DNA from: Paraphaeosphaeria minitans
Lineage: Eukaryota; Ascomycota; Dothideomycetes; Pleosporales; Didymosphaeriaceae
DNA: 64,000 nt
NCBI GenBank assembly: GCA_015832175.1
Contig: WJXW01000001.1
Location: 3,658,001-3,722,000 of the forward strand
Direction: 5' to 3'
The position numbers and the translations under genes are program-made. The notes under the pieces are model-generated. The model made no database searches, was not told the origin of the DNA, and was given only the letters and a program-made list of their open reading frames with translations. Below, piece by piece: positions 1-64,000 of this stretch (positions are counted from its first letter, which is position 1; each line of letters opens with the position of its first letter).

Positions 1-450
1 GGACGCACTCTAGCGCTCGTGGCTTCTAGCGTTAGAAAATACTCTTTAAAACCCTGCCTTGATCTGGTCCATCTTTGGTTGAAACTACCCCAAAAATGGT
101 AATAGTATTCTAGATATGCTTGAAGTTGATGGAACCGCTAAACAGAGGTTTTCGATTAATATTTGTGATGAGTGGTAGCATACGTGTTGTTAGAATTTCA
201 CTAGATAACTGATATGTCAAGGAATCCACTTTGTACCCTAGCATAAGCATCTGATTATCGCCGGTTACATTAAAGAACTAACTGCACATGGTTCTATTCT
301 TATAAGGCGTGTAGGAAATCGCGTTTTAGACCTAGTCCAGCTTTGTAGGAAGGCAGCCGAAGTTAAGTATGCTAGCTACGTCTGCACATTTGCTGTAAAC
401 GCCGAGCCTCTTATAGGGCTTCTAGGTATAATTACTAGTAGGGCAGGATA
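1..450. other. Unmutated flank of the AT-rich block
   Basis: This stretch keeps normal frequencies of CA and TG dinucleotides and a higher GC content than anything that follows. I see no convincing reading frame, RNA gene or repeat in it. It is best read as single-copy host DNA at the edge of the RIP-affected block. The change to TA-rich sequence happens gradually between about 420 and 500. Confidence 0.5.
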
Positions 451-849
451 ATAGAATTTCTGTATAAGTTCCGTTTCTAACTTAAACTTGCAGTACTCCT
501 ATATTAAAGAAGAACTTCTTAACTATTGCGTATATATCTTAATCTTAGTTTAATACTTCTATTCTAGACTTCTATTTTCTAGAATAAGGCGGTGCGTAGC
601 GTATAACCCTAGAAATAGAACTGTTTTGTAGTTATAGTACATTAACCTAGGGGTAGTAAACTACTTACTAGAAGAATAGATCTATTACTATAATTAATAT
701 TATAATTACTACCTTAAGGGCAGTAAGTGTTATGCCTTTAGTATAGACAAGAAGTATTAATAATTCCTAAGAGCCACGAGATGTATTAGACTTAATACTT
801 AATAAGCCAAATTACTAAAGGTAATACTTTTATAAATTTATAAGAAGTA
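451..849. other. RIP-affected DNA without recognisable gene
   Basis: TA-rich sequence with stops in all frames. No repeat family seen elsewhere in the window matches it by eye, and no coding pattern is visible. It may be the worn remains of an older repeat. Confidence 0.4.
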
Positions 850-1225
850 GAAGTTAAGCTTCTACTACTAAACTTATATATCTAGAATTAGAAGATTAGA
901 TCTAAAAGACCTAATAGGGCTAAGATTAAAGTATATAGAATAAGGATATCTACTAGGGTGTAAGGTCTAGTTATAGGCAATAGTACTTACTTCACACTAG
1001 GAAGGATAGTAAAAGGATAACTTAGTAATATTAATAGAATAATACTTATCTTATGTAGAGTTAGGGCGTAGCGTAGGTTTTACGCAGCTAGCTTACTTAG
1101 CGCATAGGCCCTCTATAAGGCCTTAGCGCTAGATACTACAACACTACAATAATATTATAATCTACCTATTACAGAACCTCCCCCTCTAGCTGTAGTCCTC
1201 TATAGTATGCTATAGCCTTAATAAA
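850..1225 (+). pseudogene. Coding-like relic, unknown protein
   Basis: One plus-strand frame runs for about 370 bases broken only by TAA and TAG, the stops RIP makes from CAA, CAG and TGG. The decoded residues look protein-like: a basic stretch near the start (RPNRAKIK), then an alternating hydrophobic region, and a Pro-rich end (TEPPPLAV). No start codon is clear, and I do not recognise the family. It could be part of a retroelement or of a duplicated host gene. The frame is a judgement by eye and may be chance. Confidence 0.3.
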
Positions 1226-1533
1226 AACCTTACCCTATAGAAAAAAAAAAGAGTATCTATAGGGGTGTACGTTATGTACGTAATAATAGCGCGTTATAGG
1301 TAAATAGTGCGCGTTATAAACGCATTATGTATATTATTTATTATAAGGCTTTTACGCCTTCTATTTACTATAGCCTTCTATAATATAGGGTAGTAGGGCT
1401 ATATAGTCTTAATATTATTTTAATCTTCGTGTGCTCTCTACCTATATAATATATAACTACTATATTCTTAGTATAGATAAAGCGCTTAACCTTTAAATAA
1501 CTTTGTTAATTATTTAAAATACTATACTACCTA
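1226..1533. other. RIP-affected spacer with A10 tract
   Basis: No coding pattern seen. A run of ten A occupies 1241-1250. The rest is TA-rich and shares nothing obvious with the other repeats in the window. Confidence 0.35.
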
Positions 1534-1860
1534 GTGCCTAAGTATATTAAGAGGTCTAACTTACGTAGTACTACTGCCTTCGCGTTTAGTAGAGATACTA
1601 AGCATATAGACTATAATGTAGTGCTTATAACTTATATACGCTACGTATAGAACTTAGTAAAGCTTTTTAAGAACTATATAAAAGATAAGAATAAGCACTA
1701 TAACTATTATATTAAAAGTAATTACAGAGACTGTAACTTAATATATCTAGAGTTACGCGCTATATATGCGCTTTAGCTAATACTTATAGGTGCTAAAAGT
1801 AATAAATAGGCGCCTTAATCGCCTATACGCCCTTTATAACTACTACTATATTATAGTTCT
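1534..1860 (+). pseudogene. Coding-like relic, unknown protein
   Basis: A plus-strand frame opening as VPKYIKRSNLRSTTAFAFSR runs about 300 bases with only TAG or TAA interruptions and no TGA. It is Lys/Tyr-rich (Tyr being inflated by RIP of Cys and His codons). I do not recognise the product. It lies just outside Chromo-1 #1 and so belongs to the DNA that element inserted into. It may be the same relic as 850-1225, but nothing visible proves it. Confidence 0.3.
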
Positions 1861-2116
1861 AGAGACCCTAGATAAGTAGCGTAAGATAGATAAGTGTGTA
1901 AAGGTAGTAGGCTTAAAACTAGCTTATTACTAAAAGTAATTTAACTTAGAGCTAGCTAACTACTAGCGTATTATAGCTTATGTTAGTATACCTATAGGTG
2001 TAGTAACCTAGTGTTACGTACCAGATAACAACGTGGGACTTAGGCGCTTATAAAGGTGTAATGAGGCGACGATAGGGTTATAAACGTAACAAAGAGACAC
2101 TAAGTAACTTAGATTA

Positions 2117-2210
2117 GGTTACGTAATGTGCTTAGTTACTTAGTAGCACTAAGTAGTAGAGTAGGTCACGTAAGGTGCTTAGTTACTTAGTGGCACTAAG
2201 CAGCAGAGCA
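2117..2210 (+). repeat. Two 47-bp tandem repeats in U3 type A
   Basis: Units 2117-2163 and 2164-2210 each begin GGTYACGTAAKGTGCTTAG and contain the partly palindromic words CTTAGTTACTTAG and GCACTAAG. The units differ mainly by transitions. The same pair occurs in both LTRs of copy #3. Repeats at this place, upstream of the TATA box, are typical of enhancer-like U3 elements, and a binding role is inference. Confidence 0.75.
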
Positions 2211-2217
2211 GCCTTAG

Positions 2218-2225
2218 TATATAAG
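2218..2225 (+). promoter_or_regulatory. Probable TATA box of the Chromo-1 LTR
   Basis: TATATAAG followed by GAACGC. All Chromo-1 LTRs share TATATA-RGAACG here (for example 48827-48834), although the sequence upstream falls into three unrelated types. Homology between LTR types starts at this point and continues downstream, so it marks the U3 core and the border of the exchanged cassette. Confidence 0.6.
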
Positions 2226-2422
2226 AACGCAAAAATAGGCTCTCTATACTTATGTTTAATCTGTTTATTAATCTATTATTTAGATTCTAGCAGACCAAAT
2301 TATTAACTTATTACACTTTATTAAAATACTAACGTATTAATAAGACCTTCTACCTTCTATAAGTACTTCTGCCTAAGAACTAACTTTAACCCTTTAGGAC
2401 TAGCTACCCTCTTAATTTAACA

Positions 2423-3136
2423 TCTTAAACACCCTTAATATAAGTACTTTATAAACTTCTACCTCTTCTATAGCTTTAGGTGCTACTAAGATTACTCTTA
2501 TAAAAGATAGTAGTAAGGCGTATAAACCTAATCTCTACTTTAGCAAATAATTTTAAACTAATATCTAGATTCTCTAGTTAGACCTCTACTTCTTTAACTT
2601 AGACAAACCCCTTAAAGATAAGAAAAAGGTTATCTTTACAGTAATATATATACAAAGAGATATAGAATTATAGATCTATCTCTACCTTAAAAAGTACCTA
2701 AGAATAGACTATAATAATAATAACGATAATTACATAAATAAGCACGCTAATATAGTTAACATTATTAAGGATTATAATAACTTTAAGAAATGCCTTAGAT
2801 AACTCTTTAGAATCGCTAATAAGGACTCTATTACAAAAGTAAAAATTTAGACTATAATTTAGAAATAATTAGTAGCTAAGTATATAGCTAAGTTTTACAG
2901 GTACGCTGTGTAACTTAACTAGAATAATAAATCTCTTTAGGATATATATAAACAAAGACTTAAATAGAAACTATATAAAGAACTCTTACGTAGTAGTGCG
3001 TAAATTACTAACTTTAAGGAACTGTATAAAGAAACTATTAGAATTAATAAAGAATAGTTTTTATTACAATAGAAGCTCTACTAAAACCCTAGGGTAATAA
3101 GCTTTAGACAACTAGTAAAAATAGTTTATAAGAACC
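2423..3136 (+). pseudogene. Chromo-1 #1 gag fragment
   Basis: Start of the Gag region of a Ty3/gypsy chromovirus, packaging protein of the element. The sequence matches base for base, apart from transitions, with the gag of copy #4 (49032-about 49745) and the reverse complement of #2, #3 and #5. It opens with the conserved post-LTR word CTTAAACAC. Many TAA/TAG stops show that it is dead. The copy ends at 3136 in GAACC, where in copy #4 the element goes on with CTGTTAGAATTG. That continuation is not found after Copia-1 A, so the downstream part was lost by rearrangement and is not merely displaced. Confidence 0.8.
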
Positions 3137-3331
3137 TGTTAAAGTAAAACACTCACTTCCGTGATTCTTTCTAGATCCACTGATTTAGATCACAGGATTC
3201 TTGCCAAGAGGCTCGTTTCTTTTGTATATAGTCTGCCCTTTCAGTATCCTTTCCTATAATTAGCTATTTATATTCTTTACAACTCTGCTCCTAAATATCC
3301 TATAATAGTTTAAGCCCTTTTTACTATAACA
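3137..3331 (+). repeat. 5' LTR of Copia-1 A
   Basis: A 195-bp LTR, TGTTAAAGT...TATAACA, nearly identical to 9598-9792 and to the reverse complements at 25417-25611 and 32552-32746. All four copies have exactly the same length. Confidence 0.9.
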
Positions 3332-3469
3332 GTTATAAGTCTAGCGCTTAGAACGTAGGACAATTCTCCCTACTTACTTAGTAACGCTTAAATTATTATA
3401 TAACACTTTATTTAGAACCTCTCTATAATATAACCCCCCTATTTCTAATTACAAAAATTATTAAAATAG

Positions 3470-6400
3470 TAGAAGTACAGCTTATTAATCGCGCTAGCTA
3501 GCCCTACTAGTTTATCTAGCTTTAATTCTAAGTAAACTTAAAAGGAATCTAGAACTAAATTAACCTAGAGATAATTAACGCTCTAGCAATTAATTACGTA
3601 AAGCTAGAACAACCTCCGCTTCTACAGAAACTATTACTAATTACAGATACAGCCTCTATAGCGAGTATTTAATTATACAAAGCAGAGCTTACTAAGTATA
3701 AAATAAATAAAAAGAGCTTTCTTTTACAAATAGCAGAATATAGAGCAGTAGTTTTAGACTAGCAAGTAGACTATACTAAGATATAGAATCTCTAGACTTA
3801 AGTAAACGCTATAGTATTACCTAATCTACTTACTCCTGCCATAATTACTCTAGTTAATATACGCTAAACTACGCTTTAGTCTCTAATTTAACTTTTAAAG
3901 GAAGATCTAGCACTAAATAAAGGAGCTATATAAAATAATATTTAAGCTTTATACTGCGCTTATCTTAAGAAGGCTAAGTAGGTAAGATAAAGTCCTAAGA
4001 CCTAGTTTAAAGAGTAGTAGCTCCTCTATTAAAAAGTAAAGACCTACTTAATTAGCAAAATTAGCAGACTACTTACTACCTAAGATTTTCTAAATGTAAT
4101 TACTGCGCGTATAGCACTAGATTAGGCCTAATTAATAAACTAATAGCTAATCTAGAATAAGACACTAGGACAGAATTAGATTATGCTAGACAATCTAGGG
4201 AAGGTATTTTCGGCGCTTGTCTAGGAGTACTTAATCTGATCTAGTTCTAATAAAATAAGTGGGGTATTCGCCACTTTTAATAGATTATTAAGACAATCTA
4301 CTAACTCTAATAGTTCTAGTTTATCTAATTAGACAAAGAAACAACCAAACTGTCCCTATAAGCCCTATACTTATAGGTGGAAACTAATAGAGTGCTAAAG
4401 ACTTTAAACCGCAATAGCTAGATTACCCTAGGATAGAATATTATTATTCAATCTCACTAATAAAGAAAAATTAGAAATTCTTAATTAACTTAAGTAGCCT
4501 AAGTGGTTAAACCTTTGTAATAGGATTACAAAAGCAGGATAGAATAAAAAACAATCCTCTACTAAGACTATTAAGTATCCTAGTAGTATTACTGCTGCTC
4601 TACTAAACCTATTTAATCTGCCTATAGATAATAGAGTATTAGGTGTCTACTCTACTCTATATTCTAACGCTTATTCTTTATTAGAATGTATAATACTAGA
4701 TAGTGCTGCAGCAGTTTACCTAGTTAACAATTACGAAAGACTTATTCCTAGGACGTTTTAATTATTAAATAAGAGTGTAGAGGTAGGTACATAAAGCCTC
4801 CTAATCTTAGGAATTAGTAATAGACTAATTAAGAACGCTTTACATAAGAAAAATAGAAGATTTATAGAAGATTTGCTGCTCTAAGGAGTAAGAGTAGTAG
4901 AAGGCTTTTATATAAATATTGTATTAGAAGCTCTTTTAAAGAAAGTAAAGATTTAGTACCTTAGTTTAGATTACACTTTTAGGATTAGAAGCCTAGAATA
5001 AAGCGTTGTCTTAGTAGACCTAAGATGTGAGTATAACTTTACTTTCTTATAATATAAGCTAATCTGCTCTTGTCTAACTGTTATAAGTGTGACCACTAAA
5101 GAATTATCCTAGATTAATATTAAAAGATTAGATTCTAAGGACCTTTAGCACCTTTAAGTAGGGCATATAAGAAGTAAAGCCTTATAAGCTCTAGTAACTG
5201 TAACCTAAGGTGTAAAGATTACTAGAATATTAAGAAAGGATTACGAGCACTATACTACTATACACGTAATCTAGATAATCTCTAGGAGACCTAGAGAATA
5301 ATTACCTAGGCTATTTTACTTATTATCCTAGGATCTATTTAATATACCTACTACTTAAAATAGAAAAAACTAGGTTTTACTAATTAAAGAAGATTTTAGT
5401 AAGAAACCTTACGTTTTTAATCTTAGAACAAAGACGCTTTCTAAAATAATAAGAGTGTAGTAGGATTTCTTAGCTCTTATTAATACAAAATACAAGCTTT
5501 GAATTACAAAAATCTACTAGGATAATAATATAGTAACACTTCTATAGAGAGGGAAATCCTAGTACAAATTTTAGGCTAATTAGGAAGGGATAATAATTAG
5601 TAGACTACCGCCCTATATATATAAGCCTAATAGCGCTGCAGAAAAAGTAGGCTAGGAGCTTATAATAAAAGTAATTAAAACATAAATAAGCGCAAATCTA
5701 CTATTAAATCTCTAGCCTAAGATTATATAAGTGGCATGCTAGCTCTAAGGAATAATTTCTAGCCTAGTATTAGGCTATTAATTACCTAATAAAACGTTAG
5801 ATGCTTAGTTTAGATAATATTTTTATTATTTTAAACTAGTAAAAACATAATATAGGACAGCTAATCTTTGTCTAAACTAGAGTGCTATCTACGCCTATAG
5901 CTACTAAGCTTACCCTTTAGATTAAGAGCGTGTAGCTAGGTAAGATAGAAGAGGATTTAAAGTAAATTCTAGGGGCTATATTAGATACCTAGTAGGCTAT
6001 AAAGCTTCTAATATCTACTAAATATAGATTCTCTAGCTTAATTAGGTAATTACTACATAAAACGTAAAGTTTAATAAGTTCTTATTCTATAAAGGATTAG
6101 AGAAACAATCTATTCTAAAGATAGAAGTGTTAAAAATAGTAGAAAGCCTCTAAGAAGGAGAGCTAAATAATCTAAGAGAAGTGTATAAAAATGCGCTTAA
6201 TATTCTTCCTAAAATAAATAAGTATACAAGAACTGCTACTAGACTTATAGGTAACCCTTAGGTGATTAAAAGCAAAGTAGGCTAGCTAAGTAATTAGGAA
6301 CCTAAGGTACCTACTACTAAGTAAGCTATAGGCTTAGCTAGCTAGCAGCTAAGAATTCGCTTAAGTAGGAAAAGAAGCATAGGACTTATAACCCCTAATT

Positions 6401-8590
6401 AGATACTAGAGCTAGGTAATCTTAGGGGTAATCTATTAAGTAATTAAGAGATATCTAGCAGCCACTAGAACACTACTAAGAGAGCTAGCCCGTCAGAATC
6501 TAGGGATTTAATATCCTATTTATTAGTAGAAACTAATTAGGTTACTAATTAACCTAGCGCAGATAACTTAATTACGCTAGATAAAGTAGATAACCTACTA
6601 GCGCGCTAAAGGCGAAGGTAGATCTATTTAGAGGTAAGTAGAATAAGTAAGCGAAATTGTAGTAAAGCACTAGAAATTAACTAACTAATAAATTGCTATT
6701 TACTATTACAAAGATTAAGGAAGTAAAATAATTAGAATAATTAGCTAAAGGGTGGGTAGAAGCTAGGTGCTTATACACTAATTACTAATTATTTTTAAAG
6801 TAATCTTAATGCAATATTAGAGTATATGTTTATACTAGAAGTAGTAGAGGCCTGGTCTAAGTAAGAAGAATATATTATACTAAATATAATAGTATTTGCT
6901 TCTATACTTAGAAAGGCGCCTAGAGCGTCTTATACAGTTTGGACTTATAGAGATAAGCTTATACTAGAGCCAACCCTATAGAAACACCTTTATAATTATC
7001 TATATAGAAAGCTATTCCTCCTTACTGCTTGTAAGGAGATCTTAACTTTATAAGATAAAGGTACCTAAATAGAGATTAAATAATTAGAGGTGTTAGAGTA
7101 ACTGCTCTCTTTAAAGTAGGTCTTTACCTATAAGTTTAATTAAAATAGATACTTTAAAAAGTGTAAAGCTTAAATTGTTATAAAAGAAGATTTTTAGAAA
7201 AAGAATACTCTCTACTCTACTTATACTGCTACCCTAGTAGTAAGATCTTTTTAATTAGCTATAGCTCTGGCAGTAGAATTTAATCTAGAAATCTTATAAT
7301 TTAATATAGTAGGAGCGTTTCTAAATACTCTTATTATAGCCGCTAATCTAGTAACTTATAAATTACCTAATAGTTTTAAAAAGCTAGGAAAGTGTGTAAG
7401 ATTAAATTAAGCTTTATATAGCTTAAGAGATTTACTACTTCTTTAGTATAAGGAATTTGCAGAATTACTTTAATCTTATAGACTTTTAGCTTCGCTAAAA
7501 GAGCTATACCTTTTCTTTAATAGTAATTAAAGTATTATTATTCTATTTTATATTAATAATATTCTTCTTCTCTATTACAAGAGTAAAGAGAAAGAAGCCC
7601 TAGATTTTTAAAAGAAGATTGCAAATAAATACAAGATTAAATTAAAAGGACTAGTAGAGTAGTTCCTAGGTGTTTAAGTAATTAGGGATAGAGAAGTAAA
7701 ATTAATTTCTCTAGTCTATAATGCCTATATTAATAAAATCACGAAAAAGTTCAACCTTTTAAACTCTAGGAGCTTCCCTCCTATACCTCTATTAGTAGAA
7801 GATCTTGTTCTAAGCATAGGAGAAGCTACTTCCTAATAAATAAAGCTCTTTTAAGAAAAGGTAGGATTAGCTCTCTACATAGCGATTATACTACGCCTAG
7901 ATATAGCCTTTACAGTGTTAAAGCTATCACACTTTCTAACAAATCTAAGTAAAGAACACTTTACTACTATTAATCGTGTAATCTTTTACCTCTATTAAAC
8001 TAGATAGTAGGCTATAGTCTTTAGTAGCTATAATAGACCTAATCTGCTAATATGTAGAGATGCCTCTTTTGCTAATAATTTAATATTACGGCGATCTTCC
8101 TATAAATATATTATTTTATTATTTAGAGGAGCTATTCTATAGAAAGCAGCTTAATAGAATATAATTACTACTTTAATTATAGAAGTAGAGCTTCTAGCGC
8201 TTAAATATATAAGTAAAGAAGCTATAGCGATTAAGAGATTCTTTACTAAGTTTACTCTAGATCTAGGACCTTTATAGAAGGTCTATTGTAACAATCTTTA
8301 AACTATTTGTTTAGTAATTAGAAAGAACAAAAGAATTACTACATAACTGCGCTATATAGATATTTAGAATATATAGTTGCAGTAAGAGTATGCGAAAGGA
8401 TTGTTTTAAGTAGAATATTTTTTAACTAGCAAAATGCTAGTAGATAGCCTTATAAAGGCTCTTACTTATTAGTAGTTTAATAGATTTAAAAGGCTATTAA
8501 ATTTATAAGATATAAGCATAATAATTATAGAATAAAAGTAGGTAAGTAGAGAAATAATCTGTTAACTACCTAGAATTATTAATTTAGAGC
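3470..8590 (+). pseudogene. Copia-1 A gag-pol, RIP-inactivated
   Basis: Polyprotein of a Ty1/copia element. Gag occupies about 3470-4450. A protease site reads ILDSAAAVYLVNN near 4690-4730. The pre-integrase region with HLQVGHI lies near 5150, and the integrase core with PPYIYKPNSAAE near 5610-5650. Reverse transcriptase spans about 6850-7740, including YKFNQNRYFKK and AIALAVEFNLEILQF. RNase H lies near 8040-8520, with LIICRDASFANN and LLALKYISKEAIAIKRF. The catalytic motif, normally Y-x-D-D, reads Y-I-N-N at 7549-7560, both Asp codons having changed G to A. Dozens of TAA/TAG stops break the frame and TGA is not evident. In a live element this protein would copy element RNA into DNA and integrate it. 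Confidence 0.85.
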
Positions 8591-9597
8591 TAGGAAATAA
8601 GAAAAAAAAAAGAAAAGGAAGAAAAAATTAGAGGGAGAATAGAAATTAGAGAAAGAGGAGATTAAAGAGCTTATTTATAAGCTTATAGACCCTCTTTCTC
8701 CTCTACTTAATTGTAGGGGTGCGAGAATCTCTCTTATAATTAGTAGTAGGAGATTCTCTCTATCCTCCTCCTCTCCTCCTCTCTATAGTAGGTGATTCCT
8801 TACCCTATCCACCTCCTCTACCTCTCCTTTAATTAGTAGGAGGAGAAGCACTTACCTAGCCTCTACCCTACTTTAGAGCTAATAGGCCTCTTATCTAGCT
8901 ATTTTAATTAGTGTATTAGCTACGACCGCGCTGCTCCTTAATAGGTAGGGCAGGAGAGTAATTACCCTATCCTCTACTAAGGATTAGCTGGGAGTGAGGC
9001 AGTGGGATTTAAAGGCTTAAACTAGTAGGCTTAAATTAGATAGGAGGTTAAAGTGTTAAAAGTAAAGAATTAAAAAGAGAAAATTAAGCGCTAGCAAAGG
9101 GCTTATATACTCTACCGCCTATCTAATTATTAAGCGCTAAATGCGCTCTTTTTTTACTACTTATTTCTCTTACTACTACTCCTTCCTAATTAAAACGCGC
9201 CTACCTATTATACTTACTAGCTAGTAAGAGCGGGGAAATTACCTTATAGTTAATAGGAAGTAAGCGAAAAAAGTAGCGGAACAAAAATATTTATACTCTA
9301 GGCCTTTGTGCTATACTTATAAGCTTCTAACCTACTAGAAGAAGAGATTCTAGACACGATTTATAATAGGATTTGTAATTTAAAAGATAAATAGTGATCG
9401 TTTTACTATTATAATAAGTAGGGGGTAATAGAATTACTATTCTTAAGATAAGGAGATTTAGAAGAATAATTCTTAATAGTTTTTTAATTTTTAAACAGCC
9501 TTTAGATAGTTTTTTAAAGATTTTTAGAAAGGATTTAGACAATTAAAGATTACTTTTTAGAATAGGTGATCCGCTTTTAGCAATTACCTAGGGGGTG
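8591..9597 (+). other. Copia-1 A 3' untranslated region
   Basis: About 1 kb between the end of RNase H and the 3' LTR. It is rich in purine-pyrimidine blocks and holds several copies of a GGAGATTCTC-like word in both orientations (near 8720-8860). A G-rich tract (AGGGGGTG) directly precedes the 3' LTR and fits a polypurine primer. Copy B has about 0.63 kb more here. A 71-codon minus-strand frame at 9327-9542 is only partly conserved in copy B. Confidence 0.6.
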
Positions 9598-9792
9598 TGT
9601 TAAAGTAAAACACTCACTTCTGTAATTCTTTCTAGATCTACTAATTCATATTACAGGATTCTTGCTAAGAGGCTTGTTTCTTTTATATATAGTATGCCCT
9701 TTTAGCATCCTTTCCTACAATTAGCTCTTTGTATTCTTTACAACTCTGCTCCTGAATATCCTATAATAGTTCGAGCCCTTTTTACCACAACA
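9598..9792 (+). repeat. 3' LTR of Copia-1 A
   Basis: A 195-bp LTR with TGTTAAAG...CACAACA ends. It keeps more CA dinucleotides than the 5' copy. After it the sequence passes straight into Gypsy-2 without repeating the left flank GAACC. Confidence 0.9.
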
Positions 9793-12700
9793 GGAGTAAA
9801 TTAGGAAATGTCTTTATAAGGACATAATAAAGACAGGTGTTAATAAAAAAATAGAGTTAGGACTACCTTTAAGAACCTACTATCCTATTAGAAGTAATAA
9901 TAGAGAAGTTACACTTTAGCCTACACTACATTGCGTAAGGAAACGCTGTATAGAATACCTAATATAGTATTAGAGAGGTGTAGGATAGATATTAAGAAGA
10001 AGCTAATAAGGTTAACCTCTAAAGTTACACTAAGCTAGAAGAATAGATAGGAGTTTAGAGTATTCTAGTAAAACTCCCTATTTATTTTATTACTATTCTT
10101 AGAAGCTACTGTAAGGTTCTACTTAACTTAGGATTAGAACTAAATGTTATAAGGTATACTACTGTAAAGGCACTTAATATTATAATCTAGGACTAAGATT
10201 AGAGCTACTTACCTACTAAAGAATAATTAGGCATAGTAGGAGCTAGTAGAGATTTAGATAAATATATAGGAACTACCTATAGTATACTACTTAAGGTTAG
10301 GCTAATTATAATTCCTACTTATTTTAAGATTATAAGAAATGTTAGGAGGCCTATTATCCTAAGCACCTCTTTTATAATAGCTACTTAGTTAGCTATAGAA
10401 TTCACTCTAATAGGCTAATACCTATGTAGGATTACTTCTATAGATAGGAAAAGAATAGTCTCTTTTCTTAGGTTAGATACTCTACTACTTTCTAACTATA
10501 AGATAAGTAACAAAGATTTAGGAAACGTATAAAGGGTGTACTTATAAAGGAAGTACACTTGCTATAGGGTTACCCTATTAGTGCGTACCTTAGTGATAAA
10601 GAGGTAGAGAATAGAGAAGATAAGTAGGAAATTAGTTAAGTAGAATTAATTAGATAATAAGTAAGAGAACGTTAAGTAATAGTAGCTAAGTAATTAGGAA
10701 CTACCTATACTATGCATAAGAAGGTGGCAAATAAAGTTTGGCCTATAGATAACCTAAGAGGAGACTGCCTATTAGAGGTAGAGAGATTAGATTAAAGAGA
10801 AAAAGCTATTAAATAATAATAAGCTGTAATAGCTTTTTAGGGACCTTAACTAGATGCATATTTAGAAATGTTTAAACCTAGATATATAGATTTTAGAAGG
10901 GGGTACTAATTAACACCTAAATAACTAAAGGAGATAAATATTAGAGACTAGCTAAAACCTATAGAAATTTTACTTATCTATAAGCTAATGTTCTATTAGG
11001 AGGCAGCTCTAGCCTAGGAATTTAGTAAGATAATAACTATTAGTAAGGATATTATACTTTTATACTAGATTTAGACTATTTTATATAAAGTCTAGTAGGT
11101 AAGAGGCTTTAACTGCCTAAAAAGGCTAGTGCCTATAGTACACTAGAGAATTTTAGATTAGATTAACTAAAAAGTTCTTAAAATATATAATAGCTAATAT
11201 TAAAACCCCTAGTTCCTAGTACTAAAAAAAGACACAGGGTATTAATTAATTAACAACGCCTAGTTCTATAATAAGATTTTAGAAAGAGATGTTAATCTCC
11301 TACCCTTAGCTAATAAGTTTTTAGAGAGGATTAGAGGTAGAGTAATCTACTCTCTATTTAATCTATTTTTAGGGTTTAACTAGATACCGCTCTATACGGC
11401 CTTAAGACATATAATAGCTTTCTAGACACCTATTAGCCTTATAAGGCACTACACACTGCTATAAAGTATAATAAATTTACTAGGAGTTTTCTAGAGAGCT
11501 ATATTAACGATCTTTTAGAGGTATTTCCTTAATATCTTACTTTTTATTAATAATATTGTATTAGCAGAACTAAAGTTAACCTATAGGGATAAAGAAGCCC
11601 TTTCTAGGGTACACTAATTTGTGCTTAAACATATTATATAGCTAAATAGGGTACTTACTAACTTAGAGAGGGCCTATACTACTATATTAGGAATAAAATC
11701 TTTCTAGGGAGTGAACTAAATAGAAATTATAGAATATAAAGTATCGCCTAATAGCTAATCGCCCTAAGACAAGAAAGTGGCTAAAATTCTATACTAGAAA
11801 GAATGCACAAATTAAGGAGAAGTCTAATAATTTATTAGAATTTACACTTACTATTACTAATAGATCTTCTACTTTTCTATTAAAGTAAAACCTTTGTACA
11901 TACTTACTAGAAAAGGCTAAGAATAAAAGTAGGGAGATCTTAAGCGCTATTTAATAAATATTCTAAAGGAGAGTATTACTACTACACTAGTTCTAATAAC
12001 TCTTAATTATAAATTAGGAAGGCAGATCTTTGTCTACATAGACATAAGTTTATAAGGAGGAGTAGCCTATATTAAGTAAGTAGAAGAGGATAGGAAGCGC
12101 TACCTAGTGCAGTTTAAAAGTATACTATAGTTTAAAGCAGAATTAAGGTGGCACTTAACTAAGCTTAAATATAAAGTAGTAGTATAGGCACTAAAGAAGT
12201 TTACGCTATACCTATATAGGACCTAATTTATTATTAAAATAGATATAGCTACTTTAATTTTATAGCTTAACTAGTTTTCTACTAACCTCCCTAGATTAGT
12301 TATAAACTAATAGCTAGGTATAATACTGCTATAGGACTTTAAAATTGTCTATAGGCTAGGAAAATACAATGTTATTACTAATAGATTATTAAGGTACTCT
12401 TAACTAAAAGGATGGATAGTGCCAGAAGAATTAGAAGAAGACCTAGGTCCCTTTATAGACTATATAGTAGAGAAGTATAATAATGGCTTAGTGTTTACCT
12501 TATAAGAGGCCTAGATCCTTAGCGAAGACTTTTTAGAAGAATTAGAAGAGATAGCAAGGTTCTTACTATTTAAAAAAAAACCTAATAGGCTAATACCCTA
12601 GAAAAGCCGCCTTTTGTGGACAAAGAAGCCCTAAACCTTTTTTATAAAAGCAAACCTACTATTTAAGAAGTTAACTCTAAATCTTACTATCTAAAGGGTA

Positions 12701-13920
12701 ATTAATAACCTAAATATTTAAAAGGCACTTATTTAGGAGGTCTACTAGCACCTTTACTATAAAGGAATCTAGGCTATAAATGCTGCGATTTAGTCTTAGT
12801 TCTAGTAGGAGAGCTAGTTTAAAATAATTTAAACTAAGCTAAAGAAATATACTATCTATACTACTAAATAAGGTAATTAGTTAGAAATAAGCCTTAAAAT
12901 TAGTAACTCTAGGACCTTATTTAAATAATCAACTATTAATATCACCTACATACCTATAAGTAAGCATTAGAAATCCTTCCTTATTATTACTAGGGAATAC
13001 GCTTTAGGATAGCCTAAAGCTAGAGTACTTATTAGAGTAGATTTAGAAAGCGTTATAAAGTTCCTCTATAAGGACATTATCTATAGGTAGGGGTTGTTTC
13101 CTTAACTAAGTATAGATAGGGGGCCTAAAAACAAATTAGTAGTTAAAGCACTAGCTAGACACTATAGAATACACTATATTTAAGCTTCCTCCTACAACTC
13201 TAAGGCTTAAGGACTAGTTAAACAAGGTTACTAATTACTTATTATAGCGCTTACAAAGCTAAGAAATAATTAGGAGCGTAATTTACCTATAGTAGTATAG
13301 GCTAAGAGGGTTTTAATTTAATAAAGCATAAGATTAGCACCTATAGAGATAATAATTAGCATTTAACCTATATTACCTATTAAGCTAGCGATTAAAAGCT
13401 AGCAGACCCTACTATAGTTAGAGGTGGAAAACCAATTAGATCTACTTGCCCTAAGGGCTAAGTAGTTAGAATAGAGAGGTAATAAACTTTTAGAGGCGCT
13501 ATCTAGGTTAAAAAGAATACGCCTTAAAGGAGTAAAGCAATAGGATTTTAGTAAAGCCTATTAATAAGACTTTTATAAAGGAGACCTAGTGCTAGTTTAG
13601 GATTTAATTAGGGCTATAGATAAGTTAATAGCTATAAAGATAAGGGATTACTAGCTAGGCCCTTACTAAATCTCTATTAACTATCCTAACTAGTTATATT
13701 ACTAACTAGAAGAGCTTAATAGAGCTATATTCTAGTATACTACGTATAGTAACCGCTTTAAGCGCTTCTACTAGTATACCCTAGATAATAAAGCATAGGT
13801 ACTAAGAGGAAGGATAAAGATTGTGCCTAAGGACTTACTAATTAACTTTTAGACCCTACTACTAAAGCTGCTAAAACTACTACGCTATTAAGAGGTTAAA
13901 AAGAGGAAAGAGCATAGTAA
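9793..13920 (+). pseudogene. Gypsy-2 pol, left part, RIP-inactivated
   Basis: Pol of a second, clearly different Ty3/gypsy lineage. Reverse transcriptase lies at about 11170-11620, with KKDTGYQLINN, a short RHITAFQTP motif typical of one fungal gypsy group, and a catalytic site reading F-I-N-N at 11543-11554 where an active enzyme has Asp-Asp. RNase H lies near 11900-12420. The integrase core lies near 13040-13300, with RGPKNKLVVKALARHY and a YNSKAQGLVKQGY segment. A basic C-terminal part ends near 13870. The element starts abruptly at the Copia-1 A border, so its 5' LTR and gag are missing or unrecognised. It is interrupted at AGTAA by Chromo-1 #2 and resumes at 20641. Confidence 0.75.
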
Positions 13921-14376
13921 TATTAAATCCAAGAGGGTAGCTAGTCCTAAAGGGTTAAAGTTAGTTCTTAGGCAGGAGTACTTATAGAAGGTGGAAGGTC
14001 TTATTAATACAATAGTATCTTATAAAGTGTAATAAGTTAACAATTTAGTCTGCTAGAATCCAAACAATAGATTAATAAATAGATTAAACACAAGTATAAG
14101 AAGCTTATTCTTGCGTTCCTATATACTAAGTAGTCCTATATATCCCAGAATCCTATATATCCTAGAATCCCATACGTCCCAGAATCCTATACGTCCTAGA
14201 ATCCCGTGTGGGCGAGTCCCACGCGTCCTAGAGTTCCTGTATGGGCGAGGCCCGTGCGGTCCTTAGGACCCTTAGGACCTATAACCTATTATCTAACTGC
14301 TTAGTTAGCTAACTCTAGCAGACTAGTAGTTTAATAAGCTCGCGCCCTACTACGCGTACGTAGCTAGATCCTAATA
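13921..14376 (-). repeat. 3' LTR of Chromo-1 #2 (U3 type B)
   Basis: A 456-bp LTR. Positions 13921-14130 (R-U5, up to the TATA box) match all other Chromo-1 LTRs. The remaining 245 bases of U3 are unrelated to types A and C. The outer end reads TA instead of TG, a RIP change. Confidence 0.9.
14135..14202 (-). repeat. Four 17-bp tandem repeats in U3 type B
   Basis: Four units of the form CCTATACGTCCTAGAAT, separated only by transitions, stand directly upstream of the TATA box. The same four units are at 20399-20466 in the 5' LTR. Next to them lie a GGGCGAGTCCCACGC segment and a repeated TTAGGACC word (about 14262-14282). They are candidates for sequence-specific regulatory sites. Confidence 0.8.
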
Positions 14377-14392
14377 TTATCCTCCCCCTCTA
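14377..14392 (-). promoter_or_regulatory. Polypurine tract of Chromo-1 #2
   Basis: On the minus strand an AG-rich block containing GAGGGGGAGGATAA abuts the 3' LTR. Copies #3, #4 and #5 have similar blocks at the same place, as expected for the primer of plus-strand DNA synthesis. Confidence 0.6.
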
Positions 14393-14975
14393 AGCTTAAT
14401 ATCTTTATAAGTTAACTACTTATAAAGTTATTATCTTGTTCTATTTAATATCGCTATAGTTAAGCTAATCACCTTAAGAAAGACTATATTTTTATAATAG
14501 TTACCTATTTATACTGCGCTAAGAAGAAATATACTTATTATCTTTCTTTTTTACACTCTTAGTGTACTAACTACGTTAGATAAGGAAACTAGAAGTGTAA
14601 GCCTAAAAAGATCCCTTTACTAGATTATTTAAAAATAGATGCTAAAATAGAGAGGTTAGAAAAGTTAGAGGCTAAAGAGGAGGCGAAGCTCTATATTAAA
14701 GAAGAGCTAGCTAAGGTAGCTCTCCTTTACGCCTATTAGGTGTAAGAGAAGATAACACGCTTATATAATTAGTAAAAGAAATTATATTAGAAGGAATAAG
14801 AATTATTTAATTATAGTATAGGTACTATAGACAAGCTAGAAGCGCTTAAAGCGTAGAAGGAGTTAGTGTAGGCCACTACGTTAATAAATTCCAACGCGCT
14901 GTTAGGCGCTAAAATAATTAACTAGTCTATTTTATAGGCTAGCCCTTATACTAGTAGTAATTCCTAAGTGCGTCC
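14393..14975 (+). pseudogene. Antisense Cys-cluster coiled-coil frame, type B
   Basis: A plus-strand frame, opposite to gag-pol, is broken only by TAA and TAG. Six Cys or RIP-derived Tyr codons lie at 14506, 14515, 14536, 14563, 14572 and 14596, spaced CX2CX6CX8CX2CX7C. Three are still Cys (TGC or TGT); the others are TAT or TAC, the RIP product of Cys codons. After the cluster comes a long charged, heptad-like stretch (DAKIERLEKLEAKEEAKLY). The layout of zinc-cluster, short linker and coiled coil resembles fungal Zn2Cys6 regulators such as the Gal4 type. The start codon is not visible. The sequence outside the Cys is unrelated to types A and C. DNA binding and control of the element are inference. 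Confidence 0.6.
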
Positions 14976-14984
14976 TAGTTATTT

Positions 14985-17900
14985 CTAGTAGAACTTCTTA
15001 ATCTTTTACTAATAGTTTCCTAGATTATTTTTTAGTTCCTAGGTGTTTTCGCTATGTAGGTAACCTTTCCACTTAATAAGATACGTGTTATTATTCTAAT
15101 TATATTCCAGAATTTTTTTAACCTTAAATTTATTTTCTTCCTTAGTCTGGTAGTAGAAGGTGGTTTTAACTAGTGTATTAGGGTCTGCTAGTTCTAGTAG
15201 TAATACGTAAAATACTAGGTGTATCTTTACATCTAGCGGTAGTTCCAACTTGTAGTTTACTAGTGATATTTACTTAGAAATATAAAATAGTCTAACCTTA
15301 ATATAATCTAGTTTCTTATATTTCTTCTTCTAAGTTTAAAGGTTCTTTGTAAGTAGATATACTTTATCCCCCTTCTTTAGCTAAGGTGCCATTTTTTATT
15401 TTTAATTTTAGTATAAAATTAATTGCTGCTAAGCTTTCTTGAGATTCTCTTAGAGTTATTAGTATATTTTTTTTATATTTTCTACTATATCTATAGCTTC
15501 TTTTGCTTTAATTGTCGTAGGAAATTATTAGTTAAAGAGATATAGGTGTCTTCTATAGTTTACATAGAATAGTATATGTCCTAATACTACTAATACTTTG
15601 TTATTATAGGCTAACTATGCTATAGGTAGTAATAAAACCTAGTTATTCTTCTAACTATTACAGTAGATGCGTAGGTACGTTTCTATAGTTTAGTTTATAC
15701 ATTCTGTCTATCTATCTATTTATAGATAGTAAGCTGTTAATAGCTTTTATTTCGTTCTAAGCAGTGCTATAAGCGTTGTTTAATAATTTAACATAAAGAG
15801 CTTATCTCTATTACTAATAATTGTTTTTAAGATTCTATAGTGTCTAATTAGTTAGTCTAGAATAAGAAAAGTAAGTTCTTTTGCTATTATTCTTTTAAGG
15901 CATAGAATAAGCTTAACATATTTGGTTAGTTAGCAGACTATTACTAGTATGCTATCGTATTTAATTCCTATTATTAGATCCTTAGAATTTAGAATTCCTA
16001 TAACAAAATCTATAGCAATATCTTCCTATAGTGCTGTTAGTATTCTAATTGCTTACATCTCTCTATATTTAAGATGTGTGCTATGTTTATTTCTCTAACA
16101 TTCTATATATTTGCAGATATAAGTTATTATAGCTTTCTTAATTTCTTTAAAGGTGTAATTCCTTTAGATAAGTTCTATTGTCTTCGTGATGCCTAGGTGT
16201 CTATACATAGGGTTATTATAGTATTATTAAATAATCTTAGTCTATAGATGTTCTAGAACTTCTTAGTTAATTACTAAAAGTTAATTTAGTTCTACTGTTA
16301 GCTCTAGAAATCCATCTTTAGCTTTGCAAAAGATTATAGAAAAGGTTTTTACCTTTTCTTTTACTAAATTACTTTATTAGCTAAGAGTGTCTACTTTGCC
16401 ATTTTCTTTTCTAGCTACATAGATAATTTTAAACTTATACTACCCTATAGTTTGTAACTATCTTTATTATTATAGCGTAAGTTCTTTTGTTATTATAAAC
16501 TTTAGAAGGTTCTTATAATCTATATAGATTTCTAGCGTTAAGTAACTAAGCGTATAAATCCTCTAGTGCTTTAAGGCTTTAATAATAGCGTAGAGTTCTT
16601 TATTATGTACGTTATATTGTGTTTCAGTGTTATTAAATTTATATAAGTAATAGGTAATTGGGTGCTATTTACTATTATATTCTTATTTAGCATAGGCGCC
16701 TAGCGTAAGATCGCTAGCGTCTGTTTTAAAGCGTAGTAGTTTATCGCTTCTAAAATAAATAAGAATAGGTTCTATAATACATGCTATCTTAAAGAGTTGG
16801 AATAATATTCTACACTTATCTATCTATTTAAAAGGTACGTCCTTCTTTGTAAAATTTATTAAAGGTATTGTAACCTTTATGTAATTTTGGATAAATTATT
16901 AGTTAAATCTATAGAATCCTAAAAATTCTTGGATATTCTTAGCTGTCTTTAGTATTAGCTAGTTCTTAATATATTTAACTTTACTTAGTGCTATCTTAAT
17001 TCCTTCTGTAGTAATAATATGTCCTAGGAATTTAAGTTATTTAACGTTAAACTTACATTTCTTAAGTTTAATACAAAAGTATGCTTTATCTAGCGCTTCT
17101 AGTACTATCTATATATGCTTAGTGTAGTCTAATTTGTTTTTAGAAAAGACGAGGATATTGTCTATATACGTAATAACAAATATATCTAGATATTTACAGA
17201 GTACGTTGTTAACAAGTGCTATAAAAGCTACTAGTGCGTTTATAAGTCTAAAAGGCATAACCTTATATTTAAATAGTCTATAGCGTGATTAAAACACTAT
17301 TTTTTATTCTTTACCTTTCTTAATTTATATAAGGTGGTAACTGTCTCTTAGATCTATTATTATAAATATCTTGGCTTAAGATAGTTAATCTTGTAACTCT
17401 ATAATGTTTAGTAGTAGATATTAGTTCTTTATTATTATATTATTAAGTTGTTAGTAGTTAACACATAGTCTGTCTAATCTATCCTTTTTCTTAATAAACA
17501 TAAAAAGGCTTACTGCTAGTGACTTTAATAGTTATATATATCCTTTCTTAAGGTTTGTCTTAATAAAATTACGTTCTTTAAGGAGTTCTTCTTCTGTCTT
17601 ACTATATAGTAGTTTAAAGGGTAGTGTCTTCCTTTCTTCTAGGTCTATTATAAGATCCTAGGGTTAATGTTTAGGTAGGTTTGCTTTTCCTTCCTTTTCT
17701 ATAAATATGTGTATTTATTTCCTATACTCTCTTAGTAAGGTAAGGGGTGTACTGTTATTCTCCTTCTCGCGCTTCTTAACTTAGTGGTTCCTACTAGCGT
17801 TTACTAAGGTGTGCTTCTGTTTTTTAACTATCTATTATAGTATTATATTGTTAATAACTCCCTTATCTACTATTATTTTTAGTTAATGCGTAGGCTTTGC

Positions 17901-20184
17901 TTATAATATATAATTATAGCGTCTAAATAATATTTTCTTTATACCCTAGTTAATCTATAGGTTGTGTATTATTAACTAAAGTAATTCTAAGACTAACTTA
18001 TACTTAGATCTTAGTAAGACATCTAAGGTAAGTTCCTCTCTATATTCTTAGACTGTTATTGTGGTAGTAACCTCTTAGTATATTTAAGGTGTCTTAGGCA
18101 TTAAGGATCTATTTGCAATATAGATAATATAGGGTACTTTTTTCTCTAATATTATAAGTCCTGCTTATCTTACTGTCTAATAAAATATAAAGTTCCTTCC
18201 TGCTCTTAAGTTTATAAGAGTTTAAGCCTGTATTCTTTTAAGCTGTACTAGTAGCTTAACTAATACTATGCTTACTATAGCATTTAATTTAATAAAGGCG
18301 TTTTCTTATCTAAGTTTAGGCCTAAAAAAGATATCTATTTATGTAGGTTATAGTTAAGTTCTAGTGCCTAGTATGCGTTTCTAAGCATCTGCTTTTATTA
18401 TTATTCTTAAGTATATAGCTTATATAGATCGTCTTCTTCTTCTTCTTCCTGTAAGAATGTTCTTCTGTTTTTCCTCCCGTAGTCTTTACTATTCCTATGT
18501 ACTAGTTAAATTAGTAGTTCTATTATTACTTCTTACGTAGGGTAGTTTATAAAGCTGTCTAAATGTTTAGCTATATAGTAGTATTTGTAGTTTTAGTTTA
18601 GACATATGTACTAGTATAGTTGTATATAGTTTCTATTAATAAGTATATTGCAGTATTTGTTACCTTTTAGCGTGAGGTAAGGAAAGTATTTTACTTATTA
18701 TTTATCCTAGAGGTGTTTATTATAAGCTATAATAAAGTAGTCTGTCTACATTTATCTACAGCGTAGTTTCTTTCTAAGTTATTTCTTATTCTCCTCTTTC
18801 TCTGCCTTGTGTTATACGTATATTGGTTCTTCACAATACGTCTATATATAGAATTAGTGTATAGGATTTCAGTGGTCTAGGTAGTACTTTAGTACATAGT
18901 CTAACTTCTTATTTTTATAGGGTTGCATTCCTTTTAGTGCCTAGTAGGGTTCTATGTAGTCCTAAACATTTAGTTTATACTTAGGTAACATAGGATTATC
19001 TTCTTCCTGCCTACTTTATAGGTAAGGAGTAGGAGATCTTAGTATCTCTTCTACGTCTTCTACGTTGTGGTATACGTTGGAGTCGTCTTCTAGATCTTTA
19101 TATAGTTATAAGTTAGGTAAACCTAATTGCTTACTTTGCTCTAGTATAACGCATTAGTAACTAAATAGCATTATAATAACTTCCTATTCTTTATTAAGTT
19201 CTTAGTCTTTAATAGTTAGTACATTTAACTTAGTTTAATAGACTTTATTCTTTAATCTATAGTTTCTAGCTATATAGCCTAGTTTACTACATATAAAGCA
19301 TTTATAGGTCTTAGTTATTAGTTATTAACTTCTATTAGAGACGCGTTTATTAGGCTGCTTAAGGCCTATCCTTTCTCCTTTTCCTTTGCCTATATAGTTA
19401 AACTAGACATCTTCTATTAGTTTGTATCTCTAGTAGTTCCTTAGCTGTTGCTTTTAGATAATTCTAACAGGGTTCTTATAAACTACTTTTACTAGTTATC
19501 TAAAGCTTATTACTCTAGGGTTTTAGTAGAGCTCTTATTACAGTAAAAACTACTCTTTGTTAATTCTAATAGTTTCTTTGTATAGTTCTTTAAGATTAGT
19601 AATTTATGCACTACTACGTAAGAGTTCTTTGCGTAGTTTCTATTTAAGTCCTTGTTTATACATGTCCTAAAGAGATTTATTGTCCTAGTTAAGCTACACA
19701 GCGTACCTACAAAACTTAGCTATATACTTAGCTACTAATTGTTTCTAAGTTATAGTCTAAATTTTTACTTTTATAATAGAGTCCTTATTAGCAATCTTAA
19801 AGAGTTATTTAAGGTATTTCTTAAAGTTATTATAATCCTTAATAATGTTAACTACATTAGCGTGCTTATTTACGTAATTATTGTTGTTATTATTGTAGTC
19901 TATTCCTAGGTACTTTTTAAGGTAGGGATAGATCTATAATCCTGTATCTCCTCGCATATATATTACTGCGAAGATAACCTTCTTTTTGTCTTTAAAGAGT
20001 TTGTTTAAGTTAAAGAAGTAGAGGTCTAACTAGAGAATCTAGACGTTAGTTTAAGATTATTTACTAAAGTAGAGATTAGGTTTATGCGCCTTACTACTAT
20101 CCTTTATAAGAGTAATCTTAGCGGCACCTAAAGCTATAGAAAAAGTAGGAGTTTATAAAGTACTTATATTAAAGGTGTTTAAGA
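14985..20184 (-). pseudogene. Chromo-1 #2 gag-pol, RIP-inactivated
   Basis: Gag, protease, reverse transcriptase, RNase H, integrase and chromodomain of a fungal chromovirus. Gag starts left of 20184. The CCHC zinc knuckle is at 19259-19300, with two of its four ligands changed to Tyr. The reverse transcriptase catalytic site reads Y-I-D-N at 17157-17168, the second Asp having been lost by G to A. The chromodomain lies at about 15033-15095, with IKWKGY. Chromodomains tether integration to histone marks of heterochromatin, which fits the clustering seen in this window. In-frame stops are TAA and TAG. Confidence 0.85.
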
Positions 20185-20640
20185 TATTAAATCTAAGAGG
20201 GTAGTTAGTTCTAAAGGGTTAAAGTTAGTTCTTAGGTAGGAGTACTTATAGAAGGTAGAAGGTCTTATTAATACAATAGTATCTTACAAAGTATAATAAG
20301 TTAATAATTTAGTCTACTAGAATCTAAATAATAGATTAATAAATAGATTAAACATAAGTATAAGAAGCTTATTTTTGCGTTCCTATATACTAAGTAGTCC
20401 CACACATCCTAGAATCCTATATGTCCCAGAATCCTATACATCCTAGAATCCCATACATCCTAGAATCCCGTATAGGCGAGTCCCACGCGTCCCAGAGTTC
20501 CTGTACAGGCGAGGCCTGTGCGGTCCTTAGGACCCTTAGGACCCGTGACCTGTTATCTAACTGCTTAGTTAGCTAACTCTAGTGGACTAGTGGTTTAATA
20601 AGCTCGCGCCCCGCTGCGCGCACGCGGCTGGATCCTAATA
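20185..20640 (-). repeat. 5' LTR of Chromo-1 #2 (U3 type B)
   Basis: A 456-bp partner of 13921-14376, ending in GGATCCTAATA followed by the target duplication AGTAA. It has the four 17-bp units at 20399-20466. The two LTRs differ by transitions in the parts I compared. Confidence 0.9.
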
Positions 20641-21860
20641 AGTAATTCTAGCTTAGAAGTTAAAGATAGCCTTATAAGAACTAGAGGGGTAGAGTAAAAG
20701 AAAAAACTCCAATAGGCTATTATACCACTTATATAGATAAGAGGTAATTCACTAAAAGTAGTTATTTTAAAGAGAGTAGAAGTATTAGATTTTAATATAG
20801 ACTAAGATGTGTCTATTTTAGAGTCTAATATTATGTTAAACTAGTCTAATTCTTTCCTAATATAGAAATAGGAAAGCTAACTATAGGTAGTTAGTAAAAA
20901 AGAGAGAGGAAGGAAGGAAAAAGAAATAGAGAATATCTAGTTACTAGCTAAAGACATATTAGGGCACTAATTATTATCCTCCTTATTATTAATAGTAATA
21001 TTATCTCTATAGTAGTAGCTGGACTAATAAGTATTTAGGGTTTAGGGCTCTATAGAGCTAGAGGCCCTAGTTACTTTAAACTAAAGAAGAGATCTAGCAC
21101 AATTTTAGGTAGCCTAATTAATAGACTGCTAATAAGGTAAGAGAGAACTAGAATAAGAATACTAGGAATAAGTAGACTAAAAGAATAGCTAAGGCTAAAA
21201 AGAAGTATTCTTCCGAGTAGGAGAATCTAGGCGCATAGGTAATCTAGGACTAGATAATTTATAATTAGAGCTAGAATAAGAACCCCTTTAAGCTAGAGGA
21301 CTAAAACCCTAAAATAATAAAGCACTACTAGGAGGAAACTAGAAGAAACCTCTAAAAGACTTCTAAGAATAATCTTAAAGGGCTACTAAGAAAAGAGGAC
21401 TATAGTTTATAGTAATAGTATATTAGGGTTCTATAGGCTCCCTAGGAATAGGAGTATTAAAAGTAGAAATAGTCTTAGAAGTGTAACTAGAAGGAGCCTA
21501 AGACTAGATTGTACTAATAAGAAGGATATTAGCAGTTAAAATAATATTATCTATAAAAGGACTAGTGCTAGGGTTAGCTAGCTTATTTAAAAGGAAAGAA
21601 ATATTAGCTTAGGCAGTAAAGAACTAGAACTAGAACTTATAATAAAAAGAGTAAGAGGTATAGTTACTATTTATCTAGTATTTATTATACCCTCTCTAGT
21701 TTAGCAGCTTGCCTTCTAAATAGGAAATACTATATTTACTACTAAAATAGAGCTTACTCTTTTTACTTTTATTCTAGTAGTAGGTGTAGTAATAGTTAAT
21801 TAAAGAAAAAGGAGAAAAATAAGAGGAGGTAGTAGTATACTAGATGCCTATGTTAATATT
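20641..21860 (+). pseudogene. Gypsy-2, right part after the nested insertion
   Basis: The sequence continues from 13920 across the AGTAA duplication. One plus-strand frame can be followed with TAA/TAG stops for roughly 1.2 kb, coding for a hydrophilic region with charged runs (for example KKERGRKEKE near 20890-20930). This would be the tail of pol or an extra downstream frame. The apparent Gln-richness is unreliable because TAG may derive from CAG or TGG. No 3' LTR of this family is recognised. The region ends at the reversed LTR-238. Confidence 0.45.
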
Positions 21861-22098
21861 TGTCCGTACAGTTTATTGTACAAATAGCACTAAGTGAAAT
21901 AGGGGCCTACCTATCTATAGGGACCCACACAAGGACCCACTACTTAGGTTAGCGCTAAGAGGTAGAGACTTTATAAGGTCCTTAGTGCCCCTTTGTACGA
22001 CAGACTAGACGTAATTAATTAAACCTACTTCTTACCCTTTGTACAATAGTATACTATTAACCCTCAAATGCTTAATTGCAGATTAAGCCAAACCTACA
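21861..22098 (-). repeat. LTR-238 solo LTR, reversed copy
   Basis: A 238-bp sequence TGTCCGTACAG...AACCTACA, the reverse complement of the copies at 36306-36543 and 48106-48343 and of identical length. It keeps many CA and TG dinucleotides, unlike its surroundings. Unlike the other two copies it has no visible 5-bp target duplication (ATATT on the left, CTAAT on the right). Confidence 0.8.
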
Positions 22099-22600
22099 CT
22101 AATTAGTAGTTAATTCTATTTAACTGCAAACTAGTAAGATCTAAAAACAGAGCCTCCTATAAGCTAGATACGTAGGCTCTATATTGTTACCTTTACTAGA
22201 GATTAAATTTTAGATTATATAATAAGCAGAAACAAAGTGCGCATATTTGTAAAAAGTTATATAATCTAGTCTAAGCTATTCTATAGAAAAGAAAGGAGAT
22301 AGTAAACCCCTTTATAACCCTAAAAAACACGTCGCACAATTAAACTAGCGATAACTAAACGCAAACAAGTCGCATAATTAAACTAGCAATAACTAAATAC
22401 AGACACGTCGCACAATAAAGAAAGATAATAACAATAACATAGCCTTAAGACTAGGAGACTTCCTCAAAGAACTATAACCTAAGGACGTCGCGCAATAATT
22501 AATACTACCTCCTTAGTAAAAAGACAAAGCAATATAGCTTTAATAAGTAGAAAAAGTAACAAACATTAAGGCTATTACCTTAAGAGGAGAGATTGTATAA
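22099..22600. other. Spacer with 38-bp tandem repeats
   Basis: Non-coding stretch between Gypsy-2 and Copia-2. It contains the tandem repeat at 22328-22420. An inverted pair AGAGCCTCCTATA / TAGGCTCTATA around 22150-22185 could form a hairpin. Any 5' LTR of Copia-2 should lie here or slightly to the right, but none could be identified. Confidence 0.4.
22328..22420 (+). repeat. 38-bp tandem repeat, 2.4 units
   Basis: Units start at 22328, 22366 and 22404 with CACGTCGCACAATTAAACTA, CAAGTCGCATAATTAAACTA and CACGTCGCACAATAAAG. A lone related word ACGTCGCGCAAT recurs at 22485-22496. The CG-containing core GTCGCAC survives, consistent with RIP acting mainly on CpA. Confidence 0.75.
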
Positions 22601-24507
22601 AAGTACTAGGTAGATAGAGTAGATCTACATAGCTACCTACCCCTTCTCTAAAATAGCTAAACACTTATATAATGTATATAATTGCGTAATATCGCGTAAG
22701 CAGCCTTAAAGGTAAAAAGGTAATCTCTTCTTTTACTAAAGATTTTAATAACTAAAAAGAAAAAACCTTTAATAAGATTAGTGGTGTAGTAAGAAGAGAG
22801 CTTATTACTTTTCTTATAAAGAAAGGCTTTATTACTACTAATACTATAATAAAAAACACTTATGTAAAGAAACCTTTTAAACTATTATAGCTTAACTATA
22901 AGCTACAGACCTTTTATATAATAATACTATAACTATAACCTAAACTACTTTATACAATCCTAATAATGCAACCTACACTATCTATAGGCAATATATATAT
23001 ATATAGAGCACAGCTAGGGCCTATCCCTATATATATAAGGACAGAGACACTATATATAAAGCCACACTAGTAGTAGTAGCCTAAAACCTAGACTACTTTT
23101 GCCTAACAAATTACATTATATAAAGAGGCTAGACACTCCTAGTCTCTTTAATAACTAGGAGATTATGCTTATATCTAGCTAGATAAGATTATTCTCTTTT
23201 AGAAGGCTTAGAGTAAAAAGAATAACTACACTAGTAAGCTATATAATATCCTAGTAGATAAGGCAAAAGTCTTTAGAGAGCTATACTATAGGCTAGGCAT
23301 ACTATAAGACTAGTATATAAATATCTTCCTAGGAATCCTTTTTAATTGTGCGAGCACCTACTACCTACATAATACTAGACTAGGACTTCTATAGGATAAA
23401 TTATATAATAGACTAAATAGGCACTTTAATACTAGTGTTAATTATAATTAGTACTAGATAGACTAGACTACTCTTACCTTTAAACACTATAAAAGGGATA
23501 ATCTAGCCACTATATTATATAAGGCCTTAGAAGTAATAATTAATAAGCTTACTTTAGCCTAAAGGGCTCTTAGACAAGGCTTTAGTAGTAGACTATAACT
23601 ACACACTACTATTATATAAGTATACTGCAGCTATCTTAACTTTAAATAAGCTATATTTAATCCTAAGAATATAGTAGAAAGCTTACTTAGCAACCTTCGT
23701 GCGTCGCTTTAGGTAGCTAAAGATAGGAAGAATTTCTAGTTTCTCTAAGAAAATAAAGAAGTGTTCTACACTAATAGAAGATATAAATAACCCTAATTAT
23801 ATAAAGGATCTAGCCTATCTAGAGGCAGATCTAACTTTAAATAGAGATCTAGGTCTAACTTTAGAAGTTTAAGCTCTTATATAAAGTAGAAATGTTTTAT
23901 ATACTATAAAGAGGGATGTTAGTTAACTAACTATCTACTAAAAAATACCTATAGGGCAAAGAAGCAGTACATAGTATTATACGCTAACTTCTATAACTAG
24001 GATCCTACTACTATAGATGTATAAGTATACATTCTTAAGTTTAAAGGAGACCTAGAGGATAAATATAGTTATATAAAAGAAGAGGATAGCAAAACAGATT
24101 ACTAGAGTAATAAAGAAGAAGTATAGAAGGTCACTTTCTTTTTAACTTCTACTATATACCTCTATTATATAACTAGAGAGGACATCTACTACAGTAAAGA
24201 AGAGAATTCTAAAGGGACACCTATATAACTCTTTACCCTAAAAGGACAATATCGCACAAGATTCTAAGGAGAACTTTAGGATGTAGGTGCCGTATAAGTA
24301 TCTATAGTAGGCAAGGATTAACTTACTATATACTTACGTAAAAACCCTACTACAAAGGTAAACTAGACACCTAGCTCTACTAATATTAGCTTTAGAGGCT
24401 AAGGATCCTAAATATTACTTAGCACTATACAAATTATAAACTCTATAGAAATAGTTACCTATAATATCTTAAATACCCTAACACTATTTCTACTATTACT
24501 AGTAGAC
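22601..24507 (+). pseudogene. Copia-2 gag and protease part, RIP-inactivated
   Basis: Left half of a Ty1/copia-like element. Most of it is a Gag-like region (about 23100-23900) without TGA stops in the followed frame. A degenerate zinc knuckle with CX2CX4CX4C spacing lies at 23893-23934, two ligands having become Tyr, followed by a protease-like stretch (GAVQVSIVGKDQL near 24290-24325). The frame ends LLLLVDY at 24507, where Chromo-1 #3 is inserted. The other half resumes at 38687. Upstream, 22601-23090 includes an (AT)n tract (22991-23004) and has no clear reading frame. Confidence 0.6.
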
Positions 24508-24919
24508 TATTAAATCCAAGAGGGTAGCTAGTCCTAAAGGGTTAAGGTTGGTTCTCGGGCAGGAGTACTTATAGAAGGTGGAAAGTCTTGTTAATACGTT
24601 AGTATCTTAATAAAGTGTAATAAGTTAACAATTTAGTCTACTAGAATCTAAACGATAGATTAATAAACAGATTAAACATAAGTATAGAGAGCCTATTCTT
24701 ACGTTCCTATATACTAAGGCTGCTCTGCTACTTAGTGCTACTAAGTAACTAAGCACCTTACGTAACCTATTCTACTACTTAGTGCTGCTAAGTAACTAAG
24801 CACATTATATAACCTAATCTAAGTTACTTAGCGTCTCTTTATTATATTTATAACCTTATTATTACCTTATTACACCTTTATAAGCGCCTAAGTCCTACGT
24901 TATTATCTAGTATGTAATA
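24508..24919 (-). repeat. 3' LTR of Chromo-1 #3 (U3 type A)
   Basis: A 412-bp LTR whose type A U3 matches 2012-2422 in reverse, including the two 47-bp units. The outer end starts TATTAAATCC, mutated from TGTTAAATCC. Confidence 0.9.
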
Positions 24920-24936
24920 TTATCCCCTCCCTTTCT
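24920..24936 (-). promoter_or_regulatory. Polypurine tract of Chromo-1 #3
   Basis: On the minus strand GAAAGGGAGGGGATAA directly precedes the 3' LTR. It corresponds in position to the AG-rich blocks of copies #2, #4 and #5. Confidence 0.6.
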
Positions 24937-24980
24937 ATTCTTTGTCCTAAAGAATTATACCTACTAACTGTAATTCTATA

Positions 24981-25416
24981 AAGCATTATTACAGCCTTAT
25001 CTCTACTATTAAAAACTACAGAGTAGTTATAGTGTTAAAGTGCTCCTTCTATAAGTTATATTCCTATATTTATAAAGTCTATGTTAGCTTAGGGAAGTGT
25101 AGTAAGTGTTAGAAATAATGCTTAAAATATAATATAGCTGTTACTAGAAATAAGTTCTTATAGTTAATTACTAAGAAAAAGAGATTAGAGGCGTAAATAT
25201 TAAAGACGTAAAAAGAATAGAATGTAGCGTTTAAAGCCCTACGCATAGCGTATATAAAAAGGAGTAGTTATTAAAATAATTAGCGTAGAATAAAAAGCAG
25301 ACTAGAGAGGTAATTACAGTAGAAAGTGCTACGCTAATAGAGTTAGAGGAAGATCTAGTTTAGCCTACTTAGCCTATAGGTCCTGTAGAGCTTAGCACGT
25401 CTATTTAGTTAGCAAT
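24981..25416 (+). pseudogene. Antisense Cys-cluster frame, type A, first part
   Basis: A plus-strand frame opposite to gag-pol. Cys or Tyr codons at 25041, 25050, 25071, 25098, 25107 and 25128 give CX2CX6CX8CX2CX6C, the exact spacing of fungal Zn2Cys6 clusters. Three are intact Cys and three are TAT. A Lys/Glu-rich helix-like segment follows (TKKKRLEAQILKTQKEQN). The reading frame shifts near 25255, probably by a small indel. At 25416 it is split by Copia-1 B (duplication GCAAT), and the last codons continue at 32752-32826. Its residues are unrelated to types B and C apart from the Cys spacing. Confidence 0.6.
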
Positions 25417-25611
25417 TGTTGTGGTAAAAAGGGCTCGAACTATCACAGGATATTCAGGAGCAGAGTTGTAAAGAATACAAATAGCTAATTGTAGAAAAGG
25501 ATGCTGAAAGGGCAGACTATATACAAAAGAAACGAGCCTCTTAGTAAGAATCCTGTGATATGAATTAGTAGATCTAGAAAGAATCACAGAAGTGAGTGTT
25601 TTACTTTAATA
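25417..25611 (-). repeat. 3' LTR of Copia-1 B
   Basis: A 195-bp LTR, TGTTGTGG...TTTAATA, reverse complement of 3137-3331. A 60-codon open frame on its minus strand (25405-25587) is read out of the LTR and its target site, so it is not a gene. Confidence 0.9.
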
Positions 25612-27330
25612 TACCCCCTAGATAATCGCTTAAAGCGGATCACCTATCCTAAAAAGTAATCTATAATTATCTAAATCCTTCCTAAAGATCTTTAAAAAAC
25701 TGTCTAAAGGCTATTTAAAGATTAAAAAACTATTAAAAATTGTTCTTCTAAATCTCCTTATCTTAAGAATAGCGATTCTATTACTCTCCTACTTATTATA
25801 ATAGTAAAGCAATCACTATTTATCTTTTAAATTATAAATCCTATCGTGAATCGTGTCTCAAATCTCTTCTTCTAGTAGGTTAGGAGCTTATAAGCGTGGC
25901 ATAAAGGCCTAGAGCGTAAACGCTTTTATTCTACTGTTCTTTTCACTTACTTCCTATTAACTGTGAGGTAATTTCCCCACTCTTACTAGCTAATAAGTAT
26001 AATAGGTAGGCGCGTTTTAATTAGAAAGGAGTAGTAGTAAGAGAAATAAGTAGTAAAGAAAGAGCGTATTTAGCGCTTAATAATTAGATAGGCGGTAGAG
26101 TATATAAGCCCTTTGCTAGCGCTTAATCTTCTCTCTTTAATCTTTTACTTTTAACGCTTTAACCTCCTATCTAATTTAAGCCTACTAGTTTAAGCCTTTA
26201 AATTCTACTACCTTATAGTAAGTTCTTTTCTTCTAATTATTACCTTACGCTCTTTTTATTATTTAGAGCTTTACTAACTCTTTTAGATATCTAATAACCT
26301 AGCTAAAGCACACGTAGTAAAGGCTGCAAAAGCTACTAAATAAAGCTCCTAATTCTCCTGCTAAGATCCTTTTACTCCTTCTATTTTACTAGTTCCTTTT
26401 ACCCTAGCTCTAGGCCCCTAGCGATCGCTTAGTGCTTTTAGGTAAGTAAGCTACTTAGGCTGCTTAAAAGGAGCTCTAGTAGGAAAGAGTAATAGACATT
26501 ATTATAATAACGCTTTAAGCTTAGGCAGGCGCTACTATACCTACTTTACCTACTCTTACACTACTATATATAGGGTTATTTTATTACTTTAGCTAATTTT
26601 ACTAATTATTTCTATAGCTAGCCGCATATTTAGACTCTAGCTATAGATTTTATCTACTATTAACTATTAGAGGGTGCTAATGTAAGCTTTTATTCTAAGA
26701 TTCTTTTTTAGTTTAGCTAATACTTTTTATAGAAGAGGCTAATTACTAAGCTATATAAGAAGGTTAAAGTGGCCTTATAAGGTCCTTTTTCTACTAGTAG
26801 TTAAGAGGAGTAAGCTTAGCATATAGCTACTATCCTACTCCCTCTCTCTTAGCTAATTCTTAGTAGAGGATAGGGTAATTACTTTCCTACTCTACCTATT
26901 AAGGAGTAGCGCAGTCGCAGCTAATACCCTAATTAAAATAGCTAAATAAGCAGCCTATTAGCTCTAAAGTAGAGTAGAAACTAAGTAAGTGCTTCTCCTC
27001 CTACTAATTAAAGGAGGAGAAGCTAGGGTAAGCTATTACCTACTACTAATTAAAAAAGAGGTAGAGGAGGTAGATAGGGTAAAGAATTACCTACTACAGA
27101 GAGGAGGAGAGGAGAAGGATAGGGAGAATCTCCTACTACTAATTATAGGGGAGATTCTCGCACCCCTATAATTAAGTAAAGGAGGAAAAGGGTCTATATA
27201 CTTATAGATAAGCTCTTTAATCTCTTTTTCCTTTAATTCCTATTCTTCCTCTAATCTTTTCTTTCTTTTCTTTTTCTTTTCTTGTTTCCTAGCTCTAAAT
27301 TAATAATTCTAGGTAGTTAATAGATTATTT
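25612..27330 (-). other. Copia-1 B 3' region with extra 0.63-kb segment
   Basis: Counterpart of 8591-9597 of copy A, but longer. The two copies match on both sides of the interval 26213-26838, which copy A lacks. Inside it a plus-strand frame beginning near 26276 (NSFRYLIT) runs about 400 bases with only TAA/TAG stops, coding for an Ala/Gln/Leu-rich stretch. This may be a captured host fragment or an antisense frame of the element, and I do not recognise it. The rest has the GGAGATTCTC-like words seen in copy A. Confidence 0.5.
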
Positions 27331-30300
27331 CTCTACTTACCTACTCTTATTCTGTAATTATTATACTTACATCTTACAAATTTAATAGCCTTTTAAATCT
27401 ATTAAACTGCTAATAAGTAAGAGCCTTTATAAGGCTATCTACTAGCATTTCGCTAGTTAGAAGATATTCTACTTAAAATAATCTTTTTATATGCTTTTAC
27501 TATAACTATATATTCTAAATATCTACATAGCGTAGTTAAGTAGTAATTCTTTTGTTCTTTCTAATTACTAAACAAATAGTTTAAAGATTATTATAATAGA
27601 CCTTCTATAAAAGTCCTAGATCTAGAGTAAGCTTAGTAAAGAATCTCTTAATTACTATAGCTTCTTTACTTATATATTTAAGCGCTAGAAGCTCTGCTTC
27701 TGTTATTAAAGTAGTGATTATGTTCTATTAAGCTACTTTCTATAGGATAGCTCCTCTAAATAATAGGATAATATATCTATAGAAAGATTGCCGTAATATT
27801 AGATTATTAGCGAAAAAGGTATCTCTATATATTAGCAGATTAGGTCTATTGTAGCCACTAAAGACTATAGCCTACTATCTAGTTTAATAGAGGTAAAAGA
27901 TTACACAATTAATAGTAGTAAAGTGTTCTTTACTTAGATTTATTAGAAAGTGTGATAGCTTTAACACTATAAAGGCTATATCTTAGCGTAGCATAATTGC
28001 TGTATAAAGAGCTAATCCCACCTCTTCTTAAAAGAGTTTTATTTCTTAAGGAGTGGCTTCTCCTGTGCTTGGAACAAGATCTTTTACTAATAGAGGTGTA
28101 GTAGGGAAGCTCCTAGAGTTTAAAAGGTTAAACTTTTTTGTGATCTTATTAATGTAGGTATTATAGACTAGAGAAATTAATCTTACTTCTCTGTCCTTAA
28201 TTACTTAAACACCTAGGAACTACTCTACTAGTCCTTTTAATTTAATCTTGTATTTATTCGCGATTTTCTGCTAAAAATCTAGGGCTTCTTTCTCTTTACT
28301 CTTATAATTGCGAAGAAGAATGTTGTTAATATAAAATAGAATAATAATACTTTAATCACTATTAAAGAAAAGGCATAGCTCTTTTAGCAAAGCTAAGAGT
28401 CTATAAGATTAAAGTAATCCTGTAAATTCCTTATACTAAAGAAGTAGTAAATCTCTTAAGCTATATAAAGCTTAATTTAATCTTACACACTTTCCTAGCT
28501 TTTTAAAACTATTAGGTAATTTATAAGTTACTAGATTAGTGGCTATAATAAGAGTATTTAGAAACGCTTCTACTATATTAAATTATAAGATATCTAGATT
28601 AAATTCTACTGCCAGAGCTACAGCTAATTAAAAAGATCTTACTACTAGGGTAGTAGCATAGGTAGAGTAGAGAGTATTCTTTCTCTAAAAATCTCCTTTT
28701 ACAATAATTTAAGCTTTGCACTTTTTAAAGTATCTATTTTAATTAAACTTATAGGTAAAGACCCACTTTAAAGGGAGCAGTTGCTTTAACACCTCTAATT
28801 ATTTAATCTCTATCTAGGTATCTTTATCTTATAAAGTTAAGATCTCCTTATAAGCAGTAAGGAGGAATAGCTTCCTATATAGATAATTATAAAAGTGTTT
28901 CTATAGGGTTAGCTCTAGTGTAAGCTCGTCTCTGTGAGTCTAAGTTGTATAAAACGCTCTAGGCGCCTTTTTAAGTATAGAAGTGAATACTATTATATTT
29001 AGTTTAATATATTCTTCTTACTTAGACTAGGCCTCTACTACTCCTAGTATAAATGTGTGCTCTAATATTATATTAAGATCACTTTAAAGATAATTAGCAA
29101 TTAGTGTATAAGCACCTAGCTTCTACCTACCCCCTAGCTAATTATCTTAATTATTTTGCTTTCTTAATCTTTGTAATAGCAGATAGTAATTTATTAGTTA
29201 GTTAATTTCTAGTGCTTTACTATAATTTTACCTACTTATTCTACTTACCTCTAAATAGATCTGCCTTCGCCTTTAGCGCGCTAGTAGGTTATCTACTTTA
29301 TCTAGCGTAATTAAGTTATCTGCGCTAGGTTAATTAGTAACCTAATTAGTTTCTACTAATAAATAGGGTATTAAATCCCTAGATTCTAGTAGGCTAGCTC
29401 TCTTAGTAGTGTTCTGGTAGCTACTAGATATTTTTTAATTACTTAATAGATTACTCCTAAGATTACCTAGCTCTAGTATCTAATTAGGGGTTATAAGTCC
29501 TGTGCTTCCTTTCCTACTTAAGCGAATTCTTAGCTACTAGCTAGCTAAGCCTATAGCTTACTTAGTAGTAGGTACTTTAAGTTCCTAATTACTTAGCTAG
29601 CCTACTTCGCTTTTAATCACCTAAGGGTTATCTATAGGTCTAGTAGTAGTTCTTATATACTTGTTTATTTTAGAAAGAATGTTAAGAGCGTCTTTATACG
29701 CTTCTTCTAGATTGTTTAGCTCTCCTTCTTAGAAGCTTTTTACTATTTTTAACACTTCTATCTTTAGAATAGATTGTTCCTCTAATCCTTTATAGAATAA
29801 GGACTTATTAAACCTTACATTTCGTGTGGTAACTACCTAATTAAGCTAAGAAATCTATATTTAGTAGATATTTGAAGCTTTATAGCTTACTAGGTATCTA
29901 ATATAGCCCCTAGGATTCACTTTAAATCCTCTTCTATCTCGCCTAGCTACACGCTCCTAATCTAAAGAGTAAGCTTAGCAGCTATAGGCGTAGACAGTAC
30001 TCTAGTTTAGATAAAGATTAGCTATCCTATATTATATTTTTACTAGTTTAAAATAATAAAAATATTATCTAAACTAAGCATCTAACGTTTTATTAGGTGA
30101 TTAATAGCCTAATACTAGGCTAGGAATTATTCCTTAGAGCTAGTATACCGCTTATATAATTTTAGGCTAGAGATTTAATAGCAGATTTGCGCTGATTTAC
30201 ATTTTAATTACTTTTATTATAAGCTCCTAGCCTACTCTTTCTATAGCGCTATTAGGCTTATGCGTATAGGGCAGTAGTCTACTAATTATTATCTCTTTCT

Positions 30301-32440
30301 AATTAGCCTAAAATTTATACTAGGATCTCCCTCTCTATAGAAGTGTTGCTGTATTATTATCCTAGTAGATTTTTGTGATTTAAAGCTCGTATTTTGTATT
30401 AATAAGAGCTAAGAAATTCTACTACACTTTTATTATTTTAGAAAGCGTCTTTATTCTAAGATTAAAAACATAAGGTTTCTTACTAAAATCTTCTTTAATT
30501 AGTAAAACCTAGTTTTCTCTATTTTAAGCAGTAGGCATATTAAATAGATCTTAAAATAATAAGTAAAATAGCCTAAGTAATTATTCTCTAGGTCTTCTAA
30601 AGATTACCTAAGTTATATATGTAGTAGCACAGTGCTTACAATCCTTTTTTAACATTTTAGTAATCTTTATACCTTAGGCTGCAGTTACTAGAGCTTATAG
30701 GGCTCTACTTCCTATATGCCCTACTTAAAGGTGCTAGAGGTCCTTAGAATTTAATCTCTTAATATTAACCTAGGATAATCCTTTAGTAGTCACACTTATA
30801 ATAGTTAAACAAGAGTAGATTAGCTTATATTATAGGAAAGTAAAGTTATATTTATATCTTAGGTCTACTAAGATAATACTTTATTCTAGGCTTTTAATCC
30901 TAAGAGTGTAATCTAAACTAAGGTATTAAATCTTTACTTTCTTTAAAAGAGCTTCTAATATAATATTTATATAAAAGCCTTCTACTACTTTTACTTCTTA
31001 GAGCAGTAGATCTTTTATAAATTTCTTATTTTTCCTATATAAAGCGTTCTTAATTAGTCTATTACTAATTCCTAAGATTAGGAGGCTTTGTGTACCTGCC
31101 TCTACACTCTTATTTAATAATTAAAACGTCCTAGGAATAAGTCTTTTGTAATTATTAACTAGGTAAACTGCTGTAGCACTGTCTAGTATTATACATTCTA
31201 ATAGAGAATAAGCGTTAGAATGTAGAGTAGAGTAGACACCTAATACTCTATTTTCTGTAGGCAGATTAAATAGGTTTAGTAGAGTAGTAGTAATACTACT
31301 AGGATACTTAATAGTCTTAGTAGAGGATTATTTCTTATTTTATCCTGCCTTTATAATCGCATTATAAAGGTTCAACTACTTAGGCTGCTTAAGTTAATTA
31401 AGAATCTTTAATTTTTCTTTATTAGTAAGATTAAATAACAATATTCTATCCTAGGGTAATCTAGCTATTGCGGTTTAAAGTCTTTAGCACTCTATTAGTT
31501 TCTACCTATAAGTATAGGGCTTATAGGGACAGTTTAGTTGTTTCTTTGTCTAATTAGACAAACTAGAACTATTAGAGTTAGTAGATTATCTTAATAATCT
31601 ATTAAAAGTGGCAAATACTCTACTTATTTTATTAAAACTAGATTAGATTAAATACTCCTAAATAAGCGCTAAAAATACCTTCCCTAGATTATCTAGCGTG
31701 ATCTAATTCTGTCCTAGCGTCTTATCCTAGATTTAGCTATTAGTTTATTAAATAGGCCTAATTTAGTGCTATACGCGTAGTAATTATATTAAGGAAATCT
31801 TAGGTAGTAAGCGGTCCGCTAATTTCGCTAATTAAGTAGGTCTTTGCTTTTTAATAGAGGAGCTGCCACTCTTTAAACTAGGTTTTAGGACTTTATCTTA
31901 CCTACTTAGCCTTTTTAAGATAAGCGTAGTATAAAGCTTAAATATTATTCTGTATAGCTCTTTTATTTAGTGCGAGATCTTCCTTTAAGAGTTAAATTAG
32001 AGACTAAAGCGTAGTTTAGCGTGTATTAACTAGAGTAATTATAGCAGGAGTAAGTAGATTAGGCAATACTATAGCATTTACCTAAGTCTAGAGATTCTAT
32101 ATCTTAGTATAGTCTACTTGCTAGTCTAAAACTACTGCTCTATATTCTGCTATTTATAAAGGAAAGCTCTCCTTATCTATTTTATACTTAGTAAGCTCTG
32201 CTTTATATAATTAAATACTTGCTATAGAGGCTGTATCTGTAATTAGTAATAGTTTCTATAGAAGCGGAGGTTGTTTTGGCTTTACGTAATTAATTGCTAG
32301 AGCGTTAATCGCCTCTAGGTTAACTTAGTTCTAGATTCCTTTTAAGTTTACTTAGAATTAAAGCTAGACAAACTAGTAAGGCTAGCTAGCGCGATTAACA
32401 AGCTATACTTCTGCTATTTTAATAATTTTTGTAATTAGAA
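27331..32440 (-). pseudogene. Copia-1 B gag-pol, RIP-inactivated
   Basis: Same domain order as copy A, read on the minus strand: Gag at the right end (about 32440-31500), protease near 31170, integrase about 30750-30150, reverse transcriptase about 29050-28130, RNase H to about 27350. The catalytic motif reads Y-I-N-N at 28322-28333, here with AAC codons, so both Asp were again lost by G to A. Stops are TAA and TAG throughout. Confidence 0.8.
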
Positions 32441-32551
32441 ATAGAGGGGTTGTATTATAGAGAGGTTCTAAATAAAGTGTTATATAATAATTTAAATGTT
32501 ACTAAGTAGCTAGGGAGAATTATCTTACGTTCTAAACGCTAGGCTTATAAC

Positions 32552-32746
32552 TGTTGTAGTAAAAAGGGCTTAAACTATTATAGGATATTTAGGAGCAGAG
32601 TTGTAAAGAATATAAATAGCTAATTATAGGAAAGGATGCCGAAAGGGCAGACTATATACAAAAGAAACAAGCCTCTTGGCAAGAATCCTGTGATATGAAT
32701 TAGTGGATCCAGAAAGAATCACGGAAGTGAGTGTTTTACTTTAACA
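32552..32746 (-). repeat. 5' LTR of Copia-1 B
   Basis: A 195-bp LTR ending TTTAACA, followed by the target duplication GCAAT. It keeps more CA and TG dinucleotides than the internal region. Confidence 0.9.
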
Positions 32747-32751
32747 GCAAT

Positions 32752-32826
32752 AAATAATCTTCCTCTAGAGTTCTAGGGCAACTTTGTGACTCTGCCTTCC
32801 TAGGTAAAGATAATATTATATTATAT
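32752..32826 (+). pseudogene. Antisense frame type A, tail
   Basis: Short continuation of the type A antisense frame after the Copia-1 B insertion (reading NNLPLEFQGNFVTLPSQ across the restored target site). It ends where the sequence becomes common to all Chromo-1 copies, at the end of the chromodomain. Confidence 0.45.
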
Positions 32827-32829
32827 TAG

Positions 32830-35800
32830 GCATCTACAAAATTCCTTAATTTTTTGTTAATAGTTCCCTAGATAGGCTACTAGTTCCTAAGTGTTTTTAC
32901 TGTGTAGGTAACCTTTCTATTTAATAAGGTATATTTTATTTTACTAATTATATTCTAGAACTCTTTTAACTTTAAATTTATTCTCTTTTTCTATTCTGTG
33001 ATAGAAGGCGGTTCTAATTAGTGTATTAGGGTCTACTAGTTCTAGTAGTAATATATAGAATACTAGGTGTATCTTTACATTTAGCAGTAGTTCCAACTTA
33101 TAGTTCACTAGTAATATTTGCTTAGAAATGTAAAATAGTCTAACCTTAATATAATCTAGTTTCTTATGTTTCTTCTTCTAAGTTTAAAGGTTCTTTATAA
33201 GTAAATATGCTTTATCCCCCTTCTTTAGCTAAGGTGCTATTTTTTATTTTTAGTTTTAGTATAAAATTAATTGCTACTAAGCTTTCTTAAGATTCTCTTA
33301 GAGTTATTAGTGTATTTTCTTTATATTTTCTACTATATCTATAGCTTCTTTTACTTTAATTATCGTAGGAAATTATTAATTAAAGAGATGTAGGTATCTT
33401 CTATAGTTTACATAGAATAGTGTATGTCCTAATACTACTAATACTTTATTATTCTAGGCTAACTATGCTATAGGTAGTAATAAAACCTAGTTATTCTTTT
33501 AACTGTTATAGTAGATGCGTAGGTACGTTTCTATAGTTTGGTTTGTACGTTCTATCTGTCTATCTAATTATAGATAGTAAGCTATTAATAGCTTTTGTTT
33601 CGTTCTAAGTAGGGCTATAAGCGTTATTTAATAATTTAACATAAAGAGCTTATCCCTAACGCTAATTATTATTTTTAGATTTCTGTGGTGTCTAATTAGT
33701 TAGTCTAGAATAAAAAAAGCAAGTTCCTTTGCCGTTATTCTTTTAAGGCATAGAATAAGCTTAATATACTTAGTTAGTTAGTAGACTACTACTAGTATAC
33801 TATTATATTTAATTCCTGTTGTTAGATGCTTAGAGTTTAGAATTCCTGTAACAAAATCTATAGTAATATCTTCCTATAGTGCTGTTAGTATTCTAATTAC
33901 TTATATCTCTCTATATTTGAGATATATGCTGTGTTTATTTCTCTAGTATTCTATACATTTATAGATATAAGTTATTATAGCTTCCTTAATTCCTTTAAAG
34001 GTGTAATTCCTTTAGATAAGTTCTATTATCTTTATAATGCCTAGGTGTCTGTACATAGGGTTATCGTAGTATTATTAAATAATCTTAGTCTATAGATGTT
34101 CTAGAACTTCTTAGTTAATTACTAAAAGTTAATCTAGTTCTACTATTAGTTCTAGAGATTTATCTTTAGCTTTACAAAGGATTATAAAAAAAGTTTTTAC
34201 CTTTTCTTTTACTAGATTACTTTATTAGCTAAGAGCGTCTGCTCTACTATTTTCTTTTCTAGCTATATAGATAATTTTAAACTTATACTACCTAGTAGTC
34301 TATAACTATCTTTATTATCGTAGCGTAAGTTCTTTTGTTATTATAAACCTTAGAAGGTTCTTATAATTTATATAGATTTCTAGCGTTAAGTAGCTAAGCG
34401 CGTAAATCCTCTAGTACTTTAAGACTTTAATAATAGCGTAGAGTTCTTTATTATATACATTATATTGTGTTTTAGCGTTACTAAATTTGCATAAGTAATA
34501 GGTAATTAAGTGCTATTTACTATTACGTTTTTATTTAGCGCAGGCGCCTAGCGCAAGATCGCTAGCGTCTGTTTTAAAGCGTAGTAGTTTATCACTTCTA
34601 AAATAAATAAGGATAGGTTCTATAATACATGCTATTTTAAGGAGTTAGAATAACATTCTACACTTATTTATTTATTTAAAGGGTACGTCCTTCTTTATAA
34701 GATTTATTAAGGGTATTGTAACCTTTACGTAATTTTAGATAAATTATTAGTTCAATCTATAGAATCCTAAGAATTCTTAGATGTTCTTAGCTATTTTTAG
34801 TATTAGCTAGTTCTTAATGTATTTAATTTTACTTAGTGCTATCTTAATTCCTTCTATAGTAATAATATGTCCTAGCAATTTAAGTTATTTAACGTTAAAC
34901 TTATATTTCTTAAGTTTAATATAAAGGTATACTTTGTCTAGTGCTTCTAGTACTGTCTATATATGCTTAGTGTAGTCTAATTTAATTTTAGAAAAGACGA
35001 GGATATTGTCTATATACGCGATAATAAATATGTCCAGATATTTATAAAGTACGTTATTAATAAGTGCTATAGAAGCTACTAGTGCGTTTATAAGTCTAAA
35101 TAGCATAACTTTATACTTAAATAGTCTATAGGGTAATTAAAACGCTGTTTTCTATTCTTTACCTTTCTTAATTTGTATAAGGTAGTAACCATCTCTTAGA
35201 TCTATTATTATAAATATCTTAGCTTAAGATAGTTAATCTTGTAACTCTGTAATGTTTAGTAGTAGATATTAGTTCTTTATTATTATGTTATTAAGTTATT
35301 AGTAGTTAATATATAGTTTATCTAATCTATCCTTTTTCTTAATAAACATAAAAGGGCTTACTACTAGTGACTTTAATAGTTGTATATATTCTTTCTTAAG
35401 GTTTATTTTAATAAAATTACGTTCTTTAAGGAGTTCTTCTCCTGTCTTACTATATAGTAGTCCAAAGGGTGGCGTCTTCTCTTCTTCTAGGTCTATTGTA
35501 AGATCCTAGGGTTAATGTTCTAGTAGGTTTGCTTTTCTTTCCTTTTCTGTAAATATATATATCTATTTCCTGTACTCTCTTAGTAAGGTAAGGGGTGTGC
35601 TATTATCCTCTTTCTTACACTTTTTAACCTAGTGGTTCCTACCAGCGTCTGCCAAGGTGTGCTTCTATTTTTTAACTATCTATTGTAGTATTATGTTATT
35701 AATAACTCCCTTATCTACTATTATTTTTAGTTAATATGTAGGCTTTACTTATAATATATAATTACAGCGTTTAAACAATATTTTCTTTATACTCTAGTTA

Positions 35801-38269
35801 ATCTATAAGTTATGTATTATTAACTAAAGTAATCCTAAGACTAACTTATACTTAGATCCTAGTAAGATATCTAAGGTAAGTTCCTTTCTATATCCTTAGA
35901 CTGTTATTATAGTAGTAACCTCCTAGTATATTTAAAGTGTCTTAGGCATTAGGGATCTATTTGCAATATAGATAATATAGGGTACTTCTTTCTTTAATAT
36001 TATAAGTCCTACTTGTCTTACTATCTAATAAGATATAAAGTTCCTTCCTACTCCTAAGTCTATAAGAGCTTAAGCCTATATTCCTTTAAGCTATACTAGT
36101 AGCTTAACTAATACTATACTTACTATAGCATTTAATTTTATAAAGGCGTTTTCTTATCTAAGTTTAGGCCTAAAAAAGACATCTATTTATATAGGTTATA
36201 GTTAAGTTCTAGTGCCTAGTATGCGTTTCTAAGTATCTGCTTCTGTTATTATTCTTAAGTACATAGTTTATATAGATTGTTTTCTTCTTTCTATAAGGAT
36301 GTTCTTGTTGGTTTGGCTCAATCTGCAATTAAGCATTTAAGGGTTAATAGTATACTATCGTGCAAAGGGTGAGAAGTAGGTTTAATTAATTACGTCTTGT
36401 CTATCGTACAAAGGGGCACTGAGGGCTTTATGAAGTCTCTGCCTCTTAGCGCTGACCTAAGTAGTGGGTCCTTGTGTGGGTCCCTACAGGTAGGCAGGCC
36501 CCCACTTCACCTAGTGCTACTTATACGATAAACTGTACAGACAGTTCTACTGTTTTTCCTCTTACAGTCTTTACTATTTCTATGTACTAGTTAAATTAGT
36601 AGTTCTATAATTACTTCTCACATAGGGCAGTTTACAAAGCCGTCTAAACATTTAGCTATATAGTAGTATTTATAGTCTTAGTTTAGACACGTATACTAGT
36701 ATAGTTATATATAGTCTCTATTAATAAGCATATTACAGTATTCGTTACCCTTTAGCGTAAGGTAAGGAAAGTATTTTACTTATTATTTATTCTAGAGGTG
36801 TTTATTGTAAGCTGTAATAGGGTAGTCTATCTATATCTATCTATAGCGTAGTTTCTTTTTAAGTTATTTCTTATTCTTTTCTTTCTCCGCCTTATATTAT
36901 ACGTATGTTAGTTCTTCGCAATACATCTATATACAGAATTAGTATATAGGATTTTAGTGGTCTAAGTAGTACTTTAGTACGTAGTCTAACTCCTTATTTT
37001 TATAGGGTCGCATCCCTTTTAGTGCCTAGTAGGGTTTTATATAGTCCTAAATATTTAGTTTATACTTAGGTAATATAGGGTTGTCTTCTTCCCGCCTACT
37101 TTATAGGTGAGAAGTAGGAGATTTTAATATCTCTTCTACGTCTTCTATATTATAGTATACGTTAGAGTTGTCTTCTAGATTTTTGTATAATTATAAGTTA
37201 AGTAAATCTAATTACTTACTTTATTCTAGTGTAATGCGTTAGTAACTAAATAGTGTTATAATAACTTCTTATTCCTTATTAAGTTTTTAGTCCTTAATAG
37301 TTAGCATATTTAACTTAGTTTAATAGACTTTGTTCTTTAATCTATAGTTCCTAGCTATATAGCCTAGTTTACTATATATAAAGCATTTATAGGTCTTAGT
37401 TATTAGTTATTAACTTTTATTAGAGACACGTTTATTAGGCTACTTAGGGCCTATTCTTCCTCTTTTTCCTTTATCTATATAGTTAAACTAGATATCTTTT
37501 ATTAGTTTGTATCTCTAGTAGTTCCTTAGCTATTACTTTTAGACGATTCTAATAAGGTTCTTATAAACTATTTTTACTAGTTGTCTAAAGCTTATTGCCC
37601 TAGGGTTTTAGTAGAGCTCCTATTATAATAAAAACTATTCTTTATTAATTCTAATAGTTTCTTTGTATAGTTTTTTAAGGTTAGTAATTCGCGCACTACT
37701 ATATAAGAGTTCCTTATATAGTTTCTATTTAAGTCCTTATTTGTATATGTCTTAAAGAGATTTATTATCCTAGTTAAGTTACATAGCGTACCTATAAAAC
37801 TTAGCTATATACTTAGCTACTAATTATTTCTAAGTTATAGTCTAAATCTTTGCTTTTATAATAGAGTCTTTATTAGTAATTCTAAAGTGTTGTCTAAGGC
37901 ATTTCTTAAAGTTATTATAATTCTTAATAATATTAACTACATTAGTGTACTTATTTACGTAATTATTGTTATTATTGTTATAGTCTATTCCTAGGTACTT
38001 TCTAAAGTAGCATTAGATCTATAATCCTACATCTCCTCACATATATATTACTACAAAGATAACCTTTTTCTTATCTTTAAGAGGTTTGTCTAAGTTAAAG
38101 AAGTAGAGGTCTAACTAGAGAATCTAGACATTAGTTTAAGATTGTTTACTAAAGTAGAGATTAGGTTTATACACCTTACTACTATCCTTTATAGAAGTAA
38201 TCTTAGCAGCACCTAAAGCTGTAGAAGAGGTAAGAGTTCGTAAAGTACTTATATTAAGGGTGTTTAAGA
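32830..38269 (-). pseudogene. Chromo-1 #3 gag-pol, RIP-inactivated
   Basis: Colinear with copies #2, #4 and #5. The chromodomain end lies near 32878-32945, integrase near 33400-33960, and the reverse transcriptase catalytic site reads Y-I-D-N at 35005-35016. The zinc knuckle is near 37355-37400 and Gag ends at 38269 by the 5' LTR. A 238-bp solo LTR interrupts it at 36306-36543, between protease and zinc knuckle. This is one of the most heavily mutated copies. Confidence 0.8.
36306..36543 (+). repeat. LTR-238 solo LTR in Chromo-1 #3
   Basis: A 238-bp sequence TGTTGG...CAGACA flanked by the perfect duplication GTTCT (36301-36305 and 36544-36548). Copy #2 has the uninterrupted target (near 18463-18475), which proves the insertion. 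The TG/CA ends and 5-bp duplication identify a solo LTR left by recombination of a full element. It is almost free of RIP. Confidence 0.88.
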
Positions 38270-38681
38270 TGTTAAATCTAAAAAGGTAGCTAGTCCTAAA
38301 GGATTAAGGTTAGTTCTTAGGTAGGAGTACTTATAGAAGATAGAAAGTCTTATTAATATATTAGTATCTTAATAAAGTATAATAAGTTAATAATTTAGTC
38401 TGCTAGAATTTAAATAATAGATTAATAAATAGATTAAACATAAGTATAGAGAGCCTATCTTTACGTTCCTATATACTAAGGCTGCTCCGCTGCTTAGTGC
38501 TACTAAGTAACTAAGCACCTTACGTAACCTACTCTACTACTTAGTGCCGCTAAGTAACTAAGCACATTACGTGACCTAATCTAAGTTACTTAGCGTCTCT
38601 TTATTACATTCGTAAGCCTATTATCGCCTTATCACACCTTTATAAGCGCCCAAGTCCCACGTTGTTATCTGGTACGTAATA
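38270..38681 (-). repeat. 5' LTR of Chromo-1 #3 (U3 type A)
   Basis: A 412-bp LTR from TGTTAAATC to ACGTAATA, followed by the target duplication TAGAC. It carries the two 47-bp units with fewer RIP changes than its partner at 24508-24919. Confidence 0.9.
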
Positions 38682-38686
38682 TAGAC

Positions 38687-41600
38687 GTAGATAGGCTTAG
38701 GGTATACTTTAATAACATCCTAGATATTATTATATAAAAAGATAGCACTATAGTACCTATTATACAAATATAGAGACACCTATTTTTTAACCTTAGTAAA
38801 GAAGAACTAGCCTTATTCTTTATAGAGATAGAACTTTAGCGCCTACACCGCTACTTTAGCCACCTTTAGACAGAGAGACTGCATAAGCTTCTTACCTAGA
38901 TAGAATATAAAGTAGAAAGCTCTATTCTTAAGGAGGTAAAGAAGTTCTGTTACTATTACTAATTATACAACCTAGCGCTAAGACGCTTTAAGTTTTCTAT
39001 TAAAAATAACTTACACTTTAACTATAAAATTATTATTAATGTTGTATAAATAGACAATTAAAACGTCCTACATATTATTAATACAGACACCTTATTTTAG
39101 GCAGCCTAATTCCTGAAATTAATAAACGCACGAGATACTTAGGATACTCTAATAAGATGCTAGATTAATATATACTAAGGACCCCTAGATTACATTGTTT
39201 ATAACCTAGAGACTAACTTTACTTCTAATAAATTTTAGAATCGTGTAAAAATTATAGGAGTAGAATGTAAATAGATGCTAGTAGAGGCACACTAGGCTGT
39301 AGGCAAGATTAAAAGGGCCTATACACTACTTAGATAAGTGTATAATATCCTTTATATAGAAATTAATTATTATATAAATAATAAGACAGTGCTATAGATA
39401 GCTGTAAAGGCCTTAAACAACATAGCTAGCCCTAATAGTATAGTACCTATACTACTAGTGTTTAGAGCCTACCTAAGGATTAATAAGGACTTCCTACCTT
39501 TACTAGAGCTTATTGTACGAGTAAATACTGTCTAAAAGGTAATATAAATGCTTAAGAAGGAAAGAGCAAAAGTTAATATTACTTATATAATTAACACTAG
39601 GAATAGCCTATTATTATATAATATCTTAACACTCCTACTTAGCTCTAAAGTAATAGCCTAGAGAGAGAAGAAAGGATAGTAAGGGCTATATAAAATTAAG
39701 AGTATTAAAAGCAGGGATGTTATTCTAAAGCTTAAGAATAGACCTCTTAAGCTGCGCTGTACATAGATAAAGCTATACTACTACGAAGAAAAAAAGGGAT
39801 AAAGAGGGACTAGAGACTATAGATGCCCTTCTACCTATATAAACTAAGGCCCTAAAACTAAGACTAAGAGGTAGACTAAGGAAGGATTTTACTACTAAAG
39901 TTATATAACTAGCTAAGATCTAGAGAAGATTAGGAAGACTTTACACCTAGTTTATTACTTAGAAAGAAAAGGATAACTTTAAACTAGCCCTAAAACTTTA
40001 TGTAGATAGTATTATTACTACACCTAGTTAACCTTTTTAAGAATTAGATGTAATAGAGATAAATACCCTTATTGCTAATAGCACTTTTAAAATCTTAAAG
40101 ATAGACCCTAAGAAATATTAAGGGCAGATCTTTAACTTACGCCTTATACGAGAGATTAAGGGAAAGACTACCTAGCTATATAAGAAGTTAAGGCTTGTCT
40201 TTACAGGCTACTTAAATAAGAAGAAGGAAGAAATCTTTACCTAGTCCCCTACTATTTAGCGTATAAGCCAAAGGCTTATTCTAGTATTATCCCTATTATT
40301 AATTAAATCGCATAACATGCATATAGAGCTTAGAGACATCACTTAAGCCTATACATAATCTACTAATAAACTCCTTCGCACGCTTTATACTAAACCACCT
40401 ATAGGGATATATAACTTCTTCTTAGTAAATATAATACTATAGATCGTACAACCCCTCTATAGACCTATAGAATTAGGTCTCTACTAGTTTACAACATACT
40501 ATAACTATTATAAGGAGAAGCTGAAGATGCGTATATTAATATATAACTTATGCCTACTTATTATAGATAAAGGACTAGAGATATTCAGCATTACTAGCCT
40601 ATAAACTAATAACACCCTAAGTGTGGTTATAGACAGTTTCGCATAATAATAAGAAGAGTAGCTACGTACTGCTAACCTTTATACAAAAGATAAAACTATT
40701 TTAACGTAAGACTAGCCTATTAAGTTTAATAGAGGCAAGATCTAGCTTAATTAAAAAGTAGTCACCTTAGTGTAAAAGGGATAAGCTAAAGTACTTCGTA
40801 CAATTAATATCTAGAATAAGGATGCTGTATACTAATATATTACACAATAAGCTAGAGGTGCATACATTGCTTTAGTATACTAACTAGAGGCTATATTTAA
40901 CCTATCTATTGCTGTACAAATAACAGCACTAACAGTAGAGGATTTTTGGGCACTTAATATACGACTGGAGTGGCAAATCTAGAATATATAAAAAGGACTA
41001 AGGTTTATCCCACTTAACCTAAGTCGCACGAAGCTATTTATCTTCACAGATAGATTCTTTGCTAATAATAAGGACCTAAGCTCCTAGCTTAGCTTTATAA
41101 TTACTCTAGCAGAGGAGTATTGTACAATAACCTAAGACTTTAGGATTTATAGTAATATTATCTACTAGAACTTAGTTAAAAACAAGAGAGTTATAAAGAG
41201 TGTTCTAGCAAGTAAGCTATACAGCCTAGTAGGCGGCTTTAATAATGCTATTACACTAAGCATAACCCTATAACAAATTGTATAAACACTGAATATACCC
41301 CAAATCCCTATTATAATCTGCACAGACTTAAAGTTACTATACAAATGCCTTATATAACTAGGCACTACAAGTAAAAAACGACTTATAATTAATATTATGT
41401 TAATTAGGGAATCGTACAAAAAGCGAGTGATTACTAAGGTTAGGTAGATTAATAGTAAAGATAATCCTACTAACGCTTATATAAAGAAGACGCCTAATTA
41501 GGCACTATAGACACTAATCCTAATAAATAAGCTATACATTACTATTAAGGCATTAGTAGATAGAGTGAATCTAGATTATACAATAGAGTAACTACTCTAT
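38687..41600 (+). pseudogene. Copia-2 integrase, RT and RNase H, RIP-inactivated
   Basis: Right half of the Ty1/copia-like element interrupted at 24507. The pre-integrase zinc region has LHRYFSHLQTERLHKLL near 38855-38905 and a KFCYYYQLY remnant of the Cys pair near 38942. The integrase core follows to about 39400, with VVQIDNQNVLHIINTD and an AHQAVGKIKRAY segment. The reverse transcriptase end carries QTNNT at 40602-40616, where the fungal family has Thr-Asp-Asp-Thr. RNase H includes LFIFTDRFFANNKDLSSQL (about 41030-41095) and IPIIICTD (about 41305-41330). It lacks TGA stops and has many TAA/TAG. Confidence 0.7.
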
Positions 41601-42893
41601 TATATAATATTTTTCCTTTCTGTTAACTTATTCCTTTATATATATTCTCTTTATTAAAATTGCTGTAGACCCTTTATAATATAACACTTACTTTTAGGTA
41701 TAGAGTACTACTACTAATTTAACATTATAGTTTTATTTTTTTTAAGAAAACAACTCACAGGGAATTATATAAAGGGATTTAGAAAATGTATATTTTATAT
41801 ATATATATATTAGGAAGACTATAACCCCCTAATTGCCTAAAGGCCCCTCCCCTATCCACCCCCCCTTTACCCTTCCTACTAGTGGAACTCGCACCTAATG
41901 TTATGCGATTTCTATATATAAGTACTATAAGCTCTACCCTTATATCTAGGGATTATATAACAATCTATAAAAATATAATTAGCAGTATTTCCTCTGCTGC
42001 ACAAATATGGGTAGGGTGTCCCCTACAGATTACTACGTAATTAGACAAGAATAGCTATCTAGTAGCCTTCTTATTATATAACGCGTGTAGCCTCCCTCTA
42101 GAGATTAGTGCTAGCTAGGATTTGTACAATAATATTAATAGATAGTATCTAGGCTACCCTAGCCTTATTGTCCTATATCTGTTAGCATCGTATAATAAAC
42201 TAAAAGAATTTAGTTTAGAATAACTATTGTACGTTAATAGTAAGAGCCTATATAAAGGCCCTTATACTAGCCTAGCTAGTAGGCAAGCGCACTTATATAT
42301 AGTTGCTATTCTACCCTACTACTACAGGAACGAAAACCCTAGCAGTAACTATACTAGGGTTGTTAGGGGTAAGGGCGTTAGCTATTATATAATAGTAGAA
42401 TTATTATGCAGTATGTGTGTGTGTGCTATAATAAGAGTTAGTATTATATAAAGAGACATACCTACCTACTAAGGACTAGAAGGCTATAGGAGTAAAACAA
42501 GAAAAAGGAGGAAGAACGTATAAGAGGTAGTAGTAGGTAGAGCGGTAAAGAAGAAGAAGAAGAGGTTTATAGAGGAGGGGAAGAGGCTCTATTATACCCT
42601 CCTACACCCTATTACTTACCTAACATCCTACCTACGCTAAATTATTATGCTATAGTAAGGCCCCTTATATAATTAAGACTCTTTAATTATATAATAAGAT
42701 AGGAAAAGAACTAAGTAATTTTTTCTTTAGCACTTTCTATTTACTCTAGACATAAAATTTAGCTACAATATGCTATAGCCTACTATAGAGGTACACCTTA
42801 TTAAGGGCCTTATTACGTAATAGGAAAGGCTACCTTTTTACCTTACCTTCTACTTATAAAGGTTAGGCAAGATAGTAAAAAGGACTTAATAGT
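41601..42893. other. Non-coding stretch between Copia-2 and Chromo-2
   Basis: Holds an (AT)n tract (about 41797-41811), a C-rich tract near 41846-41877, a (GT)n run near 42413-42423, and purine-rich DNA with (GAA)n around 42548-42565. The 3' LTR of Copia-2 would be expected here, but I could not match it to any sequence on the left side. A 74-codon open frame at 42227-42451 looks like chance. Confidence 0.4.
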
Positions 42894-43105
42894 TGTTAGA
42901 ACCCTAGATACCTAGCTGGGCTCTGGGATGGTAAGGGCCAGCCAGATGTAGGTGGAGATCACCTAATCCAAGGCTATATAGTTCTATTGCTAACAGAGTA
43001 ATCTAGTAGTGATTTATTTATCCTCTATCCTACATCTTACTATACAATCCACTATTATTTCACATCTAAAGCTAAAGCTACATTACTTATGCCTAACTCT
43101 TAACA
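42894..43105 (+). repeat. Probable 5' LTR of Chromo-2
   Basis: A 212-bp sequence beginning TGTTAGAACCC and ending CTCTTAACA, with the inverted TGTTA/TAACA ends usual for LTRs, directly before the gag region. It is far less mutated than what follows. There is no target duplication on its two sides (ATAGT and TTTAA), as expected if it is one end of an element rather than a solo LTR. No partner was found. Confidence 0.5.
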
Positions 43106-44500
43106 TTTAAATCGCTTACTATATATGTAAGCAGTTTAGTTTTAAAAGGCTTCTATTTATAATAACTAGGCTATAATAATAAATACCTTATAGTCTACGC
43201 GCTCTTATACCTAATACTAGGACGCTTAGGAGCCTATAGAAGGGGAATTCTTATATTTAAGCCTATTTCCTATACTAAGTGAGCTAGAGGACTAGCGTGC
43301 ACCTCTTCTTATACATTAGGGTTAGTCTGCGTCTAGACGCGCTAGAGAGGGCTAAGTTAAGACACCTCTAGATATTAAGGATAATTCTTCTAGCACTATC
43401 CTTAAATAGCTTAAAAAAGCTAAATAATAGCTTAAAGAGAGAAAGAATGTGGCTAAACTTAATAGAATTAACTAGATACAATAATAATAGGAGGCAAGAG
43501 ACACTTAAGCCCTATATAAGCTTATGAAAGATTTTACTAAGACGTAAGATCTCTCTAAGGTATCTTTATTATAACCTTTATAAAAGCAGCTATATAAATA
43601 TACCTAAAGGGACTAACAGGAGTTTAATTATTAGAGAGATAACTATAAGCTCTATTTCTAGTCCTTAAAGGACTACTTTGCGGATAAGGACCTTAAAGTT
43701 ACCTACGCCCTCTAGTATATATTAGATATCTGCTATATAGTATAAAGAACTAAAGTTTAAGCCTAGTTATTAATAGACCCTAACTAGTTATCTACTTAGG
43801 CTAACTAAAGGGATAAGATGCTAGAAGCTTTAGAATCTCCTAAAGAAAGGCGCTAGTTAGCGTATAATTAGCTTAAGAGATGCTAGGAGAGACTAAATTA
43901 GAGCCTATTAGAGCTATTAGATTATCTATAAAGTTACTAAGAGGAGCTAGGAACAATAAACCTTAAATAATAAAAGCTAGAATACGTAGGATTACTCCTA
44001 CCTTTTATCTAATAGTAGCTATAAGTAATCCCCTTAGGGCTCTAAGTTATAGTTATAGATGTTAAACTTTAGGCTTTAATTATTTATTAGATAGATAAGC
44101 TAAATTAAAGATCCTTAGCTTCTAACCTATACTTAAAAGGTGTAGAACACTAACGCCTAGAGTAACTAGATTCTAGAGGGGACAAAAAACTCTAAAAGGT
44201 AGTTAAGAGGCTAAGAAAGCGGAGTAATAGCACTAAGAGTTTTAGGTTAGCGCTATCTAGCACTAGACTACTAATAACTAATACTTCTTACTAGTATTAC
44301 GGAAGGCTAGGCTACTTAAGACCTAATTACCCTACTCTAGATAAGCTAGCTACACCTAGAACCTAAAATACCTAGTCTATATGTAACAGGGAACAGGGTG
44401 CAGGAAAAGGTAAAGGATAGAAGAAGTAGTAGCTACCCTTACTACTTATATATTAATAGTTATAAGGCACCTTAATAAAGTCCTAAAAGTAAGATAGTTA
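43106..44500 (+). pseudogene. Chromo-2 gag, RIP-inactivated
   Basis: Region before the protease, with a CCHC zinc knuckle relic at 44289-44330. The spacing CX2CX4HX4C is intact, but all four metal ligands are now Tyr codons (TAC, TAC, TAC, TAC), the RIP product of Cys and His codons. Neighbouring residues GRLG and LRPN are typical of retroviral knuckles. The protein would package element RNA. Confidence 0.6.
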
Positions 44501-47500
44501 GGATCTCTTTTTAACTAGCTTTATATCTAGCTAAGGGGAATACTTATTCTCCTAGCTAGAGTTAAAAAGGATACTATTAACACCTTAGTAGATTCTGCTT
44601 TAGCGTTAAACCTCCTTTTACTATAGAAGGGGAAAGAGTAGGGGGTTAACGTTAAACTATTAATAGGGTTACCTGCCTAGGCAGTAAATAGGTCTAATAT
44701 TAAAGTTTATAGCACAACAGTGCTATTAATAGAACTTAAGGACTTATGTAGGCAAAAGTAATAATAAGAGGTACCCTATATAGTTGCTAACCTTATAAGT
44801 TATAATATCTTTCTAGATTTACCCTAGTTTAATTAAGTAAACCCGAAGGTAAATATTACAACCTAATATGTGTTATTTTAGAGACGCGACACTAGGGAAG
44901 TACTAGTCTACTAAAAAATTATAGTAGAAAACGCTAAGTAGTTTAATTATACTATATAAGACCCTTATATCTTTATATATACGTGCATAGTATTTAATAT
45001 AGATATACTAGCACTATTTAGCGTAGATAGGAATAAAATAGTAGAGATGCTATCCTGTTACTCTAATCTCGCTAATGTAGCCTTAAATAAGGACTATAAG
45101 AACCTTACTACTTATACTAACCACAATTTATAGATTAATTTAGTAAAAGGTAGTATACCTTTACATTACTCTAGATATAACCTCTCTATAGTTAAGTTAG
45201 AGACATTAAGGAAGTACATTAAAGAGTATTTGGCTAAAGGATAGATTTACTATTTAAAATCCCTAGCTAGTGCCCCTATACTTTTTATAAAGAAGAAAGA
45301 TAGCACCTTATGCTTATATATAGATTATTAAGGTCTTAATAAGATTATAATTAAAAATTACAAAGCTTTCCCACTAACTACTAAATCTCTAGACTAACTA
45401 AAATAAGCTAAGATATTTATAAAGCTTAACTTAAAAGAAGCGTACTATTAAGTTTATATTATAGAATAAGATAAGTGGAAAACTACTTTCTATATAAAAT
45501 ACAGCTATTTTAAGTATACTGTAATACCCTTTAGCCTTACTAACGCACTAGCCTAGTTCTAGGGCCTAATTACCTAGATACTAACTAGCCTAATTAATGT
45601 TACCTATATTATATACCTAGATAATATATTAATCTTCTCTAATACACTAAAGGAATATAAGGCCTATATAAGGGAGATTCTAGAGAGGCTGCGCTAAGCA
45701 AAGCTCTTTATTAACCTAAAGAAGTATAAATAGTACACTACTACTATAGAGTATCTTAGGTTTATTATTTCTCTAAAAGGGATTATAATTAACCTAAATT
45801 AGGTTAATGCGATATAATTATGGCCAAACTAACCTATATGTATAATATACGCGTCTTTATTAGCTTTATAAACTATTATAGATAGTTTATTGCTAATTTC
45901 TCCTAAATAGCGCTACCTCTTACTAGTTTAACTAAGAAAGCGCTAAATAGCGCTAAGTAAGGGCTAGCGATGCGAAAGAAGAAGAGCGTAGCCCTAGATA
46001 TTAGGCTAGAAGGCACTAAAGCTTTCTAGACACTAAAAGACATATTTCTTAAAGTGCCTATACTAGTGCACTTTAAGTATAGATAATAGACACATCTTAA
46101 AAATAACGCCTTAGGTAGAGTAATTAGTGCTATTTATAGCTAACTTATGCCTAAAGGTAATAAGCTAGGCTTATAGCGACTAATTAACTTCTTCTTAAGG
46201 AAATTAAGCACTACGCAGTACTACTATAACACTTATAATAAGGAACTCCTTGCTATTATTAAGTTAATTAAACACTAGCGTTAATACCTTTAAGGTTAAC
46301 ACTTTAAGGTCTTAATAGATTATTATAACCTTTAATAGTGTATAGAGACTAAGACGCTTATATTATATTACATCTAGTTATACCTTACCCTAAGTAAATA
46401 TAACTTTGTTATAACTTATAGGGCAGGATTAATAAATCTAGTAGATAGCCTATTAAGGCGCCTAGACTACATACTTAGCAACTAGGATACTAAGTAGAAG
46501 AATAATAAAGCCTTTATTAAGCCTTTAGCTAATCTATTATTAGAAAGGTAAGGCAGATACGCTCTAGTCTCTACTGTCTCTACCTATTCTAGGAACTAGA
46601 TAGGATAGGGTAATAAGGCCTGTTAAGAGACCTACTCCTCTAGAGGCCTAATAGGATAGGGTAATAAGCCCTATAGGGAGACTAACCCCTCTAGAAGTTA
46701 GATAAGATAGGGTAACAGGCCCTGTAGAGATACCTATTACTTTAAAGGGTTAGATAAGGGTAGTCTTAGTAACTACCTCTCTCTAGAGGACTAAGAGGCT
46801 ATTAAATCTAAAGATTTAAACTTATTAGATAATAAGGTTAATAAGTTAGCGTAATCTAGTCTAAGTAGCTGCGGCTTAGAACTAACTAGCCTAGTATAGC
46901 TTAAGTCTCCCTTAAAGTGTACAAAAGCTATTAAAAGCTACTATAATAGCCCTCTCTTAGAACATTTTAGTGCAACTTAGACGCTTAAGCGCGTTTAATA
47001 AAAGTTTCGCTAGACTAGTATAAATAAAGAGGTTACTAACTATATTTATAACTGTAAGCAATGCTAATAGGCAACCTATAAAAGACATAAGCCTTATAGT
47101 CTTTTATAGTAGCTTTTTATCCTAGATTATCTGTGGCAGCACGTAATAATAGACTTTATTACTAATCTGCCCCTAAGTCGCTTCTTAGGACTAATATATA
47201 ACGCTATCTTAGTGATTATTAATCAATTTTCTAAGATGGCTTATTATATACTAGCCTAGATAGATTAGGATGGCACTAATCTAGCTTAGGCTTAGATTTG
47301 TAAGGTTATTAGACTTTATAGTAATTTAGAGAGTATTCTCTCAAACAGAGGACTAGTAATAAAAGCGAAACACTAGAATACTTTTTATTATTACTTAAAC
47401 TTAAGGAGAGTTTTAACCTTAGCTTTTCGCTCTTAGACTAACAGACAAATAGAACGCCAGAACTAAACACTAAAATAATACTTGCGAATCTTCTGCTTCC

Positions 47501-48105
47501 TAGAGTAAGATAATTAGGTAATATAGATCTCTCTAGTAAAATATGCGTATAATAATAGTAAACATTTAGTAATAGGGTACACACTGTACTAAGTGTGCGT
47601 TAGATATAATCCCTTTAACCTAATCTAGCCTAATATACCGCTAAGTAGCGGGAAAAGCCTAAGGGGCTACTAAATAGTATTAAGATTAATAAAAATACGC
47701 GTAAATATAAGAAAGAAGCTGTAGGTAGTATAGAAGTACTAAAAATCTATCTCTAATAAGAAGAGAACCCCTTTATAACTTAACAAAGGTAATAAGGTAT
47801 AGGTTTTAAGTAGGAATCTAAAGTCTATACAACTAAACAAGAAGATAGACTAGAAATTCCTAGGCCCTAGAGTAGTAGATAAGTGTATTAGCTCTCTACC
47901 TACAGCCTACTAAGTAAACCTACCTAAATTGGGTAAAGTTTATCTAGTATTCTATCCTTCCCTACTAGAACTATACAAACTACGTAAGAAACCACCCTAC
48001 TAATAACTGCTAATTAAAGATACATTGCGCTAATATAGCAATAATATGTACAAAGTAGACTATATTATTAACAAATAATAAAATAAGTTAGGATAATAGA
48101 AATAC
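44501..48105 (+). pseudogene. Chromo-2 pol, RIP-inactivated
   Basis: The protease relic reads NTLVDSALALNLL near 44577-44615. Reverse transcriptase lies at about 45270-45740, with FIKKKDSTLCLYIDYQGLN and a catalytic site Y-L-D-N at 45614-45625 (second Asp lost by G to A). RNase H lies near 46080-46450. The integrase has a Cys pair NCKQCQQATYKRHKP near 47050-47090 and a core with NRQIERQNQTLKQYLRIF near 47440-47495. The first half of the chromodomain ends at 48105. Stops are TAA and TAG. Confidence 0.75.
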
Positions 48106-48343
48106 TGTAGGTTTGGCTTAATCTGCAATTAAGCATTTGAGGGTTAATAGTATACTATCGTGCAAAGGGTAAGAAGTAGGTTTAATTAATTACGTCTTGT
48201 CTATCGTACAAAGGGGCACTAAGGGCTTTATGAAGTCTCTGCCTCTTAGCGCTGACCTAAGTAGTGGGTCCTTGTGCGGGTCCCTATAGGTAGGCAGGCC
48301 CCCACTTCACCCAGTGCTACTTGTACGATAAACTGTACGGACA
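48106..48343 (+). repeat. LTR-238 solo LTR inside the Chromo-2 chromodomain
   Basis: A 238-bp sequence TGTAGG...ACGGACA with the perfect duplication AATAC (48101-48105 and 48344-48348). It splits the chromodomain of Chromo-2. It is nearly free of RIP and close to the copy at 36306-36543, the differences seen being mostly transitions. Confidence 0.9.
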
Positions 48344-48615
48344 AATACCTTATTAAATAGAGCAGATATAATCTAGAAGAAAACTCTTAGGAATCTACTA
48401 TATTAATTAGTAGAAATGCGCTTAAAGAGTTCTAGAAAAAGCTTAAGATATTCTTAAGAAGGTTAATAACTACACTTCTAGAGGCAAAGAAGAGAGGTTG
48501 TAAACAACCTCCCTTAAAGGGGAAAACTAGCAAATGCTAAGAACCTATATAAAAATATTAGTCTAAGTTAGACCTACTTAGCACAAAATGTCCTAATTTA
48601 GTATAATATACGAAT
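48344..48615 (+). pseudogene. Chromo-2 chromodomain, second half
   Basis: Continues pol after the solo LTR with KYLIK-SRYNLEEN-, where the two dashes are TAG codons at positions that are Trp in chromodomains (TGG to TAG). The basic tail runs to about 48600. It ends next to the ATTAA target duplication of Chromo-1 #4. Confidence 0.65.
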
Positions 48616-48620
48616 ATTAA

Positions 48621-49031
48621 TGTTAAGATCCGAAGGCTAGGCCTCCTAGGATTTTTATATATATCTACATTTGTTGTTTGAGCGGCACGGCACAAGAGAT
48701 TACGTAACCTAATTAGTGTGATTAGAGCGCCAAGACAACTAATTAGACTAAGCACTTAATATACTAAGTAACTAATTAGTGCTTAATTAGTTTAATTAAA
48801 GTGATTAGTAGACTAATTACTTAAAGTATATAGGAACGTAAGGATAAGCTCTCTATACTTGTGTTTAATCTATTTATTAATCTATTGTTTAGATTCTAGT
48901 AGACTATATTATTAACTTATTACACTTTGCAAGATACTATTATATTAATAAGACTTTCTACCTTCTGTAAGTACTCCTGCCTAAGAACTAACTTTAACCC
49001 TTTAGGACTAGTTACCCTCTTAGATTTAATA
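48621..49031 (+). repeat. 5' LTR of Chromo-1 #4 (U3 type C)
   Basis: A 411-bp LTR TGTTAAGATCC...TTTAATA. U3 type C contains repeated CTAATTAG palindromes. The TATA box TATATAGG is at 48827-48834, after which the sequence is common to all Chromo-1 LTRs. A 65-codon minus-strand frame across its left edge (48558-48755) is chance. Confidence 0.9.
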
Positions 49032-50498
49032 TTTTAAACACTGTTAATATAAGTACTTTACAAACTCCTACCTTTTCTATAGCTTTAGGTGCTGCTAAGA
49101 TTACTCTTATAAAGAATAGTAGTAAGGCGCATAAACCTAATCTCTACTTTAGTGAACAATTTTAAACTAACGTCTAGATTCTTTAGTTAGACCTCTACTT
49201 CTTTAACTTAGATAAATCCCTTAAAAATAAGAAAAAGGTTATCTTTGCAGTAATATATATGCAAAGAGATATAGAATTATAGATCTATTCCTACCTTAAA
49301 AAGTACCTAGGAATAGACTATAATAATAACAACGATAATTACGCAAATAAACACACTAATATAGTTAACATTATTAAAGATTATAATAACTTTAAGAAAT
49401 GCCTTAAACAACTTTTTAGGATTAGTAATAAGAACTCTATTACAAAAGCAAAGATTTAGACTATAACTTAGAAATAATTAGTAGCTAAGTATATAGCTAA
49501 GTTTTATAGGTACACTATATAGCTTAACTAGGATAATAAATCTCTTTAGGATATATATAAATAAGGACTTAAATAGAAAATACGTAAGAAACTCCTATGT
49601 AGTAGTGCACATATTACTAACCTTAAGGAACTATATAAAGAAACTATTAGGATTAATAGAGAATAGTTTTTACTATAATAAGAGCTCTACTAAAACCTTA
49701 GGGTAATAAGCTTTAGATAACTAGTAACAGTAGTTTATAAGAACCCTGTTAGAATTGTCTAAAAGGAACAGCGAAGGAACTACTAAAGATACGAACTAAT
49801 AAAAGATGTCTAGTTTAACTATATAGGCAAAGGAACAGGAGGAAAAATAGGCCCTAAATAGCCTAATAAACGCGTCTCTAATAAAAGTTAATAACTAATA
49901 ACTAAGACCTGTAAATGCTTTATATGTGGTAAACTAGGCTATATAGCTAGGAACTATAAATTAAAGAATAAAGTCTATTAAACTAAGTTAAATGTACTAA
50001 CTATTAAGGACTAAGAACCTAATAAGGAATAAAAAGTTATTATAACACTATTTAGTCACTAACGTATTACACTAGAATAAAATAAGTTATTAGATTTACC
50101 TAACTTATAATTATATAAAGATCTAGAAGACAACTCTAACGTATACTATAATATAGAAGACGTAGAAGAGATACTAAGATCTCCTACTCCTTACCTATAA
50201 AGTAGGCGAGAAGAAGATAACTCTATGTTACCTAAGTATAAATTAAATGTTTAGGACTACATAGAACCCTACTAGGCACTAAAGGGATGTAACCCTATAA
50301 AAATAAGGAGTTAGACTACGTACTAAAGTACTACCTAGACTACTAAAATCCTACACACTAATTATATATATAGATATATTGCAAAGAACTAACATATGCA
50401 TAACATAAGGCAGAAAAAGAAGAAAATAAGAAATAACCTAGAAAGAAACTACGCTATAGGTAAATGTAGATAGACTACCCTATTACAGCCTACAATAA
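49032..50498 (+). pseudogene. Chromo-1 #4 gag, RIP-inactivated
   Basis: Gag region with a zinc knuckle at 49916-49957 that reads CX2CX4-Tyr-X4-Tyr: two Cys survive, while the His and last Cys are now Tyr. It is followed by an acidic linker (NIEDVEEILRSPTP near 50150-50190). It ends at AATAA, where copy #5 is inserted. The match to 2423-3136 is nearly continuous. Confidence 0.75.
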
Positions 50499-50909
50499 TG
50501 TTAAATCCAAGAGGGTAGCTAGTCCTAAAGGGTTAAGGTTGGTTCTCGGGCAGGAGTACTTACGGAAGGTGGAAGGTCTTGTTAATACAATAGTATCTTG
50601 CGAAGTGTAACAAGTTAATAATTTGGTCTGCTAGAATCTAAACAATAGATTAATAAACAGATTAAACATAAGTATAGAGAGCCTATCCTTGCGTTCCTAT
50701 ATACTTTAAGCAATTAGTAGACTAATCGCTCTAACCAAACTAATTAAGCACTAATTAGTCGCTTAGTATATTAAGTGCTTAGTCTAATTAGTTGTCTTAG
50801 CGCTCTAATCACACTAATTAGGTCACGTGACCTTTTGCGCTGTGCCACTCAAATAACAAATGTAGATATATATAAAGATCTTAGGAGGCCTAGCCTTTAG
50901 ATCTTAATA
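50499..50909 (-). repeat. 3' LTR of Chromo-1 #5 (U3 type C)
   Basis: A 411-bp LTR starting TGTTAAATCC and ending ATCTTAATA. It contains the perfect 12-bp palindrome GGTCACGTGACC at 50821-50832 and several CTAATTAG palindromes. Confidence 0.92.
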
Positions 50910-50926
50910 TTATCTCCCTCCTTACT
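50910..50926 (-). promoter_or_regulatory. Polypurine tract of Chromo-1 #5
   Basis: On the minus strand AAGGAGGGAGATAA precedes the 3' LTR. Copy #4 has GAGGAGGGAAATAA at the same place (61296-61309). Confidence 0.6.
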
Positions 50927-50952
50927 AGGATTTGTCCTTAAATTATATAACT

Positions 50953-51570
50953 ATGTCTTATGCCTAGTTATAACTAGAGCTCGCCCTGCGTTATAAGTAG
51001 CGTTAGCTTACCTATATTATGCCCTAACAACCTTCTAAGTCCAGCACTACCTATTGCTATTACCTAACTAATTTTATTAACTCCTTTAGCGAAGTTATAG
51101 TTAAGAAATACTTAATATGTATAAAACATAACTATGTTTGTAAAGTTCACGTTTAGTCTAGAAGATATAGGGAATATATTTATTAAGGTTAACGTTACGA
51201 TGTGCGCGTTTTAGAGTCTAAGTTTAAGTATTTGTTAGCGGAGAAAGAGAAATTGCGTGTACAGATAAAAGAGTTAAGAGAAACGCAGGAGACTGCGTTT
51301 AAGGCCTATAAAGAGGCGTTAAAGAAGTTACAGGTTACACGCGCGTACAAAGATTAGTTGCGTTAGTAAATAGACTTACTAGATAAGCGTACTAAGGATG
51401 CAATAGTAGTTAAGGAGAAGAATATTAAGGAGGCTAAATCTTATAAGGCTGTTAATCTAGTAGTTAACGAGACTCCTTTAGGTTCCTTCTTGTCCCTTAC
51501 AATATAGAGCGCTTTCGAGGATTTCCTATTAGAATTCTAGGATAATCTAGTGCCTTTACTGTCTTAGGTA
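50953..51570 (+). pseudogene. Antisense Zn2Cys6-like coiled-coil frame, type C
   Basis: Best copy of the antisense frame. An ATG at 50953 lies 44 bases from the U3 edge of the 3' LTR and the frame is read away from it, opposite to gag-pol. About 200 codons follow, interrupted only by TAA/TAG. Six cluster positions at 51109, 51118, 51139, 51166, 51175 and 51196 are spaced CX2CX6CX8CX2CX6C; two are still Cys and four are Tyr codons. Copy #4 still has Cys at the fourth position, where this copy has Tyr, which supports the ancestral reading. A long Lys/Glu-rich coiled-coil-like segment follows (ESKFKYLLAEKEKLRVQIK). This resembles a small fungal zinc-cluster protein; the function is unproven. Confidence 0.65.
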
Positions 51571-51599
51571 CGAATGTTATTATACTGTATAGGTTATTA

Positions 51600-54500
51600 G
51601 TAGAATTCTTTAATCTTTTGTTAATAGTTTCCTAGGTAGTTCTCTAGTTCCTAAGTGTTTTCGCTGTGTGGGTAACCTTTCTACTTAATAAAGTACGCGT
51701 TGTTATGCTAATTATATTCTAGAATTCTTTTAACCTCAAATTCATTTTCTTCCTTAGTTCTGTAGTAGAAGGCGGTTCCAACTAGTGTATCAGGGTCTGC
51801 TAGTTCTAGTAGTAATACGTAGAATACTAGGTGTATCTTTGCATCTGGCAGTAGTTCCAACTTATAGTTTACTAGTGATATTTGCTTAGAAATATAAAAT
51901 AGTCTAACCTTAATATAATCTAGTTTCTTATATTTTTTCTTCTAAGTTTAAAGGTTCTTTGTAAGCAGATATACTTTATCCCCCTTCTTTAGCTAAGGTG
52001 CTATTTTTTGTTTTTAATTTTAGTATAAAATTAATTACTACTAGGCTTTCTCAAGATTTTCTTAGAGTTATTAGTGTATTTTCTTTATATTTTCTGCTAT
52101 ATCTATAGCTTCTTTTGCTTTAATTGTTGTAGGAAATTGTTAGTTAAAGAGATGTGGGTGTCTTCTATAGTTTGCATAGAATAGTGTATGTCCTAATACT
52201 GCTAATACTTTGTTATTATAGGCTAACTGTGCTATAGGTAGTAATAAAACCTAGTTATTCTTCTAACTGTTACAGTAGATGCGTAGGTACGTTTCCATAG
52301 TTTGGTTCGTACGTTCTGTCTGTCTGTCTGTTTATAGATAGTAAGCTGTTAATAGCTTTTGTTTCGTTCTAAGCAGTGCTATAAGCGTTGTCTAATAATT
52401 TAACGTGAAGAGCTTGTCTCTGTCGCTAATAATTATTTTTAGGATTCTGTAGTGTCTAATTAGTTGGTTTAGGATAAGAAAAGCAAGTTCCTTTGCTGTT
52501 ATTCTTTTAAGACATAGAATAAGCTCGATATACTTAGTTAGTTAGTAGACTACTACTAGTATGCTGTTGTATTTGATTCCTATTGTTAGATCCTTAGAGT
52601 TTAGAATTCCTGTAACAAAATCCATAGCAATATCTTCCTATAGTGCTGTTGGTATTCTAATTGCTTACATCTCTCTATATTTAAGATGTGTGCTGTGTTT
52701 GTTTCTCTAGCATTCTACACATTTATAAATATAAGTTATTACAGCTTCCTTAATTCCTTTAAAGGTGTAATTCCTTTAGATAAGTTCTATTGTTTTCGTG
52801 ATGCCCAAGTGTCTGTACATAGGGTTATTATAGTATTATTAGATAATCTCAGTCTGTAGATGTTCTAGAACTTCTTAGTTAATTACTAAAAGTTAATTTA
52901 GTTCTACTATTAGTTCTAGAGATCTATCTTTGGCTTTACAAAGGATTACAGAGAAGGTTTTTACCTTTTCCCCTACTAGATTACTTTGTTAGCTAAGAGC
53001 GTCTACTCTGCCATTTTCTTTCCTAGCTATATAGATTATTTTAAACTTATACTACCCTATAGTTTACAACCATCTTTGTTATTATAGCGTAAGTTCTTTT
53101 ATCGTCGTGAACCTTAGAAGGTTCTTATAATCTGTGTAGATTTCTAGCGTTAAGTAACTAAGCGCGTAAATCCTCTAGTGCTTTAAGGCTTTAATAATAG
53201 CGTAGAGTTCTTTATTATGTACGTTGTATTGTGTTTTAGCGTTATTAAATTTGCATAAGTAATAGGCAATTAGGTACTATTTGCTATTACATTCTTATTT
53301 AGCGTAGGCGCCTAGCGCAAGATCGCTAGTGTCTGTTTTAAAGCGTAGTAGTTTATCGCCTCTAAAATAAATAAGGACAGGTTCTATAATACATACTATC
53401 TTAAGGAGTTAGAATGACATTCCGCACTTGTCTATCTATTTAAAGGGTACATCCTTCTTTGTAAGATTTATTAAAGGTATTGTAACCTTTGCGTAATCTT
53501 AGATAAATTATCAGTTGAATCTATAGAATCCTAAGAATTCTTGGATATTCTTGGCTATCTTTAGTATTAGCCAGTTCTTAATGCATTTAATTTTACTTAG
53601 TGCTATCTCAATTCCTTCTATAGTAACGATATGTCCTAGGAATTTAAGTTATTTAACGTTAAACTTACATTTCTTAAGTTTAATGCGAAGGCATACTTTG
53701 TCTAGTGCTTCTAGTACTATTTGTATATACTTAGTGTGGTCTAATTCGTTTTTAGAAAAGACAAGGATATTATCTATATATATAATAACAAATATGTCTA
53801 GATGTTCGCAGAGTACGTTGTTAATAAGTGCTATAAAAGCTACTAGTGCGTTTATAAGTCTAAAAGGCATAACCTTGTATTTAAATAGTCTATAGCGTAA
53901 TTAAAACGCTATTTTCTATTCTTCACCTTTCTTAATTTGTATAAAGTGGTAACCGTCTCTTAGATCTATTATTGTAAATATCTTGGCTCAAGATAGTCAA
54001 TCTCGTAGCTCTACAATATTTAGTAGTGGATATTAGTTCTTTATTATTATATTGTTAAGTTATTAGTAGTTAACGCATAGTCTGTCTAATTCATCCTTTT
54101 TCTTAACAAACATAAAAGGGCTTACTACTAGTAACTTTAATAGTTATATATATCCTTTCTTGAGGTTTGTCTTAATAAAATCACATTCTTTAAGGAGTTC
54201 TTCTCCTGTCTTACTATATAGTAGTCTAAAGGGTGGCGTCTTCCCTTCTTCTAGGTCTATTATAAGATCCTAGGGTCGATGTTCTAGTAGGTTTGCTTTT
54301 CCTTCCTTTTCTATAAACATATATGTCCATTTCCTGTACTCTCTTAGTAAGGTAAGGGGTGTGCTATTGTCCTCCTTCTCGCGCTTCTTAACCTAGTAGT
54401 TCCTACCAGCGTCTACTAAGGTGTGCTTCTATTTTTTAACTATTTGTCACAGTATTATATTGTTAATAACTCCCTTATCTACTATTATTTTTAGTTAATA

Positions 54501-56793
54501 CATAGGCTTTGCTTACAATGCACAATTACAGCGTTTAAACAATATTTTCTTTGTACCCTAGTTAATCTACAGGTTGTGTATCGTTAACTAAGGTAATTCT
54601 AAAACTAACTTATACTTAGATCCTAGTAAGACATCTAAAGTAAGTTCCTCTCTATATCCTTGGACTATTATTATAGTAGTGACCTCTTAGTATATTTAAG
54701 GTGTCTTGGGCATTAGGGATCTATTTGTAATATAGACAATATAGGGTACTTCTTTTTCTAATATTATAAGTCCTACTCGTCTTACTATCTAATAAGATAT
54801 AAAGTTCCTTCCTGCTCCTAAGTCTATAAGAGCTTAAGCCTATATTCCTTTAAGCTATACTAGTAGCTTAACTAATACTATGCTTACTATAGCATTTAAT
54901 TTAATAAAGGCGTTTTCTTGTCTAAGTTTAGGCCTAAAAAAGACATCTGTTTGTATAGGTCGTAGTTAAGTTCTAGTGCCTAGTATGCGTTTCTAAGTAT
55001 TCGCTTCTATTATTATTCTTAAGTACGTAGCTTGTGTAGATTGTCTTCTTCTTCTTTCTGCGAGGATGTTTTTCTATTTTTCCTTTTGCAGTCTTTACTA
55101 TTCCTGTGTACTAGTTAAATTAGTAGCTCTATTGTTGCTTCTTACGTAGGGCAGTTTATAAAGCTGTCTAAATATTTAGCTATATAGTAGTATTCGCAGT
55201 CTTAGTTTAGACACGTGTACTAGTATAGTTATATATAGTCTCTATTAATAAGTATATTACAGCATTTGTTGCCCTTTAGCGTAAGGTAAGGAAAGTATTT
55301 TACTTATTATTTATCCTAGAGGTGTTTATCGTAAGCTGTAATAGAGTAGTCTATTCACACTTATCTACAGCGCAGTTTCCTTTTAGGTTATTTCTTATTC
55401 TCTTCTTTCTCTGCCTTGTGTTGTGCGTATGTTAGTTCTTCGCAATGTGTCTATATATAGAATTAGTGTGTAGGATTTTAGTGGTCTAGGTAGTACTTTA
55501 GTACGTAGTCTAACTTCTTATTTTTGTAGGGTTGCATTCCTTTTGGTGCCTAGTAGGGTTCTATGTAGTCCTAAACATTCAGTTTGTACTTAGGTAATAT
55601 AGGGTTGTCTTCTTTCCACCTACTTTGTAGGTGAGGAGTAAGAGATCTTGGTATCTCTTCTACGTCTTCTGCGTTGTGGTATACATTAGAGTTATCTTCT
55701 AGATCTTTATATAGTTGTAAGTTAGATAAATCTAATTACTTACTTTACTCTAGTGTAACGCGTTAGTAACTAAATAGCGTTGTAACAACTTCCTATTCTT
55801 TATTAGGTTCTTAGTCCTTAATAGTTAGTATATTTAACTTAGTTTAATAGACTTTGTTCTTTAATCTATAGTTCCTAGCTATATAGCCTAGTTTACTACA
55901 TATAAAGCATTTACAGGTCTTAGTTATTAGTTATTAACTTCTATTGAAAACGCGTTTGTTAGGCTACTTAGGGCCTATCCTTCCTTCTTTTCCTTTGCCT
56001 ATATAGTTAAACTAGACATCTTCTATTAGTTTGTATCTCTAGTAGTTCCTTAGCTATTGCTTTTAGACAATTCTAATAGGGTTCTTATAAACCACTTTTG
56101 CTAGTTATCTAAAGCTTATCGCCCTAGGGTTTTAGTGGAGCTCTTATTGCAGCAAGAACTATTCTCTATTAATCCTAATAGTTTCTTTGTATAGTTCTTT
56201 AAGGTTAGCGATTCATGCACTACTATGTAAGAGTTCCTCACGTAGTTTCTATTTAAGTCCTTATTTATATATATCCTAAAGAGATTTATTGTCCTAGTTA
56301 AGTTACACAGCGTATCTACGAAACTCAGCTATATACTTAGCTGCTAATTATTTCTGAATTATAGTCTAAATCTTTGCTTTTATAATAGAGTCCTTATTAG
56401 CAATCCTAAAGAGTTATTTAAGGCATTTCTTAAAGTTATTATAATCCTTAATAATGTTAACTGCATTAGCATAGTTGTCTACGTAGTTGTTGTTATTGTT
56501 GTTATAGTCTATTCCTAGGTACTTTTTAAGGTAGGGATAGATCTATAATCCTATATCTCCTTACATGTATGTTGCTGCGAAAATAATCTTCTTTTTGTCT
56601 TTAAGGGGTTTGTCTAAGTTAAAGAAGTAGAGGTCTAACTAGAGAATCTAGACGTTGGTTTAAGATTATTCGCTAAAGTAGAGATTAGGTTTATGCGCCT
56701 TACTACTATCCTTTATAGGAGTAATCTTAGTGGCACCTAAAGCTGTAGAAGAGGTAGGAGTTTGTAAAGTACTTATGTTAAGGGTGTTTAAAA
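51600..56793 (-). pseudogene. Chromo-1 #5 gag-pol, RIP-inactivated
   Basis: Complete chromovirus coding region on the minus strand. Chromodomain near 51646-51710, integrase about 51900-52800, RNase H near 53030-53400, reverse transcriptase with Y-I-D-N at 53769-53780, zinc knuckle near 55880-55925, gag to 56793. A residual open frame of 73 codons (53649-53870) carries the RT core motif YIDNILVFSKNELDHTKY with no stop. The second catalytic Asp is Asn, so the enzyme would be dead even there. Stops elsewhere are TAA and TAG. Confidence 0.85.
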
Positions 56794-57204
56794 TGTTAAA
56801 TCTAAGAGGGTAGCTAGTCCTAAAGGGTTAAGGTTAGTTCTTGGGCAGGAGTACTTACAAAAGGTAGAAGGTCTTGTTAATATAATAGTATCTTGCGAAG
56901 TGTAATAAGTTAACAATTTGGTCTACTAGAATCTAAATAATAGATTAATAAACAGATTAAACACGAGTATAGAGAGCCTATCCTCGCGTTCCTATATACT
57001 TTAAGCGATTAGTGGACTAATCGCTCTAACCAAACTAATCAAGCACTAATCAGTCGCTCAGTATGTCGAGTGCTCAGTCTAATTAGTTGTCTTGGCGCTC
57101 TAATCACACTGATTAGGTTACGTGACCTTTTACGCTGTGCCACTCGAACAACGAATGTAGATACATATGAAGATCCCAGGAGGCCTAGCCTTCGGATCTT
57201 AACA
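56794..57204 (-). repeat. 5' LTR of Chromo-1 #5 (U3 type C)
   Basis: A 411-bp partner of 50499-50909. The differences I compared between the two are all transitions. It ends ATCTTAACA, followed by AATAA. Confidence 0.92.
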
Positions 57205-57209
57205 AATAA

Positions 57210-60200
57210 ACACCTCTAGGACAAAAAATAAGTAAAATACTTTCCTTACTTTACGCTAAAAAGTAATAAATACTATAATATACTTATTAATAGAGACTAT
57301 ATATAACTATACTAGTATACGTGTCTAAACTAAGACTATAAATACTACTATATAGCTAAATATTTAGATAGCTTTGTAAACTACCCTACGTAAGAAGTAA
57401 TAACAGAACTACTAATTTAACTATTATATAGGAATAGTAAAGACTGCGAAAGGAAAAACAGTAAAACATTCTTACAGAAAGAAGAAGATAATCTATATAA
57501 GTTATATACTTAAGAATAATAATAGAAGTAGATGTTTAGAAACGTATACTAGGCACCTAAACTTAATTACGACCTATATAAATAGATGTCTTTTTTAGGC
57601 CAAAATTTAGATAAGAAAATGCCTTTATTAAATTAAATACTATAGTAAGCATAGTATTAGTTAAGCTACTAGTATAGCTTAAAGGAATATAGGCTTAAGC
57701 TCTTATAGACTTAGGAGTAGAAAAGAACTTTATATTTTATTAGATAGTAAGAAAAGTAGAACTTATAATATTAGAGAAAGAAGTATCTTATATTATTTAT
57801 ATTGCAAATAGATCCCTAATGCCTAAGATACCTTAGATATACTAGGAGGTTACTACCACAATAACAGTCTAAGGATACAGAAAGAAACTTACCTTAGATG
57901 TCTTACTAGGATCTAAGTATAAGTTAGTTTTAGGATTACTTTAGTTAATAATACACAACCCGCAGATAAACTAGGGTATAAAGAAAATATTATTTAAACA
58001 CTATAATTATATATTATAAGTAAAGCCTACGCATTAACTAAAAATAATAGCAGATAAGGGAGTTATAAATAACATAATACTATAATAGATAGTTAAAAAA
58101 CAGAACCACACCTTAGTAGATGTTAGCAGGAACTACTAGATTAAAAAGCGCAAGAAGGAGAATAATAGCACACCCCTTACTTTAAATATCTACTACTAAA
58201 TATTATAGAGTTATAAGATTAACTATCTTAAGCCAAGATATTCACAATAATAGATCTAAGAGATAGTTACTACCTTATACAAATTAAGAAAGGTAAAGAA
58301 TAGAAAACAGTGTTTTAATTACGCTATAAACTATTTAAATATAAGGTTATACCTTTTAGACTTACAAACGCACTAGCAGCTTTTATAGCACTTATTAATA
58401 ACGTACTCTATAAATATCTAGATATGTTTGTTATTGCCTATATAGACAATATTCTTGTCTTTTCTAAAAACAAATTAGACTACACTAAGCACGTATAGAT
58501 AGTACTAGAAGGACTAGATAAAGCATGTCTTTGTATTAAACTTAAGAAATGCAAGTTTAATGTTAAATAACTTAAATTCCTAAGATATATTATTACTATA
58601 GAAGGAATTAAGATGGCACTAAGTAAAGTCAAATATATTAAGAACTAGCTAATACTAAAGATAGCCAAGAATATCTAAGAATTCTTAGGATTCTGTGGAT
58701 TTAACTAATAATTTATCTAAGATTACGTAAAGGTTACGATACCTTTAATAAATTTTACAAAGAAGGACATACCCTTTAAATAGATAAATAAGTGTGGAAT
58801 ATTATTTTAACTCCTTAAGACAGTATATATTATAGAACCTATCCTTGTTTATTTTAGAAGTAATAAACTACTACGCTTTAAAACAGACGCTAGCGATCTT
58901 GCGCTAAGCGCCTGCGTTTAATAAAAACGTAATAGTAAATAGTACCTAATTGCCTATTACTTATGCAAATTTAATAACGCTAAAACACAATATAACGTAT
59001 ATAATAAAGAACTCTACGCTATTATTAAAGCCTTAAAGTACTAGAGGATCTACACGCTTAGTTACTTAATGCTAGAAATTTATATAGATTATAAGAACTT
59101 TCTAAGGTTTACAATAATAAAAGAATTTACGCTATAATAACAAAGATAGTTGTAAACTATTAGGTAGTATAAGTTTGAAATTATCTAAATAGCTAGAAAA
59201 GAAAATAGTAGAGTAGACACTGTTAGCTAACAAAGTAATCTAGTAGGAGAAAAGGTAAAAATCTTCACTATAATCCTTCGTAAAGCCAAAGATAGATCTC
59301 TAGAAGTAATAGTAAAACTAAATTAACTTTTAGTAATTAACTAAGAAGTTCTAGAATATCTATAGACTAAGATTATCTAACAATACCACGATAACCCTAT
59401 GTACAAACACTTAGGTATTACAAAAACAATAGAACTTATCTAAAGGAATTACACCTTTAAAGGAATTAAGGAAGCTGTAATAACTTATGTCTATAAATGT
59501 GCAAAATGCTAGAGAAACAAACATAGTATACACTTGAAATATAGAGAGATATAAGTAATTAGAATACTAACAGCACTATAGAAAGATATTGCTATGAATT
59601 TTGTTATAGGAATTCTAAACTCTAAGGATCTAATAATTAGAATTAAATACAACAGTATACTAGTAGTCTTCTGCTAACTAACTAAGTATATTAAGCTTAT
59701 TTTATGCCTTAAGAGAATAATAGTAAAGAAACTTACTTTTCTTATCCTAGACTAACTAATTAGACACTACAGAATCCTAAAAATAATTATTAGTAATAGA
59801 GACAAGCTCTTTATGTTAAATTATTAAATAACGCTTATAGCCTTACTTAGAATAAAACAAAAGCTATTAACGGCTTACTATCTATAAATAGACAGACAGA
59901 TAGAACGTACGAACTAAACTATAGAAACGTATCTACGCATCTACTATAACAGTTAGATAAATAACTAGGTTTTATTACTACCTATAGTATAGTTGGCCTA
60001 TAATAACAAAGTATTAGTAGTATTAGGACATACACTATTCTATGTAAACTATAGAAGACACCTACATCTCTTTAATTAACAATTTCCTACGACAATTAAA
60101 GTAGAAGAAGCTATAGATATAGTAGAAAATATAAAGAAAATATACTAACAACTCTAAGAGAATCTTAAGAAAGCTTAGTAGTAATTAATTTCTTACTAAA

Positions 60201-60640
60201 ATTAAAAACGTAAAACAACACCTTAGCTAAAAAAGGGGGATAAAGTATATCTGCTTACAAAGAACTTTTAAACACAAAAGAAGAAATATAAGAAACTAGA
60301 TTATATTAAGGTTGGACTATCTTATATTTCTAAGTAAATATTACTAGTAAACTATAAGTTAGAACTACCGCTAGATGTAAAGATATACCTAGTATTTCAC
60401 GTATTACTACTAGAACTAGTAGACCCTAATACACTAGTTGGAACCGCCTTCTACTATAGAACTAAGGAAGAAAATAAATTTAAGGTTAAAAAAATTCTAG
60501 AATATAATTAGCATAGTAACGTGTATCTTATTAAGTGGAAAGGTTACCTACACAGCGAAAACACTTAGGAACTAGAGTACTACCTAGGAAACTATTAATA
60601 AAAGATTAGAGAATTCTACTAATAACTTATATAGTATAAT
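57210..60640 (+). pseudogene. Chromo-1 #4 pol, RIP-inactivated
   Basis: Continues copy #4 after the nested element. The protease site reads A-L-I-D-L-G near 57699-57716, Asp-Ser-Gly having lost Ser through TCA to TTA. Reverse transcriptase spans about 58230-58730, with Y-I-D-N at 58439-58450. RNase H includes KTDASDLALSACV near 58880-58920. The integrase zinc region with KCAKCQRNKHS lies near 59490-59525, and its core with IDRQIERTNQT near 59887-59920. The chromodomain with YLIKWKGY is near 60524-60590. Together with 49032-50498 it makes a colinear chromovirus. Confidence 0.82.
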
Positions 60641-60649
60641 AACATTTGT

Positions 60650-61266
60650 ACCTAAGACAGTAAAGGCACTAGATTATCCTAGAATTCTAATAGGAAATCC
60701 TTAAAAGCGCTCTATGTCGTAGGGGATAAGAAGGGACCTAAAGAAGTCTTATTAACTACTAGATTAATAGTCTTATAAGATTTAGCCTTTTTAATATTCT
60801 TTTCTTTAACTGCTATTACATTCTTAGCACGCTTATCTAGTAAGTCTATTAACTAACGTAACTAATCTTTGCGTGTACGTGTAACTTATAATTTCTCTAA
60901 CGCCTCCTTATAGGCCTTAAACGTAGCCTTCTGCGTTTTTTTTAACTTTTTTATCTATATACGCAATTTCTTTTTCTCTACTAATAAACGCTTAAACTTA
61001 GACTCTAAAACGCGTATATTATAATATTAACCTTAATAAATATATTCTTTACATTTTCTAGACTAAACGTGAACTTTGTAAACGTAGTTATATTTTGTAT
61101 ATATTAAGTATTTCTTAATTATAACTTCGCTAAAGGAGTTAATAAAATTAGTTAGGTAATAGTAATAGGTAGTGCTAGACTTAGAACGTTATTTAGGTAT
61201 AATATAAGTAAGCTAACGCTATTTATAATGCGGGATAAGCTCTAGTTATAACTAGGCGTAAGATAT
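60650..61266 (-). pseudogene. Antisense frame, type C, second copy
   Basis: Minus-strand frame of Chromo-1 #4, homologous to 50953-51570. The start codon at 61264-61266 is ATA in place of ATG, a G to A change. The six cluster positions lie at 61110 down to 61021, with the same CX2CX6CX8CX2CX6C spacing; only the fourth is still Cys (61051-61053), the rest are Tyr. A Lys-rich segment (LESKFKRLLVEKKKLRI) follows. It is more decayed than the copy in #5. Confidence 0.55.
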
Positions 61267-61309
61267 AGTTACATAATTTAAGGATAAATCCTAGCGAGGA
61301 GGGAAATAA

Positions 61310-61720
61310 TATTAAGATCTAAAGGCTAGGCCTCTTAGGATCTTTATATGTATCTATATTTGTTATTTAAGTGGTATAGCATAAGAGGTTACATAACCTA
61401 ATTAGTGTGATTAGAGCGCTAAGATAACTAATTAGACTAAGCACTTAATATACTAAGTAATTAATTAGTGCTTAATTAGTTTAATTAGAGCAATTAGTAG
61501 ACTAATTACTTAAAGTATATAGGAACGCGAGGATAGACTCTCTATACTTATGTTTAATCTGTTTATTAATCTATTGTTTAGATTCTAGTAGACTATATTG
61601 TTAACTTATTACACTTCGCAAGATACTATTATATTAATAAGACCTTTTACCTTCTGTAAGTACTCCTGCCTAAGAACTAACCTTAACCCTTTAGGACTAG
61701 CTACCCTCTTGGATTTAACA
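61310..61720 (+). repeat. 3' LTR of Chromo-1 #4 (U3 type C)
   Basis: A 411-bp LTR TATTAAGATC...GGATTTAACA, followed by the target duplication ATTAA. It is partner to 48621-49031. Confidence 0.9.
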
Positions 61721-61725
61721 ATTAA

Positions 61726-62239
61726 CTCGTAATTAGATACTATAGACCCTTTTATCCTTTTAAAAACCCCACGTGTCTCTTATAGGGAGTTTGGTGGATA
61801 GTTAGCTAGTTGGGCAGGGTGTTTTAATAGGTATAGGAATACTAATTAGTATATACGAAACCCTTTAAAATTAGTAAAGGATAAGGATAATATTAGTAAT
61901 ATCGCGATTCTAGCACAATCTAGTACATATTAGTACCATTTGGTATAATCTGGATTAAATTATAATATTATAAGGTAGAAAGTCTCTTATTACCTAAAAC
62001 AGGATCGATAACTAACTAAAATAGGAACCTATATTAAAATGTCGCCTATTTATAGGCAATAGCCTAAAAAGCTAGGCAAATATGCTATTTAAAATTAACT
62101 AACGCTAGATTATTACTATTGTCGCTAAATTCTGCTATTATGTTTCTATTTACGCTAATTCATGCTATACTATGCCGTATTATGCCTATTTAGGCTGTGT
62201 AGTGCCGTATTACGTTCTTATTTAAATAATTAATTCTAA
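61726..62239. other. Flank of Chromo-1 #4 with scattered 10-bp words
   Basis: No coding pattern. Part of it (61730-61830) keeps GC-rich, less mutated words such as CCACGTG. From about 61900 words of the AGTACCAAT or TATGCCTATT kind recur irregularly, related to the minisatellite at 63531-63620. Confidence 0.4.
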
Positions 62240-62550
62240 TAACTCTTATTAGAGCTACTTTAAGTCGCTAGGCCCTTAGTATAGAAAGTAGTTATAAAAT
62301 AGTAATTAAAGTACAATAACTTCTCTGTATTAGTACTATTAATAGGTAGGAAGTCCGCTAGGGGCTTAGAAATAGTAGATAAGTCTAGGTTACGCCTCCT
62401 TACGCTATAACGCGCTAAAGTAAGAGTAGCTAGCGTAGACATAACCTTAGCGTCCCTATAAGCGGCTTCTTATTAGGCTTTAGTATTAGCTACAGTAGTT
62501 TCTACTAAAGAGATATTAAGGCTAGTTAGGACAGTTACGTAAGGATAGCT
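62240..62550 (-). pseudogene. Coding-like relic, unknown protein (downstream piece)
   Basis: A minus-strand open stretch around 62260-62442 starts MSTLATLTLARYSVRRRNLD and ends in FITTFYTKGLAT. The frame extends upstream through TAA/TAG-only interruptions. It is in a different frame from the piece at 62590-63121 and may be its continuation after an indel, or a related module. The family is not recognised. Confidence 0.35.
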
Positions 62551-62589
62551 AGGGACCTATTACGCTAGTTAGTGCTAACTTGCTCTAAA

Positions 62590-63121
62590 TAGTACTATAG
62601 TGTATCTATACTAGAGCTTTAGTCTTATATAGGGAGATTAATTTATCTTCTAACTCTATTTTATACTTAATGCGATAAGTCTTAGCCTTAAGTGCCTTTT
62701 TAGAGTAAAAATAACTATATAGGAGTACACTAGAGTTAGCGCACTTATCTTTAAGTATAAAGGCCTTATTATAGGCCTAGAACTTCTTAGTGTATCTACG
62801 TAAGTCCTTATATACTAATTAGCGCCAATTTGTGCTAAATTACACTAAATAGTACTTATACTTATTTAGCTCTACTATAATGCGTACAGCTGTAGCTATT
62901 ACTATCTTATTAGTTTTTATTTTTAGCTTCTACACCTTAAGGAGCGTGTTCTCTTTATTTTATAATAAAGGGGTAATAGGTTTAGCTATAAGTCGCAATT
63001 AGCCTTTAGTAAGATTAGCTAGAGCTATAATATACTTTAGGTCTTTACACTAGATCTTATATTCCTCTTTAGTAGCTTTATAAGACACTTAGGCTGTAGT
63101 ATTAGCTTCCTTAGACGCCAT
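62590..63121 (-). pseudogene. Coding-like relic with ATG, unknown protein
   Basis: A minus-strand frame from ATG at 63121-63119 (MASKEANTTA) stays free of TGA for about 530 bases, with TAA/TAG only where Gln or Trp would fit. It decodes to a Lys-rich, probably helical protein (LKAKTYRIKYKIELEDKLIS near 62640-62700). A cluster of the 10-bp repeat word lies inside it at about 62811-62855. Family not recognised. It could be a duplicated host gene or part of an uncharacterised repeat. RIP implies that it exists, or existed, in more than one copy. Confidence 0.4.
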
Positions 63122-63530
63122 AACTAAGGCTTAGACGTCTATTTTTAGGATAGACCTAAGATGGACTTTAAGGGTCTTAAGGAGCCTAAGTACCTTAAAT
63201 AGGGGCTATATACGCCTATTAGTACCTAATAGTGCTAAATAGTGCCAAATAACGCTAGAAAGTAACTTACTATAAAGCATAAAGTGCCTTTATTTAAATA
63301 ATTACTACACTCCTTATAGTAGTAACCTTTAAATTGTAATAATTCCTATTTGTTATTATTTAGGTCTATTACGCATGTAGTGTCTAATTCTAGGACACTA
63401 CACTCTGCTATAATTCTAATGCATCTAACACATAGTATTTTAGTATAAACTCTATTAGTTTTAATCGCATTAATATAATAGTCGCGAAGAGAGCGCTTCT
63501 TAGGTGGAGCTATTATAATTTATAATAATT
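63122..63530. other. Spacer with short repeat cluster
   Basis: Contains a second, shorter 10-bp repeat run at 63221-63260 (AGTACCTAAT, AGTGCTAAAT, AGTGCCAAAT, AACGCTAGAA). Otherwise no gene or known repeat is visible. Confidence 0.45.
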
Positions 63531-63620
63531 AGTACTAATTTGTGCCAATTAGTGCCAATTAATACTAATTAGTGCTAACTAATGCCAATTACTACCTATT
63601 AGTGCTAATTAGTGTTAATT
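63531..63620 (+). repeat. 10-bp minisatellite, nine units
   Basis: Nine head-to-tail 10-bp units of consensus AGTGCCAATT, for example AGTACTAATT, TGTGCCAATT, AGTGCCAATT, AATACTAATT. Most variation is C/T or G/A. The same word appears in smaller clusters at 62565-62595, 62811-62855 and 63221-63260. Confidence 0.85.
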
Positions 63621-64000
63621 ATTATTAAAGATGTATAAAAAGTGTTAAATATATGCCAAAAAGGTATAACATGCGACTCTTTAGTACAGTTAGTGCCAAG
63701 TTACGTTAGAATATACTAATCTAAGGGCCGCATAATATTACTTACTATAAGAAAATATAAGTAGAGAACAGGTCTAAGAGCCCTAGGCGATAGGATAACT
63801 ACCCTACTACTAAGACACTAGTTACTAGCGTGGTCACGTGCTATACTAGCGCAGATAGTAATATCTTACCTTACCTAGACAGAAATAATTACAATCTAAC
63901 ATAAGGGGCGCCTAAGTGCCGCATAACTTTATTATAACAATTTAGGCACTATCTAGAATAAAATAGTATAAATAGGAATAAACTAGGATATAATCCTTAT
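63621..64000. other. RIP-affected DNA without recognisable gene
   Basis: TA-rich, no coding pattern. It includes a short less-mutated section near 63820-63845 (GGTCACGTGC). The window ends within it. Confidence 0.4.

What the first reader, a model, noticed from the sequence alone, without database searches (positions are those of the whole stretch)
50953..51570. Chromovirus encodes an antisense Zn2Cys6-like coiled-coil protein
Seen: on the strand opposite to gag-pol, between the chromodomain and the 3' LTR, a frame of about 200 codons starts 44 bases from U3 and has only TAA/TAG breaks. Six Cys/Tyr positions have the spacing CX2CX6CX8CX2CX6C, followed by a Lys/Glu-rich coiled-coil-like stretch. 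Copy #4 (60650-61266) has Cys where #5 has Tyr at the fourth position. Known: fungal Zn2Cys6 regulators use CX2CX6CX5-12CX2CX6-8C followed by a dimerising coiled coil, and antisense frames exist in some plant Ty3/gypsy elements. Inference: the element carries its own regulator.
Basis: partly seen in the sequence, partly recalled or inferred. Interest (0 to 1): 0.9.

Follow-up and report, generated by a model that had tools for sequence, protein, structure and literature searches.

The report
Antisense zinc-cluster gene in fungal retrotransposons
Fungal jumping genes in this window carry, backwards next to their tail, a small gene for a protein shaped like a fungal DNA-binding regulator, and that gene seems to be exchanged between element families together with its neighbouring promoter region.

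Summary
The genome is Paraphaeosphaeria minitans. The RIP-mutated frame is a conserved antisense gene. An un-mutated copy elsewhere in the genome has an intact 170-aa ORF with exactly CX2CX6CX8CX2CX6C, all six cysteines, beside an intact chromodomain. A profile of 23 relatives matches the frame in 31 of 31 type-A copies. RIP-blind transversions show purifying selection in type C. In two predicted structures all 18 PDB matches at E<=10 are Zn2Cys6 DNA-binding domains, none significant alone; Pfam Zn_clus is not reached. The window holds three diverged versions (A, B, C), each beside its own U3, while the TATA motif, R-U5 and pol are shared. Type B is RIP-blind 98-100% identical between elements with different pol ends, so U3 plus antisense gene moved as a cassette. 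Best reading: a dimeric DNA-binding regulator of its own LTR; target and sign of regulation are inferred. Antisense genes in such elements are known (brtn, Retand TRP28); this fold and the cassette linkage I did not find in the library searched.

The parts
51019..51567 (+). antisense gene, type A (RIPed), homology-defined limits, 182 codons plus stop
   Evidence: profile of relatives matches 31 of 31 copies; start and stop
51109..51198 (+). six-cysteine cluster of type A (codons 53-82), CX2CX6CX8CX2CX6C
   Evidence: Cys/Tyr in 31 of 31 copies at each position; Cys in relatives
51214..51438 (+). long helix / coiled coil of type A (approximate, carried over from the models)
   Evidence: AlphaFold2 helices; heptad signal
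51600..51737 (-). chromodomain at the end of pol, element #5
   Evidence: Pfam Chromo E 1.2e-4, under its cut-off because of stops read as X; SH3_Tf2-1 7e-9 beside it
50706..50912 (-). U3 of the 3' LTR, type A, with its own direct and inverted repeats
50497..50705 (-). TATA motif and R-U5 part of the 3' LTR, shared by types A, B and C
60652..61200 (-). antisense gene of window copy #4, type A
   Evidence: 87% DNA identity, no gaps; frame
14407..14967 (+). antisense gene, type B (RIPed); six-cysteine cluster at 14506-14598, last spacing X7
   Evidence: intact counterpart L083; homologous to A/C
14128..14376 (-). U3 of type B with 17-nt-spaced repeats
24957..25416 (+). antisense gene, type C, cut by another transposable element after 25416; six-cysteine cluster at 25041-25130
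   Evidence: intact counterpart L081
24716..24920 (-). U3 of type C with two 47-nt repeats

Best explanation
Ty3/gypsy chromoviruses of this fungus carry an accessory gene antisense to gag-pol, between the chromodomain and the 3' LTR. It encodes a protein of about 170-190 aa with an N-terminal six-cysteine cluster of GAL4 (Zn2Cys6) type, a short linker and a long coiled coil (sequence shown, fold predicted). It most likely works as a dimeric DNA-binding regulator made from an antisense transcript starting in the 3' LTR, binding repeats in its own U3 and tuning sense transcription of its own LTR type (all inferred). The gene and the U3 upstream of the sense TATA motif form one cassette that is exchanged between elements with different pol (shown), probably by template switching during reverse transcription (inferred). 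The window copies are RIP-killed.
For: Intact antisense ORFs with all six Cys in un-mutated copies of type C (L081) and type B (L083). Relatives: 22 proteins at E<=0.01, itself included; six Cys invariant in 20 of 20 of A3. A profile of A2 matches 31 of 31 A and 20 of 20 C copies in this frame. Stops of A: 13 of 16 columns align with Q/W/R in at least one relative; of B: 16 of 16 codons. Transversions: 31 of 61 distinct ones synonymous against 168 of 1020 possible, p 7e-10. Fold: 10 of 10 and 8 of 8 PDB matches at E<=10 are Zn2Cys6 domains. Gene and U3 type agree in 30 of 30 A and 21 of 21 C places; cassette exchange; U3 repeats.
Confidence: 0.55

Rival explanations
1. A real antisense protein that does not bind DNA: the cysteine cluster and coiled coil serve assembly, RNA handling, nuclear import or escape from silencing.
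For: Pfam Zn_clus and the recalled PROSITE pattern fail for the A/C family; the long helix dominates the models.
Against: All 18 structure matches at E<=10 are Zn2Cys6 DNA-binding domains; the type-B protein is nearest to Zn_clus (14.9 of 21 bits).
Confidence: 0.25
2. The protein has lost importance; antisense transcription itself (double-stranded RNA or interference) is what matters.
For: Discussed for plant elements in PMC7264820; overlapping convergent genes would give paired RNA.
Against: Third-position bias of transversions and invariant Cys show selection on the protein.
Confidence: 0.1
3. A host Zn2Cys6 gene captured by the element, with no use to it.
For: Zn2Cys6 regulators are abundant in fungi (recalled).
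Against: Present in hundreds of candidate places and three diverged versions in one genome, with selection and exchange together with U3.
Confidence: 0.06
4. A chance open frame in RIPed DNA.
For: Stop numbers alone differ little between frames; stop types are uninformative; a 178-aa ORF in another frame overlaps the real one in L081.
Against: Intact ORFs and relatives, profile match to this frame, transversion test.
Confidence: 0.01

Closest known systems
brtn, the antisense gene of Boty-like Ty3/gypsy elements of Botrytis cinerea (Zhao et al. 2011, Virology; seen only as a citation)
   Same: Antisense additional gene in a fungal gypsy element with a chromodomain, placed between pol and 3' LTR according to PMC7264820
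   Different: Sequence and domain of BRTN not available here, so homology is untested; it may prove to be a relative
Retand TRP28 and Grande gene23 antisense ORFs of plants (PMC11963269 passages; PMC7264820)
   Same: Antisense ORF between pol and 3' LTR, suspected DNA-binding or nuclear regulator
   Different: Other domain (TRP28), non-chromovirus plant lineage in the case of Retand, no U3 linkage mentioned in the passages seen
Fungal Zn2Cys6 regulators (GAL4, PPR1, Put3, Leu3, Hap1, Pho7)
   Same: Cysteine order and spacing, short linker, coiled coil, predicted fold
   Different: About 170-190 aa, element-borne and antisense; under the Pfam cut-off
HTLV-1 HBZ (mentioned passages; details recalled)
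   Same: Antisense coiled-coil nuclear regulator expressed from the 3' side of a retroelement
   Different: bZIP, no zinc cluster; retrovirus
Podospora crapaud LTR subfamilies (PMC10787394, passages)
   Same: Subfamilies differ in the 5' half of the LTR while R-U5 is shared; template switching suggested
   Different: The word antisense does not occur in that paper; no linked gene in the passages seen

Membership tests
Zn2Cys6 binuclear cluster (Pfam PF00172) | Six cysteines spaced CX2CX6CX5-12CX2CX6-8C | tested here: met
   20 of 24 proteins tested; the other four are P0006 (one extra residue, six Cys kept), P0014 (N-truncated), P0001 and P0023 (Tyr)
Zn2Cys6 binuclear cluster (Pfam PF00172) | Score above Pfam's curated cut-off | tested here: not met
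   Best 14.9 of 21 bits (L083); 4 of 23 A2 members listed, best E 0.13; none for L081
Zn2Cys6 binuclear cluster (Pfam PF00172) | PROSITE-type pattern with basic residue between Cys 2 and 3 (pattern recalled) | tested here: inconclusive
   Met by the type-B protein, by none of the 23 A2 members
Zn2Cys6 binuclear cluster (Pfam PF00172) | Two-helix zinc-cluster fold | tested here: inconclusive
Zn2Cys6 binuclear cluster (Pfam PF00172) | Zinc and DNA binding | not testable with these tools
   -
[quoted passage not shown]
   30 of 30 A, 30 of 30 B and 20 of 22 C places lie beside the pol end or U3 as expected (one C place lacks the pol end in reach, L081 lacks U3); intact in L081 and L083
brtn family | Sequence similarity to BRTN | not testable with these tools
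   Paper and sequence not held
Chromovirus | Chromodomain at the end of pol | tested here: met
   Chromo E 1.3e-17 (L081) and 1.1e-19 (L083); 1.2e-4 in RIPed A

The most novel reading that the evidence does not exclude
The cassette works like the immunity region of lambdoid phages (recalled analogy): an antisense regulator and its cognate operator repeats in U3 are swapped as a unit, so that elements with the same pol become heteroimmune and escape repression by resident copies. Chromovirus families would then diversify through exchangeable self-repression systems.
Probability: 0.2. Interest if true: 0.85.

Novelty: new variant of a known kind. Interest (0 to 1): 0.64.

Why it matters
Antisense genes of LTR retrotransposons have been described without a determined function (PMC7264820). 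Here one has a recognisable predicted fold, selection on the protein and a linked candidate target. That turns the question whether these genes regulate their element into a simple binding and reporter test. The swap of gene plus U3 between elements with different pol suggests how families may escape shared regulation, and could bear on LTR diversity reported in other fungi.

Tried and rejected
Stop counts and stop types as evidence: rejected. Direct A-to-B comparison of RIPed frames: inconclusive, other frame pairs scored as high. The A/C profile found none of 30 RIPed B copies, profile-profile comparison gave E 0.034 at best for B, and mapping B stops onto A/C relatives showed no clear excess (4 of 13 columns; 52 of 256 residues against 485 of 3062); B was settled only with its un-mutated protein. 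The transversion test for B is uninformative (3 of 14 synonymous, p 0.41). First protein search, one RIPed copy: no hit. Relatives in viral and prokaryote contigs: none. PDB sequence searches: nothing significant; LAC9 at E 0.2 is second of 10 for type B, behind PRP42 at 0.016, and no zinc-cluster protein among 17 for the A3 profile. Antisense TATATAAA box: 13 of 31. CGG/CCG pairs in the un-mutated U3 of B: no array. Heptad signal: shuffles reach it in under 5% for 17 of 21 proteins tested, more for four. VIA-align compared only 14 chains.

Literature: searches listed no paper whose title or shown abstract describes a Zn2Cys6-like antisense protein of a fungal element; only the top rows of each list were seen, and the library lacks most subscription papers. 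Seen: PMC7264820 parts 1-2 of 3; passages only of PMC3538342, PMC10787394, PMC8365987, PMC4227169, PMC5987419, PMC3248453 and PMC11963269; Zhao 2011 only as title in reference lists.

Full report
What was checked. The window lies in a 47.45-Mb genome of 30 contigs. The un-mutated relative found later is listed as Paraphaeosphaeria minitans PMIN01_12119 on a contig of 1,603,724 bases, the length of contig C15 here, so the genome is P. minitans. The window is heavily RIPed: TpA/ApT 1.82, against 0.73-0.75 in the two un-mutated antisense loci used below, and it has no ORF of 120 aa or more.

The frame. The + strand frame at 50953 exists as described. Thirty genome loci (window copy #5 among them) and window copy #4 align over it almost without gaps. 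Its stops are the fewest of six frames, but not by much, and the absence of TGA is ordinary here, so those two arguments carry little. The six Cys/Tyr positions carry more: each is Cys or Tyr in 31 of 31 copies, and Cys/Tyr-only columns form the pattern in this frame alone.

Un-mutated copies. A search with five A and five B copies (of 31 and 30) found one relative among 7993 scored candidates: P0001, 116 aa, E 3e-28, from a 665-base contig. P0001 against the genome gave 150 scored places of 349 candidates, one of them without a stop, on C15. There (L081, GC 50%) the antisense frame is an intact ORF of 170 aa with CX2CX6CX8CX2CX6C, all six cysteines, beside an intact chromodomain; the next 500 codons of pol are open too. 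The adjoining U3 was not detected. A search with this protein gave 22 proteins at E<=0.01, itself included, 44-100% identical; its UniRef name begins 'Zn(2)-C6 fungal-type doma' (cut off). Whether the others lie antisense in elements was not seen. In the 20 proteins of alignment A3 all six cysteines are invariant. P0001 (Tyr at two), P0014 (N-truncated) and P0023 (Tyr at one) were left out of A3; all 23 are in A2.

Is the window frame this gene? A profile of A2 (which contains P0001, found with A and B copies) matched the antisense frame of 31 of 31 A copies (best 1.4e-56, median 5e-46) and 20 of 20 C copies. Matches in other frames: one A copy at E 2.2 and one C copy at 7e-8, probably the copy with a one-base deletion. 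No B copy matched. hhalign gave E 2e-45 for this frame of A and nothing for the other five. Thirteen of 16 stop columns of type A align with Gln, Trp or Arg in at least one of 20 relatives; 196 of 312 residues there are Q/W/R against 533 of 3464 overall. By homology the gene starts at codon 23 (51019), not at 50953, and ends at 51565-51567, overlapping the pol stop.

Selection. RIP makes transitions only: relative to L081, 2603 of 2934 transitions in the 20 C copies run in the RIP direction. Transversions are therefore a RIP-blind record. Between L081 and these copies they fall 102/30/373 on codon positions 1/2/3 (pooled); 28 of 54 distinct sites, and 21 of 27 sites shared by three or more copies, are third positions; 31 of 61 distinct transversions are synonymous against 168 of 1020 possible (p 7e-10). 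Copies share ancestry, so the p-value overstates independence. At the six cysteine codons 119 of 120 cells in the C copies are Cys or Tyr, one Ser. For type B the same test has too few transversions (3 of 14 synonymous, p 0.41).

Three versions. The window holds three types of 3' region on elements whose pol and R-U5 are about 90% alike at DNA level: A (copies #4 and #5), B (13920-20640) and C (LTRs 24510-24920 and 38272-38682). A and C belong to one protein family. Type B has the same motif with one more residue before the last cysteine. An un-mutated B copy on C19 (L083) has an intact 186-aa ORF with all six cysteines beside a chromodomain. At 16 of 16 codons where RIPed B copies carry stops, the intact copy has Gln, Arg or Trp; its cysteine codons read Cys or Tyr in 30 of 30 copies. 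With this protein B is homologous to A/C: hhalign probability 96.7%, E 3.2e-10 over 146 columns.

A cassette. Between types, DNA similarity stops at the motif TTCCTATATACT on the LTR side (exact in the A, B and C LTRs) and near the pol stop on the other side. Gene type and adjacent U3 type agree in 30 of 30 A and 21 of 21 C places; the 30 of 30 for B is not independent, because its query included the U3. With purine/pyrimidine coding, which RIP cannot change, window B and L083 are 0.98-1.00 identical over U3 and gene, then 0.85-0.86 over the next 200 bases and 0.95 over the last 100 (pol end). L081 and window A are 0.75-0.78 over most of the gene (0.61-0.72 where they are unrelated) and 0.97-1.00 in the pol end. 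So one cassette sits on different pol ends, and different genes sit on the same pol end. Template switching, with strong-stop DNA jumping at R and a return in pol, would explain this (inferred; a similar process is discussed for crapaud, PMC10787394 passages). Each U3 has its own repeats; in un-mutated B four 24-nt copies and an inverted copy lie between the sense TATA motif and the antisense start.

How it works. Shown: coding, antisense position, six cysteines, selection (type C), cassette exchange. Predicted: fold, coiled coil. Inferred: zinc and DNA binding, dimer, antisense promoter in the 3' LTR, own U3 as target, regulation of sense transcription. The geometry (regulator gene beside a repeat-bearing U3, reading away from the sense promoter) resembles divergent regulator/operator units. 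Linkage alone could be mechanical, because gene and U3 are neighbours and lie between the same two stretches of homology.

Compared with what is known. [quoted passage not shown] PMC8365987 passages). Retand antisense proteins carry TRP28, thought to bind DNA (PMC11963269 passages). Whether BRTN is a relative could not be tested. New here, as far as the searches named under Tried and rejected show: a Zn2Cys6-like antisense protein, conserved and diversified, that travels with the U3.

Noticed in passing
3136-9792 and 25417-32747: Two copies (91-92% identical pieces) of another, unidentified transposable element of roughly 6.5-7 kb, both inserted into chromovirus copies; the second one cuts the type-C antisense gene.
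   Followed up: no
21857-22104, 36306-36543, 48100-48347: A repeat of about 240 bp present three times (90-96% identical); the copy at 36306 interrupts a chromovirus pol. Perhaps a small non-autonomous element.
   Followed up: no
L083:914-1201: The C19 element ends in a chromodomain whose DNA is only 0.85-0.86 RY-identical to the window B pol end over 200 bases, i.e. another pol lineage sharing cassette B.
   Followed up: partly
L081:1-330 and L082:1-1500: On C15 an un-mutated stretch of chromovirus pol (500 open codons and the chromodomain) survives in a genome with more than a hundred RIPed relatives, next to a missing U3. Why it escaped RIP is unknown.
   Followed up: partly
50822-50833: A perfect 12-bp palindrome GGTCACGTGACC in the type-A U3 of the window copy (seen); conservation among copies not tested.
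   Followed up: no
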